From assembly GCF_023555385.1 (NCBI RefSeq), contig NZ_JAJSED010000001.1:558001-622000 (forward strand): a DNA stretch of 64,000 nucleotides, given 5' to 3'. The position numbers were made by a program, and so were the translations under genes. Shown piece by piece: positions 1-64,000 of the stretch (positions are counted from its first letter, which is position 1; each line of letters begins with the position of its first letter). This DNA is from Guyparkeria hydrothermalis. Its GTDB lineage: Bacteria; Pseudomonadota; Gammaproteobacteria; Halothiobacillales; Halothiobacillaceae. The notes under the pieces are model-generated. The model saw only the letters and a program-made list of their open reading frames with translations, was not told the origin of the DNA and made no database searches.

Positions 1-76
1 CGGCAAGGCGGTTCTGGACCCGTTCGATGGTCCGTTCGAGCGGGGCGTCCTTGCCGGGGATGAGGGTTTCGGTCAT
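1..76 (-). CDS. ycaO: YcaO-like protein, N-terminal fragment (cut by window edge)
   Basis: Only the first 25 codons lie in the window; the gene runs leftward off the edge. The peptide begins MTETLIPGKDAPLERTIERV, which matches from memory the start of E. coli YcaO (MTQTFIPGKDAALEDSI...), with the IPGKDA.LE.(S/T)I core conserved. YcaO proteins are ATP-grasp-like cyclodehydratase-fold enzymes; the E. coli member has been linked to ribosomal protein S12 methylthiolation. The gene lies about 40 nt downstream of an Mth938-like gene in the same direction. The call rests on the N-terminus only. Confidence 0.7.
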   Translation of the reverse strand, partial: MTETLIPGKDAPLERTIERVQNRLA

Positions 77-116
77 TGAGTGTCTACGTTGATGAAAGGG
101 GCGTTGAAAGAGTGAA

Positions 117-488
117 TTACTGGAAGATCACGAGCAGGCTGACGCGCCGCAGTTCGGAGGCGAGCACCGTGTAGGTGCGTAGGGCCGCGGCGGTGTCCAT
201 GTATTCGATGCCCACGCCCTGACGCATCAGTAGCGCGGAGAGGGCGGAGGGCCCCATTCGAGTCCGACTGCCGGTGCCGATCAGCACCACTTCCGGGTCG
301 TCCCGCAACAGCAGCGACTCGCCGTGTTTCTCGAGATCGTCGAGGTCCTCGACTGGAATCTCGGATTCGAGATTTTCCGGGGTCAACAGGAAGCTCTGCT
401 GGAGCTGCTGATCGTTGACCGTCACATGGGACTCGGAAAAGCTGCGGATCACGAAATTGAGGCCGCGATCATCCTGGGTCAAGCGCAT
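117..488 (-). CDS. Mth938-like domain protein (DUF498 / NDUFAF3-like)
   Basis: This 123-residue soluble protein has the pattern of the Mth938/DUF498 family: an N-terminal beta region (FVIRSFSESHVTVND), then the glycine turn PEVVLIGTGSRTR, then helices and GVGIEYMDTAAALRTYTVL. Family members are small single-domain proteins of unknown biochemical role; the mitochondrial relative NDUFAF3 helps assemble complex I. The length is normal for the family. It lies 29 nt downstream of recD in the same orientation and may be transcribed with recBCD. No catalytic residues can be assigned. Confidence 0.75.
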   Translation of the reverse strand: MRLTQDDRGLNFVIRSFSESHVTVNDQQLQQSFLLTPENLESEIPVEDLDDLEKHGESLLLRDDPEVVLIGTGSRTRMGPSALSALLMRQGVGIEYMDTAAALRTYTVLASELRRVSLLVIFQ

Positions 489-517
489 GACGTTGATCCG
501 TCGGCGTGAATGTGGGG

Positions 518-2679
518 CTAGCCTAATGCGTCGTCGGCTTGAACGCCACCGGCGTCCCTGTGTTCAGGGCCGTCGACCAGCCGATGCAGCAGGCGTCGTC
601 GCAGGTTGCCGGAACGCCGTGTGACCCCGGATACCGCGCTGGCAACCACCTCGCGGGCGAGCCGGGCCGGATCCTCCCCGTTTCGGACCGGCGAGACCAG
701 GGCGAACCGCCGTCGTGCCCGTGTGATGGCGGTGTAGAGAAGCTCGCGGGTCAGGATCGGGTTGCTGCGCTCGGGCATCACCATCGCGACCTGCGTAAAC
801 TCGGAGCCCTGTGACTTGTGAACGGTGAGGGCAAAGGCGGTTTCGGCGTCGGCCAGCCGAGTCGGGCTGATCCAGCGGAAGTCGCGATCATTCCCCGCAG
901 CCACCGGGAAGACCGCTCGCAGGCCGATCTCGCCATCGGGCAGCCGGGTGGGCAGGGTCAGGCCCATGTCGCCGTTGGCCAGTCCCAGTTGAGGTGCGTT
1001 GCGCGTCACCATCACGGGTCGTCCCGGGTACCACGCGGCGTGACGCATGCCGGGCTCGGCCGGCGGTAGAAGGCCTGCATCGGTCAACCAGCCGTGAATC
1101 CGGGTATTGAGGCCCTCGACGCCGGCATCGCCGCGACGCAGCGCACACAGCGCCTGGAATTCGTTGTGTCGACGGAATAGATCGGACACGGCCGCCTGAT
1201 CGCTCGGAGAGTCGGGATCGAAGCCCTCCGGCCGAGCGGCGATCGTCTCGAGCCATGGACGCAGGCCCTCGATTACCAGCCGTGTGAACGGGGTGTGGTC
1301 GCGGGCACCCGGGTCGTCTAGCAGCCAGGAGATCTCGCCCGTTTGTTCATGCGCGCCCGGCATGCCCAGTGCGGCGGTTGCCGCGGTCACGTCGCCGTTG
1401 TTGACTGCCCGAGCCAATCCGCCGATGGCGCTGTCCTCGCCGAAGCGATGGGACACTCGAAGTGTGGCGATGCGGGCCTGGATGGCATCGGCAGGTCTCG
1501 TGCCGGTGATCGGCAGCGGTTCGCCGGAAGCCGCCTCGAGGTAGCGATTCAGCGCCTCGGGATAAGCGCCGTTGTCGGCGTTGCGGCACAATTCGCCCAG
1601 TACCGCACCGGCCTCGACCGAGGCCAGCTGGTCCTTGTCCCCCAGCATGATCAGTCGGCAGCCCGGGGGCAGGGCATCGACAAGCTGGGCCATCAGCTCG
1701 ATACCCACCATCGAGGCCTCGTCGACCACCACGACGTCGAGATCGAGCGGGTTTTGAGCATGGTGCCGCGGCCGTTCGGCAAGTGGACGGGTGCCGATCA
1801 GTCGGTGGATGGTGTGAACCTCCCCGGGGAGTTGTGCCGCGACCGATTCCCAGTGGTGAGCCGGAAACCCGTCCGCCTGGATCGAGGCGATCTCGCGCAC
1901 CTTGTCGCCAATGGACTCGGACAGGCGCGCGGCGGCCTTGCCGGTGGGCGCGCAGAGGGCCATCCGCGGTGTGTCGTCGAGGTGCAGCGAGGTGAGGGCG
2001 GCAAGCAGGCGCACCACCGTAGTGGTCTTTCCGGTACCCGGGCCACCGGTGACGATCGAGAACGGCTGGTAGGTGGCAAGGGCACAGGCGAACTTCTGCC
2101 AGTCGGTGGGAGAGTCGTTCCCGACCGACGGGAACAAGGCATCGAGCGCCTGGCGCACCGATTGGGGGGTCGGAATACCCGCTTGATGACGCGACGCCAG
2201 ACCGGCGGCCACTCGGCCTTCGACCTGCCAGTAGCGGCGTAGATACAGCTGTGGTCTCTCGTCGTTCACCATCACCAGCGGCCGTCCACCGAGCTCGACC
2301 CGGTCGTCGGACCAGCCGAGCGTGCGAACCGCCGGGTGGTTGGCCAGCGCCTCACGCCAAGCGGTGAGCTCCACCCCGGCGAGGACCGCGGCCGGCGTGT
2401 CGGCCGTCGTCGTACCGCGCCCGACCGGTTCGGCCGGCGGCATGCGCAGGGTGAAGTCGGGGTTGTCGAGCACATCGGCGAGGTCGAGGCAGACGTGTCC
2501 ACCGCCGCCCTGATGGCTGGCGAGCACCGCGGCAATCGTCGCCAGCGGCGCCCCGTCCGGGGCACGACTGTCGAGGAAATCGGCCACGGCCCGATCGATG
2601 GGTCGCAGCCAGCCGGCGGCAACCCAGCCATCGAGCAGCGCACCCAGGGCAACCGGATCGGTGAGGGCGGGATGTCGGT

Positions 2680-2683
<4 letters not shown>
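518..2683 (-). CDS. recD: RecBCD exonuclease subunit alpha (5'-3' helicase RecD)
   Basis: RecD is the fast 5'-3' helicase of RecBCD, which processes double-strand DNA ends for recombination. The 721-residue protein has a RecD-type N-terminal domain, a Walker A motif (GGPGTGKTTT, about residues 213-222), a DEAS Walker B (VVVDEASMV), and C-terminal superfamily 1 motifs including TVHKSQGSEF and LLYTAITRARR. It is longer than E. coli RecD (608 aa). The ATG overlaps the end of recB by 4 nt, so the genes are translationally coupled. The last residues, about 25 beyond the VTRRSG element, look poorly conserved. Confidence 0.96.
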
Positions 2684-6473
<3,790 letters not shown>

Positions 6474-6477
<4 letters not shown>

Positions 6478-9400
6478 TCGTCACCCTCCGGCAGGATCGC
6501 CTTCTGGTGGGCGCCGCGGGTCGCCTGTGCCAGGGGGAGATACATGGCGCGGGCGACGTGTGCGAAGTCGGGATGAGTCACGAGGCTGTCGACGTCGGGC
6601 CACAGCCGGACGAGCTCGGCATCGAACTGGGCGGCATTCTGGAATTGTTTGCGCGCATCCGCCCGGCCGGCGGTTTCATTGCCTGCCGTGAGCCACGCGA
6701 TCTGGGTGCGCGGTTCGGCGGGTAGCGGCATCCGTCCGGCACGGTGCCAGAGCTCGATCAGTTGCATCAGGATTGTCCGCGCCCGAGCCGGGTCGATCGG
6801 TTCCATGACAACGGGACGCTCGAGAAGGTTTTCCTTGTGTGCGTCGGATTCACTGATCAGATAGGTCGTGACGGGCCTGCCCCCGAGCTGGGCGGCCAGA
6901 TGCGCTGGCCATTCGCCAACCAGTCGATGCCATTTGAGCTGCTTGCCCTTGTGCAACGAGCCGGATACCAGGCGAAGCCGAACCGCGTCGTCTTCATCGC
7001 AGAGGATGTCATTGATTTCCCCGTTGAGCGGCGGTTCACCATCGGGTACCAGCCGTTCGCCCGAGTGGAATGCCGGCAGGCTCTCGGTATAGCGGGCCCG
7101 AAAGGCGGCCCAGGTGCGCAGTTGGCGGCCGACGGCCTCACCGTGAGCCCGACGCAGGCCTTCGTCGAACGGTGACAGGGGCAGTTGCCCACTTCCGCTG
7201 ATCCGATCGAAGGCCGCGTCGATCCATTCCGGCAGTCGCTGTTCGAGGGTCTCGGGAGTGAGGGTTTCGATCGGCTCGCATTGCATCCGGTTGACGATGC
7301 GGTCGAGCAGTTGGGCGCTGAGCTGCGATTCACCCAGTGCGTCGAGGGCGAAGGGTTCGTCGTCCTCGGGGATCGCGATGTCACGACGCGCGGGGACGTT
7401 CAGGCGGTGATGCAGATACACACGCCAGGGCTTTTTGAGAAGGGTGGCCAGATCGACCAGCGATGGCACGGACGACTCTTCCTCCGTCACCAGGCGGGAC
7501 TCGGTTGCAGCCGGGTCGCGGGCGGACGTATCGGCGTGATGCACGCGATGCCATTCCTCGGCGTAGCTGAACAGTTCGGGGTGCTCGCGGCCGAAATATT
7601 CGCGGCTGAACGGTTGCAGCGGGTGTTCGGTCGTCAGGACCTCGGAAGGCGTATTCGTGCCGTCGTGGCACGACCAGCCGCGATCGATGTGGTCGCGCAG
7701 CTGATTGACCAGCACAGAGGCGGGGCGCTCGTGATTGTCGCGGATATGTCGACCGACCCAGCTGATCCACAGCCGGTCACGCGCCGAGAGCAGGGCCTCC
7801 AGAAACAGGTAGCGATCATCCTCGCGGCGCGAGCGGTCGCCGGGGCGGTAGCGACCGGCCATCAGGTCGAAGTCGGCCGGTGGCTGACGACGCGGATAGG
7901 CGGTGTCGTCCATTCCGAGGAGGTATACCTGGCGGAAGGGGATGGCCCGCATTGGCATTAGCGTCGCGAAATTCACCGCGCCGACGAGAAAACGCTGGTT
8001 GAGACGATGCTCGTCGAGTCGATCGAGCCAGGCGCTGCGGGCGGTCTCGATGCCGATTTCACGGTCGAATGCCGCCGATCGGCAGTCGTCGAGCCACGCC
8101 ACGCTGGCATCGAGGATGCGATCGCGCAGGCTTACCGCCGTTTCCCGCTCGGCCAACGGGTTGGCCTCGTCATCGCCAGCCGGAATGGCCTCGGGGTCGA
8201 AGAATGCGGCCAGCATCGCCTCGAACTGCGCCACCCAATCCGTCGGCGTGTGCGATTCCTTGAGGCGATCACGCCACCGTTTCAGCGCACTCACCAGCAT
8301 GTGGAGCGGACCGATCACCTCGGCGCTCATCCCATCCATGCCGCCGACCGGCACGATGTGTTCCCAGTCTTCGTCGCTGCCGGCCAGGTAGGCGTACAGC
8401 AGGCGGTCGAGGCCGAAGCGCCAGGTGTTCTGCTCGATGCCCGCGGGCAGACCGAAGTCGGGACGGTGCTCACCGTCCAGCCCCCAGCGGATCCCGGCCG
8501 TCTCGATCCAGTGTCGTAGCAGTGCGACGTGGTCCGCCGCGATATCGAAACGGGCGCGCAGGGCGTCCACCTCGAGCAGGTCCATGACCTCGCTTGCGGT
8601 AAGACGTGCGTCCGGCAGGCGCAGCAGGGCATCCAGTGCGCGGCGCATGGGGTGGGTCTCGCGCTCGGGACGGTCCGAGATGGCGAACGGCAGGAACCGC
8701 GGGTCGGTACGCGCGACGCGGCCGAACACCGCACTGATCGCCGGGGCGTAATCGGTCATGTCGGGGACCATCACGATCACGTCGCGCGGCCGCAGTGTCG
8801 GGTCGGCATCGAATGCGGCGAGCAGCTGATCCTGCAAGATCTCGACTTCGCGCAACGGGCTGTGGGCCACGGTGAAGCGAATCGACGCATCGTCGCTCTC
8901 GATGAGCCGTTTCTCGGCATCGATCTCGTTCATCGGCCGCAGGTCGAGCAGGTCCGACTGGATCTGACCGAGCACCCGGTCGGCCTTGGGTTCGTCGAAC
9001 AGGTCGATATTGAGCGCTTCGGTGCCGGCGACACGATCCGGCGCCTGGTCGAAGGCGTCGACAAGGCGAACCAGGTCACGGCCCTGCTTACCCCAGGATG
9101 CGAGCAGCGGATGGGCATGCTGGTGCAGGGCGTGGTCGTCCAGCGAAGCGTCGATCTTGCGCTCGGCGATGCGACGGTAGGCGTTTCGGAACAGATGCCG
9201 ATCCTCGACGATATCGCCCCAGTAGTGACGGCAGGGGTTCTGCAGGCAGAAGATCACCTGTGTCCAGCGGGAGATGGCGCCGAGCACCTCGAGCACTTGC
9301 GGGGGCAGGGCGGAGACACCAAAGACCACGATGCGGCGGGGGAGGTCGACCGGGCGTTCGGCCAGTTGCCTGGTGCGATCGAGGAACGCCTGGTGGACCA

Positions 9401-10073
9401 GCGCACGCCCGGCGTAGCCGGTGGGGACCGGGTCGTCGTCGAGCGAAACCGGTGGCTGCTCGGCCAGGTCGGCAAGGATGGCGCGCCACAGGGCCGGCTG
9501 CCAGCCCGAATGCGCGGGGACCTCCGACGAGTGGCCGAGCGGACCGGGCAGGATGGCCTGATTGTCGGCCCAGTGTTCCAGCCAGTCGGCGCGATAGACC
9601 TGGTATTGGTCGAACTGGTCGGCCAGGCGCGCAGCGAGCTGGTAGGCACGGTGCTCATCGCTATCGATGTAGTGGGTCAGCGGCTCGAAGACCGGGTCGT
9701 CGATGATCGACGGGTCGCGCAACAGACGGAATAGCCGCCAAGTCAGTCTCGACTTGTCGAGGGGCGCCTCGGGCGGGACGGCGTCGTGCCCCAGAACCGC
9801 GCGGTAGCACTGCCACTGCAGGCGCGCTGGGAGCAGCAGATCCATCGCGGTCGCAACGCCCAGGCCGCCGTCCCGACGCGAACGCCCCAGAGCGAGGCGC
9901 AGCCACTGGGCCATGCCGTTGCTCTGAACCAGGACGTGTTCGTCCTCCAGCGGGGCGAGGGGCGCGCGGTCCAGCCACTGGACCAGCAGATCCCGCAATC
10001 CCTCGAGGCGATTTCCCTGCAGGACGATGAAGCCGGGGGTGATCGATGCGTGGGCGTCCGTGGAGCGATTCAA
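6474..10073 (-). CDS. recC: RecBCD exonuclease subunit gamma (RecC, Chi recognition)
   Basis: RecC is the non-catalytic subunit that scans for Chi and splits the DNA strands. The protein shows the RecC landmarks FIVLQGNRLEGL near the N-terminus, VLVQSNGMAQWLRLAL, and the inactivated-helicase region with FRQVYLLGMDD. No ATG or GTG lies at the point where the conserved N-terminus begins. I chose a TTG at 10073 (about 1199 aa), preceded by GGGAAG about 12 nt upstream and giving only about 9 residues before the homologous ITPGFIVLQ block. A longer ATG frame begins at 10166 but adds 31 residues of low-complexity sequence. It is the first gene of recCBD. Confidence 0.93.
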
Positions 10074-10196
10074 GACGTCGTGTCTTCCCGGTTGGCGACA
10101 GAGTGGCAGGCGGTGTGTGGAAGTGTATGGGATCGGCGCTCGGCACGAAACCGCGACGCCCGTCATCGTCGCCCCGAATCCCGGATTGGTGAAAAA

Positions 10197-10225
10197 TTGT
10201 TCATGTATCGGTATGGACCTATACT
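10197..10225 (+). promoter_or_regulatory. Sigma70-type promoter of the amyloid-operon regulator
   Basis: TTGTTC (10197-10202) and TATACT (10220-10225) are spaced by 17 nt, close to the TTGACA-17-TATAAT consensus. Transcription would begin near 10232, about 80 nt upstream of the regulator ATG at 10315. Confidence 0.6.
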
Positions 10226-10247
10226 CTCTCCCCTGGGTCGGCGACGT

Positions 10248-10258
10248 GCGTGTCTCAC
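10248..10258 (+). promoter_or_regulatory. Candidate half-operator shared with the fap promoter
   Basis: The 11-mer GCGTGTCTCAC also forms the left arm of the perfect palindrome in front of the fap operon (11919-11929). Here it falls about 17-27 nt downstream of the predicted start site of the regulator gene, a position suited to autorepression. The right arm is not conserved at this copy. Confidence 0.4.
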
Positions 10259-10314
10259 GACGTACCGATCAACCGTCAAGGATTGGCGTTCGCAGCGCAG
10301 GAGGGATGGTTGCC

Positions 10315-11685
10315 ATGAGCAACGAAGGCCGGACAACCCGGCTGCTCCCTATGCTCAGTCTGCGCGGCCCCGATGCCAGCGAAGAGATCAGGCAGATCGC
10401 CGGGTCCTTTCTCTGGGACGTCGTTGCCGTGGACTCACCGGAACAACTGCAACAGTTGTTGCGGCGTGGGGACGTGCGTGTCGCGTTGATCGATCTGCGC
10501 GGCGCCATGCAGACGGCGATGAGCTGGCTTCCGGCCTTCGCTCGTGAGCATCCCTGCCTGCAACTGGTCGCCCTGGTCGAGCGGGCACAGGCCGAGAACG
10601 TCGAAAACGCCGCCTTCCTGCACGCCTATTTCTTCGATATCTGCTTTGCGCCCGTCGAACCGATGCGACTGACGTTTTCCATCGGCCACGCCTGGACGAT
10701 GGCCGGCGTCGCCAGCATGCAGTATGCCGACGAGGGATGCCGACTGGCCGTTGACGAGACCGACGAGCTGGTAGGGCAGAGTCCGGCAATGGCGGCGGTA
10801 CGTCGCACGATTCGACGCTACGCGGTCACGTCGCTACCGGTACTGATCAACGGACCGACCGGGACCGGCAAGGAACTCGCCGCCCGCTCGATCCACCGTT
10901 CCTCCGTGCGAGCGAGCCAGCGCTTTATCGCGGTCAATTGCGGCGCGCTGACGCCCAATCTCGTGCAATCCGAGCTGTTCGGCCACGAGAAGGGCGCATT
11001 CACCGGCGCGTCCCGGCGACGCATCGGCTGGGTGGAGGCCGCCAACGGTGGCACGCTGTTCCTCGACGAGATCGGCGACCTGCCACTGGATACCCAGACC
11101 AGCTTGCTGAGATTCCTGCAACAGGGCGAAATCCAGCGAGTGGGTGGCGAAGCCACCATCCCGGTGGACGCACGCATTATCGCCGCCACCCATGTCGACC
11201 TTGCCGACGCCGTGCTGAACGGCGATTTCCGTGAAGACCTGTACTTCCGTCTCGATGTATTGCCGCTGGCAATGCCTTCCCTGGCCCATCGCGGTCCCGA
11301 TGTGCTGGAACTGGCCCAGTACTTTCTCGACCGGTTCTGTGACGAGCTTGGGGTCAAGCGAAAGCGTCTCGCTCCGGCCACGGAAGCGGCCATGTTGTCC
11401 TATGACTGGCCGGGCAATATCCGTGAGCTGATGAACCGGTTGCGCCGTGGGATCGTGCTGGCCGATGGGCCTACCGTGTCTCTGCCGGATCTGGAGGCTC
11501 TCCGGACCGGGGAGGACAACGCGATCGTTACCTTGGCCGAAGCCCGAGAGCGGGCGGATCGCGACGCGATTGTCACGGCGATCGCACAGGCCGGTCATAA
11601 CGTCAGCGAAGCCGCGCGGCTGCTCGATGTCTCCCGCTGCACACTGCATCGCCTGATCCGCAAACACGGCCTGGCGATCGAGTGA
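10315..11685 (+). CDS. VpsR-family sigma54 enhancer-binding regulator of the fap operon
   Basis: The 456-residue protein has three parts. An N-terminal receiver-like domain (about 1-130, VALIDLRG with Asp60 where VpsR has its conserved Asp) is followed by an AAA+ domain with Walker A GPTGTGKE (180-187), the sigma54-contacting GAFTGA loop (227-232) and [12 protein letters not shown]-terminal Fis-type helix-turn-helix ends the protein ([12 protein letters not shown]...[21 protein letters not shown]). Layout and C-terminus resemble Vibrio VpsR, a c-di-GMP-binding biofilm regulator, but VpsR lacks GAFTGA. The ATG at 10315 was preferred over the in-frame ATG at 10306 because AGGAGG ends 10 nt before it. 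It lies just upstream of the fap operon with a sigma54-like promoter, so it is probably its activator. Confidence 0.88.
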
Positions 11686-11920
11686 CGGCGTGATCACGCC
11701 GTGCGAAGTACGCGCGCGCTATCGATCCTGACACGCCTGTTGCCTGTCCTCCTCGCATCGACACGACAGGGCGCCAGCCGCGCGCCTATCCCGCGTTTGT
11801 TACCCACACGGTCGCCGGACAAGACAGCGGCCGAGGGTAGCGACCGTTTCAAATCTGCGACAGGTTCACTTCTCCTCAAGCCCGCTGTAACGGGCTATCC
11901 CCCTTCACCCCGCCAAGGGC

Positions 11921-11940
11921 GTGTCTCACACATGAGACAC
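11921..11940. promoter_or_regulatory. Perfect palindrome, candidate activator-binding site
   Basis: GTGTCTCACACATGAGACAC is an exact 8-bp inverted repeat with a 4-bp spacer. It ends 10 bp before the -24 element of the fap promoter and its left arm recurs upstream of the regulator gene. This suggests the dimeric binding site of the adjacent enhancer-binding protein. A promoter-proximal position (centre about -45) is unusual for a sigma54 activator but is close to where VpsR binds. Confidence 0.55.
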
Positions 11941-11948
11941 GTTGGTCG

Positions 11949-11966
11949 TTGGCCGCGTACCGGCAT
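11949..11966 (+). promoter_or_regulatory. Sigma54-like (-24/-12) promoter of the fap operon
   Basis: TTGGC at 11949-11953 and GC at 11963-11964 give the invariant GG-N10-GC spacing of sigma54 promoters. The -24 side matches TTGGC well; the -12 side (CGGCA) lacks the usual TT. The predicted start near 11976 lies about 90 nt ahead of the first fap gene. The neighbouring regulator has a GAFTGA loop, as required for sigma54 activation. Confidence 0.5.
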
Positions 11967-12067
11967 TTTGTAACTCGTTGTTTTTACGCGTTTGTCCAAG
12001 TTGGCCCCGGTTTTGCCACTGTCGACACCGTGAACGCATGACGGATCACGGCAAGAGGAAGGCAGTC

Positions 12068-12601
12068 ATGAATGACGTTACGGCCAATCTCCATCCGACA
12101 GGGCTTGACGAACGCCGAGCCAGCGACGCCCGGCGATTCGCCGTCATGCTTGCTGCCGGCCTGCTGCTGGGCACGGCCTGGCCCGTCGCCGGGCACGCCG
12201 CGGGTTCCCGCGCGGCGGTCGAAGCCCAGCCGGGAGAAATGGTGCTCTTGCGCGCCGTCCCGGCACGTCACGCCACCCGCACCATGCCACCCGGCCGAGC
12301 GCTGATGGTGAATCCCAGCCCGGAATCCGAACTGGAGTCGGGCCTTTCACACCTCGAAATCGCCAATGACAGCTACGGGCAGGTCGCGGCCGGTGGCCAG
12401 GGGGCCCCCGGTGGTGTCGTCGCCGGTTCAATGTCGTCGTTCATGTCGCCGCTGGGTGTGGGCGCACGCGGCGGTGACCGCACGCCGGCGCCCCGGGCTG
12501 CCACAGGCGGAGCAATGGGTGCCGCTACCGGCTCGATCGCTTCACAGGTCACCGGCGCGCTGGCAGGTGCGGGGCTGATGGGACAGGGAGGGTCGCGGTA
12601 A
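12068..12601 (+). CDS. Secreted Gly/Ala-rich protein in the FapA position
   Basis: This 177-residue protein has a signal peptide with a long n-region (hydrophobic FAVMLAAGLLLGTAWPVAG, cleavage near HAA|GS about residue 47). It continues with a short polar segment (EMVLLRAVPARHATRTMPPG, LEIANDSYGQVAAGG) and a Gly/Ala-rich C-terminus (GGAMGAATGSIASQVTGALAG). The ATG at 12068 was chosen because AAGAGGAAGG precedes it; a longer frame from 11942 would cross the promoter. As first gene of the operon it occupies the place of Pseudomonas fapA, a periplasmic chaperone that affects fibril composition. I cannot establish homology by eye, so the FapA role is positional inference. It overlaps the next gene by 1 nt (TAATG). 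Confidence 0.7.
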   Translation: MNDVTANLHPTGLDERRASDARRFAVMLAAGLLLGTAWPVAGHAAGSRAAVEAQPGEMVLLRAVPARHATRTMPPGRALMVNPSPESELESGLSHLEIANDSYGQVAAGGQGAPGGVVAGSMSSFMSPLGVGARGGDRTPAPRAATGGAMGAATGSIASQVTGALAGAGLMGQGGSR

Positions 12602-13287
12602 TGGCTAGAAGGATGTCACGTCGATTCGACCTGGAACGCGGCCTGCGATCGCTGCTCGCGGCAATCGGTTTTGCCGCCTTGCTGATCACCGCGCAGATGA
12701 TTCTCTCTGGCGATGCTCGGGCCGAGGCGGGCTCGGAGGCAGCCCCTAGCGATTACGACTGGATGCTCGCGGTGCTCAACGACAATCGCATCGGCAGCCG
12801 AGTCGGGCACGGCGCGACCGGCAATGTCGCGGTGAACACGGCCGCTGGATCGAGCAACGTCCAGGCCAACCTGCGCGTGATCAACGGTCACGTCCAGGCA
12901 ATCCAGCGGGTAGACAACCCGACGCCTACCGGTGCGACCGCCACTCGGGATCGAACCCGGATCGACGGGCGGGCATTCGCCGGCGGGCAGGGCGTGTTGG
13001 GTGTCAACCAGGTCGCCGGGAACAACAACGCCCAGATCAACACGGTGGCACTCGGTGCCACCAACCCCATTCGTACTCTCGAGCCGGTCATGCCGGCGCG
13101 GGAGTCGGATACGGCCGCCCGGGAGGACGGGCAGTCGTCGGAGTCGGAGTCTTCTCTGAACCGGTATCGCGCGGTCGTCGCAGACACCGCCTTCACGGGA
13201 TTCGGAGGGGTACTCCAAATCAATCAGGTGTCGGGAGCTCGAAACGTGACGGGCAATCACTTCTCGATTTCCGGCCCCCGACCCTGA
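12601..13287 (+). CDS. FapB-position secreted protein with three Fap-type repeats
   Basis: This 228-residue protein has a signal peptide cleaved near ARA|EA (residue 41). Three imperfect amyloid-type repeats lie at about 62-94 (ATGNVAVNTAAGSSNVQANL), 122-151 (GVLGVNQVAGNNNAQINTVA) and 195-223 (GVLQINQVSGARNVTGNHFS), separated by variable polar linkers. The GN.(A/G)VN..AG..N.Q.N pattern is the Fap repeat signature. Gene order makes it the counterpart of FapB, the minor fibre and nucleator subunit. Unlike the next protein it has no C-terminal CxxC. Its Shine-Dalgarno GGGAGGG lies inside the preceding gene, so the two are coupled. Homology to FapB itself is inferred from repeats and position. 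Confidence 0.75.
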   Translation: MARRMSRRFDLERGLRSLLAAIGFAALLITAQMILSGDARAEAGSEAAPSDYDWMLAVLNDNRIGSRVGHGATGNVAVNTAAGSSNVQANLRVINGHVQAIQRVDNPTPTGATATRDRTRIDGRAFAGGQGVLGVNQVAGNNNAQINTVALGATNPIRTLEPVMPARESDTAAREDGQSSESESSLNRYRAVVADTAFTGFGGVLQINQVSGARNVTGNHFSISGPRP

Positions 13288-13326
13288 ATTCATGATCGAA
13301 GTAACCCCAACAAGAAGGTAGTCGCC

Positions 13327-14604
13327 ATGAAAACGCAACTCAAGATGACCCTGATCGCTTCGGCGGTCGCAGCAGTGGTCGCCAGCCCCGCGATGGCTGA
13401 GTCTTACGAGAAGACGGTAGACCTCCAGTGGAATCTGGGGATCGATGTGGACAAAGACATCGATGTCTCGAAGAGCCTGGAAGTGGACAAGGACATCGAC
13501 ATCGATAAGAACGTGGATGTCGAGAAGAATCTCACGATCAACAAGTCGATGAGCACGTCCGTGGACAACTTCCTGCGTGACATTGCCATCAACGCCCAGG
13601 CGGGCGCTGCCGCGATGGATCGGCAGTTCATTCACGCCAACCAGGTGAACAACAAGAAGCTCACCAACAACGCCAGCCTTGGTGACGAGGTCGGCAGTGG
13701 TGCCTCCGGCAACATCGGCATGAACGTCGCGGCCGGCGACACGAACATCCAGGACAACGCCGCCGCACTTGCAGCCGTTGATGCCGGGTTCGTGTTCGGC
13801 GAATCCGCAGCCGCCGTCGGTGTTCATCAGGCCAACCTGCTCAACACGACGTTCAACAGCGGCGTGATGAACAACGCCAGCATCGGTCAGAGCGCGTTTG
13901 CCAATGCCTCCGGCAACATCGGTGTGAACGTGGCGGCCGGTACCGGCAACGCGCAGAAGAACACCATGGCGGCTTCGGTCTCCACGGCACGCGTGGCCAA
14001 CGCCACCCTGGATAGCAGCCAGGAGTCGGTCGGCAACAACATCCGCAACGAGGGCCGCACCGAGCGTTACACCGAGCTGACCCGCGTGACACTCACGGGT
14101 AGCAGCCAGGGCGGTTACGTAGGCGCTGGCGCCGGAAGCTACTCGGGCGACACCGAGTCCACGATCACCGGTTCGCTGGACCAGATCGGCGATGTCTATC
14201 CGGACATCTGGACCGACGCTCCGCATCCGGGCGGTTCTGCTGACGGTCACTTCGACCTGGATACCGCAACCCAGGGCGGCTCAGACCTGAACGACGATGG
14301 TGGGGCACTCGCCTTTGGAACCAACGACATGACCTCCGAGGGCAGCGAAAGCGGTGACCTTGGCTTCCGTGAGCGCGGAAGCATCGGTCTTGAGACGGTC
14401 ATGAGCGGTCAGGTAGCCACTACCCGCTACGTCGTGGTCAACGCGAAGAACGATGCCTCCCTGCTGGGCAGCGCGTTCTCCGGCGCGGCCGGCAACATCG
14501 GCGTCAACGTCGCGGCCGGCACCGGCAATCTGCAGAGCAACAGCCTGTCGATGGCTGTGTCCTGCGTCACCTGCGCCGGTGGCAGCAACGGCGGCGAAGA
14601 ATAA
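13327..14604 (+). CDS. fapC: FapC-like major functional amyloid subunit
   Basis: This 425-residue secreted protein (signal peptide 1-24, cleavage AMA|ES) is the probable main fibre subunit. Three near-identical repeats sit at about 114-151, 182-219 and 375-412, each containing NNAS(L/I)G...GN(I)G(V/M)NVAAG..N.Q.N. Linker 1 is short (about 30 aa) and linker 2 long and acidic/Gly-rich (about 155 aa), the same short-long spacing as Pseudomonas FapC. A C-terminal CxxC (SCVTC, Cys413 and Cys416) is also a FapC hallmark. Unusual for the family is a run of six tandem hexads at residues 39-74. AGAAGGTAG precedes the ATG. Confidence 0.87.
   Translation: MKTQLKMTLIASAVAAVVASPAMAESYEKTVDLQWNLGIDVDKDIDVSKSLEVDKDIDIDKNVDVEKNLTINKSMSTSVDNFLRDIAINAQAGAAAMDRQFIHANQVNNKKLTNNASLGDEVGSGASGNIGMNVAAGDTNIQDNAAALAAVDAGFVFGESAAAVGVHQANLLNTTFNSGVMNNASIGQSAFANASGNIGVNVAAGTGNAQKNTMAASVSTARVANATLDSSQESVGNNIRNEGRTERYTELTRVTLTGSSQGGYVGAGAGSYSGDTESTITGSLDQIGDVYPDIWTDAPHPGGSADGHFDLDTATQGGSDLNDDGGALAFGTNDMTSEGSESGDLGFRERGSIGLETVMSGQVATTRYVVVNAKNDASLLGSAFSGAAGNIGVNVAAGTGNLQSNSLSMAVSCVTCAGGSNGGEE
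13441..13548 (+). repeat. Six tandem hexapeptide repeats in the FapC-like protein
   Basis: Residues 39-74 of the amyloid subunit form six consecutive 6-residue units of pattern (I/L/V)-(D/E/T)-(V/I)-(D/S/E/N)-K-(D/S/N), for example IDVDKD, LEVDKD and VDVEKN. Hydrophobic residues alternate with charged ones, and every fifth residue is Lys. The block sits between the signal peptide and the first amyloid repeat. Confidence 0.85.
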
Positions 14605-14623
14605 CCCGATCTAAGGATCGGTC

Positions 14624-14650
14624 GACGAGGCGGTTCGCCGCCTCGTCTTT
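14624..14650 (+). promoter_or_regulatory. UUCG-capped hairpin between fapC and fapD
   Basis: GACGAGGCGG - TTCG - CCGCCTCGTC is a perfect 10-bp stem with the very stable cUUCGg tetraloop. It starts 19 nt after the fapC stop and is followed by TTT. The short T-run makes it a likely 3'-end stabiliser or partial terminator that would raise fapC mRNA above fapDEF rather than stop transcription fully. Confidence 0.7.
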
Positions 14651-14718
14651 CCAGGTGGCGTGGACGGCAACCCCGCGTCACCCGGAAAGACGATCAACGT
14701 CGACAGGAGGAAGAGCCC

Positions 14719-15462
14719 GTGAAACCGGCTGGCATCAAGCACATCGGGACGAAAGGCAAACGGCGGACCACCCTGGTGGCCGGTCTCGTTGCCGGGCTGG
14801 GGCTGGTCTGGAGCGTCAACGGGGCAGCGGCCAACGTGCGTTTTGCCGGGGTGCTGCCTCATGGGCAGATCATCGACAAGCCGGTGGAGAGCATGCTCGA
14901 ACATCGCTACCGCAACGTCGTTCGCCAGCAGTTCGATTTCTCCTGCGGAGCGGCGGCTCTGGCGACCCTGTTGCGCTATGCCTACGGCCTGCGCCTCGAC
15001 GAGGCAACCGTGCTTGCCGGCATGTGGGGTGTATCGGATCCGGATCTTGTGCGCACCCGCGGCTTTTCCCTGCTCGAGATGAAGCATTACCTGGCTCGCC
15101 TGGGGTATCGCGGGCGTGGCTACGAAATCGATTTGACACGGCTTGGCCGCATCAACGTGCCGACCATCGTGTTGATGGACATCAACGGTTATCAGCACTT
15201 CGTGGTGCTCAAGACCGTTGGCGACGGCTACGTGCACGTGGCCGACCCCGCACTGGGGAATCGCCGCTACCCGGTCGAGGAATTCATCGAGAGCTGGCCG
15301 TCGCGGACCGTGTTCGCCGTGATCGGTCCCGGCTTCGACAGGCGGACGGTATTGCTCGACGACACGGATATTCCCAGCAGCAGAGAACTTCATCGGCGGT
15401 CGGGTGAGGTGCCCACGGCCGAGTTGTTGGACTTCGGATTCAAGCACGCCGATCTCTTCTGA
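14719..15462 (+). CDS. fapD: FapD-like C39-family cysteine peptidase
   Basis: This 247-residue protein starts at GTG with AGGAGGAAGAG upstream and has an N-terminal hydrophobic signal or anchor (19-38). The body is a C39 (bacteriocin-processing type) peptidase: QQFDFSCGAAA gives oxyanion Gln70 or Gln71 and nucleophile Cys76, YQHFVVLK gives His160, and ADPALG gives Asp176, so the catalytic triad is intact. FapD of Pseudomonas is a periplasmic C39-type protease required for fibre export. It follows the fapC-like gene and lies 24 nt before the fapE-like gene. Confidence 0.88.
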   Translation: MKPAGIKHIGTKGKRRTTLVAGLVAGLGLVWSVNGAAANVRFAGVLPHGQIIDKPVESMLEHRYRNVVRQQFDFSCGAAALATLLRYAYGLRLDEATVLAGMWGVSDPDLVRTRGFSLLEMKHYLARLGYRGRGYEIDLTRLGRINVPTIVLMDINGYQHFVVLKTVGDGYVHVADPALGNRRYPVEEFIESWPSRTVFAVIGPGFDRRTVLLDDTDIPSSRELHRRSGEVPTAELLDFGFKHADLF

Positions 15463-15486
15463 TCGACGGGTATCGAGGACAACGCC

Positions 15487-16284
15487 ATGAAACGTCAATT
15501 CAATGTCTTTGAAAGCGAGCCCAAGGATCCCGGATTCCCAATCCGCGTGCTGGTGGTCGGCGGGGTCGCGGTGGGACTGGCCTGCGGGCTGCTCCTGTTC
15601 AGCAGTGCCGTTGGCGCGGCCAATCCGGCGATCGTCGCCCTGACCGATCCGGAGCTCTCCCAGATGCGGGGACGCTATGTGGTCGGCGACAACCGCGTGA
15701 TGTATTTCGGTGTCGAGATGGTCTCCCATTGGCAGGCAACCGGCGGAACGCTATCCGCCGGCCTGACCGTGGGGATCGACCGCAGCCGGTCGCTGCCGAC
15801 CGTGACCTTCGAGCCCACCGTGGCGATCGAGGGCACGCCCTCGGTTACTCAGAACGGCGAGCACGAGGTGATCGGCTCGATGCCGACCGAATCGCACGGC
15901 GTGCGCCAACAGATCCAGGTGGCCGGAACCGATAACCGGGCAACCAACTCGTTCGATGTCCGCATCGAGCCCGATGTAGGAGGCCATGCGGGTGGCGAGG
16001 GCAGTTATCGCGTTCAGGTCAGTCAGAACGGCGCGGTAGTCGCCTCGGGGCTGACCGGCGAGGGTCACCAGGCGGGCGTCAGCATGCGGCTGGGCAACTC
16101 GCAGGTCTTCCAGGGGTTCCAGGCGGGCGCGGCGACCCAGCTCATCCAGCTGGCTGGCAGCCATCAGGCGATCACCAACCAGTTGCGGCTGATGGTGGGC
16201 ATCGATCCCACCGCCATGAGCGATCGCGAGCGTCTGCAGCGACAGGTGGGCCAGTGCCTGGCCTCCCTGCGCGGGGGAATCTGA
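15487..16284 (+). CDS. fapE: FapE-like secreted protein
   Basis: This 265-residue protein has an N-terminal hydrophobic segment (about 20-42, FPIRVLVVGGVAVGLACGLLLF) ending in VGAANPA. The mature part opens with LTDPELSQMRGRYVVGDNR and continues with beta-rich, Gln/Asn-containing sequence (QNGEHEVIG, VAGTDNRATNSFDVRI). It is the fifth gene, between the C39 peptidase and the pore, exactly where fapE lies in Pseudomonas. FapE is an extracellular component found in small amounts in purified fibrils. No catalytic motif is visible. The assignment rests on position and on general resemblance of the SQMRGRYV opening. Confidence 0.72.
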   Translation: MKRQFNVFESEPKDPGFPIRVLVVGGVAVGLACGLLLFSSAVGAANPAIVALTDPELSQMRGRYVVGDNRVMYFGVEMVSHWQATGGTLSAGLTVGIDRSRSLPTVTFEPTVAIEGTPSVTQNGEHEVIGSMPTESHGVRQQIQVAGTDNRATNSFDVRIEPDVGGHAGGEGSYRVQVSQNGAVVASGLTGEGHQAGVSMRLGNSQVFQGFQAGAATQLIQLAGSHQAITNQLRLMVGIDPTAMSDRERLQRQVGQCLASLRGGI

Positions 16285-16352
16285 TCGGGCATCACCGGAT
16301 GGAGCGGTGGTCTCGAACGGCAATCACGGGGTGAAACCCAAGGAGTGTGACC

Positions 16353-17681
16353 ATGGATGATCGCGTGAGGGAAGTGAGCGGGCGAGGGGCAGCAGTTCCT
16401 GTCGGTCTCTCGATACTCGCACTGGGGCTGACGATGGGGTTGTCACCGGCCGCACTTGCGGCAAACGAGGCCGACAACGTTCAGCAGATGCGTGAAGAGC
16501 TGGAATCCCTGAAACAGCGTTACGTCAACGAGGTACGACGACTTCGTGAGCTGGATGCGCGGTTGATGGCCGTCCAGACCCGGCTCTCGGAAGCGGGTGT
16601 GGAGCCGGAAGGCGATTTGCAACCCGACATGCCGATCGGTGCCGCGGCAGCCGCCGAAGGGGATACGGCCACGGCGCCCACCGAAGAGGACAAGCGGCAG
16701 GCGACCCGGCGCAGCGTCGACGACTTCCTGCAGCAGGAGCACGTCGCCTTCGATCGACCGCTGGTCGTCGAGGCCGGATTCGAGTACAGCCGGTACGACC
16801 GGACGCAACTCACGCTCAACGGCTTCCTTGCGCTGGATGCGATCTTCCTCGGCAATATCGCGGTCGACAATGTCGCCAGTGACACCTTCAAGTACACCCT
16901 GGCGGCACGCTACGGCCTGACCCCGCGCTGGAACGTCGGCGTCTCCGCACCATTCATCCAGCGTTACACGACCTACCAGAAAGGCGGTGCCGGCGGATCG
17001 GCGGCCGCGTTCGCCGAAGTGGATCAGAGCAGTGACATCGCGCTTGGCGACACCACCTTCAACCTCAGTTATCGGCTGTTGCCCGAAACGGTGAACCGGC
17101 CCGATGTGGTGCTGACCGGCAGCGTGATCGCTCCGACCGGGCAAGAGCCGTACGGGATCGACTGGCGCGTGATCGAGACCGGCGAGGATGCCGAGGGCAA
17201 CGCCTTCGTGCGGTTCGCCATTCCCGAGGAGCAGGCCACCGGTAATGGCCTGTGGGGCGTCGGCGCGTCCGTCTCGGCGGTCAAGACACTCGATCCGGCC
17301 CTGCTGTTCGCCAATTTGGGCTACACGCACTACCTGTCGCGCAGTTTCGACGACCTGAACAACGATCCGGATACCGTCAATCCGGGCGATGTCGAGCTGG
17401 GCGACTCCTGGACGGTGGGGTTGGGGCTGGCCTTCGCGCTCAACGACAAGGCAAGCCTGTCCATGTCCTACTCGCAGCAGATAAACGGCCAGGCCCGGAC
17501 TCGTTACGACGGGGAGGATTGGGTCGATCTCATTGGCAGCGATGCCAATTCGGCCACCCTCAACCTGGGACTGACGTACGCGCTCGGGCCGAAAACGACG
17601 CTGGTCACCAGCCTGGGCGTCGGCCTGACACCGGATGCCCCGGATTTCACCCTTGGAGTGCGCATTCCCTACGCACTCTGA
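16353..17681 (+). CDS. fapF: FapF-like outer-membrane pore with periplasmic coiled coil
   Basis: This 442-residue protein has a signal peptide (cleavage near ALA|AN), then a heptad-rich coiled coil of about 45 residues (VQQMREELESLKQRYVNEV...LRELDARLMAVQTRL). An acidic linker and a long amphipathic beta region ending in FTLGVRIPYAL follow. This is the architecture of FapF, the trimeric beta-barrel that secretes Fap subunits and is gated from the periplasm by its coiled coil. The ATG at 16353 has AGGAG 7 nt upstream; an in-frame GTG at 16347 is worse placed. It is the last gene before a strong terminator. Confidence 0.87.
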   Translation: MDDRVREVSGRGAAVPVGLSILALGLTMGLSPAALAANEADNVQQMREELESLKQRYVNEVRRLRELDARLMAVQTRLSEAGVEPEGDLQPDMPIGAAAAAEGDTATAPTEEDKRQATRRSVDDFLQQEHVAFDRPLVVEAGFEYSRYDRTQLTLNGFLALDAIFLGNIAVDNVASDTFKYTLAARYGLTPRWNVGVSAPFIQRYTTYQKGGAGGSAAAFAEVDQSSDIALGDTTFNLSYRLLPETVNRPDVVLTGSVIAPTGQEPYGIDWRVIETGEDAEGNAFVRFAIPEEQATGNGLWGVGASVSAVKTLDPALLFANLGYTHYLSRSFDDLNNDPDTVNPGDVELGDSWTVGLGLAFALNDKASLSMSYSQQINGQARTRYDGEDWVDLIGSDANSATLNLGLTYALGPKTTLVTSLGVGLTPDAPDFTLGVRIPYAL

Positions 17682-17704
17682 TTCCACCGGTTTTCCTGCG
17701 GTGT

Positions 17705-17741
17705 TCCCCGGTGTCGATTCAATCGGCCCCGGGGATTTTTT
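17705..17741 (+). terminator. Rho-independent terminator of the fap operon
   Basis: TCCCCGG pairs with CCGGGGA (17705-17711 with 17729-17735), and an inner CGATT/AATCG stem lies between. Six T residues follow (17736-17741). It starts 23 nt after the fapF stop. Confidence 0.88.
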
Positions 17742-17773
17742 ATTTGGGCGGGGCCGATGATGGCCATGTCGCG

Positions 17774-17808
17774 GTGTGGGTGGGTATAGTCCACTTTCTG
17801 CCCCACAC
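17774..17808. promoter_or_regulatory. Inverted repeat in the leader of the LysR gene
   Basis: GTGTGGG (17774-17780) and CCCACAC (17802-17808) form a 7-bp inverted repeat with a 21-bp spacer that contains a TATAGT -10-like element. It ends 12 nt before the LysR start. LysR regulators often bind dyads over their own promoter, so autoregulation is likely. Confidence 0.4.
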
Positions 17809-17820
17809 GGATCTCGAACG

Positions 17821-18708
17821 ATGGATGACTTCCGCACCTGGCACTGGCTGGAAACGGTGATCGAGCTGGGCGGGCTCAAACCGGCGTCTGAACGCCTGCA
17901 CCGTACCCCGTCGACCATCAGCCACGCCATCAAGCAGCTCGAGCGCCGCATCGGGGTCACGCTGGTCGAGACCCGCGCGCGGCGTATCCGACTGACCGAG
18001 GCCGGCTCCATCCTGCTCGAACACATGCGCCCGCTGATCAGGGAGCTCGAGGGCGTGCAGGGGGTCATCGATCAGTTTCGCGCCACCGGTGCCTCGGTCC
18101 TTCGCCTGGCGGTGGATCAGGTGTTCCCTCACGAACAGCTCATCAAGGCGATGGAACGGTTTTCACAGGATTATCCGCATACTCGCCTCGAGTTGTTCGA
18201 GACGGTGCTGGGCGGCGGCCCGGCAATGTTCCGCGAGGGGGAGGTGGGGATCTATCTCGGGCTTGAGCCGGTGGGTGATCACACTGGGGTGCAGCTTGGC
18301 CGGGTGCGGTTCGTTCCTTGCGCCGGCCCGAGGCATCCCTTGGTCGAACAGGCCGAATCCAAATCATCCGGACAGCTGCTGGCCGACGGTCAGCTACGCC
18401 AATATCGCCAGATCGTCCTGCGCGACTCGCACCCGGAACGGGGCGCCAATGCCGGCTGGCTGGGCGCGGCCCAGCGAGTCACCGTGGATCACATGCACAC
18501 GGCCGTGGAGCTGATGCGTTCCGGCTTGGGATTCGGCTGGCTGCCCGAGCATCAGGTGCGCGACGAGCCGGACCTGCGTGTGCTGCCGGTCAACGAAGGA
18601 CTCTGTCCCGAGGCGGCTGTCATGCTTTATCGCCAGCGCGACTTACAGGCCAGCCCAGCCCACCAGTGCATGATGGAGGCGTTCGTGGAAGCCTGTCGGG
18701 ACGACTAG
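17821..18708 (+). CDS. LysR-family transcriptional regulator
   Basis: This 295-residue protein has the LysR winged helix-turn-helix at residues 1-60 (FRTWHWLETVIELGGLKPASERLHRTPSTISHAIKQLERRIG) and a C-terminal effector-binding domain. The scaffold resembles the AllS/YbeF-type subgroup, but no ligand can be inferred. It starts at the ATG at 17821, just downstream of a dyad that may be its own operator. It is monocistronic, between the fap terminator and the convergent suf operon (16 nt to the sufE stop). Its target is unknown; neither neighbour is divergently arranged from it. Confidence 0.88.
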   Translation: MDDFRTWHWLETVIELGGLKPASERLHRTPSTISHAIKQLERRIGVTLVETRARRIRLTEAGSILLEHMRPLIRELEGVQGVIDQFRATGASVLRLAVDQVFPHEQLIKAMERFSQDYPHTRLELFETVLGGGPAMFREGEVGIYLGLEPVGDHTGVQLGRVRFVPCAGPRHPLVEQAESKSSGQLLADGQLRQYRQIVLRDSHPERGANAGWLGAAQRVTVDHMHTAVELMRSGLGFGWLPEHQVRDEPDLRVLPVNEGLCPEAAVMLYRQRDLQASPAHQCMMEAFVEACRDD

Positions 18709-18724
18709 GGAAAAAAGAGGGGGA

Positions 18725-19153
18725 TCAGGCTGCCCGTTCGGCAGCCAGTCCGCGGATCTTCTCGATCATGTTGGAGAGCCCTGTCGCTCGGTTCGCCGAC
18801 AGGTGGGCCGACAGCCCCAGATCGTCGATAAACCCGCTGTCGGTCGCCAGGATCTCCTCGGCACTACGATCGGAATAAACGCGGAAGAGCAGGGCGATGA
18901 GCCCGTTGACGATCATGGCGTCGCTGGTGCCGATCAGCTTGAGCTGATCACCGTCCCACTCATAGTCGAACCACACCTGGGATTGGCAGCCGTGGAACTT
19001 GTGGGCCTCGTCCTGCTTCTCCGGTGGAAAGGTGGGCATTTGCTTGCCCATGTCCATGATGTACTGATAGCGCTCGGTCCAGTCGCCGAGGAAGGCGAAC
19101 TCGTCCTTCAGGGCATTGATCTCGGCGTCGATGCTGGGCGCTTTGTCGGTCAT
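18725..19153 (-). CDS. sufE: Sulfur-acceptor protein SufE
   Basis: SufE takes the persulfide from cysteine desulfurase SufS and passes it to the SufBCD scaffold. The 142-residue protein has the family signature HKFHGCQSQVW with acceptor Cys56 and the RVYSDRSAEEIL helix. Its length is normal. It is the last gene of the minus-strand suf operon, 38 nt after sufA, and converges with the LysR gene. Confidence 0.94.
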   Translation of the reverse strand: MTDKAPSIDAEINALKDEFAFLGDWTERYQYIMDMGKQMPTFPPEKQDEAHKFHGCQSQVWFDYEWDGDQLKLIGTSDAMIVNGLIALLFRVYSDRSAEEILATDSGFIDDLGLSAHLSANRATGLSNMIEKIRGLAAERAA

Positions 19154-19191
19154 GGATCTCCTCCGGAATGCATGGCAGGGGCGCGGTGGGC

Positions 19192-19638
19192 TTAGGCCTC
19201 TTCGCGCACGGTGAAACTCTCGCCGCAGCCGCAGCTGTCCTCGACGTTGGGATTGTCGACGTGAAGCATGCGGGTGAGGCCTTCGACCACGTAGTCGAGT
19301 GTCGAGCCGCGCAGTGCGTTAAAGCTCTCCTCGTCGGTGATCACCGCGATGCCGTCGCCGCAGTCGAACCACAGGTCGTCGTCTTCGACCGAGCGGGCAA
19401 CGTCCATCACGTAGGCGAACCCGGAGCAGCCGGACTTTTTGATGCCCAGCCGCAGACCGAGCGCGCCCTCGTCGCCCTCGAATGCCTTGGTCAGATGCCG
19501 GCGGGCGGCCTCGGTGGCCGACAGGCGCTGCTCGGCCGGCAGGGCGGTGGCGCGTGCGCGAGCGGCCTCGATACGGGCCGGATCAACGGGCGCGGTGGTC
19601 TCGTTTGCCGGTTGGGCGCTGTGTACCTCGGCGGTCAT
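19192..19638 (-). CDS. sufA: A-type iron-sulfur carrier SufA
   Basis: This 148-residue A-type carrier receives Fe-S clusters from SufBCD and delivers them to apoproteins. The three ligand cysteines are present: one in KKSGCSGFAYVMD and two in DSCGCGESF near the C-terminus. An N-terminal extension of about 40 Ala/Pro-rich residues before the domain is longer than in E. coli SufA (122 aa) and looks unstructured. It lies between the Rieske gene and sufE in the suf operon. Confidence 0.92.
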   Translation of the reverse strand: MTAEVHSAQPANETTAPVDPARIEAARARATALPAEQRLSATEAARRHLTKAFEGDEGALGLRLGIKKSGCSGFAYVMDVARSVEDDDLWFDCGDGIAVITDEESFNALRGSTLDYVVEGLTRMLHVDNPNVEDSCGCGESFTVREEA

Positions 19639-19658
19639 GAGCCTTCCTCCAGCTGGTT

Positions 19659-20012
19659 TCAGCTCGCCTCGCGGGGCGTGCTGGCAACGTAAATGGTGTC
19701 GTTTTCGACACGGACATCGTAGCAGTCGATCGGTTCGTAGGCCGGGGCCGACAGCGGTTCACCGTCACGCAGGCAGAACTCGGCGTTATGCCAGGGGCAG
19801 GTGATGATGTCGCCGTCCAGCGGTCCTTCCGAAATCGGCAGTTCCTGGTGACTGCATTCGTCGACCACCGCGAGAATCACGCCATCGGCATTGACCACCA
19901 GAATGTCCACGTCCGGCCCTTCGACCACACGGCGTTCGCCGGGGGCCAGTTCGCGCTGTTCGCAGACGCGGATCCAGTTATCGTCGATCGGCTGATTGGC
20001 GGTGTCGGTCAT
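19659..20012 (-). CDS. Small Rieske [2Fe-2S] ferredoxin-type protein in suf operon
   Basis: This 117-residue protein is essentially one Rieske domain. The cluster ligands are seen as CSHQEL (CxH) and CPWHNAEF (CxxH), separated by the usual short loop. It has no signal peptide and would be a soluble cytoplasmic electron carrier. The ATG at 20012 was chosen because the frame upstream enters a non-coding GC-rich repeat-like segment. Rieske proteins often occur in SUF operons of actinobacteria and some gammaproteobacteria, where they may supply electrons for cluster assembly; that role is inference. Confidence 0.88.
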   Translation of the reverse strand: MTDTANQPIDDNWIRVCEQRELAPGERRVVEGPDVDILVVNADGVILAVVDECSHQELPISEGPLDGDIITCPWHNAEFCLRDGEPLSAPAYEPIDCYDVRVENDTIYVASTPREAS

Positions 20013-20036
20013 GCGTAATCTCGTCGTCAGTTCGAA

Positions 20037-20178
20037 TAATGATTGGGGTATGAAGACCTCAAGAACCGTAGCGAGCCGCCCGAGTGCAAGGAGCCGCACA
20101 GCGAGCGACGAGACATATCAACCCGATAGGCGAGGAGCGAGTGAGCACGCGACGCGGCAATCGGGTGGCGCAGTAGGT
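20037..20178. other. GC-rich segment with phased GAGCGA-type motifs, possible dispersed repeat
   Basis: Between sufT and the Rieske gene lie about 140 bp with repeated GCGAG/GACGAG words (TAGCGAGCC, CAGCGAGCGACGAGAC, GGCGAGGAGCGAG) and a flanking ACCCGAT/ATCGGGT inverted repeat. It encodes nothing recognisable. The composition resembles small dispersed intergenic repeats, but copy number cannot be judged from one window. Confidence 0.35.
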
Positions 20179-20181
20179 TCA

Positions 20182-20727
20182 TCAGAACATGCCCGTGGCG
20201 AGCTGAGCCTCCTCGGACATCATCTCCTTGCTCCACGGCGGATCGAAGACCAGCTCCACGGCGGCTTCCTCGATGGTCGGGATCTCCATGATGCGTTGGT
20301 GGGCATCGGAGGCGATCACCCCGCCCATGCCGCAGCCGGGTGCGGTGAGTGTCATGTCGACCTCGACACGCCGTCCGGCAACCGGCAACGACTCGACCTT
20401 GACCTTGTAGACCAGGCCGAGATCGACGATGTTGATCGGGATCTCGGGGTCGAACACGCCGCGCAGCTGATCCCAGACCATCTTCTCGACCTCCTCGTCG
20501 GAGGCGTTTTCCGGCAGTTCGGGCTGCGGGGGCGGCTCCTTGCCCAGCGCGTCGGCATCCTTCCCCTCGACGCGCAGCAGATGGCCGCGTGCCTTGATGG
20601 TGAAGCTGCCGCCCAGGGCCTGCATCAGCTCGACGGGGGTGTCCTTGGAGGCGAGCACCTTCTGCCCTGAGGGCACCATGGTGCAGACCACGTCGCGGCT
20701 CAGTCGAATGCGTTCCATCGGTTCCAC
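20182..20727 (-). CDS. sufT: Fe-S maturation protein SufT (DUF59/MIP18 domain)
   Basis: SufT proteins act as auxiliary Fe-S maturation factors. The 181-residue protein has a short N-terminal domain (ERIRLSRDVVCTMVPSGQKV...) and a DUF59/MIP18 domain from about residue 75 (VWDQLRGVFDPEIPINIVDLGLVYKV). The conserved TLTAPGCGMGG Cys and the FDPPWSKEMMSEEA tail are present. GTG at 20727 is preferred because GGGAG lies 8 nt upstream; the ATG at 20718 is too far from it. It is 20 nt downstream of sufS. A much longer frame extending to 21099 overlaps sufS and was not used. Confidence 0.9.
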   Translation of the reverse strand: MEPMERIRLSRDVVCTMVPSGQKVLASKDTPVELMQALGGSFTIKARGHLLRVEGKDADALGKEPPPQPELPENASDEEVEKMVWDQLRGVFDPEIPINIVDLGLVYKVKVESLPVAGRRVEVDMTLTAPGCGMGGVIASDAHQRIMEIPTIEEAAVELVFDPPWSKEMMSEEAQLATGMF

Positions 20728-20747
20728 GGTTCGTTCTCCCGGCTTGG

Positions 20748-21992
20748 TCAGACGAGCATGTTGCGCACGCGGGTGACCGCGGCGACGAACTGGTCGATCT
20801 CGTCGAGTGTGTTGTAGAACGCCGCCGAGGCGCGGGCGGTGCCCGCGGGTGCCTCGAAGCAGCGCATCAGCGGCATCGCGCAGTGATGCCCGGTGCGCAC
20901 CGCGATGCCCATGGAATCCAGCAGCGTGCCCACGTCGTGCGGGTGCGCGCCGTCGATCAGGAACGAGACCACCGGCACCTTGTGCGCGGCCTGGCCGACG
21001 ATCCGCAGCCCGGGAATCTCGTTGAGCCCCTCGGTCATGCGGTCGAGCAGGGCGGCCTCGTGGCGTTCGATCGCGAGCCAGTCGAGGCTGTCCGCCCACT
21101 CGAGAGCCGCGCCGAAACCGATCGCGCCCTCGATGTTGGGCGTGCCCGCCTCGAACTTGGACGGTGGCGGTGCGAAGCGCACGCCGTCGAAGCGCACTTC
21201 CTCGATCATGTCGCCGCCACCCATGAATGGCGGCAGCCGGTCGAGCCAGTCGCCACGGGCGTACAGCGCACCCACGCCACTCGGTCCGAAGACCTTGTGG
21301 CTGGAGCAGGCATAGAAGTCGCAGTCGAGTGCCTGAACATCGACCGGTCCGTGCGGCAGTCCCTGCGCACCGTCGACCAGAACCGGGATGCCCCGCTCGT
21401 GGGCGATCTCGGCAATGCGGGCAACCGGGTTGATGGTGCCCAGCGCGTTGGAGACGTGGTTGACCCCGACCAGTCGCGTCCGGTCGGTGATCAGGCCGGG
21501 CAGGGCGTCAATCTCGAGCTCGCCACGGTCGTTGACCGGGATGGTGCGAATCGTCAGCCCCTTGCGTTCGCCCAGCATCAGCCACGGGACGATGTTGGCG
21601 TGATGCTCGAGCTCGCTCAGGATCACCTCGTCGCCGGCCTGCCAGTCGGTCGACAGCGAATGGGCCAGCAGGTTGATCGCCTCGGTTACGCCGCGGACGA
21701 ACACGATCTCGCGCTCGCTCTCGGCACCCAGCGACCGCGCGATGCGGGCGCGGGCGTTCTCGAAGCGCTCACTGGCCCGGGCCGACAGCGTGTGCACGCC
21801 GCGGTGGATGTTGGCGTTGTCCCGCTCGTAGAACTCGCGGATGGTGTCGATCACCACCTGCGGTTTCTGCGTGGTGGCCGCGTTGTCCAGGTAGACCAAC
21901 GGCTTGCCGTGGACTTCCTGGTCGAGCGCCGGGAACTGCTCCCGGATCGACTCGACCGAGAACGGGTGGTTGCGGCCCTCGGTAGTCATCAC
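20748..21992 (-). CDS. sufS: Cysteine desulfurase SufS
   Basis: SufS is a PLP enzyme that releases sulfur from cysteine as an enzyme-bound persulfide. The 414-residue protein shows the PLP lysine Lys233 (SSHKVFGPSG), the N-terminal LDNAATTQKP motif, ELEHHANIVPW, and the active-site Cys371 in the short loop RTGHHCAMPLM, typical of type II desulfurases that need SufE. Its ATG overlaps the sufD stop by 4 nt. Confidence 0.96.
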   Translation of the reverse strand: MMTTEGRNHPFSVESIREQFPALDQEVHGKPLVYLDNAATTQKPQVVIDTIREFYERDNANIHRGVHTLSARASERFENARARIARSLGAESEREIVFVRGVTEAINLLAHSLSTDWQAGDEVILSELEHHANIVPWLMLGERKGLTIRTIPVNDRGELEIDALPGLITDRTRLVGVNHVSNALGTINPVARIAEIAHERGIPVLVDGAQGLPHGPVDVQALDCDFYACSSHKVFGPSGVGALYARGDWLDRLPPFMGGGDMIEEVRFDGVRFAPPPSKFEAGTPNIEGAIGFGAALEWADSLDWLAIERHEAALLDRMTEGLNEIPGLRIVGQAAHKVPVVSFLIDGAHPHDVGTLLDSMGIAVRTGHHCAMPLMRCFEAPAGTARASAAFYNTLDEIDQFVAAVTRVRNMLV

Positions 21993-23287
21993 GCGTCCGA
22001 ATCGGCGGGCAGGCTACGCTCGCCGAGGCGTCGCTCGACTTGTTCGGTCAGCCACTCGCGCAGCTCGGCCAGCGGCAACTCGTCGATGACTTCCTGGGCG
22101 AAGCCGGCGATCAGCAGGCCGCGAGCCTCGGCCAGCGGAACGCCCCGGGTGCGCAGGTAGAACAGCGCCTCCTCGTCGAGACGACCGATGGTCGCGCCGT
22201 GCGAGCAGCTCACGTCGTCGGCATAGATCTCGAGTTCCGGCTTGGCATCGATCTCAGCATTGTCCGACAACAGCAGGTTGTTGCTCGACTGGTACGCTTC
22301 GATGCGCTGCGCGTCCTCTTCGATCAGGATGCGGCCCTTGAACACGCCCCGACCAGCGTCGTCGGCGATGGTGCGGTAGTGCTCGTTGCTGGTGGTATCA
22401 GCGGCGGCGTGCGTGATCCGCGTGTGCGTGTCCAGCAGCTGCTTTCCGTGCGGCATCATCAGGCCGATCAGGTCGGTATGCGCGCCCGAGCCGCCGACAT
22501 GGATGTCGTATTCGCGGCGGATCATGCGCCCACCAAGCTGGACGTTGTAGCTGTGGTAGCGCGCGTCGCGCTCAAGCTCGGCGAACGTGCGGGCCGTGGT
22601 CAGGCGCGACTCACCGTCCAGCCCCAGGGCGATATGCGTCAGCGCGGCATTGGCCGCGATCGTCGAGACGATCACGCTGTTGCGCCAGGCCGGCTGCTCA
22701 CCGACCGTCTCGATGTGCTCGAGCAGGGTGGCGGCCGCGCTCTGACCCAGGCGGACCAGTACGCGCGGGTGGGTCATGACCGACTCGGTCGCCCCATCGA
22801 GCCACTCGATCACGATCGGGCGCTCGACGATGGCATTGGCCGCGACATCCACGACCACGCCCTCGCGGGCCATAGCGGTGTTGAGCGTGACCAGCGCATC
22901 GTTCGGATTGTCGACGCTCGGGGCCGGCGTCGGCGAGAAGGCCGCCGCGCGGGTGGCCTCGTCGGCATCAGCCAGTGCGGTGATGGTGACACCTTCGGGC
23001 AGGTCACTCGGCACACCCTGGAACACGCCGTCGACGAAGCGCAGCCGAACGGGGTTGTTCAGCGGCAGACGGGTGCTCGGCTCGATATCCGCACCCACGC
23101 CGGCCGCGGCGTTGAATTGGCCGCGTTGGATCGAGCGCAGGTTGGTCCAGCGCCATTCCTCGTCACGCATGCCCGGCAGGCCGATGGTCTCGACCTGGTT
23201 GCGGGCGGCCTGCGCGATCTCGGACGGGGCCGCTGCCTGCTCCGGCAGGGCGTCGCTCAGCCAATCGGGAAGACCGGTCCGCTTCAT
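21989..23287 (-). CDS. sufD: SufBCD scaffold subunit SufD
   Basis: SufD pairs with SufB to form the cluster assembly scaffold. The 432-residue protein shows the beta-helix core (LGGRMIRREYDIHVGGSGAHTDL, DTHTRITHAAADTTSNEHYR) and the conserved C-terminal NAEIDAKPELEIYADDVSCSHGATIGRLDEEALFYLRTRG region. Overlaps of 4 nt with both sufC and sufS show tight coupling. Confidence 0.96.
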   Translation of the reverse strand: MKRTGLPDWLSDALPEQAAAPSEIAQAARNQVETIGLPGMRDEEWRWTNLRSIQRGQFNAAAGVGADIEPSTRLPLNNPVRLRFVDGVFQGVPSDLPEGVTITALADADEATRAAAFSPTPAPSVDNPNDALVTLNTAMAREGVVVDVAANAIVERPIVIEWLDGATESVMTHPRVLVRLGQSAAATLLEHIETVGEQPAWRNSVIVSTIAANAALTHIALGLDGESRLTTARTFAELERDARYHSYNVQLGGRMIRREYDIHVGGSGAHTDLIGLMMPHGKQLLDTHTRITHAAADTTSNEHYRTIADDAGRGVFKGRILIEEDAQRIEAYQSSNNLLLSDNAEIDAKPELEIYADDVSCSHGATIGRLDEEALFYLRTRGVPLAEARGLLIAGFAQEVIDELPLAELREWLTEQVERRLGERSLPADSDA

Positions 23288-24039
23288 GATGCCTCCTCGA
23301 GGATCTCCTGGTAGCCCTCGGCTTCCAGGCGGTGGGCGAGGGACTTGTCACCGGACTTGATGATCTTGCCCTTGTAGAGGACGTGGACGAAGTCCGGCTC
23401 GACGTAGTTGAGCAGGCGCTGGTAGTGCGTCACCAGGATGATGCCGCGCTCCTCGCCGCGCATGCGGTTGATGCCGTCGGAAACGACCTTCAGCGCGTCG
23501 ATGTCCAGACCCGAGTCGGTCTCGTCGAGCAGGGCGAGCTTCGGCTCGAGCAGCAGCATCTGCAGGATTTCGTTGCGCTTCTTCTCGCCCCCGGAGAAGC
23601 CGGCGTTCACGCCGCGATGGAGGAAGGCGTCGTCCATGTCCATACTCGCGACCAGCTCGCGCACCTGCTTCATGAAGGAGAAGGTGTCGATCTCGTCGAG
23701 ACCTTGCGCCTCGCGCTTGGCGTTCAGGGCTTCCTTGAGCAGGTAGATGTTCTTGACGCCCGGGATCTCGACCGGGTGCTGGAAGCCGAGCAGCAGGCCG
23801 GCGATGGCGCGCTCCTCGGTCTCCATCTCCAGGAGATCGTGGCCGTCGAAGGTGATCGAGCCCTTCGTGACCTCGTAGCCGTCGCGGCCGCCGAGGACGT
23901 GGCAGAGCGTGCTCTTGCCCGAGCCGTTCGGGCCCATGATCGCGTGGACTTCGCCGGCGTTGATGGACAGGTCGATGCCCTTGAGGATCTCCTTGCCGTC
24001 AATTTCCGCGTGCAAGTTCTTGATTTCGAGTAGTGCCAT
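23284..24039 (-). CDS. sufC: SUF ATPase SufC
   Basis: SufC is the ABC-type ATPase that drives conformational change in SufBCD. The 251-residue protein has Walker A GPNGSGKST (about 36-44), the SufC variant signature NAGFSGGEKKRNEILQM, Walker B ALLDETDSGLD, and the H-loop HYQRLL. There is no membrane domain. It lies 27 nt downstream of sufB and overlaps sufD by 4 nt. Confidence 0.97.
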   Translation of the reverse strand: MALLEIKNLHAEIDGKEILKGIDLSINAGEVHAIMGPNGSGKSTLCHVLGGRDGYEVTKGSITFDGHDLLEMETEERAIAGLLLGFQHPVEIPGVKNIYLLKEALNAKREAQGLDEIDTFSFMKQVRELVASMDMDDAFLHRGVNAGFSGGEKKRNEILQMLLLEPKLALLDETDSGLDIDALKVVSDGINRMRGEERGIILVTHYQRLLNYVEPDFVHVLYKGKIIKSGDKSLAHRLEAEGYQEILEEAS

Positions 24040-24066
24040 GATGAAAAGCCTCTGGTATCTGTTCGG

Positions 24067-25539
24067 TTAGCCCACGGAGCCTTCGAGCGACACGGCCAGC
24101 AGGGCCTGTGCCTCGACGGCGAATTCCATCGGCAGTTCGTTGAAGACTTCCTTGCAGAAGCCGTTGACGACCATGTTCATGGCGTCTTCCTCGGACAGCC
24201 CGCGCGAACGCAGGTAGAACATCTGGTCGTCGCTGACCTTCGAGGTGGTGGCCTCGTGTTCGACCTGGGCGGTGCTGTTCTTCGCCTCGATGTAGGGGAA
24301 GGTGTGCGCGCCACAGCGATCACCGATCAGCAGCGAGTCGCACTGGGTGAAGTTGCGCGCGTCCTTCGCGGTCTTGCCGATGTGCACCAGGCCACGGTAG
24401 GCGTTCTCGGCCCGGCCGGCGGAAATGCCCTTGGAGACGATCGTCGAGCGGGTGCGGCTGCCGAGATGGATCATCTTGGTGCCCGAGTCGATCTGCTGGA
24501 AGTTGTTGCCCACGGCCACCGAGTAGAACTCGCCGACCGAGTCGTCGCCCTTCAGCACGCAGCTGGGGTACTTCCAGGTGATTGCCGAGCCGGCCTCGAC
24601 CTGGGTCCAGGTGATCTTGGAGCGGTCGCCGCGGCATTCGCCACGCTTGGTGACGAAGTTGTAGATGCCGCCTTTGCCTTCCTCGTCGCCGGGGTACCAG
24701 TTCTGCACGGTGGAGTACTTGATCTCGGCATCGTCGAGCGCGACGAGCTCGACCACGGCGGCGTGCAGCTGGTTCTCGTCCCGCTGCGGGGCGGTGCAGC
24801 CCTCGAGGTAGCTGACCGAGGCGCCTTCCTCGGCGATGATCAGCGTGCGCTCGAACTGACCGGTGTTCTTGGCGTTGATCCGGAAGTACGTCGACAGCTC
24901 CATCGGGCAGGTCACGCCCTTGGGCACGTAGACGAACGAACCGTCTGAGAAGACCGCCGAGTTCAGTGCGGCGAAGAAGTTGTCGCCCTGCGGCACGACG
25001 GTGCCCAGATACTTCTGCACCAGCTCCGGGTGGTTCTCGACCGCCTCGGAGAACGAGCAGAAGATCACGCCGGCCTCGGCGAGCTTCTCCTTGAAAGTGG
25101 TGGTCACCGAAACCGAGTCGAACACGGCGTCGACCGCCACGTTCGCGCCCTTGACGCCAGCCAGCGCGGCGCGCTCGTGCAGCGGAATGCCGAGCTTCTC
25201 GTAGGTTTCCAGGAGCTTCGGGTCGACGTCATCGAGCGACTCGGGCGCCTCGGCGTCGAGCTCTTCCTGGGTCTTCGGTGCGGCGTAGTAGGACAGCGCC
25301 TGGTAGTCGATCTTCGGGTAGTGGACGTGCGCCCATTCCGGCTCGGCCATCTTCTGCCACTGCCGGAAGGCCGACAGGCGCCACTCGAGCATGAACTCCG
25401 GCTCCTTCTTCTTGGCCGAGATCATGCGCACGACGTCCTCGTCGAGACCCGGCGGAATGATCTCCTGCTCGATGTCGGTGGTGAAACCGTACTTGTACTC
25501 GCGCTTGACGAGCTGTTCGAGTTCCTGCGTTTCGGTCAT
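24067..25539 (-). CDS. sufB: SufBCD scaffold subunit SufB
   Basis: SufB carries the nascent Fe-S cluster on the SufBCD scaffold. The 490-residue length matches E. coli SufB (495). Conserved blocks include [74 protein letters not shown] and the C-terminal [19 protein letters not shown]. It is the first biosynthetic gene after the Rrf2-type regulator (74 nt gap). Confidence 0.97.
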
Positions 25540-25613
25540 GTCGTTGTCACCTGGTCGAAGGCTGATGGCCCGACGGCGAGGCCGACGGGCAAATGTTCGT
25601 GTCTCGAATCCAT

Positions 25614-26132
25614 TCAGGAAGTCGCGTTGCGAGCGCGCTTGCCGGCGTCCGTAACCTCGCCGCTACGGGCCCGCTCGTACCACACCGGCACCTGGGTAGC
25701 CGGCGTGTTGTTGTTTACTGGCTGCGTCATGTCAGCCAGCGTGGTCGCGTCGAGCAGGGCATGTACGCCCCGGTTGATCGCTTCCCAGTGAGGACGCACC
25801 GCGCAATCACCCTGCATCGCGCAGTCATGATCGGGACGAAAGCAGTCGGTCATCGCGATCGGTCCGTCGATGGCCTCGATGATCTCCGCCAGCGTGATCT
25901 CGGCGGCGGGGCGGGCGAGGAAATACCCCCCGCTTCGCCCCTGGCGCGATTGCACGATCCCTTCGCCGTTGAGCAGCTTGAGGAGTTTGCCGACCGTGGG
26001 CATGTTGATGCCGGTGCGTTCCGCCAAGGCGCGGGCGTTGGCCCGCTGCGAGCTGGGCTCGTCGCGCGGGTCTCCTGCCAACGCCGTCAGGAGCACGATG
26101 GCGTAATCGCTCAGTCGGCTGATCTTCAACAT
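25614..26132 (-). CDS. SUF-type Rrf2-family iron-sulfur regulator
   Basis: This 172-residue Rrf2 protein has a winged helix-turn-helix ([54 protein letters not shown]) and the cluster-binding loop [18 protein letters not shown] with three cysteines. It belongs to the SUF-system regulator type related to IscR and probably represses the suf operon when Fe-S loaded. The ATG at 26132 has GGAGG 6 nt upstream. It is the first gene of the operon, directly downstream of a promoter with an overlapping palindrome, so it is probably autoregulated. Confidence 0.92.
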
Positions 26133-26215
26133 AACTGCCTCCGCATACAGCGGTCCGTTACCCGGGCCCGACACCGATTCGAGAAGGCTGTACGGAAACC
26201 CGGGGAATGAGCTTA

Positions 26216-26244
26216 AAAGTACTAAAACGGTACGGTTTTTTCAA
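26216..26244 (-). promoter_or_regulatory. suf operon promoter with overlapping palindromic operator
   Basis: Read on the minus strand, TTGAAA (26239-26244) and TACTTT (26216-26221) are separated by 17 nt. The spacer and the edge of the -35 box contain AAAACGGTACGGTTTT on the plus strand (26224-26239), a 16-bp palindrome with 7 of 8 pairs matching. An operator over the core promoter fits repression by the Rrf2 protein encoded by the first gene. Confidence 0.62.
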
Positions 26245-26340
26245 GCATCACCCCTATGACTGATGCCCGGGACGAAAAGATCCCGTATTGGCCTGCTTAA
26301 GCCCTTGTCCCCGCTTCGGTTTGCCGGCATTTTCTGCTAT

Positions 26341-26362
26341 CTTTCGATCCCTTTTTCGAAAG
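26341..26362. repeat. Inverted repeat in the miaB leader
   Basis: CTTTCGA (26341-26347) and TCGAAAG (26356-26362) form a 7-bp stem with an 8-nt loop, 25 nt before the miaB start codon. It could fold in the mRNA leader. No known regulatory motif is recognised. Confidence 0.35.
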
Positions 26363-26387
26363 CCGGAATGACGAGGAATTCGTTCAC

Positions 26388-27809
26388 GTGACGACGACAG
26401 CCACACCCAACACATCCGTGCCCACCGATGGAGCCGGCAAGCGGCTCTACATCAAGACCTGGGGCTGCCAGATGAACGAGTACGATTCGGCGAAGATGGC
26501 CGACGTACTCGGGGTGTCGCGCGGCTTCCATCCGGTCAGCGATCCGGCCGAGGCCGACGTGATCCTGCTGAACACCTGCTCGATCCGCGAAAAGGCGCAG
26601 GAAAAGGTGTTCTCGCAACTGGGCCAATGGCGTCCGCTCAAGGACAAGAGCCCGGACCTGATCATTGGTGTGGGTGGCTGCGTGGCCAGCCAGGAAGGGG
26701 AGGCCCTGCGGGAGCGCGCCCCGTTCGTCGACATCGTCTTCGGCCCGCAGACGTTGCACCGGCTACCCGAGATGGTCGCCGTGGTCGAGGCCGAGCGTAA
26801 GCCGGTGGTCGATATCTCCTTTCCCGAGATCGAGAAGTTCGACAACCTGCCGGACCCGCGTGCCGACGGCCCGGTCGCGTTCGTCTCGATCATGGAAGGT
26901 TGCTCGAAATACTGCACCTTCTGCGTGGTGCCGTACACCCGCGGCGAGGAGATCTCGCGGCCGTTCGATGACGTGGTCGCCGAGGTCGCTGACCTGGCCG
27001 AGCAGGGCGTGCGCGAGGTCAACCTGCTGGGGCAGAACGTCAACGCCTATCAGGGCCCCATGCACGATGGACAGCCAGCCGACCTGGCGCTGTTGATCGA
27101 GGTCATCGCGCAGATCGACGGCATCGACCGTATCCGCTTCACCACCTCGCATCCGGTCGAATTCACCGATCGCCTGATCGAGGCCTATCGCAACATTCCG
27201 GAACTGGCAAGTTTCCTTCACCTGCCCGTGCAGTCGGGCTCGGACCGGGTGCTGGCGCTGATGAAGCGCGGTCACATGGCGATGGAGTACAAGTCGAAGA
27301 TCCGCAAGCTGCGCGAGGCGCGTCCGGGCATCTCGATCTCCTCCGACTTCATCGTCGGCTTCCCGGGTGAGACCGACCACGACTTCGAGCAGACCATGAA
27401 GCTGATCGAGGACATCGGCTTCGACCACTCCTTCTCGTTCATCTACAGCGCGCGTCCCGGTACGCCGGCCTCTAACCTGCCGGACGATCAGCCCGAAGAG
27501 GTCAAGAAGGCACGCTTGAAGCGCCTGCAGACGCGCATCAACGAGTTCGAGCAGGAGATCTCTCAGGCCATGCTCGGCACTACCCAGACCGTGCTGGTGC
27601 AGGGACCGTCGAAGAAGGACCCCAACGAGCTGATGGGCAAGACCGAGAACAACCGCAGCGTCATCTTCCGCGGCCGGCCGGGTCTGATCGGCCTGTTCGT
27701 CGATCTGGAGATCACGCAGGTCAACCCGAACTCGCTGCGCGGCGAGTTCGTGGACATTCATCCGACGGACCGAGAGCGCGCCAAGGCCCGCAATCTGGTG
27801 GCTGCGTAA
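26388..27809 (+). CDS. miaB: tRNA-2-methylthio-N6-dimethylallyladenosine synthase MiaB
   Basis: MiaB is a radical SAM methylthiotransferase that modifies A37 of tRNAs reading UNN codons. The 473-residue protein has an N-terminal UPF0004 domain with auxiliary-cluster cysteines ([11 protein letters not shown] Cys27, NTCSIRE, GGCVASQ), the radical SAM motif CSKYCTFC (Cys172, 176, 179), and a C-terminal TRAM domain ([23 protein letters not shown]). It starts at GTG with GAGGAA 9 nt upstream and overlaps the next gene by 1 nt (TAATG). Confidence 0.97.
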
Positions 27810-28774
27810 TGACAGAAGCGAACGCCGAACGTCTCGAATTCTCCCTCGAACCGGCCGACAACGAGCGTCTGGCCAACCTGGCGGGTACGTTCGACGAGCA
27901 CCTGCGCATGATCGAACGCCGTCTGGGCGTGGAGATCAACCATCGCGGCAACCTGTTCGCCGTGATCGGTCCGGCGGCGATCGCCTCCCAGGCCGAGACC
28001 CTGCTTGCCGACCTGTACAAGTTGAGCGAGACCCAGATCATCGATCCCGAGCGGGTCAATCTGGGCATGCAGGAGGCCGGCATGGAGGAGGCGCCGCCTC
28101 CGCCGGGCGACGAGGTGATGATCAAGACCCTGCGCGGGATCGTGCGCGGCCGCGGCAATCGCCAGGTGAACTACCTCAAGGCGATCCGCGAGGCGGACCT
28201 CAACTTCGGCATCGGTCCGGCGGGGACCGGCAAGACGTATCTGGCCGTCGCCAGTGCCATCGACGCGTTCGAGCGCGGCCAGGTGCAGCGGATCGTGCTG
28301 GTCCGCCCGGCGGTCGAGGCGGGCGAAAAGCTCGGCTTCCTGCCGGGTGACCTGGCGCAGAAGATCGACCCGTACCTGCGGCCGATGTACGACGCGCTCT
28401 ACGAGATGATGGGCTTCGACAAGGTCAATCGCCTGATCGAGCGCAACGTGATCGAGGTCGCACCGCTCGCGTTCATGCGAGGCCGGACGCTCAACGAGTC
28501 GTTCGTCATTCTCGACGAGGCGCAGAACACGAGCATCGAGCAGATGAAGATGTTCCTGACCCGGATCGGCTTCGGCACCTCGGCGGTGGTTACCGGTGAC
28601 ATTACCCAGGTCGACCTGCCGAAGGGCGTCACCTCGGGCCTGCGGCACGCCATCGACATGCTCAGCGACGTCGAGGGGGTGCAGTTCACCTTCTTCCAGA
28701 GCCGTGACGTGGTCCGACACCCGCTGGTCAAGCGGATCATCGACGCCTACGAGCGCCGGGGCAGGGCGGATTGA
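27809..28774 (+). CDS. ybeZ: PhoH-family ATPase YbeZ (PhoL)
   Basis: This 321-residue PhoH-like ATPase has Walker A GPAGTGKTYLAVA, Walker B FVILDEAQNTS and the GDITQVDLP motif. An N-terminal KH-like region is suggested by the EHLRMIERRLGVEINHRGN segment. YbeZ partners with the endoribonuclease YbeY in rRNA maturation and phosphate-related stress. It sits directly between miaB and ybeY with overlaps of 1 and 4 nt, the standard gammaproteobacterial order. Confidence 0.94.
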   Translation: MTEANAERLEFSLEPADNERLANLAGTFDEHLRMIERRLGVEINHRGNLFAVIGPAAIASQAETLLADLYKLSETQIIDPERVNLGMQEAGMEEAPPPPGDEVMIKTLRGIVRGRGNRQVNYLKAIREADLNFGIGPAGTGKTYLAVASAIDAFERGQVQRIVLVRPAVEAGEKLGFLPGDLAQKIDPYLRPMYDALYEMMGFDKVNRLIERNVIEVAPLAFMRGRTLNESFVILDEAQNTSIEQMKMFLTRIGFGTSAVVTGDITQVDLPKGVTSGLRHAIDMLSDVEGVQFTFFQSRDVVRHPLVKRIIDAYERRGRAD

Positions 28775-29256
28775 CCACGCCGCCGGTGGTGATCGATCGG
28801 CAGCGTGCCTGCGAGCAGCGCTGCCCCTCACGCCAGACGCTCGGAGCCTGGGTATCGTCCACGCTGGCCGCGTTGCCGGACGGGCCGGAAGGCGGCGAGG
28901 TGACGATTCGCTACGTCGAGCCCGAAGAAAGCCGGTCGCTCAACGCGCAGTTCCGCGGCAAGGACCGGCCGACCAACGTGTTGTCGTTTCCGGCGAGCGA
29001 GGACCCGGCCGCTGTGACGGTCCTGCCCGGCTCGACGTTGCCGTATCTGGGAGACCTGGTGATATGCCCCGAGGTGGTCGAACGTGAGGCGGCCGAGCAG
29101 GGCAAAAGCCGCCGTGCGCACCATGCCCACATGGTCGTGCATGGGATTTTGCACCTGTTGGGCTATGATCACCTCACCCCCGATGAGGCCGAGCAGATGG
29201 AACTGATCGAGATCCGTGTGCTCTCATCGCTGAACTACCCGGATCCCTATACCTGA
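28771..29256 (+). CDS. ybeY: Endoribonuclease YbeY
   Basis: YbeY is a zinc metalloenzyme that matures 16S rRNA and takes part in ribosome quality control. The 161-residue protein has the zinc-binding HGILHLLGYDH motif (three His) plus FRGKDRPTNVLSFP and YLGDLVICPEVVEREA. I used a TTG start at 28771 because it overlaps the ybeZ stop by 4 nt and places the conserved VVIDRQRACE near the N-terminus as in E. coli. GTG codons at 28786 and 28789 are alternatives. Confidence 0.94.
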   Translation: MTTPPVVIDRQRACEQRCPSRQTLGAWVSSTLAALPDGPEGGEVTIRYVEPEESRSLNAQFRGKDRPTNVLSFPASEDPAAVTVLPGSTLPYLGDLVICPEVVEREAAEQGKSRRAHHAHMVVHGILHLLGYDHLTPDEAEQMELIEIRVLSSLNYPDPYT

Positions 29257-29350
29257 TCTCTTGAAGACGGACCGCGTCGACACCACATCGAAAACGCGGT
29301 TCATCTGCTTGATTTTACCGACCTTTTCCCACTCCTCATAAAGACGACCC

Positions 29351-30256
29351 ATGGAAGACGAACCTCCCAGTCCGGATTCGGCACGCCAGTCCTGGTGGCA
29401 GCGCCTGAAGCAACGTTTTTGCCCTTGCGAGATCCACTCGGTCGAGCAGATGAAGTCGCTGGTGCGCGAGGCGACCGAATCCGAGATCTTCCCGATCTCC
29501 ACGGGCGGTCTCATCGACTCGGTGCTGGATTTCCACGACCTGCGCGTGCGTGACGTCATGGTGCCTCGCGGTCAGATGGACGTGATCGATGAGGGCACCA
29601 CGCTGCCACAGCTGCTCTCGGCGGCGATCGAATCCGGCCACTCGCGCTATCCGGTCATCCGCAGCAACCGTGACGAGGTCATCGGCATTCTGCTGGTCAA
29701 GGAGTTGCTGCGTTTCTACGCCAGCTCCCAGGACCCGGCCAGCGACAATGTCGACTTTGATCTGCTGTCACTGGTGCGCACGCCGATGTTCGTGCCCGAG
29801 AGCAAGCGCCTCGATGCACTGCTGGCCGAGTTCCGCCTGACACGGACTCACATGGCGATCGTGCTGGACGAGTTCGGCGGGGTGGCCGGGCTGGTCACCA
29901 TCGAGGACGTGCTCGAGGAAATCGTGGGCGACATCGACGACGAATTCGACGTCGAGGAACGCGTCAACATTCGCCAGCAGGCGCCGCGTCGGCATACGGT
30001 CCGGGCGCTTACCCCGATCAGCGAGTTCAACGAGGCGTTCGATACTGACTTCTCGGACGACGAGTACGACACGATCGGCGGGCTGGTCTCGAATACGCTC
30101 GGCCACCTGCCGCGCCGCGGAGAGGTCGCCCGGCTGGGTGAGTACGAGTTCAAGGTACTCGGGGCCGACCGGCGCCGATTGCACCTGTTGCTGGTAACCA
30201 AGCTGGACTTCGAACCGAGCGAGGAGATCGACGGTGCCGCCAGCGAACCGGGCTGA
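29351..30256 (+). CDS. corC: CorC/YbeX-type CBS-pair protein
   Basis: This 301-residue cytoplasmic protein has two CBS domains (VRDVMVPRGQMDVID and VRTPMFVPESKRLDALL) and a C-terminal CorC_HlyC domain (YDTIGGLVSNTLGHLPRRGEVARLGEYEFKVL). Length and layout match E. coli CorC/YbeX (292 aa), implicated in magnesium/cobalt export and lately in ribosome-related phenotypes. It lies 94 nt after ybeY, and its 3' end contains the start of lnt. Confidence 0.92.
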   Translation: MEDEPPSPDSARQSWWQRLKQRFCPCEIHSVEQMKSLVREATESEIFPISTGGLIDSVLDFHDLRVRDVMVPRGQMDVIDEGTTLPQLLSAAIESGHSRYPVIRSNRDEVIGILLVKELLRFYASSQDPASDNVDFDLLSLVRTPMFVPESKRLDALLAEFRLTRTHMAIVLDEFGGVAGLVTIEDVLEEIVGDIDDEFDVEERVNIRQQAPRRHTVRALTPISEFNEAFDTDFSDDEYDTIGGLVSNTLGHLPRRGEVARLGEYEFKVLGADRRRLHLLLVTKLDFEPSEEIDGAASEPG

Positions 30257-31793
30257 ATCCGACACCTTCCCGACATGGTTTTCCGGCTGGCGCGGTAGCC
30301 TGACCGCGCTGCTGGCCGGCGCCACCCTCGTACTCGCCTTCGCGCCCTTTGCCTTCTGGCCGGCGGCGATCCTCGCTCCCGCCATCCTCTTTGCCCTGAT
30401 TCACCGCCGCGCGCCCGGGCGAGCCTTCCGGCTGGGCTGGTGGTTCGGCCTGGGCCAGTTCGGTCTGGGAGTGAGCTGGGTCTACGAAAGCTTCACCCTG
30501 TTCGGCGGTATCGTCGGCCCACTGGCGGCGCTGGTGACCGGGTTGTTCGTTATGGGACTCGCGTTCTATCCGGCGGGCGCGGCCTGGCTCACGGCGAAAG
30601 TCGCCGGTCGAGGCGGGCGCAGTCTCTGGGCCGCCAGTTTCGCCGCGAGCTGGGTGTTGGTCGAGGCACTCAGGGCGTGGCTGTTCGGGGGATTCCCGTG
30701 GCTCAATCTGGGCATTAGTCAGGTCGACGGGCCGCTGGTCGGCTGGCTGCCGCTGTTGGGCGAATACGGTGTAACGGCGCTCCTGCTGCTGATAGCCTTG
30801 CTCCTCTGGCATTCGTTTCGAGAGGTGCGGCTTCTCGGTCTTGCGTCATGGCGCGGCTGGGTGCCGTCCGTCGGTGCACTGGTTGCCCTGGTGCTTCTGT
30901 CACTGCCGCTGCGCGGCATCCCGTGGAGCGAGCCGGGCGGTGAGCCTCTCAAGGTGGGGCTGGCACAGGGCAATGTCGCTCAGATGCAGAAGTTCGACCC
31001 GGCTTTCTTCCAGAAGACGATAAACATCTATCAGGGCCTGACGGACGAGATGCCCGACGTGGATCTCGTCGTCTGGCCGGAAACGGCGATCCCGCGCGTG
31101 ATCGACAGCGTCCCGAATGTGCGCGAGTCACTGGAACAGATGGCGAACAAGCGTGGTTTCGCCATGCTGGTCGGCACCTTTACCCGTGACGAGGCTGGAC
31201 GGTACTACAACGCCCTGATCGGGGTGCCGAGTTCGCTCGGGGTGTACCGGAAGCGCCACCTGGTACCGTTCGGTGAGTATTTCCCCTTGCGTTGGTTGAT
31301 CGAGCGCATGTCGTGGCTGTTCGAGGTGCCGATGTCGGACCTCAGTCCGGGGCGCGTCGACCAGCCACCGCTGGAGATAGACGGGCTGACGTTGGGCGCG
31401 TCGATCTGCTTCGAGGCGGACTTCTCGCGAGACATCCGCCGCTCCTTGCCAGCCTCCGGGATACTCGTGACCGTGTCCAACGACTCCTGGTTCGGCGACA
31501 GCTTCTCGCCGCATCAGCACCTGCAGATGGCACGGGCGAGAGCGATCGAGTACCGCCGGCCGATGATTCGGGCCACCAACACCGGTATCTCGGCCGTGAT
31601 CGACGCCCGTGGCCAGATAAGAGAGGCGCTGGGAACCGGAAAGCAGGGCACCCTAGTGGCGGAGGTCACCCCGCGACTGGGCACGACACCCCTGGCGCGT
31701 TGGGGCGCATGGCCGACGCTTGGCGCCATGGTCGTCGTATTGCTCCTGGCCGGCTGGTTCGCCCGCAGGCAGAGCAGGGCTCTCTCGACCTGA
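30234..31793 (+). CDS. lnt: Apolipoprotein N-acyltransferase Lnt
   Basis: Lnt adds the third acyl chain to the N-terminal cysteine of lipoproteins in the inner membrane. The 519-residue protein has several N-terminal membrane segments (about 22-215) and a periplasmic carbon-nitrogen hydrolase domain. The triad is visible: Glu in VVWPETAIPR, Lys in YRKRHLVPFGEYFP, and Cys in GASICFEADFS. A last membrane helix is at the C-terminus. It starts at GTG with GAGGAG 8 nt upstream and overlaps corC by 23 nt. Confidence 0.95.
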   Translation: MPPANRAESDTFPTWFSGWRGSLTALLAGATLVLAFAPFAFWPAAILAPAILFALIHRRAPGRAFRLGWWFGLGQFGLGVSWVYESFTLFGGIVGPLAALVTGLFVMGLAFYPAGAAWLTAKVAGRGGRSLWAASFAASWVLVEALRAWLFGGFPWLNLGISQVDGPLVGWLPLLGEYGVTALLLLIALLLWHSFREVRLLGLASWRGWVPSVGALVALVLLSLPLRGIPWSEPGGEPLKVGLAQGNVAQMQKFDPAFFQKTINIYQGLTDEMPDVDLVVWPETAIPRVIDSVPNVRESLEQMANKRGFAMLVGTFTRDEAGRYYNALIGVPSSLGVYRKRHLVPFGEYFPLRWLIERMSWLFEVPMSDLSPGRVDQPPLEIDGLTLGASICFEADFSRDIRRSLPASGILVTVSNDSWFGDSFSPHQHLQMARARAIEYRRPMIRATNTGISAVIDARGQIREALGTGKQGTLVAEVTPRLGTTPLARWGAWPTLGAMVVVLLLAGWFARRQSRALST

Positions 31794-31817
31794 TCTGGAA
31801 TTTCCTGACGCAGGAAA

Positions 31818-31853
31818 GCAAAAAACCCCGCCTTTGAGGCGGGGTTTTTTGCT
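31818..31853. terminator. Bidirectional rho-independent terminator after lnt
   Basis: CCCCGCC-TTTGA-GGCGGGG flanked by A6 and T6 forms a perfect hairpin readable on both strands (31826-31844). It ends the miaB-lnt operon and also lies 25 nt downstream of the minus-strand tRNA-Met gene. Confidence 0.92.
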
Positions 31854-31878
31854 GATACCGGCGTGCCGATATCGGACC

Positions 31879-31955
31879 TGGTGGCTATGGGTGGATTCGA
31901 ACCACCGACTCCGGCATTATGAGTGCCGTGCTCTAACCAGCTGAGCTACATAGCC
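31879..31955 (-). tRNA. tRNA-Met(CAT), elongator type
   Basis: The 77-nt minus-strand sequence folds into a full cloverleaf: acceptor GGCTATG/CATAGCC, D stem GCTC/GAGC, anticodon stem CGGCA/TGCCG around loop CTCATAA, T stem GGTGG/CCACC, and an encoded CCA end. The anticodon is CAT. The acceptor and D arm resemble the elongator tRNA-Met of E. coli more than the lysidine-modified tRNA-Ile. Confidence 0.95.
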
Positions 31956-32025
31956 AAGCGAGGCGCGCATTATCGGGATTCCCCGACGGGTTGTCAACCC
32001 TGTCCGCGCGCCTTTTCACGCCCAA

Positions 32026-33120
32026 TCAGACGTTGAAGCGGAAGTGCACGATATCGCCTTCCTGCATGACGTAATCCTTGCCTTCCAGACGCGATTTTCC
32101 GGCCTCCTTGGCGCCTTTTTCGCCGCCACAGGCGACGAAGTCCTCGTAACCCACGACTTCCGCACGAATGAAGCCCTTCTCGAAGTCGGTGTGGATCACG
32201 CCAGCCGCCTGCGGAGCGGTCATGCCTTGCCTGATGGTCCAGGCGCGCACTTCCTTCTCGCCGGCGGTGAAATAGGTCTGCAGGCCGAGCAGGGCGTAAC
32301 CGGCGCGAATGACGCGGTCCAGCCCCGGTTCCTCGAGACCCATCTCCTCGAGGAACATCTCCTTGTCCTCACCCTCCAGGTCGATCAGTTCGGCCTCGGT
32401 GGTCGCGCAGACCGGAACCACCATGGCATCTTCCTGCTCGGCAATCGCGCGCACCTGGTCCAGCAGCGGATTGTCCTCGAAGCCGTTCTCGTCGACGTTG
32501 GCGATGAACATTAGCGGCTTCGCGGTCAGCAGGTGCAGGTCGTGGAGCAGGGCCTGCTTTTCCGGGTCGAGCTTCATGCTGCGCACGGAGTGGCCGGCGT
32601 CGAGCACCTCGGCCACTTCCTTGACCAGTTCGAGTTTGGCGACCGCATCCTTGTTCTGGCCGGATTTGGTCTGCTTGGTCAGCCTCTCGATCGCTTTCTG
32701 CACCGTGTCGAGGTCGGCGAGGGCCAGTTCGGTGTTGATCACCTCGATGTCGGCGGCCGGATCGACCTGACCGGCGACGTGCACCACGTCGTCATTGGCG
32801 AAGCAGCGCACGACCTGCGTGATCGCGTCCGTCTCGCGGATGTTGGCCAGGAACTGGTTGCCCAGGCCTTCGCCCTTGGAGGCGCCCGCCACCAGGCCCG
32901 CGATATCGACGAATTCCATGCTGGTCGGGATGACGCGCTCGGGCTTGACGATCTCGGCGAGCTTGTCGAGACGCGGGTCGGGCACCGCGACTACGCCCAC
33001 GTTCGGTTCGATGGTGCAGAACGGGTAGTTGGCGGCCTGGATGCCGGCTTTGGTAAGTGCGTTGAACAGGGTGGATTTGCCCACGTTCGGCAAACCCACG
33101 ATGCCACAGTTGAAACCCAT
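32026..33120 (-). CDS. ychF: Obg-like ATPase YchF
   Basis: YchF is a ribosome-associated P-loop NTPase that prefers ATP. The 364-residue protein has P-loop GLPNVGKST (8-16), the switch region [20 protein letters not shown], and a C-terminal TGS domain ([20 protein letters not shown]), with the usual ending [11 protein letters not shown]. Length equals the E. coli protein (363). It is downstream of pth in the same direction, as in most gammaproteobacteria. Confidence 0.97.
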
Positions 33121-33190
33121 AGGGACTCCGTGATGTCGATTGTTGTCGCGGCCGGGCAGGGCGGCCGCTTCGGTTCGGGGACCCGCCGAC

Positions 33191-33775
33191 TCAGGCGGTG
33201 GGCCGGTAGCTGTTGATCGTCTGCATCAGGGCTGCCTCGTCGGCGCGTACCAGATCGGGCGCCAGGTGCCGTACCTCAATGACGACATCCTCGATCAGGC
33301 GCCGCTCGTCCTTCGGCGGGTTGGTCAGCACATAGCCGACGACCGCGTCGCGGTGGCCCGGGTGACCCACGCCAACACGAAGGCGCCAGAAATCCGCGCT
33401 GCCCAGTGCCGCCTGAATATCCTTCAGGCCGTTGTGGCCGCCGTGCCCGCCGCCACATTTGAGGCGCATGCGTCCCGGCGGCAGATCGAGCTCGTCGTGA
33501 ATCACCAGGATCTCCTCGGGCGCGATTTTGAAGAACTGCGCCAGCGGGCCGACCGATTGACCGGAACGGTTCATGAACGTGTGCGGGCGCAATAGGCGCA
33601 GGTCGTTTCCGTCGACCATGACCCGAGCCACGTCGCCCTTGAACTTTCGCTCCTCGCTCCAGCGGCCACCCAGGGTGTCCGCGATGGCGTCAATCGCCCA
33701 GAACCCGGCATTGTGGCGTGTCGCGTCGTACTTCGCCCCGGGGTTTCCAAGCCCCACGATCAGCTTGATACTCAT
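33191..33775 (-). CDS. pth: Peptidyl-tRNA hydrolase
   Basis: Pth recycles peptidyl-tRNA by cleaving the ester bond. The 194-residue protein starts [16 protein letters not shown] and shows catalytic His21 (ATRHNAGFW), Asn11 (GLGNPG), and [27 protein letters not shown]. Length matches E. coli Pth (194). It lies between the rplY terminator and ychF. Confidence 0.97.
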
Positions 33776-33825
33776 GGGCGCGGATTATCGCATAGCTCGC
33801 AACGGGCCATGGCGGTGACACAACG

Positions 33826-33852
33826 AAAAAAACCCCGATCTTGCGATCGGGG
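33826..33852 (-). terminator. Rho-independent terminator downstream of rplY
   Basis: CCCCGATC-TTGC-GATCGGGG (33833-33852) is a perfect 8-bp stem. On the minus strand it is followed by seven T residues. It lies 27 nt after the rplY stop and separates prs-rplY from pth-ychF. Confidence 0.88.
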
Positions 33853-33878
33853 TTCCGGCTCGAGGGAAGGGGAGAGGA

Positions 33879-34544
33879 TCAGGCCTCTTCTTCGCCCTTC
33901 TCCTCCTCGCCACCGGCGGCTTCTTCCTCTTCGCCGGCTTCTTCTTCCGGTTCCTGCTCGACCTTCGGCGGGTGGATGGCGACGACGGCCACGTCGTGCT
34001 CTTCGCCCAGCGCCAGTTCCGGGATGCTGATGCCTTCCGGCAGTGTGATCTCGGAGAGGTGGATCGACTCGTTGACGTCGAGGTCAGCCAGGTCGATGGT
34101 CAGGTATTCCGGCAGCTGACGCGGCAGGCACTCGATTTCCACTTCGTTGTGGATGACGCTGATCACGCCGCCGGCCTTCGCGCCCTTGCTCTCTTCGCGG
34201 TTGTCGAAGTGCAGCGGCACGTTCATGCGCATCTTCTGACCACGGGTGATCCGCTGGAAGTCGGCGTGCAGCACGACCGTGTTCTTGTACGGGTGACGGT
34301 GCAGGTCACGCAGAACGACCTCGTCAGTCTCGCCGCCGACGTTCAGCTCGAGGATGTGCGAGAAGAACGCTTCGTGGTCGAGGTGCTTGAGCAGCTCGTT
34401 GTGGTTGATGGTCAGCGAGACCGGCGGCTTCTTGCCACCGTAGACGATTGCCGGGATGTTCCCTTCGCGACGCAGGCGGCGGCTCGCACCTTTCCCCAAG
34501 TCATCGCGAACGGACGCTTCAATCTTGAAAGTTTCTTTAGACAT
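33879..34544 (-). CDS. rplY: 50S ribosomal protein L25 (Ctc-type)
   Basis: The 221-residue protein has the N-terminal L25 domain (KETFKIEASVRDDLGKGASRRLRREGNIPAIVYGG) that binds 5S rRNA and the C-terminal TL5/Ctc beta domain (LPEYLTIDLADLDVNESIHLSEITLPEG), then a Glu-rich tail. This long form replaces the short E. coli L25. The ATG at 34544 starts the homologous region; a frame running upstream to 34952 enters prs antisense and is not coding. Confidence 0.96.
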   Translation of the reverse strand: MSKETFKIEASVRDDLGKGASRRLRREGNIPAIVYGGKKPPVSLTINHNELLKHLDHEAFFSHILELNVGGETDEVVLRDLHRHPYKNTVVLHADFQRITRGQKMRMNVPLHFDNREESKGAKAGGVISVIHNEVEIECLPRQLPEYLTIDLADLDVNESIHLSEITLPEGISIPELALGEEHDVAVVAIHPPKVEQEPEEEAGEEEEAAGGEEEKGEEEA

Positions 34545-34716
34545 GATTGGGTCCACTCCAGAAATGAAAACCGCCGGGGCGACGTAAGGCCGACTCCCGG
34601 CGTCTGATGAGCGGCTGCGGCCCGCGACCAAGCCACAACCGACGCGCGCCACCCGAACTAACGAGTGGCGCGCGGATTGTACAGTATTCGGGTACCGACC
34701 GGAAGGGCGGGGCGGG

Positions 34717-35676
34717 TCAGTCGTCGTTGTAGAGCGAGCTGACCGATTCGTCGGTGTGGATGCGGCGGATGGTCTCCGCGAGCATGCCGGCGACCGAGAG
34801 CACGCGGATGCGCTCGCAGGCCTCCGCCTCGGGCTTGAGCGGCACCGTATCGGTGACGACCAGCTCGTCGAGCGACGAGGCTTCGATGTTCTCGATCGCC
34901 TTGCCGGACAGAATGGCGTGGGTGGAGTAGGCCACCACCTTGCGAGCGCCATGCTTCTTCAGCGCGTCGGCGGCTTTGCACAGGGTGCCAGCGGTATCGA
35001 CCATGTCGTCGACCAGCACGCAGGTCTTGTCTTTTACCTCACCGATGATGTGCATCACCTGGGAGACGTTGGCGCGCGGGCGGCGCTTGTCGATGATGGC
35101 CAGATCCGCGTCGTCGAGACGCTTGGCTACCGCGCGGGCACGGACCACGCCGCCGACATCCGGCGAGACGACGATCAGATCGTCGTACTTCTGCCGCCAG
35201 ATGTCGCCCAGCAGGATGGGAGAGGCGTAGACGTTGTCGACCGGGATATCGAAGAAGCCCTGGATCTGATCGGCGTGCAGATCGACCGTCAGGATGCGAT
35301 CCACGCCGCCACTCTGCAGCATGTTCGCGACAACCTTGGCGCTGATCGGAACACGAGAGGAGCGGACGCGACGGTCCTGACGGGAATAGCCGAAGTAGGG
35401 GACGACCGCGGTGATGCGGTGTGCCGAGGCCCGACGCAGCGCGTCGGTCATCAGCATGAGCTCCATGACGTGTTCGTTCGTCGGATCACACGTCGGCTGG
35501 ATCACGAAGATGTCGCGACCCCGGACGTTCTCAAGGAGCTCGACGGCGGATTCGCCATCCGAGAAGTGGGAGACCGATGCCTGTCCAAGTTGGCTGTCCA
35601 GACTCTCCGCAACGCGTTCGGCGAGCGGCCGATTCGCGTTGCCCGTGAAGACCATCAAGGAGCGTGATAGTGACAT
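34717..35676 (-). CDS. prs: Ribose-phosphate pyrophosphokinase
   Basis: Prs makes PRPP from ribose 5-phosphate and ATP for nucleotide, His and Trp synthesis. The 319-residue protein shows [29 protein letters not shown], the ATP-binding [29 protein letters not shown] and the PRPP loop [14 protein letters not shown]. The ATG at 35676 gives the standard N-terminus; the longer frame to 35814 would run through tRNA-Gln. It is 17 nt downstream of that tRNA gene. Confidence 0.97.
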
Positions 35677-35692
35677 CGGTCTCGCAGGTGTT

Positions 35693-35769
35693 TGGCTGGG
35701 CCGGCAGGATTCGAACCTGCGAATGCCGGAATCAAAATCCGGTGCCTTAACCAACTTGGCGACGGCCCA
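35693..35769 (-). tRNA. tRNA-Gln(TTG)
   Basis: The minus-strand sequence TGGGCCG...CGGCCCA-G-CCA folds as a tRNA with D arm, anticodon stem CCGGA/TCCGG around loop TTTTGAT, and T arm GCAGG-TTCGAAT-CCTGC. The anticodon TTG reads CAA/CAG (Gln). A tRNA-Gln between ispE and prs is a common gammaproteobacterial arrangement. Confidence 0.95.
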
Positions 35770-35840
35770 ATCGAAAGAGGTGCGCATCATAGCCGAGCGA
35801 TCGGCCTTTGCCAAGGCCCCGGACCGGATTTTTTGTGAAT

Positions 35841-36761
35841 TCAGGGCCCGTTTTCGCTAACTTCCTGATTTGGCGTCGACAGAGGTCGGCCCACGAAAAA
35901 CCGTCTCAAACCGGGGTGGTCCGCTTGCAGGCGGGCACCGATTTCCTGTCCCTCCTCAGACGACGCAACGGGCGCGAAAAGACACGCGCCGGAACCGGTC
36001 AGACGGGCGAACCCGGCGTGACTGGCGAGATCGTCACGCAGCGCGGCCAATGCCGGATCGTTCGCCAGCACGACGGGTTCGAAGGCATTGAACCCCTCGT
36101 CCTGCCAGTGCCTGCGCAGGAGCTCATCGGGCTGCTTCGGAGTGTCGCGAACCAGGTCGGGAGAAGCGAACAGGGATGCGGTAGCAACACCGCGTTCCGG
36201 CACCAGCACCAGGTACCAGGCCGGAGGGTCCGGTATGTCGCCGGCGTGCAGGACCTCGCCGATACCGTGCGCCGTCGCACTCTGACCACGGAGAAACACC
36301 GGGACGTCGGCACCGAGTCGAACGCCCAGTACCTCGAGCTGTTCCGGCGAAAGCCGCAAGCCCCAGCGACGGTTCAGCTCCAGCAGGACTTTCGCCGCGG
36401 CGGCCGAACCACCGCCCAGGCCGCCACCGACCGGTGCGTGCTTGCGCAGGGTGATCCGTGCCGAGTAGTCGGCTTTGGCGGCGATTCCCTGCGCCGCTTT
36501 GCGCAGGGAGTCCGCCGCGCGGTAGAGAAGGTCGTCAGCCGGATTGGCTGGGCGGCCGGATACGTCCTCGTCGCCGGCTATCCAATCGACGTGAATACCG
36601 TCGCCGCGTCCGGTCTCGATATGGATCTGGTCGCCATAGTCGAGCAGCAGGAAGTGTGTCTGCAGCTCGTGGTATCCGTCGGCACGGCGGCCGTTGATGT
36701 GCAGGAACAGATTGAGCTTGCAGCCGGCCGAGACCCAGCGCGGCTCGTGCGACTCGGGCAT
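35841..36761 (-). CDS. ispE: 4-diphosphocytidyl-2-C-methyl-D-erythritol kinase
   Basis: IspE phosphorylates CDP-methylerythritol in the MEP isoprenoid pathway. The 306-residue GHMP kinase starts with [22 protein letters not shown] and has the ATP-binding [15 protein letters not shown] and the C-terminal [12 protein letters not shown] motif. The ATG at 36761 is 5 nt after the lolB stop, so the genes are coupled. Confidence 0.96.
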
Positions 36762-36766
36762 CGCGA

Positions 36767-37411
36767 TCAGGACCCTAGGTCCCAAGCGTCGACGACGATA
36801 CGGATGCGCATGCCGTCCTGCTTGAGTTCCACGAAATGGGGGAGGGACAAGGCGCGTGACCCTTCGGGTGCGTAGCGCGCGTATTCGATGGCCCACCCGG
36901 ATTCGGTCAGGCGACTCAGATGCCCGGACTCGTCGAGTTCGTAGGCGTCGTTCGGCAACTCGGACAGGGACTGCTCGGGCAGGCCGCGAAGCCAGCGGGG
37001 CAGGGCGGCGAGCGGAATCACCCAGCCGGTCTGCTCCTCCAGCAGCGCCATGGGCTGTTCCGTCAAATGCCGATTGCCGTCGCCATCGGTGATCAGCATC
37101 CGGCGCGGCGTGCCCGTCATCGCCAGCCGGCCGGTATCGAAGGGACCTCTCATGGTCAGGGCCGTGACCTGGCCGACCTGCGTCCATTCAACACTCACAC
37201 TGCCGCCTTTCAGCCCGGATTTCACGGCCGCTCGTCCCGAGAAAGCCCAGTCTGTAAGGGTTTCGACCCGGTCGCTATGTGCCTCCCAGGCGGCCAGCTG
37301 CTCTGGCGTGGCGGGCGCGGGTCCGGGAGCGAAGGAGGCGCAACCGCCGAGTGTGACCGAAAGCAGGGCGACGGCGGCCAGAGCCGACCGGAATCGTGAC
37401 AGTGCAGGCAT
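36767..37411 (-). CDS. lolB: Outer-membrane lipoprotein receptor LolB
   Basis: LolB accepts lipoproteins from LolA and inserts them into the outer membrane. The 214-residue protein has a type II signal peptide with lipobox LGGC (Cys24) and the family features WAFSGRAAVKSGLKGGSVSVEW, TGWVIPLAALPRWLRGLP and a C-terminal beta region ending IRIVVDAW. It lies between a TPR lipoprotein gene and ispE. Confidence 0.93.
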   Translation of the reverse strand: MPALSRFRSALAAVALLSVTLGGCASFAPGPAPATPEQLAAWEAHSDRVETLTDWAFSGRAAVKSGLKGGSVSVEWTQVGQVTALTMRGPFDTGRLAMTGTPRRMLITDGDGNRHLTEQPMALLEEQTGWVIPLAALPRWLRGLPEQSLSELPNDAYELDESGHLSRLTESGWAIEYARYAPEGSRALSLPHFVELKQDGMRIRIVVDAWDLGS

Positions 37412-37437
37412 GGTGACGAGAGGAATGATGTAGTGGC

Positions 37438-39192
37438 TCAGGAGTTCCCGTCGGCCGGCAGGAGTTCCGGTGCCAGCCGACGCAGGGTGTCGAGGAGGGT
37501 GGAGTCGGCAGGATTCAGCTCAAGCGAGCGCTGCCAGACGGTCATTGCGCGCTCGCGTTGGCCGTCGGCCCAGAGCACCTCGCCCAAGTGGGCGCCGACT
37601 TCGGCGTTGGGCGACTGGCGAAACGCCGCCTCAAGCACCTCAAGCGCCTTTTCGATCTCGCCTTGGCGAAATTTCAGCCAACCCAGGCTGTCGAGGAAGG
37701 CTGGATTGTCCGGCTCGATGTGCAGGGCTCGCGTAATGAGCCGCTCGGCTTCCTCAAGATTGCGATTCCCGTCGGCGAGCGTGTAACCGAGCGCGTTGAG
37801 CGCAGGCGCATGCTCCGGGTCACGGTTGATGATTTCGCGAAGCGCAGCGATAGCCGCATTGGTTCGTTCAAGCGCGAACAGCGCCATGGCCTTCTGCATG
37901 CGGAAATCGTTGGCTTCAGGCCAGGCTGCGATTGCCCGGTCGGTCACCTCGAGGCTGTCTTCCAGTCGGCCCGTTTCCGCCAGAGTGGAGGCCAGGGCGA
38001 GGGTCAGTTGCTGACGGTCCGCCTCGTCGATGCCATCCGAGAGCAGGGCATGTTCCAGCCCCTGCACTGCGGCATCCGGGCGCGAGAGCTCGATACGGGC
38101 GCCCGCAAGCAGCACTTGGGCATTGGTGAAATGCTCGCTGCGATCACTGACTTGCGACAGGGCTTCTTCTGCCGCGGCCAGATCGCCGTTCTTGAGAGCG
38201 ACGCGTCCGCGGATGAGATGAACCATGTCGGCCTGACCGGGCATGGCCTCGAGGCGCTTCAACGAGCGATCGGCCAGATCGGGCCGTTCGAGTTCATAGG
38301 CAAACAGGGCAAGATTGCGCAGCAGGTTGGGGTCGGACGGTTTGCGCTCCAGGGTCTTCTCGAGCAGGGCGAGCGCCGATTCACGCTGGTCTGCCGCCAT
38401 CCGCGCCTCGATCAAACCGCTGATGTAGCGGCCTTCACCAGGAAATCTCGCATGCGCCTTTTTCAGGATTCGCAGCGCTTCCTGTACGTCACCGCGGCGG
38501 TCCGCGATCACCATGGCGAGGTCATAAGGCACCGTGGCCTCGGGGCGCAGTGACATGGCCCGATCGGCGGCCTGCTGGGCGAGAGACACTTCGCCGAAGG
38601 AGAGCGCCAGCTTGGCGACGACCACCTGGGCCTCGTACTGGCGGGGGAAGCGTTCGGCCAGGTGGTGCGTGTAGGCAACCGCGCGATCCCGGTCGAGGCT
38701 CTTGCGCAGGTACTGACCGATCTCGTTGAAGATTTTCTCGACATTGGAGGCATCCGCCTCGAGCCATTCGTTGAGTGCGCGGTCGGCCTGTTCGGTCTCG
38801 CCCAGCTCCAGGGAGGCGATCATCATGACAGCCGCCGCACGTGCGTTGCCTGGGTCGAGCTCGCGCAGCCGTTCGGCCAGTTGTTGAGCAAGATCGAAAC
38901 GCTCGGCAAAGATGGCCGCTTGGATAGCACGCTCGATCAATGTGGTGTTGTCGCTGTTGAGCGCGATCTCACCGTAGTGATCCGCCGCCTGCGCATACTG
39001 CTTGTCGCGTCCGTATAACTCGCCGGCGAGAATGTGGAATATCGGTCCGTTGGACGAGGTCGACGGTGACTCGGTTGCCGAAGCGCTGGCCGCGGGATCC
39101 GAGGTCGCGTTCGAAGAAAGGACGCCGCAACCGGATGTCGTGATGCTGAGCGTGACGGCGAAAATCACCGCGGCGGAAGATGTCGATCGCAT
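37438..39192 (-). CDS. TPR-repeat lipoprotein (PA4667-like)
   Basis: This 584-residue protein has a lipoprotein signal (SITTSGC, Cys22), a Ser/Thr/Ala-rich spacer, and then consecutive tetratricopeptide repeats to the C-terminus (e.g. HAPALNALGYTLADGNRNLEEAE, NPAFLDSLGWLKFRQGEIEKALEVLE). It matches the TPR protein found upstream of lolB-ispE in Pseudomonas, whose function is poorly defined. It probably acts as a periplasmic scaffold anchored by its lipid. The start at 39192 gives a normal signal peptide; longer frames lack one. Confidence 0.88.
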   Translation of the reverse strand: MRSTSSAAVIFAVTLSITTSGCGVLSSNATSDPAASASATESPSTSSNGPIFHILAGELYGRDKQYAQAADHYGEIALNSDNTTLIERAIQAAIFAERFDLAQQLAERLRELDPGNARAAAVMMIASLELGETEQADRALNEWLEADASNVEKIFNEIGQYLRKSLDRDRAVAYTHHLAERFPRQYEAQVVVAKLALSFGEVSLAQQAADRAMSLRPEATVPYDLAMVIADRRGDVQEALRILKKAHARFPGEGRYISGLIEARMAADQRESALALLEKTLERKPSDPNLLRNLALFAYELERPDLADRSLKRLEAMPGQADMVHLIRGRVALKNGDLAAAEEALSQVSDRSEHFTNAQVLLAGARIELSRPDAAVQGLEHALLSDGIDEADRQQLTLALASTLAETGRLEDSLEVTDRAIAAWPEANDFRMQKAMALFALERTNAAIAALREIINRDPEHAPALNALGYTLADGNRNLEEAERLITRALHIEPDNPAFLDSLGWLKFRQGEIEKALEVLEAAFRQSPNAEVGAHLGEVLWADGQRERAMTVWQRSLELNPADSTLLDTLRRLAPELLPADGNS

Positions 39193-39358
39193 GGCGGGCT
39201 CGTGAAACGAATGGATTTCACCGCGCGCCCGAAACGGGGCGCTTGCTGGGCTGGCCTCATTGTAGTGCATCAGGGTGCCGCGATGCGGAAGGAGATCGGA
39301 GAATCGAGACTCGGTGCCACATAGACGGACCGGGACCACTACCCGCGAGACCACCCAA

Positions 39359-39387
39359 TTGTTCGTAGAATATATATTATGTTAAAT
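39359..39387 (+). promoter_or_regulatory. Promoter of the candidate small RNA
   Basis: TTGTTC (39359-39364) and TTAAAT (39382-39387) are 17 nt apart, in an unusually AT-rich patch (GAATATATATTATG). No coding frame follows; a strong terminator lies about 115 nt downstream. Confidence 0.5.
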
Positions 39388-39393
39388 GGTGCG

Positions 39394-39524
39394 CATACGC
39401 ACGCGAGAGGCACCTCTCTCATCAACTAGTCCTCGTATCGTCATACGTTCCCCCTTCCTTCCATGTCTTGCACTGAATGCTGCAGGCCACGTAAAAATCA
39501 GGGAGGCAGTGCCTCCCTTTTTTT
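39394..39524 (+). ncRNA. Candidate small regulatory RNA with C/U-rich anti-Shine-Dalgarno stretch
   Basis: The predicted transcript of about 130 nt starts after the promoter at 39359-39387 and ends at a hairpin plus U7. Features: a GAGAG-GCAC-CTCTC stem-loop near the 5' end (39405-39418); an unstructured CCCCCTTCCTTCC stretch (39450-39462) complementary to Shine-Dalgarno sequences; and the terminal stem. No open frame with a ribosome site is present. This is the layout of an Hfq-type sRNA. It matches no family I recognise. Confidence 0.45.
39501..39524. terminator. Rho-independent terminator, usable on both strands
   Basis: GGGAGGC-AGT-GCCTCCC (39501-39517) is followed on the plus strand by seven T residues. 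On the minus strand it is followed by TGATTTTTA, so it can also terminate the outer-membrane protein gene that ends at 39545. Confidence 0.85.
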
Positions 39525-39544
39525 CAGTCAACTGACACTCGCGA

Positions 39545-40204
39545 TCAGAACCGGTACACCAGACCGACCTGCACGACCGGGTAAAGCTTGTAGTCCTCCA
39601 GTTCCTCGTTCAGGTCTTTTTCTTCCTGTTCCGCATACTGGTCGGCGATAGGCTGACGAAACGGATCGCTCGTCGTCACGTCAACGGTACCGTCAGGCTG
39701 ACCCTGGTACATCACGCCGATGTCAGCCCGGAACGACAGCCCCGGCTCGTTGTTCGCACTGCTCCAGCCGATGCCGAGGTACGGGGCAACCGGGTTGAAA
39801 TCAACGTCGGCGGTGATCCGGTCACCAGGCGCGGCAGGAACGGTGATCCCTTGGACCTGGTAACTGTCCTGGTTACCGACTGCGCTGAAACTGTTGTCAT
39901 TGAAGATCACGCCGCCGGTGACGCGAAAGTAACCGCCGAACGGGTGATAGTCACCCAGGAGGCCGGCGTTGCGCAGTTCAAGATCCCCGTCGTACTCGTT
40001 ACCGTCAACCGTGAAGGTCTCCGAATAGCTGCCGAAACCGGTGGTCAGGCGAGCGCGAAACTTGTTCGGGACGATTGTCATGCCGAGCTCGGGGCCGATG
40101 CCCAGCGTGCCGACATTGACGCCCACGTCATATTCGACGGCCTGCGCGCCGGAGCTGGCCAATATGGCCAACGGAATCGCGGACGTGATTAGAGCCTTCT
40201 TCAT
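39545..40204 (-). CDS. Outer-membrane beta-barrel protein of unknown role
   Basis: This 219-residue protein has a signal peptide (MKKALITSAIPLAILASSGAQA) and the opening VEYDVGVNVGTLGIGPELGMTI, followed by alternating beta-strand sequence and a terminal aromatic strand VQVGLVYRF typical of outer-membrane barrels. The block LLGDYHPFGGYFRVTGGVIFNDN resembles a widespread family of uncharacterised proteobacterial outer-membrane proteins. The ATG at 40204 has GAGGTG upstream. It stands alone, between the candidate sRNA and a DUF6231-like gene. Confidence 0.85.
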   Translation of the reverse strand: MKKALITSAIPLAILASSGAQAVEYDVGVNVGTLGIGPELGMTIVPNKFRARLTTGFGSYSETFTVDGNEYDGDLELRNAGLLGDYHPFGGYFRVTGGVIFNDNSFSAVGNQDSYQVQGITVPAAPGDRITADVDFNPVAPYLGIGWSSANNEPGLSFRADIGVMYQGQPDGTVDVTTSDPFRQPIADQYAEQEEKDLNEELEDYKLYPVVQVGLVYRF

Positions 40205-40364
40205 GGAACACCTCAGTTGATTCTGGTTGATTGGCGGTGTTCGCCGTCGCACTGCAAGCGACGACGGAGAAGGCATGGTGCACGACACATATCCGCGTTT
40301 ACAGGTTATCGGGACATACGGATCTCCGCGATGACACCGCGGCCTGGCGCCGTTCTGACGATCT

Positions 40365-40877
40365 TTACCAGCGGTACTTGCCCCAGAGTTCCGGGTTGGC
40401 CCAGTTGCGCGGGCTCAGCCAGTCAGGCGTGTCCTTGTAGGTCTCGATGTCGAACTGGTACAGCGGGATTTCCGCCTGCAGGCGTCGGTAGCCCAGGGCA
40501 ACCATCTGGCGGTCATCGGCATCGCCGACGCGTCCTTTTCCCAAGTGAACCATGATTCGGCGATTGGCACGGTCTCGCAACGCTGCCAGCAAACTGCCCA
40601 GCGTCTCTGACCAGGCGGTGCCGTCGACAAGAATCGCGACCGCGCCCGGGTCCGCTCGAATCGCCTTCAAGACGGCTTCCTGATCCTTCGGCAACCGGTG
40701 CGCGACCTGCGGCTCGGGACCTTGCCCGTCTTCATCAGCAACAACCAGCGTGATTCCCGGCGCACCATCATTCACCTTTTCACATGCAATCAACCGCTTG
40801 TCCGTCTCAAGCCGCTCATGACGCTCCCTCTCGCTGAGCTGCTGTACGTACAGGTCGGGTGTTTTTTTCGCATTCAC
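40365..40877 (-). CDS. Uncharacterised protein, DUF6231-like
   Basis: This 170-residue soluble protein has no signal peptide. Its second half (AVAILVDGTAWSETLGSLLAALRDRANRRIMVHLGKG) looks like a Rossmann-type strand-turn-helix unit, and the ending TPDWLSPRNWANPELWGKYRW resembles the C-terminus of DUF6231 proteins known mainly from Pseudomonas. No function is known. It starts 2 nt from the tRNA-Leu promoter and is divergent from it. Confidence 0.6.
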   Translation of the reverse strand: MNAKKTPDLYVQQLSERERHERLETDKRLIACEKVNDGAPGITLVVADEDGQGPEPQVAHRLPKDQEAVLKAIRADPGAVAILVDGTAWSETLGSLLAALRDRANRRIMVHLGKGRVGDADDRQMVALGYRRLQAEIPLYQFDIETYKDTPDWLSPRNWANPELWGKYRW

Positions 40878-40879
40878 TG

Positions 40880-40908
40880 TTGACAGCCCCTCTCGAGATT
40901 CCTAATAT
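40880..40908 (+). promoter_or_regulatory. Strong sigma70 promoter of tRNA-Leu
   Basis: A perfect TTGACA (40880-40885), a 17-nt spacer and TAATAT (40903-40908) lie just before the tRNA gene. The mature tRNA begins 11 nt after the -10 box. Confidence 0.82.
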
Positions 40909-40918
40909 GCGCGCCGTT

Positions 40919-41003
40919 GCCCAGGTGGCGGAACTGGTAGACGCGCTAGTTTCAGGTACTAGTGGAGAGATCCGTGGAGGTTCGAGTCCTCTCCTGGGCA
41001 CCA
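40919..41003 (+). tRNA. tRNA-Leu(CAG)
   Basis: The 85-nt class II tRNA has acceptor GCCCAGG/CCTGGGC, anticodon stem CTAGT/ACTAG with loop TTCAGGT (anticodon CAG), a long variable arm (GGAGAGATCC region), T arm GGAGG-TTCGAGT-CCTCT and encoded CCA. It has its own strong promoter and terminator. Confidence 0.95.
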
Positions 41004-41021
41004 AATTACAGATAGACGGTC

Positions 41022-41055
41022 AAGGCCGGTGGCTCGACGAGTCATCGGCCTTTTT
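41022..41055 (+). terminator. Rho-independent terminator after tRNA-Leu
   Basis: AAGGCCG (41022-41028) pairs with CGGCCTT (41046-41052), with an inner GCTC/GAGT stem, followed by T residues. It lies 18 nt past the tRNA end. Confidence 0.82.
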
Positions 41056-41110
41056 CGTGTCTTATGGCCTTGCGCCACATGACTTGGTCCATGTGATCAT
41101 CGACCATAAC

Positions 41111-41142
41111 AAAAGAGGCCCACCGTGCTTGGTGGGCCTTTT
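41111..41142. terminator. Rho-independent terminator downstream of fimV
   Basis: GGCCCACC-GTGCTT-GGTGGGCC (41117-41138) is a perfect 8-bp stem flanked by AAAA and TTTT. On the minus strand it lies 38 nt after the fimV stop. Confidence 0.8.
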
Positions 41143-41180
41143 CGATACCGCGGTGCCGCGTCTCCGCGGCGTGCCGCCAA

Positions 41181-43508
41181 TCAGGTCTCGTAACGCTGCT
41201 TCAGCTCGTCCAGACGCTCCAGCGCGGATTGGGCGCCCTCCTCCCGCAGCTCGGCCTCGATCATCTCGAAGCTCTCTCGGTCACCGACATCCAGGAACGC
41301 CTCGGCCAGGCTCACGCGAGTATCGATGTCCGCTTCGCTCTCAGCCGCCGAGTCGGAAGCGCTGGCACTCGGCTCGGTCTCCGCGTCTTCCTCAGGCTCC
41401 GGCGTCATGTCCAGCTCGAGACCGGTGTCCTCAGTGGTGTCCACCGTGGCCTCCGAGTTCGAGGCTGCTTCCGGCTCGTATCCGGACAGGTCCAGGTCCA
41501 GCGCTTCCGGTTCATCGTCAGACGTGGCGCGCGCGCCCTCCTCCTGATCGTCCGATGACGTTTCGCTCTCGGGCAGGTCAAGTAACGTTTCGTCGGTCGA
41601 CTCCGATTCCTCCGAGGGTTCCTCGCCGCCCGCGTTCTCCGGCTCGGCTGGCGTTTCCAGGGCGAACGAATCGTCGAACTCCATAAGGTTCTCGTCCGTC
41701 GTCGGCGCGGCCTCAGTCTCCGGGGTCGCGAGCATGTCGTCGAAATCATCGTCCCACGAAATCTCGCCCGCCGGTTCCGTGGCAGTTTCGGTCCGCTCCT
41801 CGGCATCTGCCTGCCAACTGGCGCCCGGCTCATCGTTTTCCGGCTCGCTGTCCCAGGCGACAGTCTCGGTGCCTTCGCTCACCGTTTCCTCGTCTGGCGT
41901 GCCAGCGTCCCCGTCGACGTCACCGCTGCCGGCTTCATCCTGTTCGATGCCGTTGAGCCGAGCGATCGCCGCCTGAAGGCCTGCATGCCCCGGATGCTCC
42001 GCGAGGCTTTCCTGAAGCAGTTCCAGCGCCTGGTGCGTGAGATTGAACGATTCGAGTACCCGTGCCTCCTCGAGGGCCATCTCCGGATTCATCGGATCGT
42101 TAGCATCCGATTCCACCCCGGCCGACTCACTCGTTTCGGTCTCGTCATAACCGCCGGCGGCAAATGCGCCTGCCGCTGCCCCACCGGCAACCGCTGATGC
42201 CGTCCCGACACGAGCGGTGTCGTGCTCCGCAACCGCCTTGTCGGCCACCGGTTCGTTGTTGACATCGGCCGTGGTCGGCATCGAAACCGCGGGTTCCTCG
42301 TCCTGACGGGCACGGCGCAAGCCGAGCGCAATCAGGAGGGCCAGAATCAGCAGCCCCATTGCGCCGGTCAGGTACATGCCCCACTGGACCCAGAAGTTGT
42401 TTTGGGTGGCTTCGGCCTGTTCAGCCTGCTGACGGGCGTCATTCACCACGTCCTTGAGGTCGGCAATGCGGGCATCACGCTCGTCGATCTCGACCTTTAC
42501 CGAATCGATCTCCTCCTTGAGAGCCTGCAGTTGCTCGGTCAGGGCTTCGTTCTCGGCCTTGACCGACTCCAACTCCTCCTCGTCGAGCGCGGCTTCGGCA
42601 TCGGTGGCTGCAGTTGTCTCGGGCTGGGAATCAACGACGGAAACTGCCGAGAGCGGGTTGTCCCGCGACAGATTGCCGAAGCCACCCAAGGTGGTTGCAG
42701 TGCCCTGCCCCTGATCCTGCGGACTCAACAGCTCGAGCGCCGGACGCTGCTCATCAGCGGCGACGGACGCCTCACCCGCAGTGCCGTCGCTCGTTTCCGT
42801 GCTCGACGGCACCTTGAGCTCTGCGCCGGCCAACAGCGCATTACCATTGCCATTGGCAAACGCTTGCGGGTTAGCGTCGATAATGGCCTGCATCATCGGC
42901 CGGATATCCTCACCCTCACCGACAAAGTCACGCGCGATCTCGGAGAGCGTGTCACCATGCTCAACCTTGTGAGTGGCATCGAGTTCGACATTCTCTGCCG
43001 GCTCGACACGCTGCCAGCCGGTCGAAACCGCCGGAGCCCGAGCCGGACGGCTCGTCTCGCGGCGAGTGGCCGGCTGGCTCGAGCCCGATTGTGTTTCCTC
43101 GGTTGCCGACGAGGCGACGGACGGCGGGTCGAGCAGGAGGTTGTACTCGCGGATCATGCGCCCCTGCGGCGACTGGACCTGCAGCAAAATGCTCATGATC
43201 GGGTCGCGGATCGGGCGCTTGGACCCGATCAGGACATAATCCTGGCCACGCTCCGACTCGATCGCGAACGTGAGGTTTCCGGTCAGGTTTGCCAGCGGAA
43301 CGCCGGCCTCGCGATAGAACGACGGTGGCGCGAGCTGGACGGTAATTTCGTCCAGAGGCTCGTCACTCGACCGCATGAGGGGGACGCGAACCTCCAAGCG
43401 TTCGCTCAAATACGACTGCACCTGGGCTTGGCCCAGCGTGGCGGCCTGGCTGATCAACGGGCTCCCAGCACCGAGGATGCCCGCAATCACCAAACTCAAC
43501 TTCCGCAT
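41181..43508 (-). CDS. fimV: FimV/HubP-family polar landmark protein
   Basis: This 775-residue protein has a signal peptide (MRKLSLVIAGILGAGSPLISQAATLGQAQ), an N-terminal FimV domain (LSERLEVRVPLMRSSDEPL), a LysM motif (VEHGDTLSEIARDFVGEGEDI), a coiled coil (ESVKAENEALTEQLQALKEEI) and one membrane helix (YLTGAMGLLILALLIALGL). A long acidic cytoplasmic part follows, ending in the FimV C-terminal domain (VSLAEAFLDVGDRESFEMIEAELREEG). FimV/HubP proteins organise the cell pole and type IV pili. The ATG at 43508 has AAGGAG 8 nt upstream. It follows asd, as in many gammaproteobacteria. Confidence 0.93.
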   Translation of the reverse strand: MRKLSLVIAGILGAGSPLISQAATLGQAQVQSYLSERLEVRVPLMRSSDEPLDEITVQLAPPSFYREAGVPLANLTGNLTFAIESERGQDYVLIGSKRPIRDPIMSILLQVQSPQGRMIREYNLLLDPPSVASSATEETQSGSSQPATRRETSRPARAPAVSTGWQRVEPAENVELDATHKVEHGDTLSEIARDFVGEGEDIRPMMQAIIDANPQAFANGNGNALLAGAELKVPSSTETSDGTAGEASVAADEQRPALELLSPQDQGQGTATTLGGFGNLSRDNPLSAVSVVDSQPETTAATDAEAALDEEELESVKAENEALTEQLQALKEEIDSVKVEIDERDARIADLKDVVNDARQQAEQAEATQNNFWVQWGMYLTGAMGLLILALLIALGLRRARQDEEPAVSMPTTADVNNEPVADKAVAEHDTARVGTASAVAGGAAAGAFAAGGYDETETSESAGVESDANDPMNPEMALEEARVLESFNLTHQALELLQESLAEHPGHAGLQAAIARLNGIEQDEAGSGDVDGDAGTPDEETVSEGTETVAWDSEPENDEPGASWQADAEERTETATEPAGEISWDDDFDDMLATPETEAAPTTDENLMEFDDSFALETPAEPENAGGEEPSEESESTDETLLDLPESETSSDDQEEGARATSDDEPEALDLDLSGYEPEAASNSEATVDTTEDTGLELDMTPEPEEDAETEPSASASDSAAESEADIDTRVSLAEAFLDVGDRESFEMIEAELREEGAQSALERLDELKQRYET

Positions 43509-43608
43509 GTCACTGACTCCTTGCTCGTGCCGGCTCGGTCGGGGGGCTCCCCTCACCTGCTTGCCGGCGCCTTCCTTTAGCCTCTATCGAGCCTGATTGT
43601 GCCACAGA

Positions 43609-44631
<1,023 letters not shown>

Positions 44632-44767
44632 GAAGATTTCTCCTTAGGATTGGAAGTCTGGTGCGAATCTGTCGGAACAGGCAAGCGACGGCTTGCCCAC
44701 CCGCCGGATGCGATGCATGTAGCCTAGCGCATCACGGCAGGTGATCGAAGGGATTGTGTCGGACGGA

Positions 44768-45847
44768 TCAGGCGTTGATCGCGTCGACGACCGCCTGACC
44801 CATCTCGCCGGTGGAGACCTTGCGCATGCCGTCCTGCATGATGTCCGGCGTGCGCAGGCCCTGATCGAGCACCGCGACGCAGGCATTCTCGATCCGCTCG
44901 GCGAGATCGCCGCGGCCGAACGAGTAGCGCAGCAGCATCGCCGCCGAGAGGATGGTCGCCATCGGGTTCGCCACGCCCTGCCCGGCGATGTCGGGGGCCG
45001 ATCCGTGGCTCGGTTCGTAGAGGCCCTGCCCCTTCTCGTTCAGGGAGGCCGACGGCAGCATGCCGATCGAGCCCGAGAGCATCGATGCCTGGTCGGAGAG
45101 GATGTCGCCGAACAGGTTCTCCGTGACGATCACGTCGAACTGCTTCGGAGCGCGCACGAGCTGCATCGCCGCGTTGTCGACATACATATGCGACAGCTCG
45201 ACGTCGGGGTATTCGGCGGACAGGCGATTCATTACCTCGCGCCACAACTCGGAGGTTTCCAGCACGTTGGCCTTGTCGACCGAGCATAGGCGTTTGCCGC
45301 GCTTCTGCGCAGCCTCGAAGGCGACTCGGCCGATGCGCTCGATCTCGCCCTCATTGTAATGCATGGTGTTGAAGCCTTCGCGCTGGCCGTCGACCTCGCG
45401 AATGCCGCGCGGCTGGCCGAAGTACACCCCGCCGGTGAGTTCGCGCACGATAAGAATGTCCAGCCCGGCAACCACCTCCGGCTTCAGCGACGAGGCATCT
45501 GCCAGCGCGCTGTAAAGCATCGCCGGGCGCAGGTTGGCGAACAGCCCCAATTCCTTACGGATCGCCAGCAGCCCGCGCTCCGGACGCAGCGGCCGGTCGA
45601 GTTCGTCATACTGCGGGCTGCCCACAGCGCCCAGCAGCACCGCATCCGCCTCAACGGCCTGCTTGCGGGTAGTCTCGGGAAACGGCTCGCCTTCCGCATC
45701 GTAGGCAGCGCCACCGATCAGTCCGTCGGTAAACGACAGCTCGAGATCGCTGCCATCGGTTACGGCCTTGAGCACGTTGACCGCCTGCTCGGTGATTTCC
45801 GGGCCGATACCGTCGCCCGGCAGTACGAGAATATTCTTCTGAGTCAC
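44768..45847 (-). CDS. leuB: 3-isopropylmalate dehydrogenase
   Basis: LeuB oxidatively decarboxylates 3-isopropylmalate in leucine synthesis. The 359-residue protein has [10 protein letters not shown], the substrate-binding [29 protein letters not shown] and the [14 protein letters not shown] motif. Length matches E. coli LeuB (363). It is third in leuC-leuD-leuB, 38 nt after leuD. Confidence 0.97.
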
Positions 45848-45885
45848 GGTATTAGTGATCCTTTCTTCAGTATCTTGTTCGGGTT

Positions 45886-46548
45886 TCAGCCGCCGACGTT
45901 GCCGCGCAGGTCATTGAAGAGCCACGGGGTCTTCTGCATCTGAGCGGTTTCGTAGTCCTTGATCTTGTCGGCGTGCTCGAGCGTCAGGGCGATGTCATCG
46001 AGGCCCTCGACCAAGCAGTGCTTGCGGAAACTGTCGATCTCGAAACCGTACTCGGTACCATCCGGGGCCCTGACTACCTGGCTGGGCAGATCAATCTCGA
46101 GCTCAAGCCCCGGGTTGGCAGCGACGTCCTTGAAGATCGAGTCGACCTCTTCCTCTTTAAGAGCAATGGGAAGCAGCCCATTCTTGAAGCTGTTATTGAA
46201 GAAGATGTCGGCAAACGACGGCGCGATCACGGCGCGGAAGCCGAAGTCGGTCAGCGCCCAGACCGCGTGCTCGCGCGAGGATCCGCAGCCAAAATTCTCG
46301 CGGGCAAGCAGGATCGTGGCCTTGTCGAACGGCTCGCGGTTGAGGACGAAATCCGGGTTCTTGCGCCGCTGGCTGTGATCCATCCCAGGCTCGCCCGGAT
46401 CGAGGTAGCGCCAATCGTCAAAGGCCGTAGGGCCGAAACCAGTGCGCTTGACCGACTTCAGGTACTGCTTGGGGATGATCGCGTCGGTATCGACGTTCGA
46501 GCGGTCGAGGGGCGCGACGATACCCTTGTGGGTGGTAAATGCCTGCAT
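45886..46548 (-). CDS. leuD: 3-isopropylmalate dehydratase small subunit
   Basis: LeuD forms the isopropylmalate isomerase with LeuC. The 220-residue protein starts with [27 protein letters not shown] and has [18 protein letters not shown] and [17 protein letters not shown]. The swivelling-domain signature is complete. It is 12 nt downstream of leuC. Confidence 0.97.
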
Positions 46549-46560
46549 GATCTCTCTCCC

Positions 46561-47964
46561 TTACGCTTGACGCACGTCGACGAAATGGCCGGCAATCGCG
46601 GCGGCCGCCGCCATGGCCGGACTGACGAGATGCGTCCGTCCCCCCTGCCCCTGGCGGCCCTCGAAGTTTCGGTTCGAGGTCGAGGCGCAACGCTCGGCCG
46701 GTTCGAGGCGGTCTGCGTTCATCGCCAGGCACATCGAGCAGCCCGGCTCGCGCCACTCGAAGCCCGCCTCGAGGAAGATCTTGTCCAGACCTTCCTTCTC
46801 GGCCTGCTCACGCACGAGACCCGAGCCCGGCACGACCATGGCGAGCTTGACGTTGTCCGCCACGTGGCCGCCCTTGATGGCATCGGCTGCGGCACGAAGA
46901 TCCTCGATACGCGCATTGGTGCACGAGCCGATGAACGCCTTGTCGATCGCGATGTCGCTGATCGGCGTGTTGGCCTCCAGACCCATGTACTTCAACGCGT
47001 TGCGCATGCCCTCGGCCTTGACCGGGTCGGACTCGGTGGCCGGGTCCGGCACACGGCCACTCACCGGCACCACCATCTCCGGAGACGTACCCCAGCTGAC
47101 CTGTGGCTCGATCGCGGCGGCATCGAGCGTGACCACCTTGTCGAACTGCGCATCCGGGTCGGACTTGAGCGTGCGCCAGTACTCGGCAGCGCGCTCGAAC
47201 ATCTCGCCCTGCGGGGCGAACGGCTTGTCGCGGAAGTATTCGATGGTCTTCTCGTCGACGGCCACCATGCCGGCGCGCGCGCCCGCCTCGATCGACATGT
47301 TGCACACGCTCATGCGCCCCTCGATCGAGAGCGACTCGATCGCCGAGCCGGCGAACTCGATCGCGTAGCCGGTACCGCCGGCGGTACCAATCTTGCCGAT
47401 GATCGCGAGCACGACGTCCTTGGCGGTCACGCCGGGACCAAGCTCGCCCTCGACGCGGACCTGAAGGGTCTTGGTCCGTTTTTGCAGGAGCGTCTGCGTG
47501 GCCATGACGTGCTCGACCTCGGAGGTGCCGATGCCGAAGGCCAGTGCCCCGATCGCACCGTGCGTGGAGGTGTGCGAGTCGCCGCAGACCACGGTGGCGC
47601 CCGGGAGCGTGAAGCCCTCCTCCGGACCGATGATGTGCACGATGCCCTGGCGAAGATCGGCCATCGGGAATTCCTGCACGCCGAATTCCTGGCAATTGCG
47701 GTCGAGCGTGCTGACCTGCTCGCGCGAGACCGGATCGCTAATGCCGCCGGCGCGATTGGTGGTCGGTACGTTGTGATCCGGCACGGCGAGCATCGCCCCC
47801 GTCCGCCACGGCTTGCGACCGGCCAGGCGCAGGCCTTCGAATGCCTGCGGGCTGGTCACCTCGTGGACGAGGTGACGATCGATGTACAAGAGCGCCGTGC
47901 CATCGTCCTGTTCGTGGACCACGTGCGCATCAAAGAGCTTTTCGTAAAGTGTCTTTCCAGCCAT
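46561..47964 (-). CDS. leuC: 3-isopropylmalate dehydratase large subunit
   Basis: LeuC is the [4Fe-4S] aconitase-type subunit of isopropylmalate isomerase. The 467-residue protein has [23 protein letters not shown], the cluster ligands in [10 protein letters not shown] and GCSMCLAMN, and the Arg-containing [13 protein letters not shown]. The ATG at 47964 ([16 protein letters not shown]) has GAGGAA 9 nt upstream; a longer frame to 48021 runs into the next gene. It is the first leu gene of the operon. Confidence 0.97.
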
Positions 47965-48010
47965 CGGCTTTGTTCCTCGAGACCGCCCTAGCGGTCCGTT
48001 CATCGTGTTC

Positions 48011-48418
48011 TCAGAAACCAAAGAATCCGTCGTCCAGGCCCGAGGCCGGAGGATCCACGGCGTGCTCGATCAGATCGCGCAGTTTGACCACCCGCAGGAC
48101 CTCGTGGTGCGTGGAGGCAAGCACCACCGGCGGTGCGACACCGGCCTCGAATGCCTCCAGCCACCGCCACGCACATACGCACCAGCGGTCTCCGGCCTTA
48201 AGCCCCGGGAAGTCGAAAGCCGGGATGGGCCTTCGCAATTCGTTGCCCTGGGCCGCCGTGTAGGCGAGGAACGCATCATCCAGCTCCGCGCATACACCGT
48301 GGACGCCCCCGTCTTCGGCACCGACGAGGCAGCGACCGTCCCGGTAGAACCCCGTCATCGGGTCAGCGGAGCACTCCGCGAGCGGCAGGCCCAGCACATT
48401 GAGTCCCTCGGTTTTCAT
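48011..48418 (-). CDS. DUF2237-family protein
   Basis: This 135-residue protein starts [29 protein letters not shown] and has [18 protein letters not shown] and [17 protein letters not shown], the features of DUF2237. The conserved Cys, His and Trp residues suggest a small metal-binding or catalytic fold, but no function is known. It lies 46 nt upstream of leuC in the same direction and is divergent from a LysR gene; the shared promoter region is about 100 bp. Confidence 0.8.
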
Positions 48419-48520
48419 GCGGGCATGATAGTGGTCGGAGTGCAATAACTAAAATGGAAATAAATCATGGGTTCGATTTCCTATGGTTATAGTGAGACGT
48501 TTACGGCAATCAGGTTCGTC

Positions 48521-49456
48521 ATGAATCCACACCAACTCGACACCCAGCAATTGCTCACCTTCCTGGCCATCGCCGAGACGGGGTCGTTCTCGGTCGCGGC
48601 GGAGCGTTTGCACGTGAGCCAGCCGGCGATATCCAAGAGGCTCTCGCTTCTGGAACAACGGCTTGGCTTCACGCTTTTCGACCGCCTTGGTCAGCGTGTC
48701 GTTCTCACCTATCGGGGCGAGCGGCTGCTTCCGGCAGTGCGCGAAATTCAGAGCTGCCTCGACGACATCGTCGCCGCCGCGCAACTCAGCGACGAGCGTC
48801 TTAGCGGGCGGCTCGCGCTCTCGCTGAGTCACTACTGCGGCCTTCAACTGCTGCCGGGCGTACTGGAAGAGTTCTCGACCCGTTACCCGGACGTGCTCCT
48901 GGACCTGAGTTTTCACGACTCGGAACGGGCGATCGAACAGGTCGCTGTGGGGGATGTATCCCTTGCCTACGCGACTTTGCCGCCTCGTCTCGATGCCCGG
49001 GTGCACGCGAAAGTGCTGTGGGAAGAAACGCTACAACCCGTGGTTGCCGAACGGCATTGCCCATCCGACCGTCCCGGCGACCTGCGCACGATCGGCGAGC
49101 GCCTGCCCCTGATCCTGCCGGCCGAGGCCACCAGCACGCGCACGGCGATCGACCGGTGGCTCGACGATTGCGACCTGACACCTCCGGCCGTGATCGAGAT
49201 CAACCAACTCGAATCGATCGCTGTCCTTGCGGCAACCGGCGTGGGCTGGGCCGTGATCCCGGCGACGCTGCAGCGCCCGGGTCTGATGCCGCTCCCCGGG
49301 GATGCCTGCCCTCTTCCCACTCGTCAGCTCGGCCTGATCGAGCCGGTCGGGCGCGCCGTCAACCCGCTGAGCGAAGCGTTCATTGCCCTGGTTGATCGGA
49401 TTGCCGTTTCCGACACTGCTCCAACGGCGCCGCAGACCCCCACTTTCGATTCCTGA
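48521..49456 (+). CDS. LysR-family regulator divergent from the leu operon
   Basis: This 311-residue LysR protein has the helix-turn-helix (LLTFLAIAETGSFSVAAERLHVSQPAISKRLSLLEQRLG) and a CysB/GltC-like effector domain. LysR genes of this type often lie divergent to leuC in gammaproteobacteria (for example next to leuC in Pseudomonas), so leu regulation is plausible. Here a DUF2237 gene intervenes. The ATG at 48521 aligns with the usual N-terminus; the upstream ATG at 48467 adds 18 residues. It converges with the phosphatase gene 9 nt away. Confidence 0.88.
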   Translation: MNPHQLDTQQLLTFLAIAETGSFSVAAERLHVSQPAISKRLSLLEQRLGFTLFDRLGQRVVLTYRGERLLPAVREIQSCLDDIVAAAQLSDERLSGRLALSLSHYCGLQLLPGVLEEFSTRYPDVLLDLSFHDSERAIEQVAVGDVSLAYATLPPRLDARVHAKVLWEETLQPVVAERHCPSDRPGDLRTIGERLPLILPAEATSTRTAIDRWLDDCDLTPPAVIEINQLESIAVLAATGVGWAVIPATLQRPGLMPLPGDACPLPTRQLGLIEPVGRAVNPLSEAFIALVDRIAVSDTAPTAPQTPTFDS

Positions 49457-49465
49457 CCCGCGGGC

Positions 49466-50305
49466 TCACGACATCAGCGAGAGCGTCTCGGGGTAATAGT
49501 GAGCAACACCCTCGAGTATGCCGGCCGCATAGTTGCCGTTCATGCCCAGAAAATCGCCCCGGGCAAGATACAGTTGGTCGGACGTCCCGCTATCGCCGGC
49601 AAGGCGGCGTGCTGCCTCTTTGACCTCCGCCCGGGCATTTGCCACGAGCACGGCCGGGATGTCGCTGGTCAGGGCGGGAAGATCATTGCCGCTGTCACCG
49701 GCAAAGACGGTGCGGTGAGCCGGGATGCCGAGGCGGGCCTGGATGAAACGGATGGCGTGGATCTTGGTGGCGCTGAGAGGCAGTACGTCAACTAGACCCA
49801 CCTCGTTCATTTCATCCACGCTCCAGATCACACTCGAACGAATGCCTTCCCTTTCCAGGCGTTGCCGGATCGAGGTGACCAGCCCGTCGGCGTCGGTGTC
49901 CATCGGGGCGTAATAGCTCAGCTTGAAGGTGTTCTGCTTGGCGGCTTCCTGCGGTTGGAGACCATCAATTCCCTCCAGCCATCGGGCAAGAGATGCGCGA
50001 TCGTATCCCGCCCAGTCGGGAGCGATCTCCTGATGCCAATCCGCCCATGCCTGCCAATCGGTGCCGTCAAGGCGATAGATGGTTGTGCCGACATCGCCGA
50101 TGGCGAAGTCGGGCCTGGGGAGGTCGTATGCGGCGATGGCGTCGCGCAGTAACCTCTCGTCGCGGCCGCTCACGTAGGCCAGGACTACGTTCGGGTCGGC
50201 AACCAGCCGGGCGAAACGCTCACGAGCGCCCGGTGATTCCCGTTGACGACCGTTGGGGATCAGGGTGCGATCCAGGTCCGTACAGATCAGCAGTGGCTCA
50301 GTCAT
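49466..50305 (-). CDS. spp: Sucrose-phosphate phosphatase (HAD family)
   Basis: This 279-residue HAD-IIB phosphatase matches the cyanobacterial SPP pattern: ICTDLDRTL with nucleophile Asp10 and Asp12, LAYVSGRDERLL, DFAIGDVGTTIY, KLSYYAP, and the C-terminal VFAGDSGNDLPAL and AAGILEGVAHY. The reaction is sucrose 6-phosphate to sucrose, the last step of sucrose synthesis as a compatible solute. A mannosylglycerate-type phosphatase is a weaker alternative. No sucrose-phosphate synthase is in the window. It lies 15 nt after a GH100-like gene. Confidence 0.8.
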   Translation of the reverse strand: MTEPLLICTDLDRTLIPNGRQRESPGARERFARLVADPNVVLAYVSGRDERLLRDAIAAYDLPRPDFAIGDVGTTIYRLDGTDWQAWADWHQEIAPDWAGYDRASLARWLEGIDGLQPQEAAKQNTFKLSYYAPMDTDADGLVTSIRQRLEREGIRSSVIWSVDEMNEVGLVDVLPLSATKIHAIRFIQARLGIPAHRTVFAGDSGNDLPALTSDIPAVLVANARAEVKEAARRLAGDSGTSDQLYLARGDFLGMNGNYAAGILEGVAHYYPETLSLMS

Positions 50306-50320
50306 TAGCTCCCCGCCGGG

Positions 50321-51574
50321 TCACGCCCACGCACCTGCCTCGCGAATCAGCGGCTGTCCTTCGATGGCGTGATGAGCCATTACGGCCGCTGCGGCACTCC
50401 ATCCCTGACAACGATTGCCTCCCGCCGTGAGCTTCTTGCCATGCACGAACTCCGGGAACGCCCAGGGCTCGCCGTCCATCGGCAACGCGTTGGCACCGTG
50501 GATGCCGTCAAGGTAACGCCTTGCCTTCACCGAGTGGCCACGGGCGACCAGGTCCGCCACGTAGAAGCCGGTAATCATTGGCCATAGACCGCCATTGTGG
50601 AATTCGTACGGATTGTTCTTGAAGCTGTAGGAAAACATCATCTGGAGATGCTCCCAGTCGTGGTCGACGGGCTCGATCACGGGGTGGAATGCCGGGAGGA
50701 GCGACAGCTGGTCCGGGGTGATCTCGCCGATGTACTGGTCGACGTGCTCGGTCTCGCTGGCCTCCGCCACACCGAACATACCGGCCAGCACGTTGGCAAA
50801 GGCATCGAAACGGTAGCCGTAGCCCGTCGGCGAAAAGAACGGCATCCAGTAACGGGACTCCCGGTGCGGCGCGGCCTCCCTGCCCTTGTGGTAGAGCACC
50901 TCATGGTAGACATCTTCGGGCTCTACGCCGTTGAACCAGTAGTTGCTACGGATCAGATGGCGCAACCGAGTAGTGCGATCTTCCAGTTGGTGGTCTGCCG
51001 AGCCGTGCACGTGATGGTGGATACGACAAAAGGAGCGCAGCGCCTGCAGATAAAGAAGCTGGTCGTACAGGATGTAGCCCGTCTGGAGGTACTCATCGGC
51101 CCAGTCCCCGGTCTGGGGCACATAGATCAGGCCGCGGTCATTGAACTCCCATGCGCCAAGCAGGAAGCGGACGCGTTCGAGCGAGGGCAGCATCTCGGCG
51201 AGGAACTCGTCGTCACCGGTGGCGAGCCAGTATTCCGCGCAACCGATGACGAACCACAGGTCCGCGTCGACCCGGCCGGTGGTGCCGCCGTAGCTGATCC
51301 GACTGGTTCTGGTATCGACATTGCTTGGTATTTCGCCGTGCTCGCCCTGGTGGTCGGCGAGCGTCTTCAAGGTCTTGCGCATGGTGTCGATCAACGAGTC
51401 GATCCCGGTCATCAGCGCTGCCAGGCCGATTATCACGCCGTCGCGAGCCCAGATGCGACGATAGTTGTCATGGGTCACGGTCGACGCCAGAAAGCCGTCG
51501 TCCGTCGCCAGCTGCCAGAGCAGCTCACGCGCCTGTTCGTACCCTTCCTTGCGCAGATCGGACGCTTCGGACAT
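50321..51574 (-). CDS. GH100-like glycoside hydrolase (neutral invertase-like)
   Basis: This 417-residue protein is an alpha/alpha-barrel type glycosidase: NYRRIWARDGVIIGLAALMTG, HGEIPSNVD, GGTTGRVDADLWFVIGCAEYWLATGDDEFL, and QTGDWADEYLQTGYILYDQLLYLQALRSF. These motifs resemble GH100 neutral/alkaline invertases and related amylo-1,6-glucosidase-like proteins. Directly upstream of the sucrose-phosphate phosphatase gene, a sucrose-cleaving role is the best inference. GGAGGTGTG immediately precedes the ATG at 51574. No signal peptide, so cytoplasmic. Confidence 0.75.
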   Translation of the reverse strand: MSEASDLRKEGYEQARELLWQLATDDGFLASTVTHDNYRRIWARDGVIIGLAALMTGIDSLIDTMRKTLKTLADHQGEHGEIPSNVDTRTSRISYGGTTGRVDADLWFVIGCAEYWLATGDDEFLAEMLPSLERVRFLLGAWEFNDRGLIYVPQTGDWADEYLQTGYILYDQLLYLQALRSFCRIHHHVHGSADHQLEDRTTRLRHLIRSNYWFNGVEPEDVYHEVLYHKGREAAPHRESRYWMPFFSPTGYGYRFDAFANVLAGMFGVAEASETEHVDQYIGEITPDQLSLLPAFHPVIEPVDHDWEHLQMMFSYSFKNNPYEFHNGGLWPMITGFYVADLVARGHSVKARRYLDGIHGANALPMDGEPWAFPEFVHGKKLTAGGNRCQGWSAAAAVMAHHAIEGQPLIREAGAWA

Positions 51575-51671
51575 CACACCTCCTCCTCGATGAGGATCAC
51601 TCCGCGACATCCCCTATCCTAGCCGGCTTCGACTCCCACTGCCGCATCCGGCGGCTGCGCTTCGAATCGCC

Positions 51672-52898
51672 TCATCGCGGTCCGTCATCGACCGCCGACT
51701 CCAGCCGGACGAGCTGCAGGCTGAGCCCCCCTGCGAGCACCACGAACAGCAGCGCGAACCCGATGCTGCCCGTCATGCCGATCCACTGATAGCTCAACCC
51801 GGAGAGCACCGTCCCCACGAGCCGGCCGGTGGCGTTGGCCGCGTAGTAGAAGCCGACATTCATCGACGCCTTCTCCTCGGCAGAGTAACGCAGGATCAGA
51901 TACGAATGCGTCGCCGAATTGATCGCGAACACGACACCGAAGAACGCCAGCCCGAGGCTGATGACCAGGCCGTCGGTCCAACCTAGCGCGAATGCCAGCA
52001 GAATCGCGACCAGCGGCAGCGTGAGGGCGAAGCTCCAAACCGTAGCGGTGCGCCCGGTGGGCCCGTCGGCCGTGGTGGGAGCGGCTGGCCGGCGTCCCCC
52101 CAGCAGCCGTGGCGCCAGTGACTGAACCACGCCGTAGCCGATCACCCACAGCGCGAGATAGGCGCCCACCCAGTGAAAGTCCCAGCCAATGGACACCAAG
52201 AATACCGGTAGCGCCACGACGAACCATACGTCGCGCGCCGCGAACAGGAATATACGGGCTGCGGCAAGCCAGTTGATCAGCGGCTCCCGCGAAAACATGC
52301 TGGAAAAACCCTTTCGCTCCCTGATCGCGCCGAAACCACCCGGCAGAGTCAGCGTCATCACCAGCCCGATCACAAGCATGCCCGCAAGCCAGCCCATCGC
52401 GCCCTGAAAGCCAGCCACTGACAGCAGCACCGCGCCGAGGAAAAAGCCCGCACCCTTTAATGCATTCTTCGACCCGGTAATCCAGGCCACCCAGCGGAAC
52501 AACTGCGCGTTGCTCTCCCTGGCGACCAGCTTCACTCCGGCCTTGGCCGACATCTTGTTGAGATCCTTCGCGATGCCCGAGAGCGCCTGGGCAGTCATCA
52601 CGTAGGCCACGCTCAGCCACGGATCGGGCACGGTCAGCATCAGCAACGCCAGGACTTGTAGCCCGGTGCCGATCTGCATGGTCCGGTTCAGACCGATGCG
52701 CGCTCCCAACCAGCCGCCGACAAGGTTGGTGACGATGCCGAAGAACTCGTAGAAGAGGAACAGCATCGCGATTGCGAACGGCGAATATCCCAGCTGGTAG
52801 AAGTGGAGAACCACCAGCATGCGGATCGCCCCATCGGTAAGGGTGAACAGCCAGTAGTTGCCAGTGATGGTGAGGTAGTGGCGCAGGGCGGCGGGCAC
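51672..52898 (-). CDS. arsJ: ArsJ-type MFS transporter (organoarsenical efflux)
   Basis: ArsJ exports 1-arseno-3-phosphoglycerate, formed from arsenate by a dedicated GAPDH. The 408-residue, 12-helix MFS protein carries characteristic ArsJ blocks: NYWLFTLTDGAIRMLVVLHF, LFLFYEFFGIVTNLVGGWLG, QALSGIAKDLNKMSAKAGVKLV, ITGSKNALKGAGFFLG, and FLFAARDVWFVVALPVFL. It starts at GTG with AAGGGAG 6 nt upstream. Immediately upstream, in the same direction, is a decayed gapdh (stop 32 nt before), so the usual operon partner is broken. Confidence 0.88.
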   Translation of the reverse strand: MPAALRHYLTITGNYWLFTLTDGAIRMLVVLHFYQLGYSPFAIAMLFLFYEFFGIVTNLVGGWLGARIGLNRTMQIGTGLQVLALLMLTVPDPWLSVAYVMTAQALSGIAKDLNKMSAKAGVKLVARESNAQLFRWVAWITGSKNALKGAGFFLGAVLLSVAGFQGAMGWLAGMLVIGLVMTLTLPGGFGAIRERKGFSSMFSREPLINWLAAARIFLFAARDVWFVVALPVFLVSIGWDFHWVGAYLALWVIGYGVVQSLAPRLLGGRRPAAPTTADGPTGRTATVWSFALTLPLVAILLAFALGWTDGLVISLGLAFFGVVFAINSATHSYLILRYSAEEKASMNVGFYYAANATGRLVGTVLSGLSYQWIGMTGSIGFALLFVVLAGGLSLQLVRLESAVDDGPR

Positions 52899-52930
52899 GT
52901 GGGGCTCCCTTGACTGACGGTAATCCGGAT

Positions 52931-53349
52931 TTACGCCCGGGCGATCGTGGCGACCAGTGCGACCAGGCGGTTGGCGTGGCCCTACTCGGTGCCGTACCCG
53001 GCCATCACCTGCTCCAGCTCGTCGTCGATGACCGTGGTCGAGGGCGCATCGACAGCCGTGGAACTCGGGTCGTCGGTGTAATCCACCGACGAAAGCGGCT
53101 GGGTCTCGTAGCCCAGAATACCCTCCAACGGGCCATTGGCTGCCTTCTCGCGTGACTCATTGACCTCGGCCGCGGCGGTGGCGCGTTCTGGAGTCAACAC
53201 TGAGCCGGTCAGTTGCGCCATGCAGGCGGCATCACCCCCTATCTCGTTCAGTGGAATCACATCCGCCCCACATCAGGGCGATCCGAGATGGCCCGAAATG
53301 CCAATCGGCCAATGGGGCCAAAACCGTTGATTCCCTGACGAATCGTCAT
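52931..53349 (-). pseudogene. gapdh: Glyceraldehyde-3-phosphate dehydrogenase remnant (ArsJ-associated type)
   Basis: The minus strand from ATG 53349 encodes MTIR-QGINGFGPIGRLAFRA-ISDRPDV, the Rossmann N-terminus of GAPDH (GINGFGRIGRL), then hits TGA. One frame over, near 53260, the match resumes with VIPLNEIGGDAACMAQL. It then jumps to the C-terminal domain (EVNE...AANGPLEGILGYETQPLSSVDY, DPSSTAVDAPSTTVID), and the YDNEWGY motif reads YGTE-stop-GHANR, a TAG for the conserved Trp, followed by LVALV. A frameshift, a loss of roughly 200 codons including the catalytic Cys region, and a nonsense codon show it is dead. It directly precedes arsJ. Confidence 0.88.
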
Positions 53350-53381
53350 GACTCGCCCTTCGAACGATCCCGCCCAAGGGA

Positions 53382-53410
53382 TATATATGCCGGTCGGGAT
53401 AAAGCGTCAG
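53382..53410 (-). promoter_or_regulatory. Promoter of the gapdh remnant and arsJ
   Basis: On the minus strand CTGACG (53405-53410) and TATATA (53382-53387) are 17 nt apart. The predicted start near 53375 is about 25 nt ahead of the old gapdh ATG, so arsJ may still be transcribed from the original operon promoter. Confidence 0.5.
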
Positions 53411-53656
53411 GATACTGACCCGAAATGACACTTTTGTAACACTTTCACGCGCCCGTTTTTCCCCGGTTTCACGGAACGGAAAGTTTTTCACAGAAACTGT
53501 GGATAACTGTGTGGACGAACCCGAGAATCGCCGGTCCCACAAGGCGGGGGACAGTGTTGGTGAATTTTTAACCAGATTCGACCCGACACCACAAAGTCCT
53601 TGCGAAACAGGTAGTTATGGAATCATTGTCGGTAAGCGACTGATTCGCCGTGCACG
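53411..53656. other. Intergenic region with DnaA-box-like pair
   Basis: About 250 bp without a gene. The only structured element is an inverted pair of DnaA-box-like 9-mers at 53484-53506. The remainder is unremarkable and somewhat AT-richer than its surroundings. Confidence 0.5.
53484..53506. promoter_or_regulatory. Inverted pair of DnaA-box-like 9-mers
   Basis: TGTGGATAA (53498-53506) is the exact complement of the strong DnaA box TTATCCACA. TTTTTCACA (53484-53492), 5 nt away and in opposite orientation, matches 7 of 9. No replication genes are nearby. Confidence 0.4.
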
Positions 53657-53681
53657 AAAAAGGCGCAACCGTGGCTGCGCC
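53657..53681 (-). terminator. Rho-independent terminator downstream of gloA
   Basis: GGCGCA (53662-53667) pairs with TGCGCC (53676-53681). On the minus strand five T residues follow. It lies 50 nt past the gloA stop. Confidence 0.72.
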
Positions 53682-53730
53682 CGCACCGATGTGGAAAATG
53701 ATCGCTGTCAACCCTTGACAGCCGGCAAAT

Positions 53731-54120
53731 TTACGCCCCTTTCGAACCGATCAATTCGATCGCGTAACCGTCGGGGTCGGCAACGAACGCGATGATGGTT
53801 GTACCGGCATTCATCGGGCCGGGTTCGCGCAGAATCTTGCCGCCTTTTTCGCGGATCTTATCGGCCGCCTGATAGACGTCCTCGACTTCGATCGCGATGT
53901 GCCCGTAGCCGTCACCGAGATCGTATTGATGATCGCCCCAGTTGTAGGTGAGCTCGAGAACCGCCGTATCGCTCTCTTCGCCGTAACCGACGAACGCCAG
54001 AGTGAACTCGCCGGCCGGATAATCCTGTTGCCGCAGCAACTTCATTCCGAGCACATTGGTATAGAAGTCGAGCGATTTTTCCAGGTCGCTGACGCGGATC
54101 ATCGTGTGAAGAATGCGCAT
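53731..54120 (-). CDS. gloA: Lactoylglutathione lyase (glyoxalase I)
   Basis: GloA isomerises the hemithioacetal of methylglyoxal and glutathione. The 129-residue protein matches bacterial nickel/cobalt glyoxalase I: metal ligands His5, Glu56, His74 and Glu122 are all present ([36 protein letters not shown]). Length and ligand numbering equal E. coli GlxI. It lies 44 nt after a GGDEF-EAL gene. Confidence 0.95.
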
Positions 54121-54164
54121 TCATCGCCTCCAGCTGGTGGGTTGGGTTCGTCGGACGAGCGACT

Positions 54165-56897
54165 CTAACGAATTCGATCGCCGGCCGCGAGCCGATCGGC
54201 CATCGCACCGTCCACGCGCACCTGGAGCGGTTCCGGCCGGTGAAGGAGGAACCCTTGCACGTAGTCGACGCCCATGTCCGCGACCTGCCGATACTGCGCA
54301 TCCGCCTCGACCCACTCGGCAACCGTAGCGGCCTCCATCACCCGACATACCTGAACGATCGCGTCCACGATCACCGCGGCGACGGGATCGGCAGGTAAAT
54401 CCTCGATCAACTTACCGTCGATCTTGACGATATCCGGCCGCAGTCGGCGCAGGAACTCGAACGAGAGGAAACCGCCCCCGAAATCATCCAGTGCGAACCG
54501 GCAGCCCATCTCGCGCATCGCGTGAATCAGCCGCTCCGCCTGGTCGAGATTGAGAATGGCCGCCGTTTCGGTGATCTCGAAGATCAGTCGACTGAGGTCC
54601 ACGGACGTCTCGCGCAGCCGGTACCGGATGAAGTCGAGCATTTCCGGATCCTGGACCGTATGCGCCGACAGATTGATGCTGATCGACCAGCGACCCGCCG
54701 GCTGGTTCTCCGCCCACTCGAGCACGTGATGGATGACCCAGCGATCGATGTCCTGCATCGCCTGGTGTTTCTCGGCAATCTCGATGAATTCCTTGGGGAA
54801 ACGCAGCTGACCGTCCCCATCGGCGATGCGCAGCAGCACCTCGTGGATCACGCCGTCGCCTGCCCCAACCGATTCGATGCGCTGGCTCGCCAGTGAGAGG
54901 CGGTCTTCCGCGATGGCCGAGCGCAACGCGTTGTACCGCTCGATCTGCTGCTCGCGCTCCATCATCTCCATGTCATCGCCGGAGAACTGAACCACGCGGT
55001 CGCCGCCCAGTCGGTGTGCACTCTGACTGGCCCGCTCGGCATCCTCGAGACGTCGCGAAGCCAGCAGGTCGTCACTGTCGATACGCGTCACGCCCACACT
55101 GGCCTTTAACTGCAGATGCCCGTGATCGTCCGGGAGACGAAAACCGTGAATGATCTCCAGCACCTGCCGCGCGACCAGGGTGCAGGTGTCCCGGCTGGTC
55201 AGTGGCATCCAGATCGCGAATTCATCCACGCCCATCCGCGCGAGAACCGCGTCGGATGGCAGTTCCAGGGAAAAATGACTGGCAAGCGACGCCAGTATCC
55301 GATCCCCGAGATCGCGCGTTCCGATCTCGTTGAGCAGGCGGAACTCGTCAAGATCCGTCCAGATCAGGCAGCTCGCGTGGATCGGCTCCCCGCTTGCCGA
55401 CCGACCGGGCATCGCCTGGGACAGGAACTCTTCCATCGCCTCGCGATTGAGGATTCCGGTCAGACGATCGTGCGTCGCCCGGTAGGTCAGCAGGGCATGC
55501 GCCGAGCGCAACTCGGTGACGTCCAGCATCGAGACCAGCACCTGATTCTCGCCTTCGGCCTCCAGGCGGCTCAGCTTCAGGTTCACGTCGAATCGCTCGT
55601 GGTCCCGCTCGATGGTGCCGTCAACCGAGCGTGTCTCGCGGGACTCGACCGTGTCGACCAGATCGGTGAATGCACAATCGGCCGACAGGCCGTCGACCCG
55701 CATGCGGAACGTCTCGCAGAACAGGTTGCCTACCAGGTCTTCCTCCCGCTCCACACAGGCGAACGGCAGCACCGCGCGGTTCGCTAACAGGATTCGTCCC
55801 TGTGCATCGGTCAGTAGCGCGCCGGTATGCAGGCCGGAAAACGCACGCCGGAGGCGTTTCTTCTCGGCACGGATACGGCGCGTGGCACGCCTGGCCTGCC
55901 ATGCAAACAGCCCGAGAACGAGGGCAAGCACGCCGACGAAATACTGTCCGTAGTGCGACAGCAATGTCTGGGGCGTGAGCGGAGACGGCAGCCACTTGTC
56001 CCGCAGGCGATCGACAACCGAGTAATCCAGCGGCGTTTTCCATCCGGCCACCCGCCCTTCGCGGGCGGCATCGGAGGTTGCGGGCATCGCGATCAGCTGG
56101 GCCGCCACGCGGTGGACGACCTCCTCCGGGGCGCGGCCGGTCGCGGCGAATGGCCACTCGGGCACCAGCGGCGTGTTCGTGGGGTAGGGAAAACCCTCAT
56201 GGCGTGGTTGTCCGACCGGCTCGAGCCGCGTGTCCGGGAACTGCTCGAGGTACTCATGGAAGAAGCTCGACCGCACGACGCCGGCGTGGGCCCGACCGTC
56301 GAGGACGGCATCGATCACGCCTTCCAGCGGCAGGCCGGTGAATATGGGGGTAATCTCGTGCTCGACGTCGACGCCCGCACTGTCCAGCGCCTGCATGCCC
56401 AGCAGCCAGCCGCCCAGCGCATTCGGACTTGAGCCGGCCACCCGAGCGCCGACCAGATCGTCGACCGAGTCGAAACCTGCACCCTGGCGGGCGAAGATCA
56501 CCGCGCCGAGCCGTTCGAGGGGAAGGCCCTGATCACCATGCACGACCAACGTGGCAAGGGGCCATATCTCGTCGAGGCGGGCAAGCTCGGAGTACTGCAA
56601 CGATTGGGTGAGGACGAAGTCGAGCCGCCCTTCCATAAAGGCGTTGCGCAATTCGGATAGGAATAGCGGTTTGATCTCGAATCGGTATCCGGCGTTGTGT
56701 GCCGTGAGGTAGTCGGCGGTCTCCTGCCAACGATCGAGGGCTTGATCTTTGCCCGCGTAGGCGAGCACCCCGATCGTAAGCGTCTGGGTCGCCTCGGCGT
56801 TGACCCGAAGCGGGAAGGCGGCAACGACCAACAGCATCAGTGCCGAAAGCCGTATCACCAAGGGTCTGAGGGAAAGCCACCGGGCGGAAAATGTCAT
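54165..56897 (-). CDS. Membrane PhnD-like sensor GGDEF-EAL protein (c-di-GMP enzyme), copy 1
   Basis: This 910-residue protein has a signal/anchor (VIRLSALMLLVVAAFPLRVNA), a periplasmic PhnD-like phosphonate-type binding domain (LTIGVLAYAGKDQALDRWQETADYL), one membrane helix (about 318-335), a PAS-like region, a GGDEF domain and an EAL domain. The GGDEF signature is altered to GVDEF (about residue 556). The EAL part keeps EVL, NLS, FEITETA, LDDFGGG, KIDGKL, EWVE and QGF, so it is probably an active c-di-GMP phosphodiesterase with an impaired or regulatory GGDEF. It is paralogous to the next gene upstream (about 90 nt gap). Confidence 0.9.
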   Translation of the reverse strand: MTFSARWLSLRPLVIRLSALMLLVVAAFPLRVNAEATQTLTIGVLAYAGKDQALDRWQETADYLTAHNAGYRFEIKPLFLSELRNAFMEGRLDFVLTQSLQYSELARLDEIWPLATLVVHGDQGLPLERLGAVIFARQGAGFDSVDDLVGARVAGSSPNALGGWLLGMQALDSAGVDVEHEITPIFTGLPLEGVIDAVLDGRAHAGVVRSSFFHEYLEQFPDTRLEPVGQPRHEGFPYPTNTPLVPEWPFAATGRAPEEVVHRVAAQLIAMPATSDAAREGRVAGWKTPLDYSVVDRLRDKWLPSPLTPQTLLSHYGQYFVGVLALVLGLFAWQARRATRRIRAEKKRLRRAFSGLHTGALLTDAQGRILLANRAVLPFACVEREEDLVGNLFCETFRMRVDGLSADCAFTDLVDTVESRETRSVDGTIERDHERFDVNLKLSRLEAEGENQVLVSMLDVTELRSAHALLTYRATHDRLTGILNREAMEEFLSQAMPGRSASGEPIHASCLIWTDLDEFRLLNEIGTRDLGDRILASLASHFSLELPSDAVLARMGVDEFAIWMPLTSRDTCTLVARQVLEIIHGFRLPDDHGHLQLKASVGVTRIDSDDLLASRRLEDAERASQSAHRLGGDRVVQFSGDDMEMMEREQQIERYNALRSAIAEDRLSLASQRIESVGAGDGVIHEVLLRIADGDGQLRFPKEFIEIAEKHQAMQDIDRWVIHHVLEWAENQPAGRWSISINLSAHTVQDPEMLDFIRYRLRETSVDLSRLIFEITETAAILNLDQAERLIHAMREMGCRFALDDFGGGFLSFEFLRRLRPDIVKIDGKLIEDLPADPVAAVIVDAIVQVCRVMEAATVAEWVEADAQYRQVADMGVDYVQGFLLHRPEPLQVRVDGAMADRLAAGDRIR

Positions 56898-56987
56898 CGG
56901 CTCATCCCTGCTGTGTCCAGCATGGTTCGAATCCGCACCTCATCCAACGAATGCAATGCCATGGCATGACTGGAGCCATGACGGCCA

Positions 56988-59879
56988 TCAGCCGGAGGTC
57001 GTGGTCCGAGCATCAACCAAGTACCCATCTAGGGGAACCGGCCGATGGAAGAGGTACCCCTGGGCGAAATCCACCCCGATGCTCGCGAGGCTACTCCTCG
57101 TCGAGGCATTTTCCACCCACTCACCCACGGTTTTCGCCCCCATTACCCGCGCCACCGAGTGGATCGACTCGACGATCACCGCCGCGACCGGGTCGCTCTC
57201 GATGTCGCTGACCAGCTTGCCGTCGATCTTGACGATATCCGGTTGCAGGCGCCGGAGGAAGTCGAACGACAGCAAACCGCCGCCGAAGTCGTCCAGCGCG
57301 ACCATGCAGCCAAGATCGCGGAGGGCTGCGATCAGCTCGAGGGCCTGGTCGAAATTGGCGATCGCCGCCGTTTCGGTCACCTCGAAACAGATCCAGTCCG
57401 GCTCGATCGCACTTCGGTTTAGCTCATCGCGAACGTAGGAGGCCAGTTCGCCGTCCTTCATCGACTGGCCGGACAGGTTAACGGTGAGCCGCGCCGGCGG
57501 GGACGATGACGAGCCCAGATGTCGTTGAAGCATCCGGAAGGCGTTGTTTATCACCCACCGGTCAACCGGCGGCATGTAGTTGAATCGCTCGGCCAGCTCG
57601 ATCATCGGACCGGGCGACTCGTACTCGCCCTCTCCCCCGTCGAGTCGCAGCAATACTTCAAGCCACGGCCCGTCACAATCCGTTGCCAGCGAATGGATCT
57701 CCTGGCCATGAAGGACGAAACGATCCTTCTCGAGTGCCTCCTTGAGCCGGTTGAGCTCAGCAAAATCCGCCTGCCGCAAGGCCCGCTCGCTTTCCCCTTC
57801 CTCATACGTCACCAGGCGATTGCCGCCGAGGTGTTTCGCGATCAGGCAAGCCGATTCCGCTTCCTGAAGGGCCGATGCGGCATCGATGTTCAGGTCGGCC
57901 GGGAGTACTCGGGCACCGATGCTGGCCGTGACGCGCAGCATCTGATCGCCGTCTCCCATCCGGAAGGCGCGGACCGCCTCGAGAACACGATCGGGCCATT
58001 CTTGCCAGTCCGGTGTCATGTCGTCAGCGAGAAAGATCCCGAACTCGTCGTCACCGAGCCGCCCTATCGGCGTGCCGGCCGGTAACAGTACCCCGAGGTA
58101 ACTCGCCATGCGCCGCACCAGTTCGTCACCAATGCCGTGCGAGCCGCCCTCGTTGATCAGCCGAAAATGGTCGAGATCCAGCCACAGCACGACACCCCCG
58201 TCGTATGTCCGCGCCGATGAGTCCGATGACAGCCGTCGGTCGACGAACTGGATGAAACTGCGTCGGTTGAGCAGGCCGGACAGCTCGTCGTGGCTGGCTC
58301 GATAGGCAAGCTGCCGATTCGCGTCCACCAGCTCAGTGACATCGGTCATCGATACGAGGACCTCGCGGACCGGCCCTTCAGTCCGGCCGTCCATCCGGAT
58401 CGCATTGAGGTCGAGGATCCGGCTGGGGTGCCCATGAGCAAGCACCACGGGATACTCGACCCAGCCGTCGCGGTTCAGGCGCTCGTAGAGACCGCCCAAG
58501 GAGAAATCATGATGGTCGTGGCGCAGGAGAAGCGCGAAGGCATCCAGAAAATGGCGCCCTTGGGCCCGGCTGGGCGGCATATCCTCGGTCAGGAGACGTT
58601 CGGCAGCCGGATTCATGAACTGGATCCGGCCACGGGGATCAAGCGTGACAACGGCATCGCGCATCGCGTTGAGCGCCGCCCGGTGTTCGCGTTCCCGACC
58701 GGCCAGTTTCCGACGAGCACGCCATTGCTGACCCAGCAGCAGGGCCAGCAGGCCACTCAACGCGACCGGGATCACCCACCAGTTGGCACGCAGCCAGTCC
58801 TCAAGCGTCTGCGGGGGCGTGAGCCACCGGTCGGCCATGGTCTCGAGGCCGTCATAACTCGCCGGTTCGGTCCAGCCGACCAGCCCGGCAGCCTGAACGG
58901 GGGGCGCCTGCCTCGGCAGGGAAAGCAAAGCGGTGCGCACCTGCGCGACCAGGCCCTCGTCCGGGCGCGAAGTCGCCGCAAAGGGCCATTCCGGTACCAG
59001 ACGAGTCGAGACCGGATGCGGATAGCCCGGCTGGTTCACCGGATCGAGCACGACGAACGTATCCGCCGGGTACGTCTCGGTCTCGATTGCCCGTGCGAGC
59101 ACATCGGAGCGGACGATGCCCGCATCCGCCCTCCCGGCGACAACCGCGCCGAGGACATTGTTCATCGGCAAGCCGACGAACAGCGGCAGGACGTCGTCCT
59201 CGAGAGACAGGCCGGCCCGCTCGATTTCGGCCATTCCCAGTATCCACGCGCCGAGCGCGTTGGGGGCCACGCCGGCAATGATCGCTCCCCGCAGGTCCCG
59301 GAGTTCGTCAATATCCGTTCGGTCGCGGTGGCGCACGATGACTGAACCGAACCGGTTCATCCCGTCACCCGTGTCATCGATCACACGCGTGGCCAGGGCC
59401 GTCAGATCATGTCTGCGCCGCAGCTGCACGAACTGCAACGGCTGCAGATGCACGAAATCAAGCTCGTTTTGCCGTACCGCGCGGGCGATTTCCTGCAGGT
59501 AAAGTGGCCGAATTTCAAAGCGGGTGCCCTCCACCTGGTGGCTGAGGTAATCCGCTGTCGCATTCCAGCGAGCCTTTGCTTCTTCCTTACTGGTGATGGT
59601 GAGCACGCCGACTGTCACCAGGCGATCTTCGCTGGCCCAGGCGGCGGCCAGTGCCGTGCCCTGCCCGCTCAAGGCCAGTAGCGCCCCGAACGCGAGAATG
59701 AAAGCTCGAGACTGTCTCAGGACACAAAAAAAGCGGGAGGGGGCCAATGCCCCACCCCGCCGTGTCGAGAAGCCCCCCCGCCGTTCGGCAATAATGACGG
59801 GCTTGTCATCCGTTTCCAGCATTCCAGACGTTCCTTGCCTGTCTCTGTTTCCTGTCACGCCGATGGGGTTCGGAGCCAC
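56988..59879 (-). CDS. Membrane PhnD-like sensor GGDEF-EAL protein (c-di-GMP enzyme), copy 2
   Basis: This paralogue of the adjacent gene has the same order: hydrophobic anchor (FILAFGALLALSGQGTALAAA), PhnD-like periplasmic domain (VTVGVLTITSKEEAKARWNATADYL), membrane helix, PAS, GGDEF and EAL. The GGDEF signature is GDDEF (about residue 610); EAL residues (EVL, VNLS, VTETA, LDDFGGG, KIDGKL, EWVE, QGY) are intact. The start is uncertain: GTG 59879 has GGAGG 7 nt upstream (963 aa), ATG 59822 has AAGGA (944 aa). A strong terminator-like hairpin lies inside its first 60 codons. Confidence 0.88.
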   Translation of the reverse strand: MAPNPIGVTGNRDRQGTSGMLETDDKPVIIAERRGGFSTRRGGALAPSRFFCVLRQSRAFILAFGALLALSGQGTALAAAWASEDRLVTVGVLTITSKEEAKARWNATADYLSHQVEGTRFEIRPLYLQEIARAVRQNELDFVHLQPLQFVQLRRRHDLTALATRVIDDTGDGMNRFGSVIVRHRDRTDIDELRDLRGAIIAGVAPNALGAWILGMAEIERAGLSLEDDVLPLFVGLPMNNVLGAVVAGRADAGIVRSDVLARAIETETYPADTFVVLDPVNQPGYPHPVSTRLVPEWPFAATSRPDEGLVAQVRTALLSLPRQAPPVQAAGLVGWTEPASYDGLETMADRWLTPPQTLEDWLRANWWVIPVALSGLLALLLGQQWRARRKLAGREREHRAALNAMRDAVVTLDPRGRIQFMNPAAERLLTEDMPPSRAQGRHFLDAFALLLRHDHHDFSLGGLYERLNRDGWVEYPVVLAHGHPSRILDLNAIRMDGRTEGPVREVLVSMTDVTELVDANRQLAYRASHDELSGLLNRRSFIQFVDRRLSSDSSARTYDGGVVLWLDLDHFRLINEGGSHGIGDELVRRMASYLGVLLPAGTPIGRLGDDEFGIFLADDMTPDWQEWPDRVLEAVRAFRMGDGDQMLRVTASIGARVLPADLNIDAASALQEAESACLIAKHLGGNRLVTYEEGESERALRQADFAELNRLKEALEKDRFVLHGQEIHSLATDCDGPWLEVLLRLDGGEGEYESPGPMIELAERFNYMPPVDRWVINNAFRMLQRHLGSSSSPPARLTVNLSGQSMKDGELASYVRDELNRSAIEPDWICFEVTETAAIANFDQALELIAALRDLGCMVALDDFGGGLLSFDFLRRLQPDIVKIDGKLVSDIESDPVAAVIVESIHSVARVMGAKTVGEWVENASTRSSLASIGVDFAQGYLFHRPVPLDGYLVDARTTTSG
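59726..59760 (-). terminator. Terminator-like hairpin inside the 5' end of the GGDEF-EAL gene
   Basis: On the minus strand, a GCGGG...CCCGC outer stem (59760-59733) with an inner GGGGC/GCCCC stem and ATTG loop is followed by seven T residues (59732-59726). It lies 165 nt after the argG stop. It could end argG transcripts, or act as an attenuator for the GGDEF-EAL gene in which it is embedded. Confidence 0.72.
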
Positions 59880-59924
59880 TTGACTGCCTCCGGTTCCCGC
59901 TGCCTTGCCGGGCGCCGATCAAAA

Positions 59925-61160
<1,236 letters not shown>

Positions 61161-61489
61161 CAGAACTCCTGAATTCGATTTGTGTTTGCGATGTGTTTGG
61201 CACGTTATCGCGCCATTATATAGACACGGCTGCGGCTTCACAGGGCATAGGGTTTTTCGATCCCCCGATTACGCCACGGGGAACCGCATCATTACGGCGC
61301 TTCCGGATTAGGAAACGCGCGCCACGAGGGGCGTGAAACGGCTTCGCCATGCGCTCGTGCATAGGAAATATCGGCGGAATCACGCATAATGAGGCACAAA
61401 TTTTGGTCCGGTGCGACCGTCGCAACCCCACGCTGACGCGGTTACCGGGGTGTAGCGAACGCATCCAACGACAGCTTTGAGGAGTGCTT
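61161..61489. other. Divergent intergenic region between argG and aceE
   Basis: These 329 bp have no gene. They hold the argG promoter (61215-61243), an imperfect dyad (GCG-TTCC...GGAA-CGC, about 61298-61318) and a weak -10-like CATAAT (61385-61390) oriented toward aceE. Nothing else stands out. Confidence 0.5.
61215..61243 (-). promoter_or_regulatory. argG promoter
   Basis: On the minus strand a perfect TATAAT (61215-61220) is preceded, 17 nt upstream, by CTGTGA (61238-61243), a weak -35. The start site would be about 50 nt ahead of the argG ATG. Confidence 0.55.
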
Positions 61490-64000
61490 GTGACCGATTA
61501 CATCGATCAGGATCCGCAGGAAACCCGGGAATGGCTCGACGCCCTCGAGGCGGTGGTCAGCTTTGAAGGCACGGAAAAGGCCCGACACTTGATCGGCCAC
61601 ATGATCGAGCTGGCGCGCCAGCACGGCATCGATACCCCGTATGCCGCGACCACCCCCTACATCAACACCATCCCGCCGGAAGACGAAGCCCAATACCCGG
61701 GTGACCGGCAGATGGAGCAGCGCCTGCGAGCCCTGATCCGCTGGAACGCCATGGCGATCGTCGTACGCGCCAACAAGGAAAACGCGGTCGGCGGTCACAT
61801 CGCCTCCTACCAGTCCAGCGCGACCATGTACGAGGTCGGCCTGAACCATTTCTTCAAGGGCCACGATCACCCGGAAGGCGCCGACATGGTGCTTTTCCAG
61901 GGCCACGTCGCCCCCGGCATGTACGCCCGCGCCTTCCTCGAGGGACGCATCTCGGAAGATCAGCTGATCAACTTCCGCCAGGAGGCCCAGAAGGACGGCC
62001 TCAGTTCCTATCCGCACCCCTGGCTGATGCCCAACTTCTGGCAGTTCCCGACCGTCTCGATGGGCCTCGGCCCGCTGATGGCGATCTACCAGGCCCGCTT
62101 CATGAAGTACATGGACGCGCGCGGCTTCGGCAAGGTCAGCAGCCGCAAGGTCTACGCCTTCCTCGGCGACGGCGAGATGGACGAGCCGGAATCCCTCGGT
62201 GCGATCGGCCTGGCCGTGCGCGAAAAGCTCGACAACCTGGTGTTCGTCGTCAACGCGAACCTGCAGCGTCTCGACGGTCCGGTACGCGGCAACGGCAAGA
62301 TCATCCAGGAGCTCGAGGGCAGCTTCCGCGGCGCCGGCTGGAACGTGATCAAAGTCGTCTGGGGCCCGGGCTGGGACGAGCTGCTCGCCCGTGACAAGTC
62401 CGGCAAGCTCAAGCAGCTGATGATGGAGACCGTCGACGGCGAGTACCAGGCCTACAAGGCGAAGGACGGTGCGTACGTACGCAAGCACTTCTTCGGCAAG
62501 TACCCGGAGACTGCCGAGCTGGTCAAGAACATGACCGACGACGAGATCTTCTCGCTCACCCGTGGTGGTCACAGCCCGCGCAAGATGTACGCGGCCTACA
62601 AGGCGGCCAACGAGTGCAAAGGCAAGCCGACTGTCATCATCGCCAAGACGGTCAAGGGCTACGGCATGGGCCCGTTCGGCGAAGGCGCGATGACGGCCCA
62701 CCAGCAGAAGAAGCTCGACAACGAAGGCCTCAAGTACTTCCGCGATCGCTTCGGCCTGCCGATTTCCGACGAGCAGCTCGAGAAGAACGTCCCCTTCTAC
62801 AAGCCGGACGACAGCCACGAGCTGATCAAGTACATGAACGAGCGCCGTAGCGAGCTGGGTGGCTACCTGCCGTCCCGCGTCGATCGCGCCGAGTCGATCC
62901 CGGCGCCCGACCTCAAGGCGTTCGACATGATCCTCAAGGGCACCGGCGAGCGCGAGATGTCCTCGACCATGCTCTTCGGCCGCATCCTGGCGATGATCCT
63001 GCGGGACAAGGGCCTCGGCAAGCGTGTCGTGCCGATCATCCCGGACGAGGCCCGCACCTTCGGCCTCGAGGGCCTGTTCCGTCAGGTCGGCATCTACGAC
63101 CCGGCCGGTCAGCTCTACGAGCCGGTCGACGCCGACCAGGTCGCCTGGTACAAGCAGGCCGCCAATGGTCAGGTCCTGCAGGAAGGCATCAATGAGGCCG
63201 GCTCGATGTCCTCGTGGCTGGCAGCCGCGACTGCCTACGCCAACTACGGCGAGGCGATGGTGCCCTTCTACATCTACTACTCGATGTTCGGCTACCAGCG
63301 CATCGGTGATCTGGCCTGGCTGGCCGGCGACATCCGTGCCCGCGGCTTCCTGATTGGCGCGACCGCCGGCCGGACCACGCTCGAGGGCGAAGGTCTGCAG
63401 CACAACGACGGCCACAACATCATGATGTTCTCCGCCGTGCCCAGCTGCCGCGTCTACGACCCCACCTACGGCTACGAGATGGCGATCATCATCCGTGATG
63501 GCCTCAAGGCGATGGTCGAGGAAAAGCAGGATTGCTACTACTACATCACTGCGATGAACGAGAACTACTCGCACCCGGCCATGCCGGAGGATGTCGAGGA
63601 AGGGGTTCTCAAGGGCGCCTACCTGCTGCGCGAGAGCAAGAAGAAGCTCAAGAACCGCGTCCAGTTGATGGGTTCCGGCACCATCCTGCGCGAGGCCGAG
63701 GCTGCCGCGCACATGCTCGAGGACGAGTGGAAGGTCGCCGCCGACGTCTGGTCCGCGACTAGCTTCACCGAGCTGGCGCGCGAAGGTCAGGCCTGCGAAC
63801 GGCACAACCGCCTGCACCCGGATGCCAAGCCGCAGAAGGCGTACATCACCGAGGCGCTGGAAAAGCGTGACGGCCCCGTCATCGCAGCCACCGACTACAT
63901 CCAGGCCTATCCGGACCAGATCCGCCGCTTCGTGCCGAGCTCGTTCACCACGCTGGGCACCGACGGCTACGGACGCTCCGACACCCGTGCCGCCCTGCGT
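61490..64000 (+). CDS. aceE: Pyruvate dehydrogenase E1 component (homodimeric), cut by window edge
   Basis: AceE decarboxylates pyruvate with thiamine diphosphate in the pyruvate dehydrogenase complex. The frame opens at GTG with GAGGAG 6 nt upstream and reads TDYIDQDPQETREWLDALEAV. Hallmarks are the ThDP motif YAFLGDGEMDEPESLGAIGLA (about residue 225), NANLQRLDGPVRGN, and GLQHNDGHN. 837 codons are in the window, about 94 percent of the E. coli length (887). A 791-residue antisense frame over it is a GC-codon shadow. Confidence 0.97.
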   Translation, partial: MTDYIDQDPQETREWLDALEAVVSFEGTEKARHLIGHMIELARQHGIDTPYAATTPYINTIPPEDEAQYPGDRQMEQRLRALIRWNAMAIVVRANKENAVGGHIASYQSSATMYEVGLNHFFKGHDHPEGADMVLFQGHVAPGMYARAFLEGRISEDQLINFRQEAQKDGLSSYPHPWLMPNFWQFPTVSMGLGPLMAIYQARFMKYMDARGFGKVSSRKVYAFLGDGEMDEPESLGAIGLAVREKLDNLVFVVNANLQRLDGPVRGNGKIIQELEGSFRGAGWNVIKVVWGPGWDELLARDKSGKLKQLMMETVDGEYQAYKAKDGAYVRKHFFGKYPETAELVKNMTDDEIFSLTRGGHSPRKMYAAYKAANECKGKPTVIIAKTVKGYGMGPFGEGAMTAHQQKKLDNEGLKYFRDRFGLPISDEQLEKNVPFYKPDDSHELIKYMNERRSELGGYLPSRVDRAESIPAPDLKAFDMILKGTGEREMSSTMLFGRILAMILRDKGLGKRVVPIIPDEARTFGLEGLFRQVGIYDPAGQLYEPVDADQVAWYKQAANGQVLQEGINEAGSMSSWLAAATAYANYGEAMVPFYIYYSMFGYQRIGDLAWLAGDIRARGFLIGATAGRTTLEGEGLQHNDGHNIMMFSAVPSCRVYDPTYGYEMAIIIRDGLKAMVEEKQDCYYYITAMNENYSHPAMPEDVEEGVLKGAYLLRESKKKLKNRVQLMGSGTILREAEAAAHMLEDEWKVAADVWSATSFTELAREGQACERHNRLHPDAKPQKAYITEALEKRDGPVIAATDYIQAYPDQIRRFVPSSFTTLGTDGYGRSDTRAALR

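Follow-up and report, generated by a model that had tools for sequence, protein, structure and literature searches.

Decay of the dedicated gapdh beside a conserved arsJ in Guyparkeria hydrothermalis, and an arsenate pump that may work without its partner enzyme

Published models of ArsJ disagree, in that the transporter is held to export either 1-arseno-3-phosphoglycerate (1As3PG) made by a co-encoded GAPDH, or free arsenate. Work on Pseudomonas aeruginosa DK2 argued for a two-gene gapdh-arsJ system (Chen et al., 2016, as related in portions of PMC5930303, PMC6205960 and PMC9601151), and the arsJ (mfs2) and gapdh genes of Halomonas GFAJ-1 are described, in the part of the source available here, as one efflux system (PMC5930303). 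In Vibrio cholerae, arsJ belongs to the var operon (arsR-varG-varH-arsJ), and the available sections of the study present ArsJ as the main arsenate determinant without the use of ArsC (PMC9601151). An arsJ mutant is far more arsenate-sensitive than a varG (gapdh) mutant, and the two accumulate arsenate to ~20 times and ~3 times the wild-type level, respectively; ArsJ works there without VarG, if less well (same sections of PMC9601151). According to those sections, extracellular 1As3PG was undetected, and the authors concluded that ArsJ expels free arsenate. They nevertheless allow for some 1As3PG from the glycolytic Gap, and leave it open whether ArsJ behaves differently in species without VarG, which implies that 'VarG-' species exist (PMC9601151). 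One such arrangement is mentioned in part of a report on Thioalkalivibrio thiocyanoxidans ARh2, in which ArsJ occurs without GAPDH in the operon (PMC6620896). In the green algae, as far as the excerpted text goes, both genes are present or both are absent in the genomes analysed (PMC7826186).

The locus described here comes from Guyparkeria hydrothermalis, a salt-loving sulfur bacterium, and lies in a stretch of 64,000 nucleotides (the window, G000:C1:558001-622000) of a genome that consists of one contig of 2.39 Mb. Its features are as follows, with positions counted from the first letter of the window:

51672..52898, minus strand: arsJ, intact, 408 aa, GTG start (NCBIfam NF033734, MFS_ArsJ, 539.7 bits)
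52905..52911, minus strand: AAGGGAG, ribosome-binding-site-like, 6 nt ahead of the arsJ GTG (sequence)
52931..53349, minus strand: decayed ArsJ-associated gapdh, entire remnant (alignment with nine intact syntenic copies)
52934..53206, minus strand: C-terminal piece of the remnant, 91 codons (NF033735 positions 235-311 of 323, 69.8 bits)
52982..52984, minus strand: TAG at the Trp of NEWGY of the intact copies (alignment)
53207..53263, minus strand: second piece, 19 codons, DVIPLNEIGGDAACMAQLT, in another frame (alignment; 594 bp absent relative to G003)
53264..53265, minus strand: point of frame loss relative to the intact copies (alignment)
53266..53349, minus strand: N-terminal piece, 28 codons in frame, MTIRQGINGFGPIGRL... 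(alignment, sequence)
53350..53730, minus strand: gloA-remnant intergenic region with genus-conserved blocks, presumably once the leader of a gapdh-arsJ unit (ten-genome alignment)
53731..54120, minus strand: gloA (lactoylglutathione lyase family), a neighbour that is conserved upstream and lies outside the arsenic unit (family match, synteny)

As in the P. aeruginosa DK2 pair, ArsJ scores above the curated cut-off of its family and a sequence nearest to the ArsJ-associated GAPDH family lies directly upstream, but here the gapdh is dead and the locus holds no arsR or other ars gene. The two-gene gapdh-arsJ efflux system, with both genes intact and adjacent, is absent from the window genome. 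The var operon of V. cholerae differs in that arsJ of Guyparkeria has no ArsR gene beside it and is not seen to be separated from gapdh by a phosphatase gene; furthermore, in contrast to the varG mutant, the loss of GAPDH is natural. T. thiocyanoxidans ARh2 resembles the present host as a haloalkaliphilic sulfur oxidiser with ArsJ but no adjacent dedicated GAPDH, although the passage that reports it describes no debris, dating or selection test (PMC6620896). ArsJ without GAPDH as such has been reported already, once and in passing. Among open-licence PMC papers, a search by title and abstract opening found none on a decayed gapdh beside a kept arsJ, which is weak evidence of novelty.

The gapdh remnant and its place in the genus

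An earlier note on this DNA had described a GAPDH remnant upstream of arsJ, and its frames do align to the ArsJ-associated GAPDH. Read from 53349, the remnant starts MTIRQGINGFGPIGRLAFRAISDRPDVG, and its frame is broken after 28 codons; the frameshift that the note placed 'near 53262' is located at 53265-53264. The note was also right that the gene had been fused to its C-terminal domain with the loss of 'about 200 codons': NEIGGDAACMAQLT runs straight into this domain at 53212-53207, where CTGACC, the last bases of the second piece, forms the deletion junction, and 594 bp, or 198 codons, are missing relative to G003. The C-terminal domain ends AGYGTE-TAG-GHANRLVALVATIARA, so that TAG replaces the Trp of NEWGY at 52984-52982, again as had been noted. 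The C-terminal piece is scored higher by NF033735 (ArsJ-associated GAPDH) than by other GAPDH families, and the remnant reaches 69.8 bits over 77 profile positions, or 78.8 bits with one TAG, against a cut-off of 450. The SCTTNC motif, which holds the catalytic Cys of GAPDH, falls within the 198 deleted codons.

The deletion is in frame and is bounded by two copies of CTGACCGA[A/C]TTCG that are 12/13 identical, the repeats at its edges relative to G003 being CTGACCGAATTCG and CTGACCGACTTCG. The flanking short repeats and the retained frame were not part of the earlier note, nor was the conservation of the locus order across the genus. As judged from this arrangement, gapdh probably died by, or together with, a deletion between short direct repeats.

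ArsJ scores above its cut-off in 10 of the 11 genus genomes searched, the eleventh, without ArsJ over the cut-off, being 64% complete (G005). In all nine other arsJ-bearing genomes, arsJ is accompanied by an adjacent, uninterrupted gene that passes the NF033735 cut-off, so that intact pairs in sister species, which the earlier note had proposed to look for, are present in 9/9, and the window genome alone is without one. The order argG-GGDEF genes-gloA-gapdh-arsJ-(GH100-SPP)-LysR-leuD is common to all ten, with two kinds of exception: G006, G008 and G009 have one GGDEF gene at the locus rather than two, whereas in G002 and G008 the sucrose genes (GH100 and SPP) are missing from it and gapdh-arsJ is retained. 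In the tree, the window ArsJ is sister to that of G003 with a local support of 1.0, and since gapdh is intact in G003, its loss is younger than the split from G003. This comparison shows an ancestral gapdh-arsJ pair whose syntenic position is the same across the genus, and from which gapdh was lost in the window lineage only.

The chance that the damage is an artefact of sequencing or assembly, and that gapdh is truly intact, is close to negligible. Nothing was found to support it, the species being represented by a single assembly, and several independent types of damage speak against it: the loss of 594 bp at a clean short-repeat junction, a break in the reading frame and a nonsense codon. 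Furthermore, 25 of 94 genus-invariant residues are altered in the remnant, the genome is one contig with an estimated completeness of 99.94%, and 9 of 9 relatives with arsJ have the intact gene at the same place.

The neighbouring arsJ has none of these defects. Its product covers positions 1-391 of the 392 in NF033734 and scores 539.7 bits against a curated cut-off of 400. The AlphaFold model (mean pLDDT 85.6) has a complete MFS-like fold, with a query TM of 0.64-0.81 across the 50 PDB matches listed (VMAT, NorA, MdfA and others), which are presumably all MFS proteins; a sequence-profile search found no PDB relatives at E 0.01. The AAGGGAG located 6 nt 5′ of the GTG suggests that translation of arsJ need not rely on the dead gapdh, and arsJ of G003, the closest relative, likewise starts with GTG. 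A consensus scan of 51500-53750 found no sigma-70-like promoter, and an Rfam search of 53340-53800 gave two matches, each under the curated thresholds. There is no arsR in the window; three ArsR-type HTH genes lie elsewhere in the genome.

Selection on arsJ and on the remnant

Selection was assessed with a codon model of the GY94 type (own script, F3x4, ten-taxon tree). The dN/dS ratio (omega) of arsJ is 0.033 on the window branch, as low as the 0.041 found elsewhere (2dlnL 0.32), and an omega of 1 on the window branch is rejected (2dlnL 25.9). For the remnant (137 codons), omega is 0.184 on the window branch vs 0.059 elsewhere (2dlnL 6.88). A two-segment model, in which the window branch is constrained and then neutral, fits to the remnant a neutral stretch that makes up 10% of the branch, at 0.29 substitutions per codon, and none to arsJ; imposing a neutral stretch of 0.30 on arsJ costs about 39 lnL, and one of 0.05 costs 3.3 lnL. 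Synonymous sites on the window branch are strongly diverged, so that these branch lengths are rough, and zero neutral time for the remnant is just 2.7 lnL worse on substitutions alone. Beyond substitutions, the case for neutrality of the remnant is carried by its lesions and by the counts of invariant sites.

These counts are independent of branch lengths, and they agree with the codon models. Among residues invariant in the other genomes, 25/94 are altered in the remnant vs 4/275 in arsJ (Fisher 1e-12). A general acceleration of the window lineage was considered and ruled out, as four controls show 0-1 changes (housekeeping GAPDH 1/311 in nine genomes, gloA 1/100, LysR 1/165, leuD 0/172), and three further genes have no more changes in the window genome than in its sister G003: SPP (2/132 vs 4/134), the GH100-like gene (6/255 vs 9/258) and GGDEF1 (13/453 vs 20/460, counted without G008, whose match there is another GGDEF gene).

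On the showing of these substitution patterns, ArsJ is, by prediction, a complete MFS transporter on which purifying selection has not weakened since gapdh was lost. This bears on the proposal in the earlier note that ArsJ is on its way out, according to which the pair became useless once gapdh broke, and arsJ is a relic without damage so far that is due to follow. Other genomes do carry a damaged arsJ beside gapdh debris (L120, G314), and arsR is missing from the locus. However, a relic should show visible change over the neutral time of the remnant, whereas omega of arsJ is not raised and even short neutral periods are penalized as given above; there is also no stop or frame break in arsJ, and the share of altered invariant sites is far below that of the remnant. 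The proposal did not hold up, and a relic is regarded as quite improbable.

Probable arsenate export without the dedicated GAPDH

Other means of arsenic handling in the genome appear to be few. Family searches of G000 gave no match for ACR3 (7/14 controls gave a signal) and none for ArsB, for which 6/14 controls gave a signal and the E. coli control was silent, so that this second negative is not absolute. The sole ArsC-family match is to NF008107, an 'ArsC family reductase' that we take to be YffB, at 123.6 bits vs a cut-off of 121, and the gene adjoins dapE (545 bits). Similarly, the sole LMWPc match in G000 is nearest to protein-tyrosine phosphatases and not to arsenate reductases. Second, weaker LMWPc matches (48-55 bits) occur in G001, G006, G008 and G009, with a partial one in G010 and none in G000; those of G001 and G009 are nearest to the thioredoxin-type arsenate reductase, at 98 and 105 bits, under its cut-off of 174. 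Of a canonical ars operon (arsR, arsC, arsB or ACR3), the arsenate reductase and the arsenite exporter were not found in G000. As shown by the family searches for ACR3 and ArsB, ArsJ would be the only recognised arsenic exporter of this genome.

The preferred reading, to which a probability of roughly three in four is given, is that gapdh was lost from the ancestral pair, while ArsJ was kept and continues to export arsenate with no GAPDH dedicated to it. On this reading, gapdh would have died by, or together with, the deletion between the two repeats. The more likely route is that free arsenate is exported directly, the GAPDH having formerly been an accessory that tied up arsenate at high dose; less likely, 1As3PG would be made slowly by the housekeeping GAPDH and exported by ArsJ. 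This ranking is tentative in that sequence cannot separate the two. Points that speak against the preferred reading include the lack of a sigma-70-like promoter in the upstream scan and the argument for a two-gene system from P. aeruginosa. Export of free arsenate, with no need of any GAPDH, was absent from the options in the earlier note, which were supply by the housekeeping GAPDH, a pump on its way out and a new substrate. Of these three, the first is possible, the second is unsupported here and the third is unlikely.

If the housekeeping GAPDH has taken over step one, making 1As3PG that ArsJ exports, then the original two-gene model would still apply. The gene is intact (G000:C1:1623657-1624622) and highly conserved, and ArsJ retains the residues that are conserved outside the genus. 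According to the V. cholerae study, the glycolytic enzyme acts on arsenate and might supply 1As3PG when VarG is absent, but it preferred phosphate, and 1As3PG went undetected outside the cells, at least in the sections available (PMC9601151). The housekeeping GAPDH of the window genome has one private change in 311 invariant sites, and so gives no sign of adaptation to arsenate. Takeover by the housekeeping enzyme is possible but somewhat unlikely.

The third option, a move of ArsJ to another substrate such as a sugar phosphate tied to the downstream sucrose genes, is very improbable. Adjacent to arsJ, downstream and on the same strand, there are indeed a GH100-like and a sucrose-phosphate-phosphatase-like gene. 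However, the same order is found in genus members with an intact gapdh, and the sucrose genes are absent there in G002 and G008. Furthermore, at the 134 columns that are at least 97% conserved across 67 ArsJs from outside the genus, not classed as orphans, the window ArsJ deviates at 2, both deviations being common to genus members that still have gapdh; no change at these columns is specific to the lineage. All 15 conserved R/K/D/E/H residues are kept, and private changes at genus-invariant ArsJ sites number only four.

The earlier note had called the upkeep of arsJ beside sucrose genes noteworthy, a view that lapses with the finding that the order gloA-gapdh-arsJ-GH100-SPP-LysR-leuD is ancestral. 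A sucrose link of arsJ was ruled out by synteny in the ten genomes, G002 and G008 being without the sucrose genes.

The genome is a natural and recent GAPDH knock-out whose ArsJ remains fully selected, and the disputed substrate of ArsJ could be tested in it without an engineered mutant. The recent loss of GAPDH, an ArsJ under undiminished selection and the lack of another recognised exporter together make a clean natural experiment on this question.

gapdh and arsJ across the Gammaproteobacteria

Of 369 genomes of Gammaproteobacteria, 73 have an ArsJ that passes the cut-off; a dedicated GAPDH that passes its own is present in 56, every one of them among the 73. For the 17 ArsJ genomes without a GAPDH over the cut-off (the window genome and 16 others), the surroundings of arsJ were compared with intact GAPDHs. 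Debris of gapdh beside an uninterrupted arsJ is present in 4/17 (G000, G263, G090, G296). The partner lies off the contig end in G205 and G070, and ArsJ itself does so in G273. The fetched stretch holds no GAPDH-like sequence in ten genomes (G133, G072, G228, G374, G141, G136, G029, G330, G142, G190), 1.4 kb upstream being readable in G133 and ArsJ ending at the contig end in G190. Two of the 56 have one damaged gene: in G325 an uninterrupted arsJ stands next to a GAPDH gene that has both a stop and a frame break, and G365, a draft of about 350 contigs, carries an uninterrupted dedicated GAPDH and a frame-broken arsJ. In addition, the dedicated GAPDH lies 17 kb from arsJ in G055 and 8 kb in G156, arsJ and GAPDH are on separate contigs in G351, and arsJ is split across two contigs in G068. 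In G314, gapdh is in pieces, with an internal gap, and arsJ is spread over two frames. Fifteen genomes combine an uninterrupted arsJ with a gapdh that is missing or broken, and one (G365) has the opposite arrangement; a sign test, which takes no account of relatedness or draft errors, gives 5e-4. This 15-to-1 imbalance indicates that gapdh is the more dispensable of the two genes.

A set of 80 named ArsJ loci, three of them from genus members and possibly overlapping with the class sample, presents a full GAPDH at most 2 kb upstream in 62/80, none in 8/80 and scraps in 2/80 (L106, L120). Six of the 80 are near a contig end, including L086 (1.8 kb upstream, no GAPDH), and the GAPDH is in two pieces at L072 and 4.8 kb away at L081. 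A dedicated GAPDH over the cut-off was found elsewhere in the genome for 4 of the 10 orphan or scrap genomes searched. One of the two scrap loci, L106, retains a fragment from the gapdh N-terminus, but it was set aside as an orphan case, as its genome has another dedicated GAPDH over the cut-off. L120 combines gapdh debris with an in-frame stop in arsJ, and was rejected as an example of debris beside an intact arsJ. Together with G314, it counts against the preferred reading, in that loss of arsJ can follow that of gapdh.

A residue signature of orphan ArsJs was sought in 23 orphans, including that of the window, and 76 others. None of the 1943 tests passes the Bonferroni limit of 2.6e-5, the best p being 4e-5 with relatedness uncorrected. 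Nine loci were removed before the comparison: three duplicates from the genus, five that lie close to contig ends, and L140, which is closely related to L044.

The similarly lopsided loss in other bacteria suggests that the pump can work without its dedicated partner. A broader claim would be that dependence is essentially one-way throughout the Gammaproteobacteria, the GAPDH being worthless without ArsJ but not vice versa, since ArsJ exports free arsenate. This is advanced tentatively, at somewhat less than even odds, with G365 as a counter-case. The co-occurrence of the two genes in green algae, to the extent given in the source (PMC7826186), runs against a general dispensability of the GAPDH.

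Four of the class genomes (G090, G263, G296 and G325) and Ectothiorhodospira mobilis (L044) share with the window an uninterrupted arsJ whose gapdh is missing or in pieces. The E. mobilis locus consists of an ArsR-family gene, an MBL-fold gene, an ArsP_1 permease gene and arsJ, and the single GAPDH match of this genome is under the cut-off of the dedicated family. Unlike the Guyparkeria locus, both E. mobilis and G090 have the ArsR-family gene upstream, and in G090 it still stands ahead of the gapdh debris.

Loci with a broken arsJ

The pattern of an uninterrupted arsJ beside a missing or broken dedicated gapdh (ArsJ-associated family) has a sole counter-case among the 369 genomes of the class, the genome G365. 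Since this genome is a draft, the frame break in its arsJ is possibly a sequencing error. Two other gammaproteobacterial loci carry a broken arsJ next to gapdh debris, and in both of them the two genes are decaying.

Loci with an interrupted arsJ
L155 (G365), 829-3054: uninterrupted dedicated GAPDH gene, then arsJ with a frame break
L120, 7620-9041: gapdh debris, stop in arsJ
L156 (G314), 1642-3311: gapdh debris, frame break in arsJ

ArsJ of Ectothiorhodospira mobilis

The arsJ locus of Ectothiorhodospira mobilis lacks gapdh:

L044, 5408-9221: arsR-family gene, MBL-fold hydrolase, ArsP_1 permease, arsJ

Its ArsJ is 77% identical to that of the window and groups among the Guyparkeria-genus ArsJs in the tree, which suggests horizontal transfer.

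Between gloA and gapdh

Several blocks of the gloA-gapdh intergenic region (53350-53730) are conserved among the ten genus genomes compared. Among these blocks is TTATCCACA, a perfect DnaA-box-like sequence with no second copy in the window (0.09 expected). Around it, eight of the ten genomes share a 32-base pattern exactly, with one base left free. A palindrome resembling GGTTAAAAATTAACC in the same region is partially conserved across these genomes.

Neighbouring genes and GC skew

The GH100-like and sucrose-phosphate-phosphatase-like genes (49466-51610) are both absent from the corresponding place in the genus genomes G002 and G008, a pattern that reflects separate gain or loss within the genus. 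At 54165-59879, two neighbouring genes encode large GGDEF-EAL-like proteins, each similar to the TtrS sensor model in its N-terminal part; only one of this pair seems to be present in each of G006, G008 and G009. GC skew switches from positive to negative at about 40000-44000 and stays negative through the window end.
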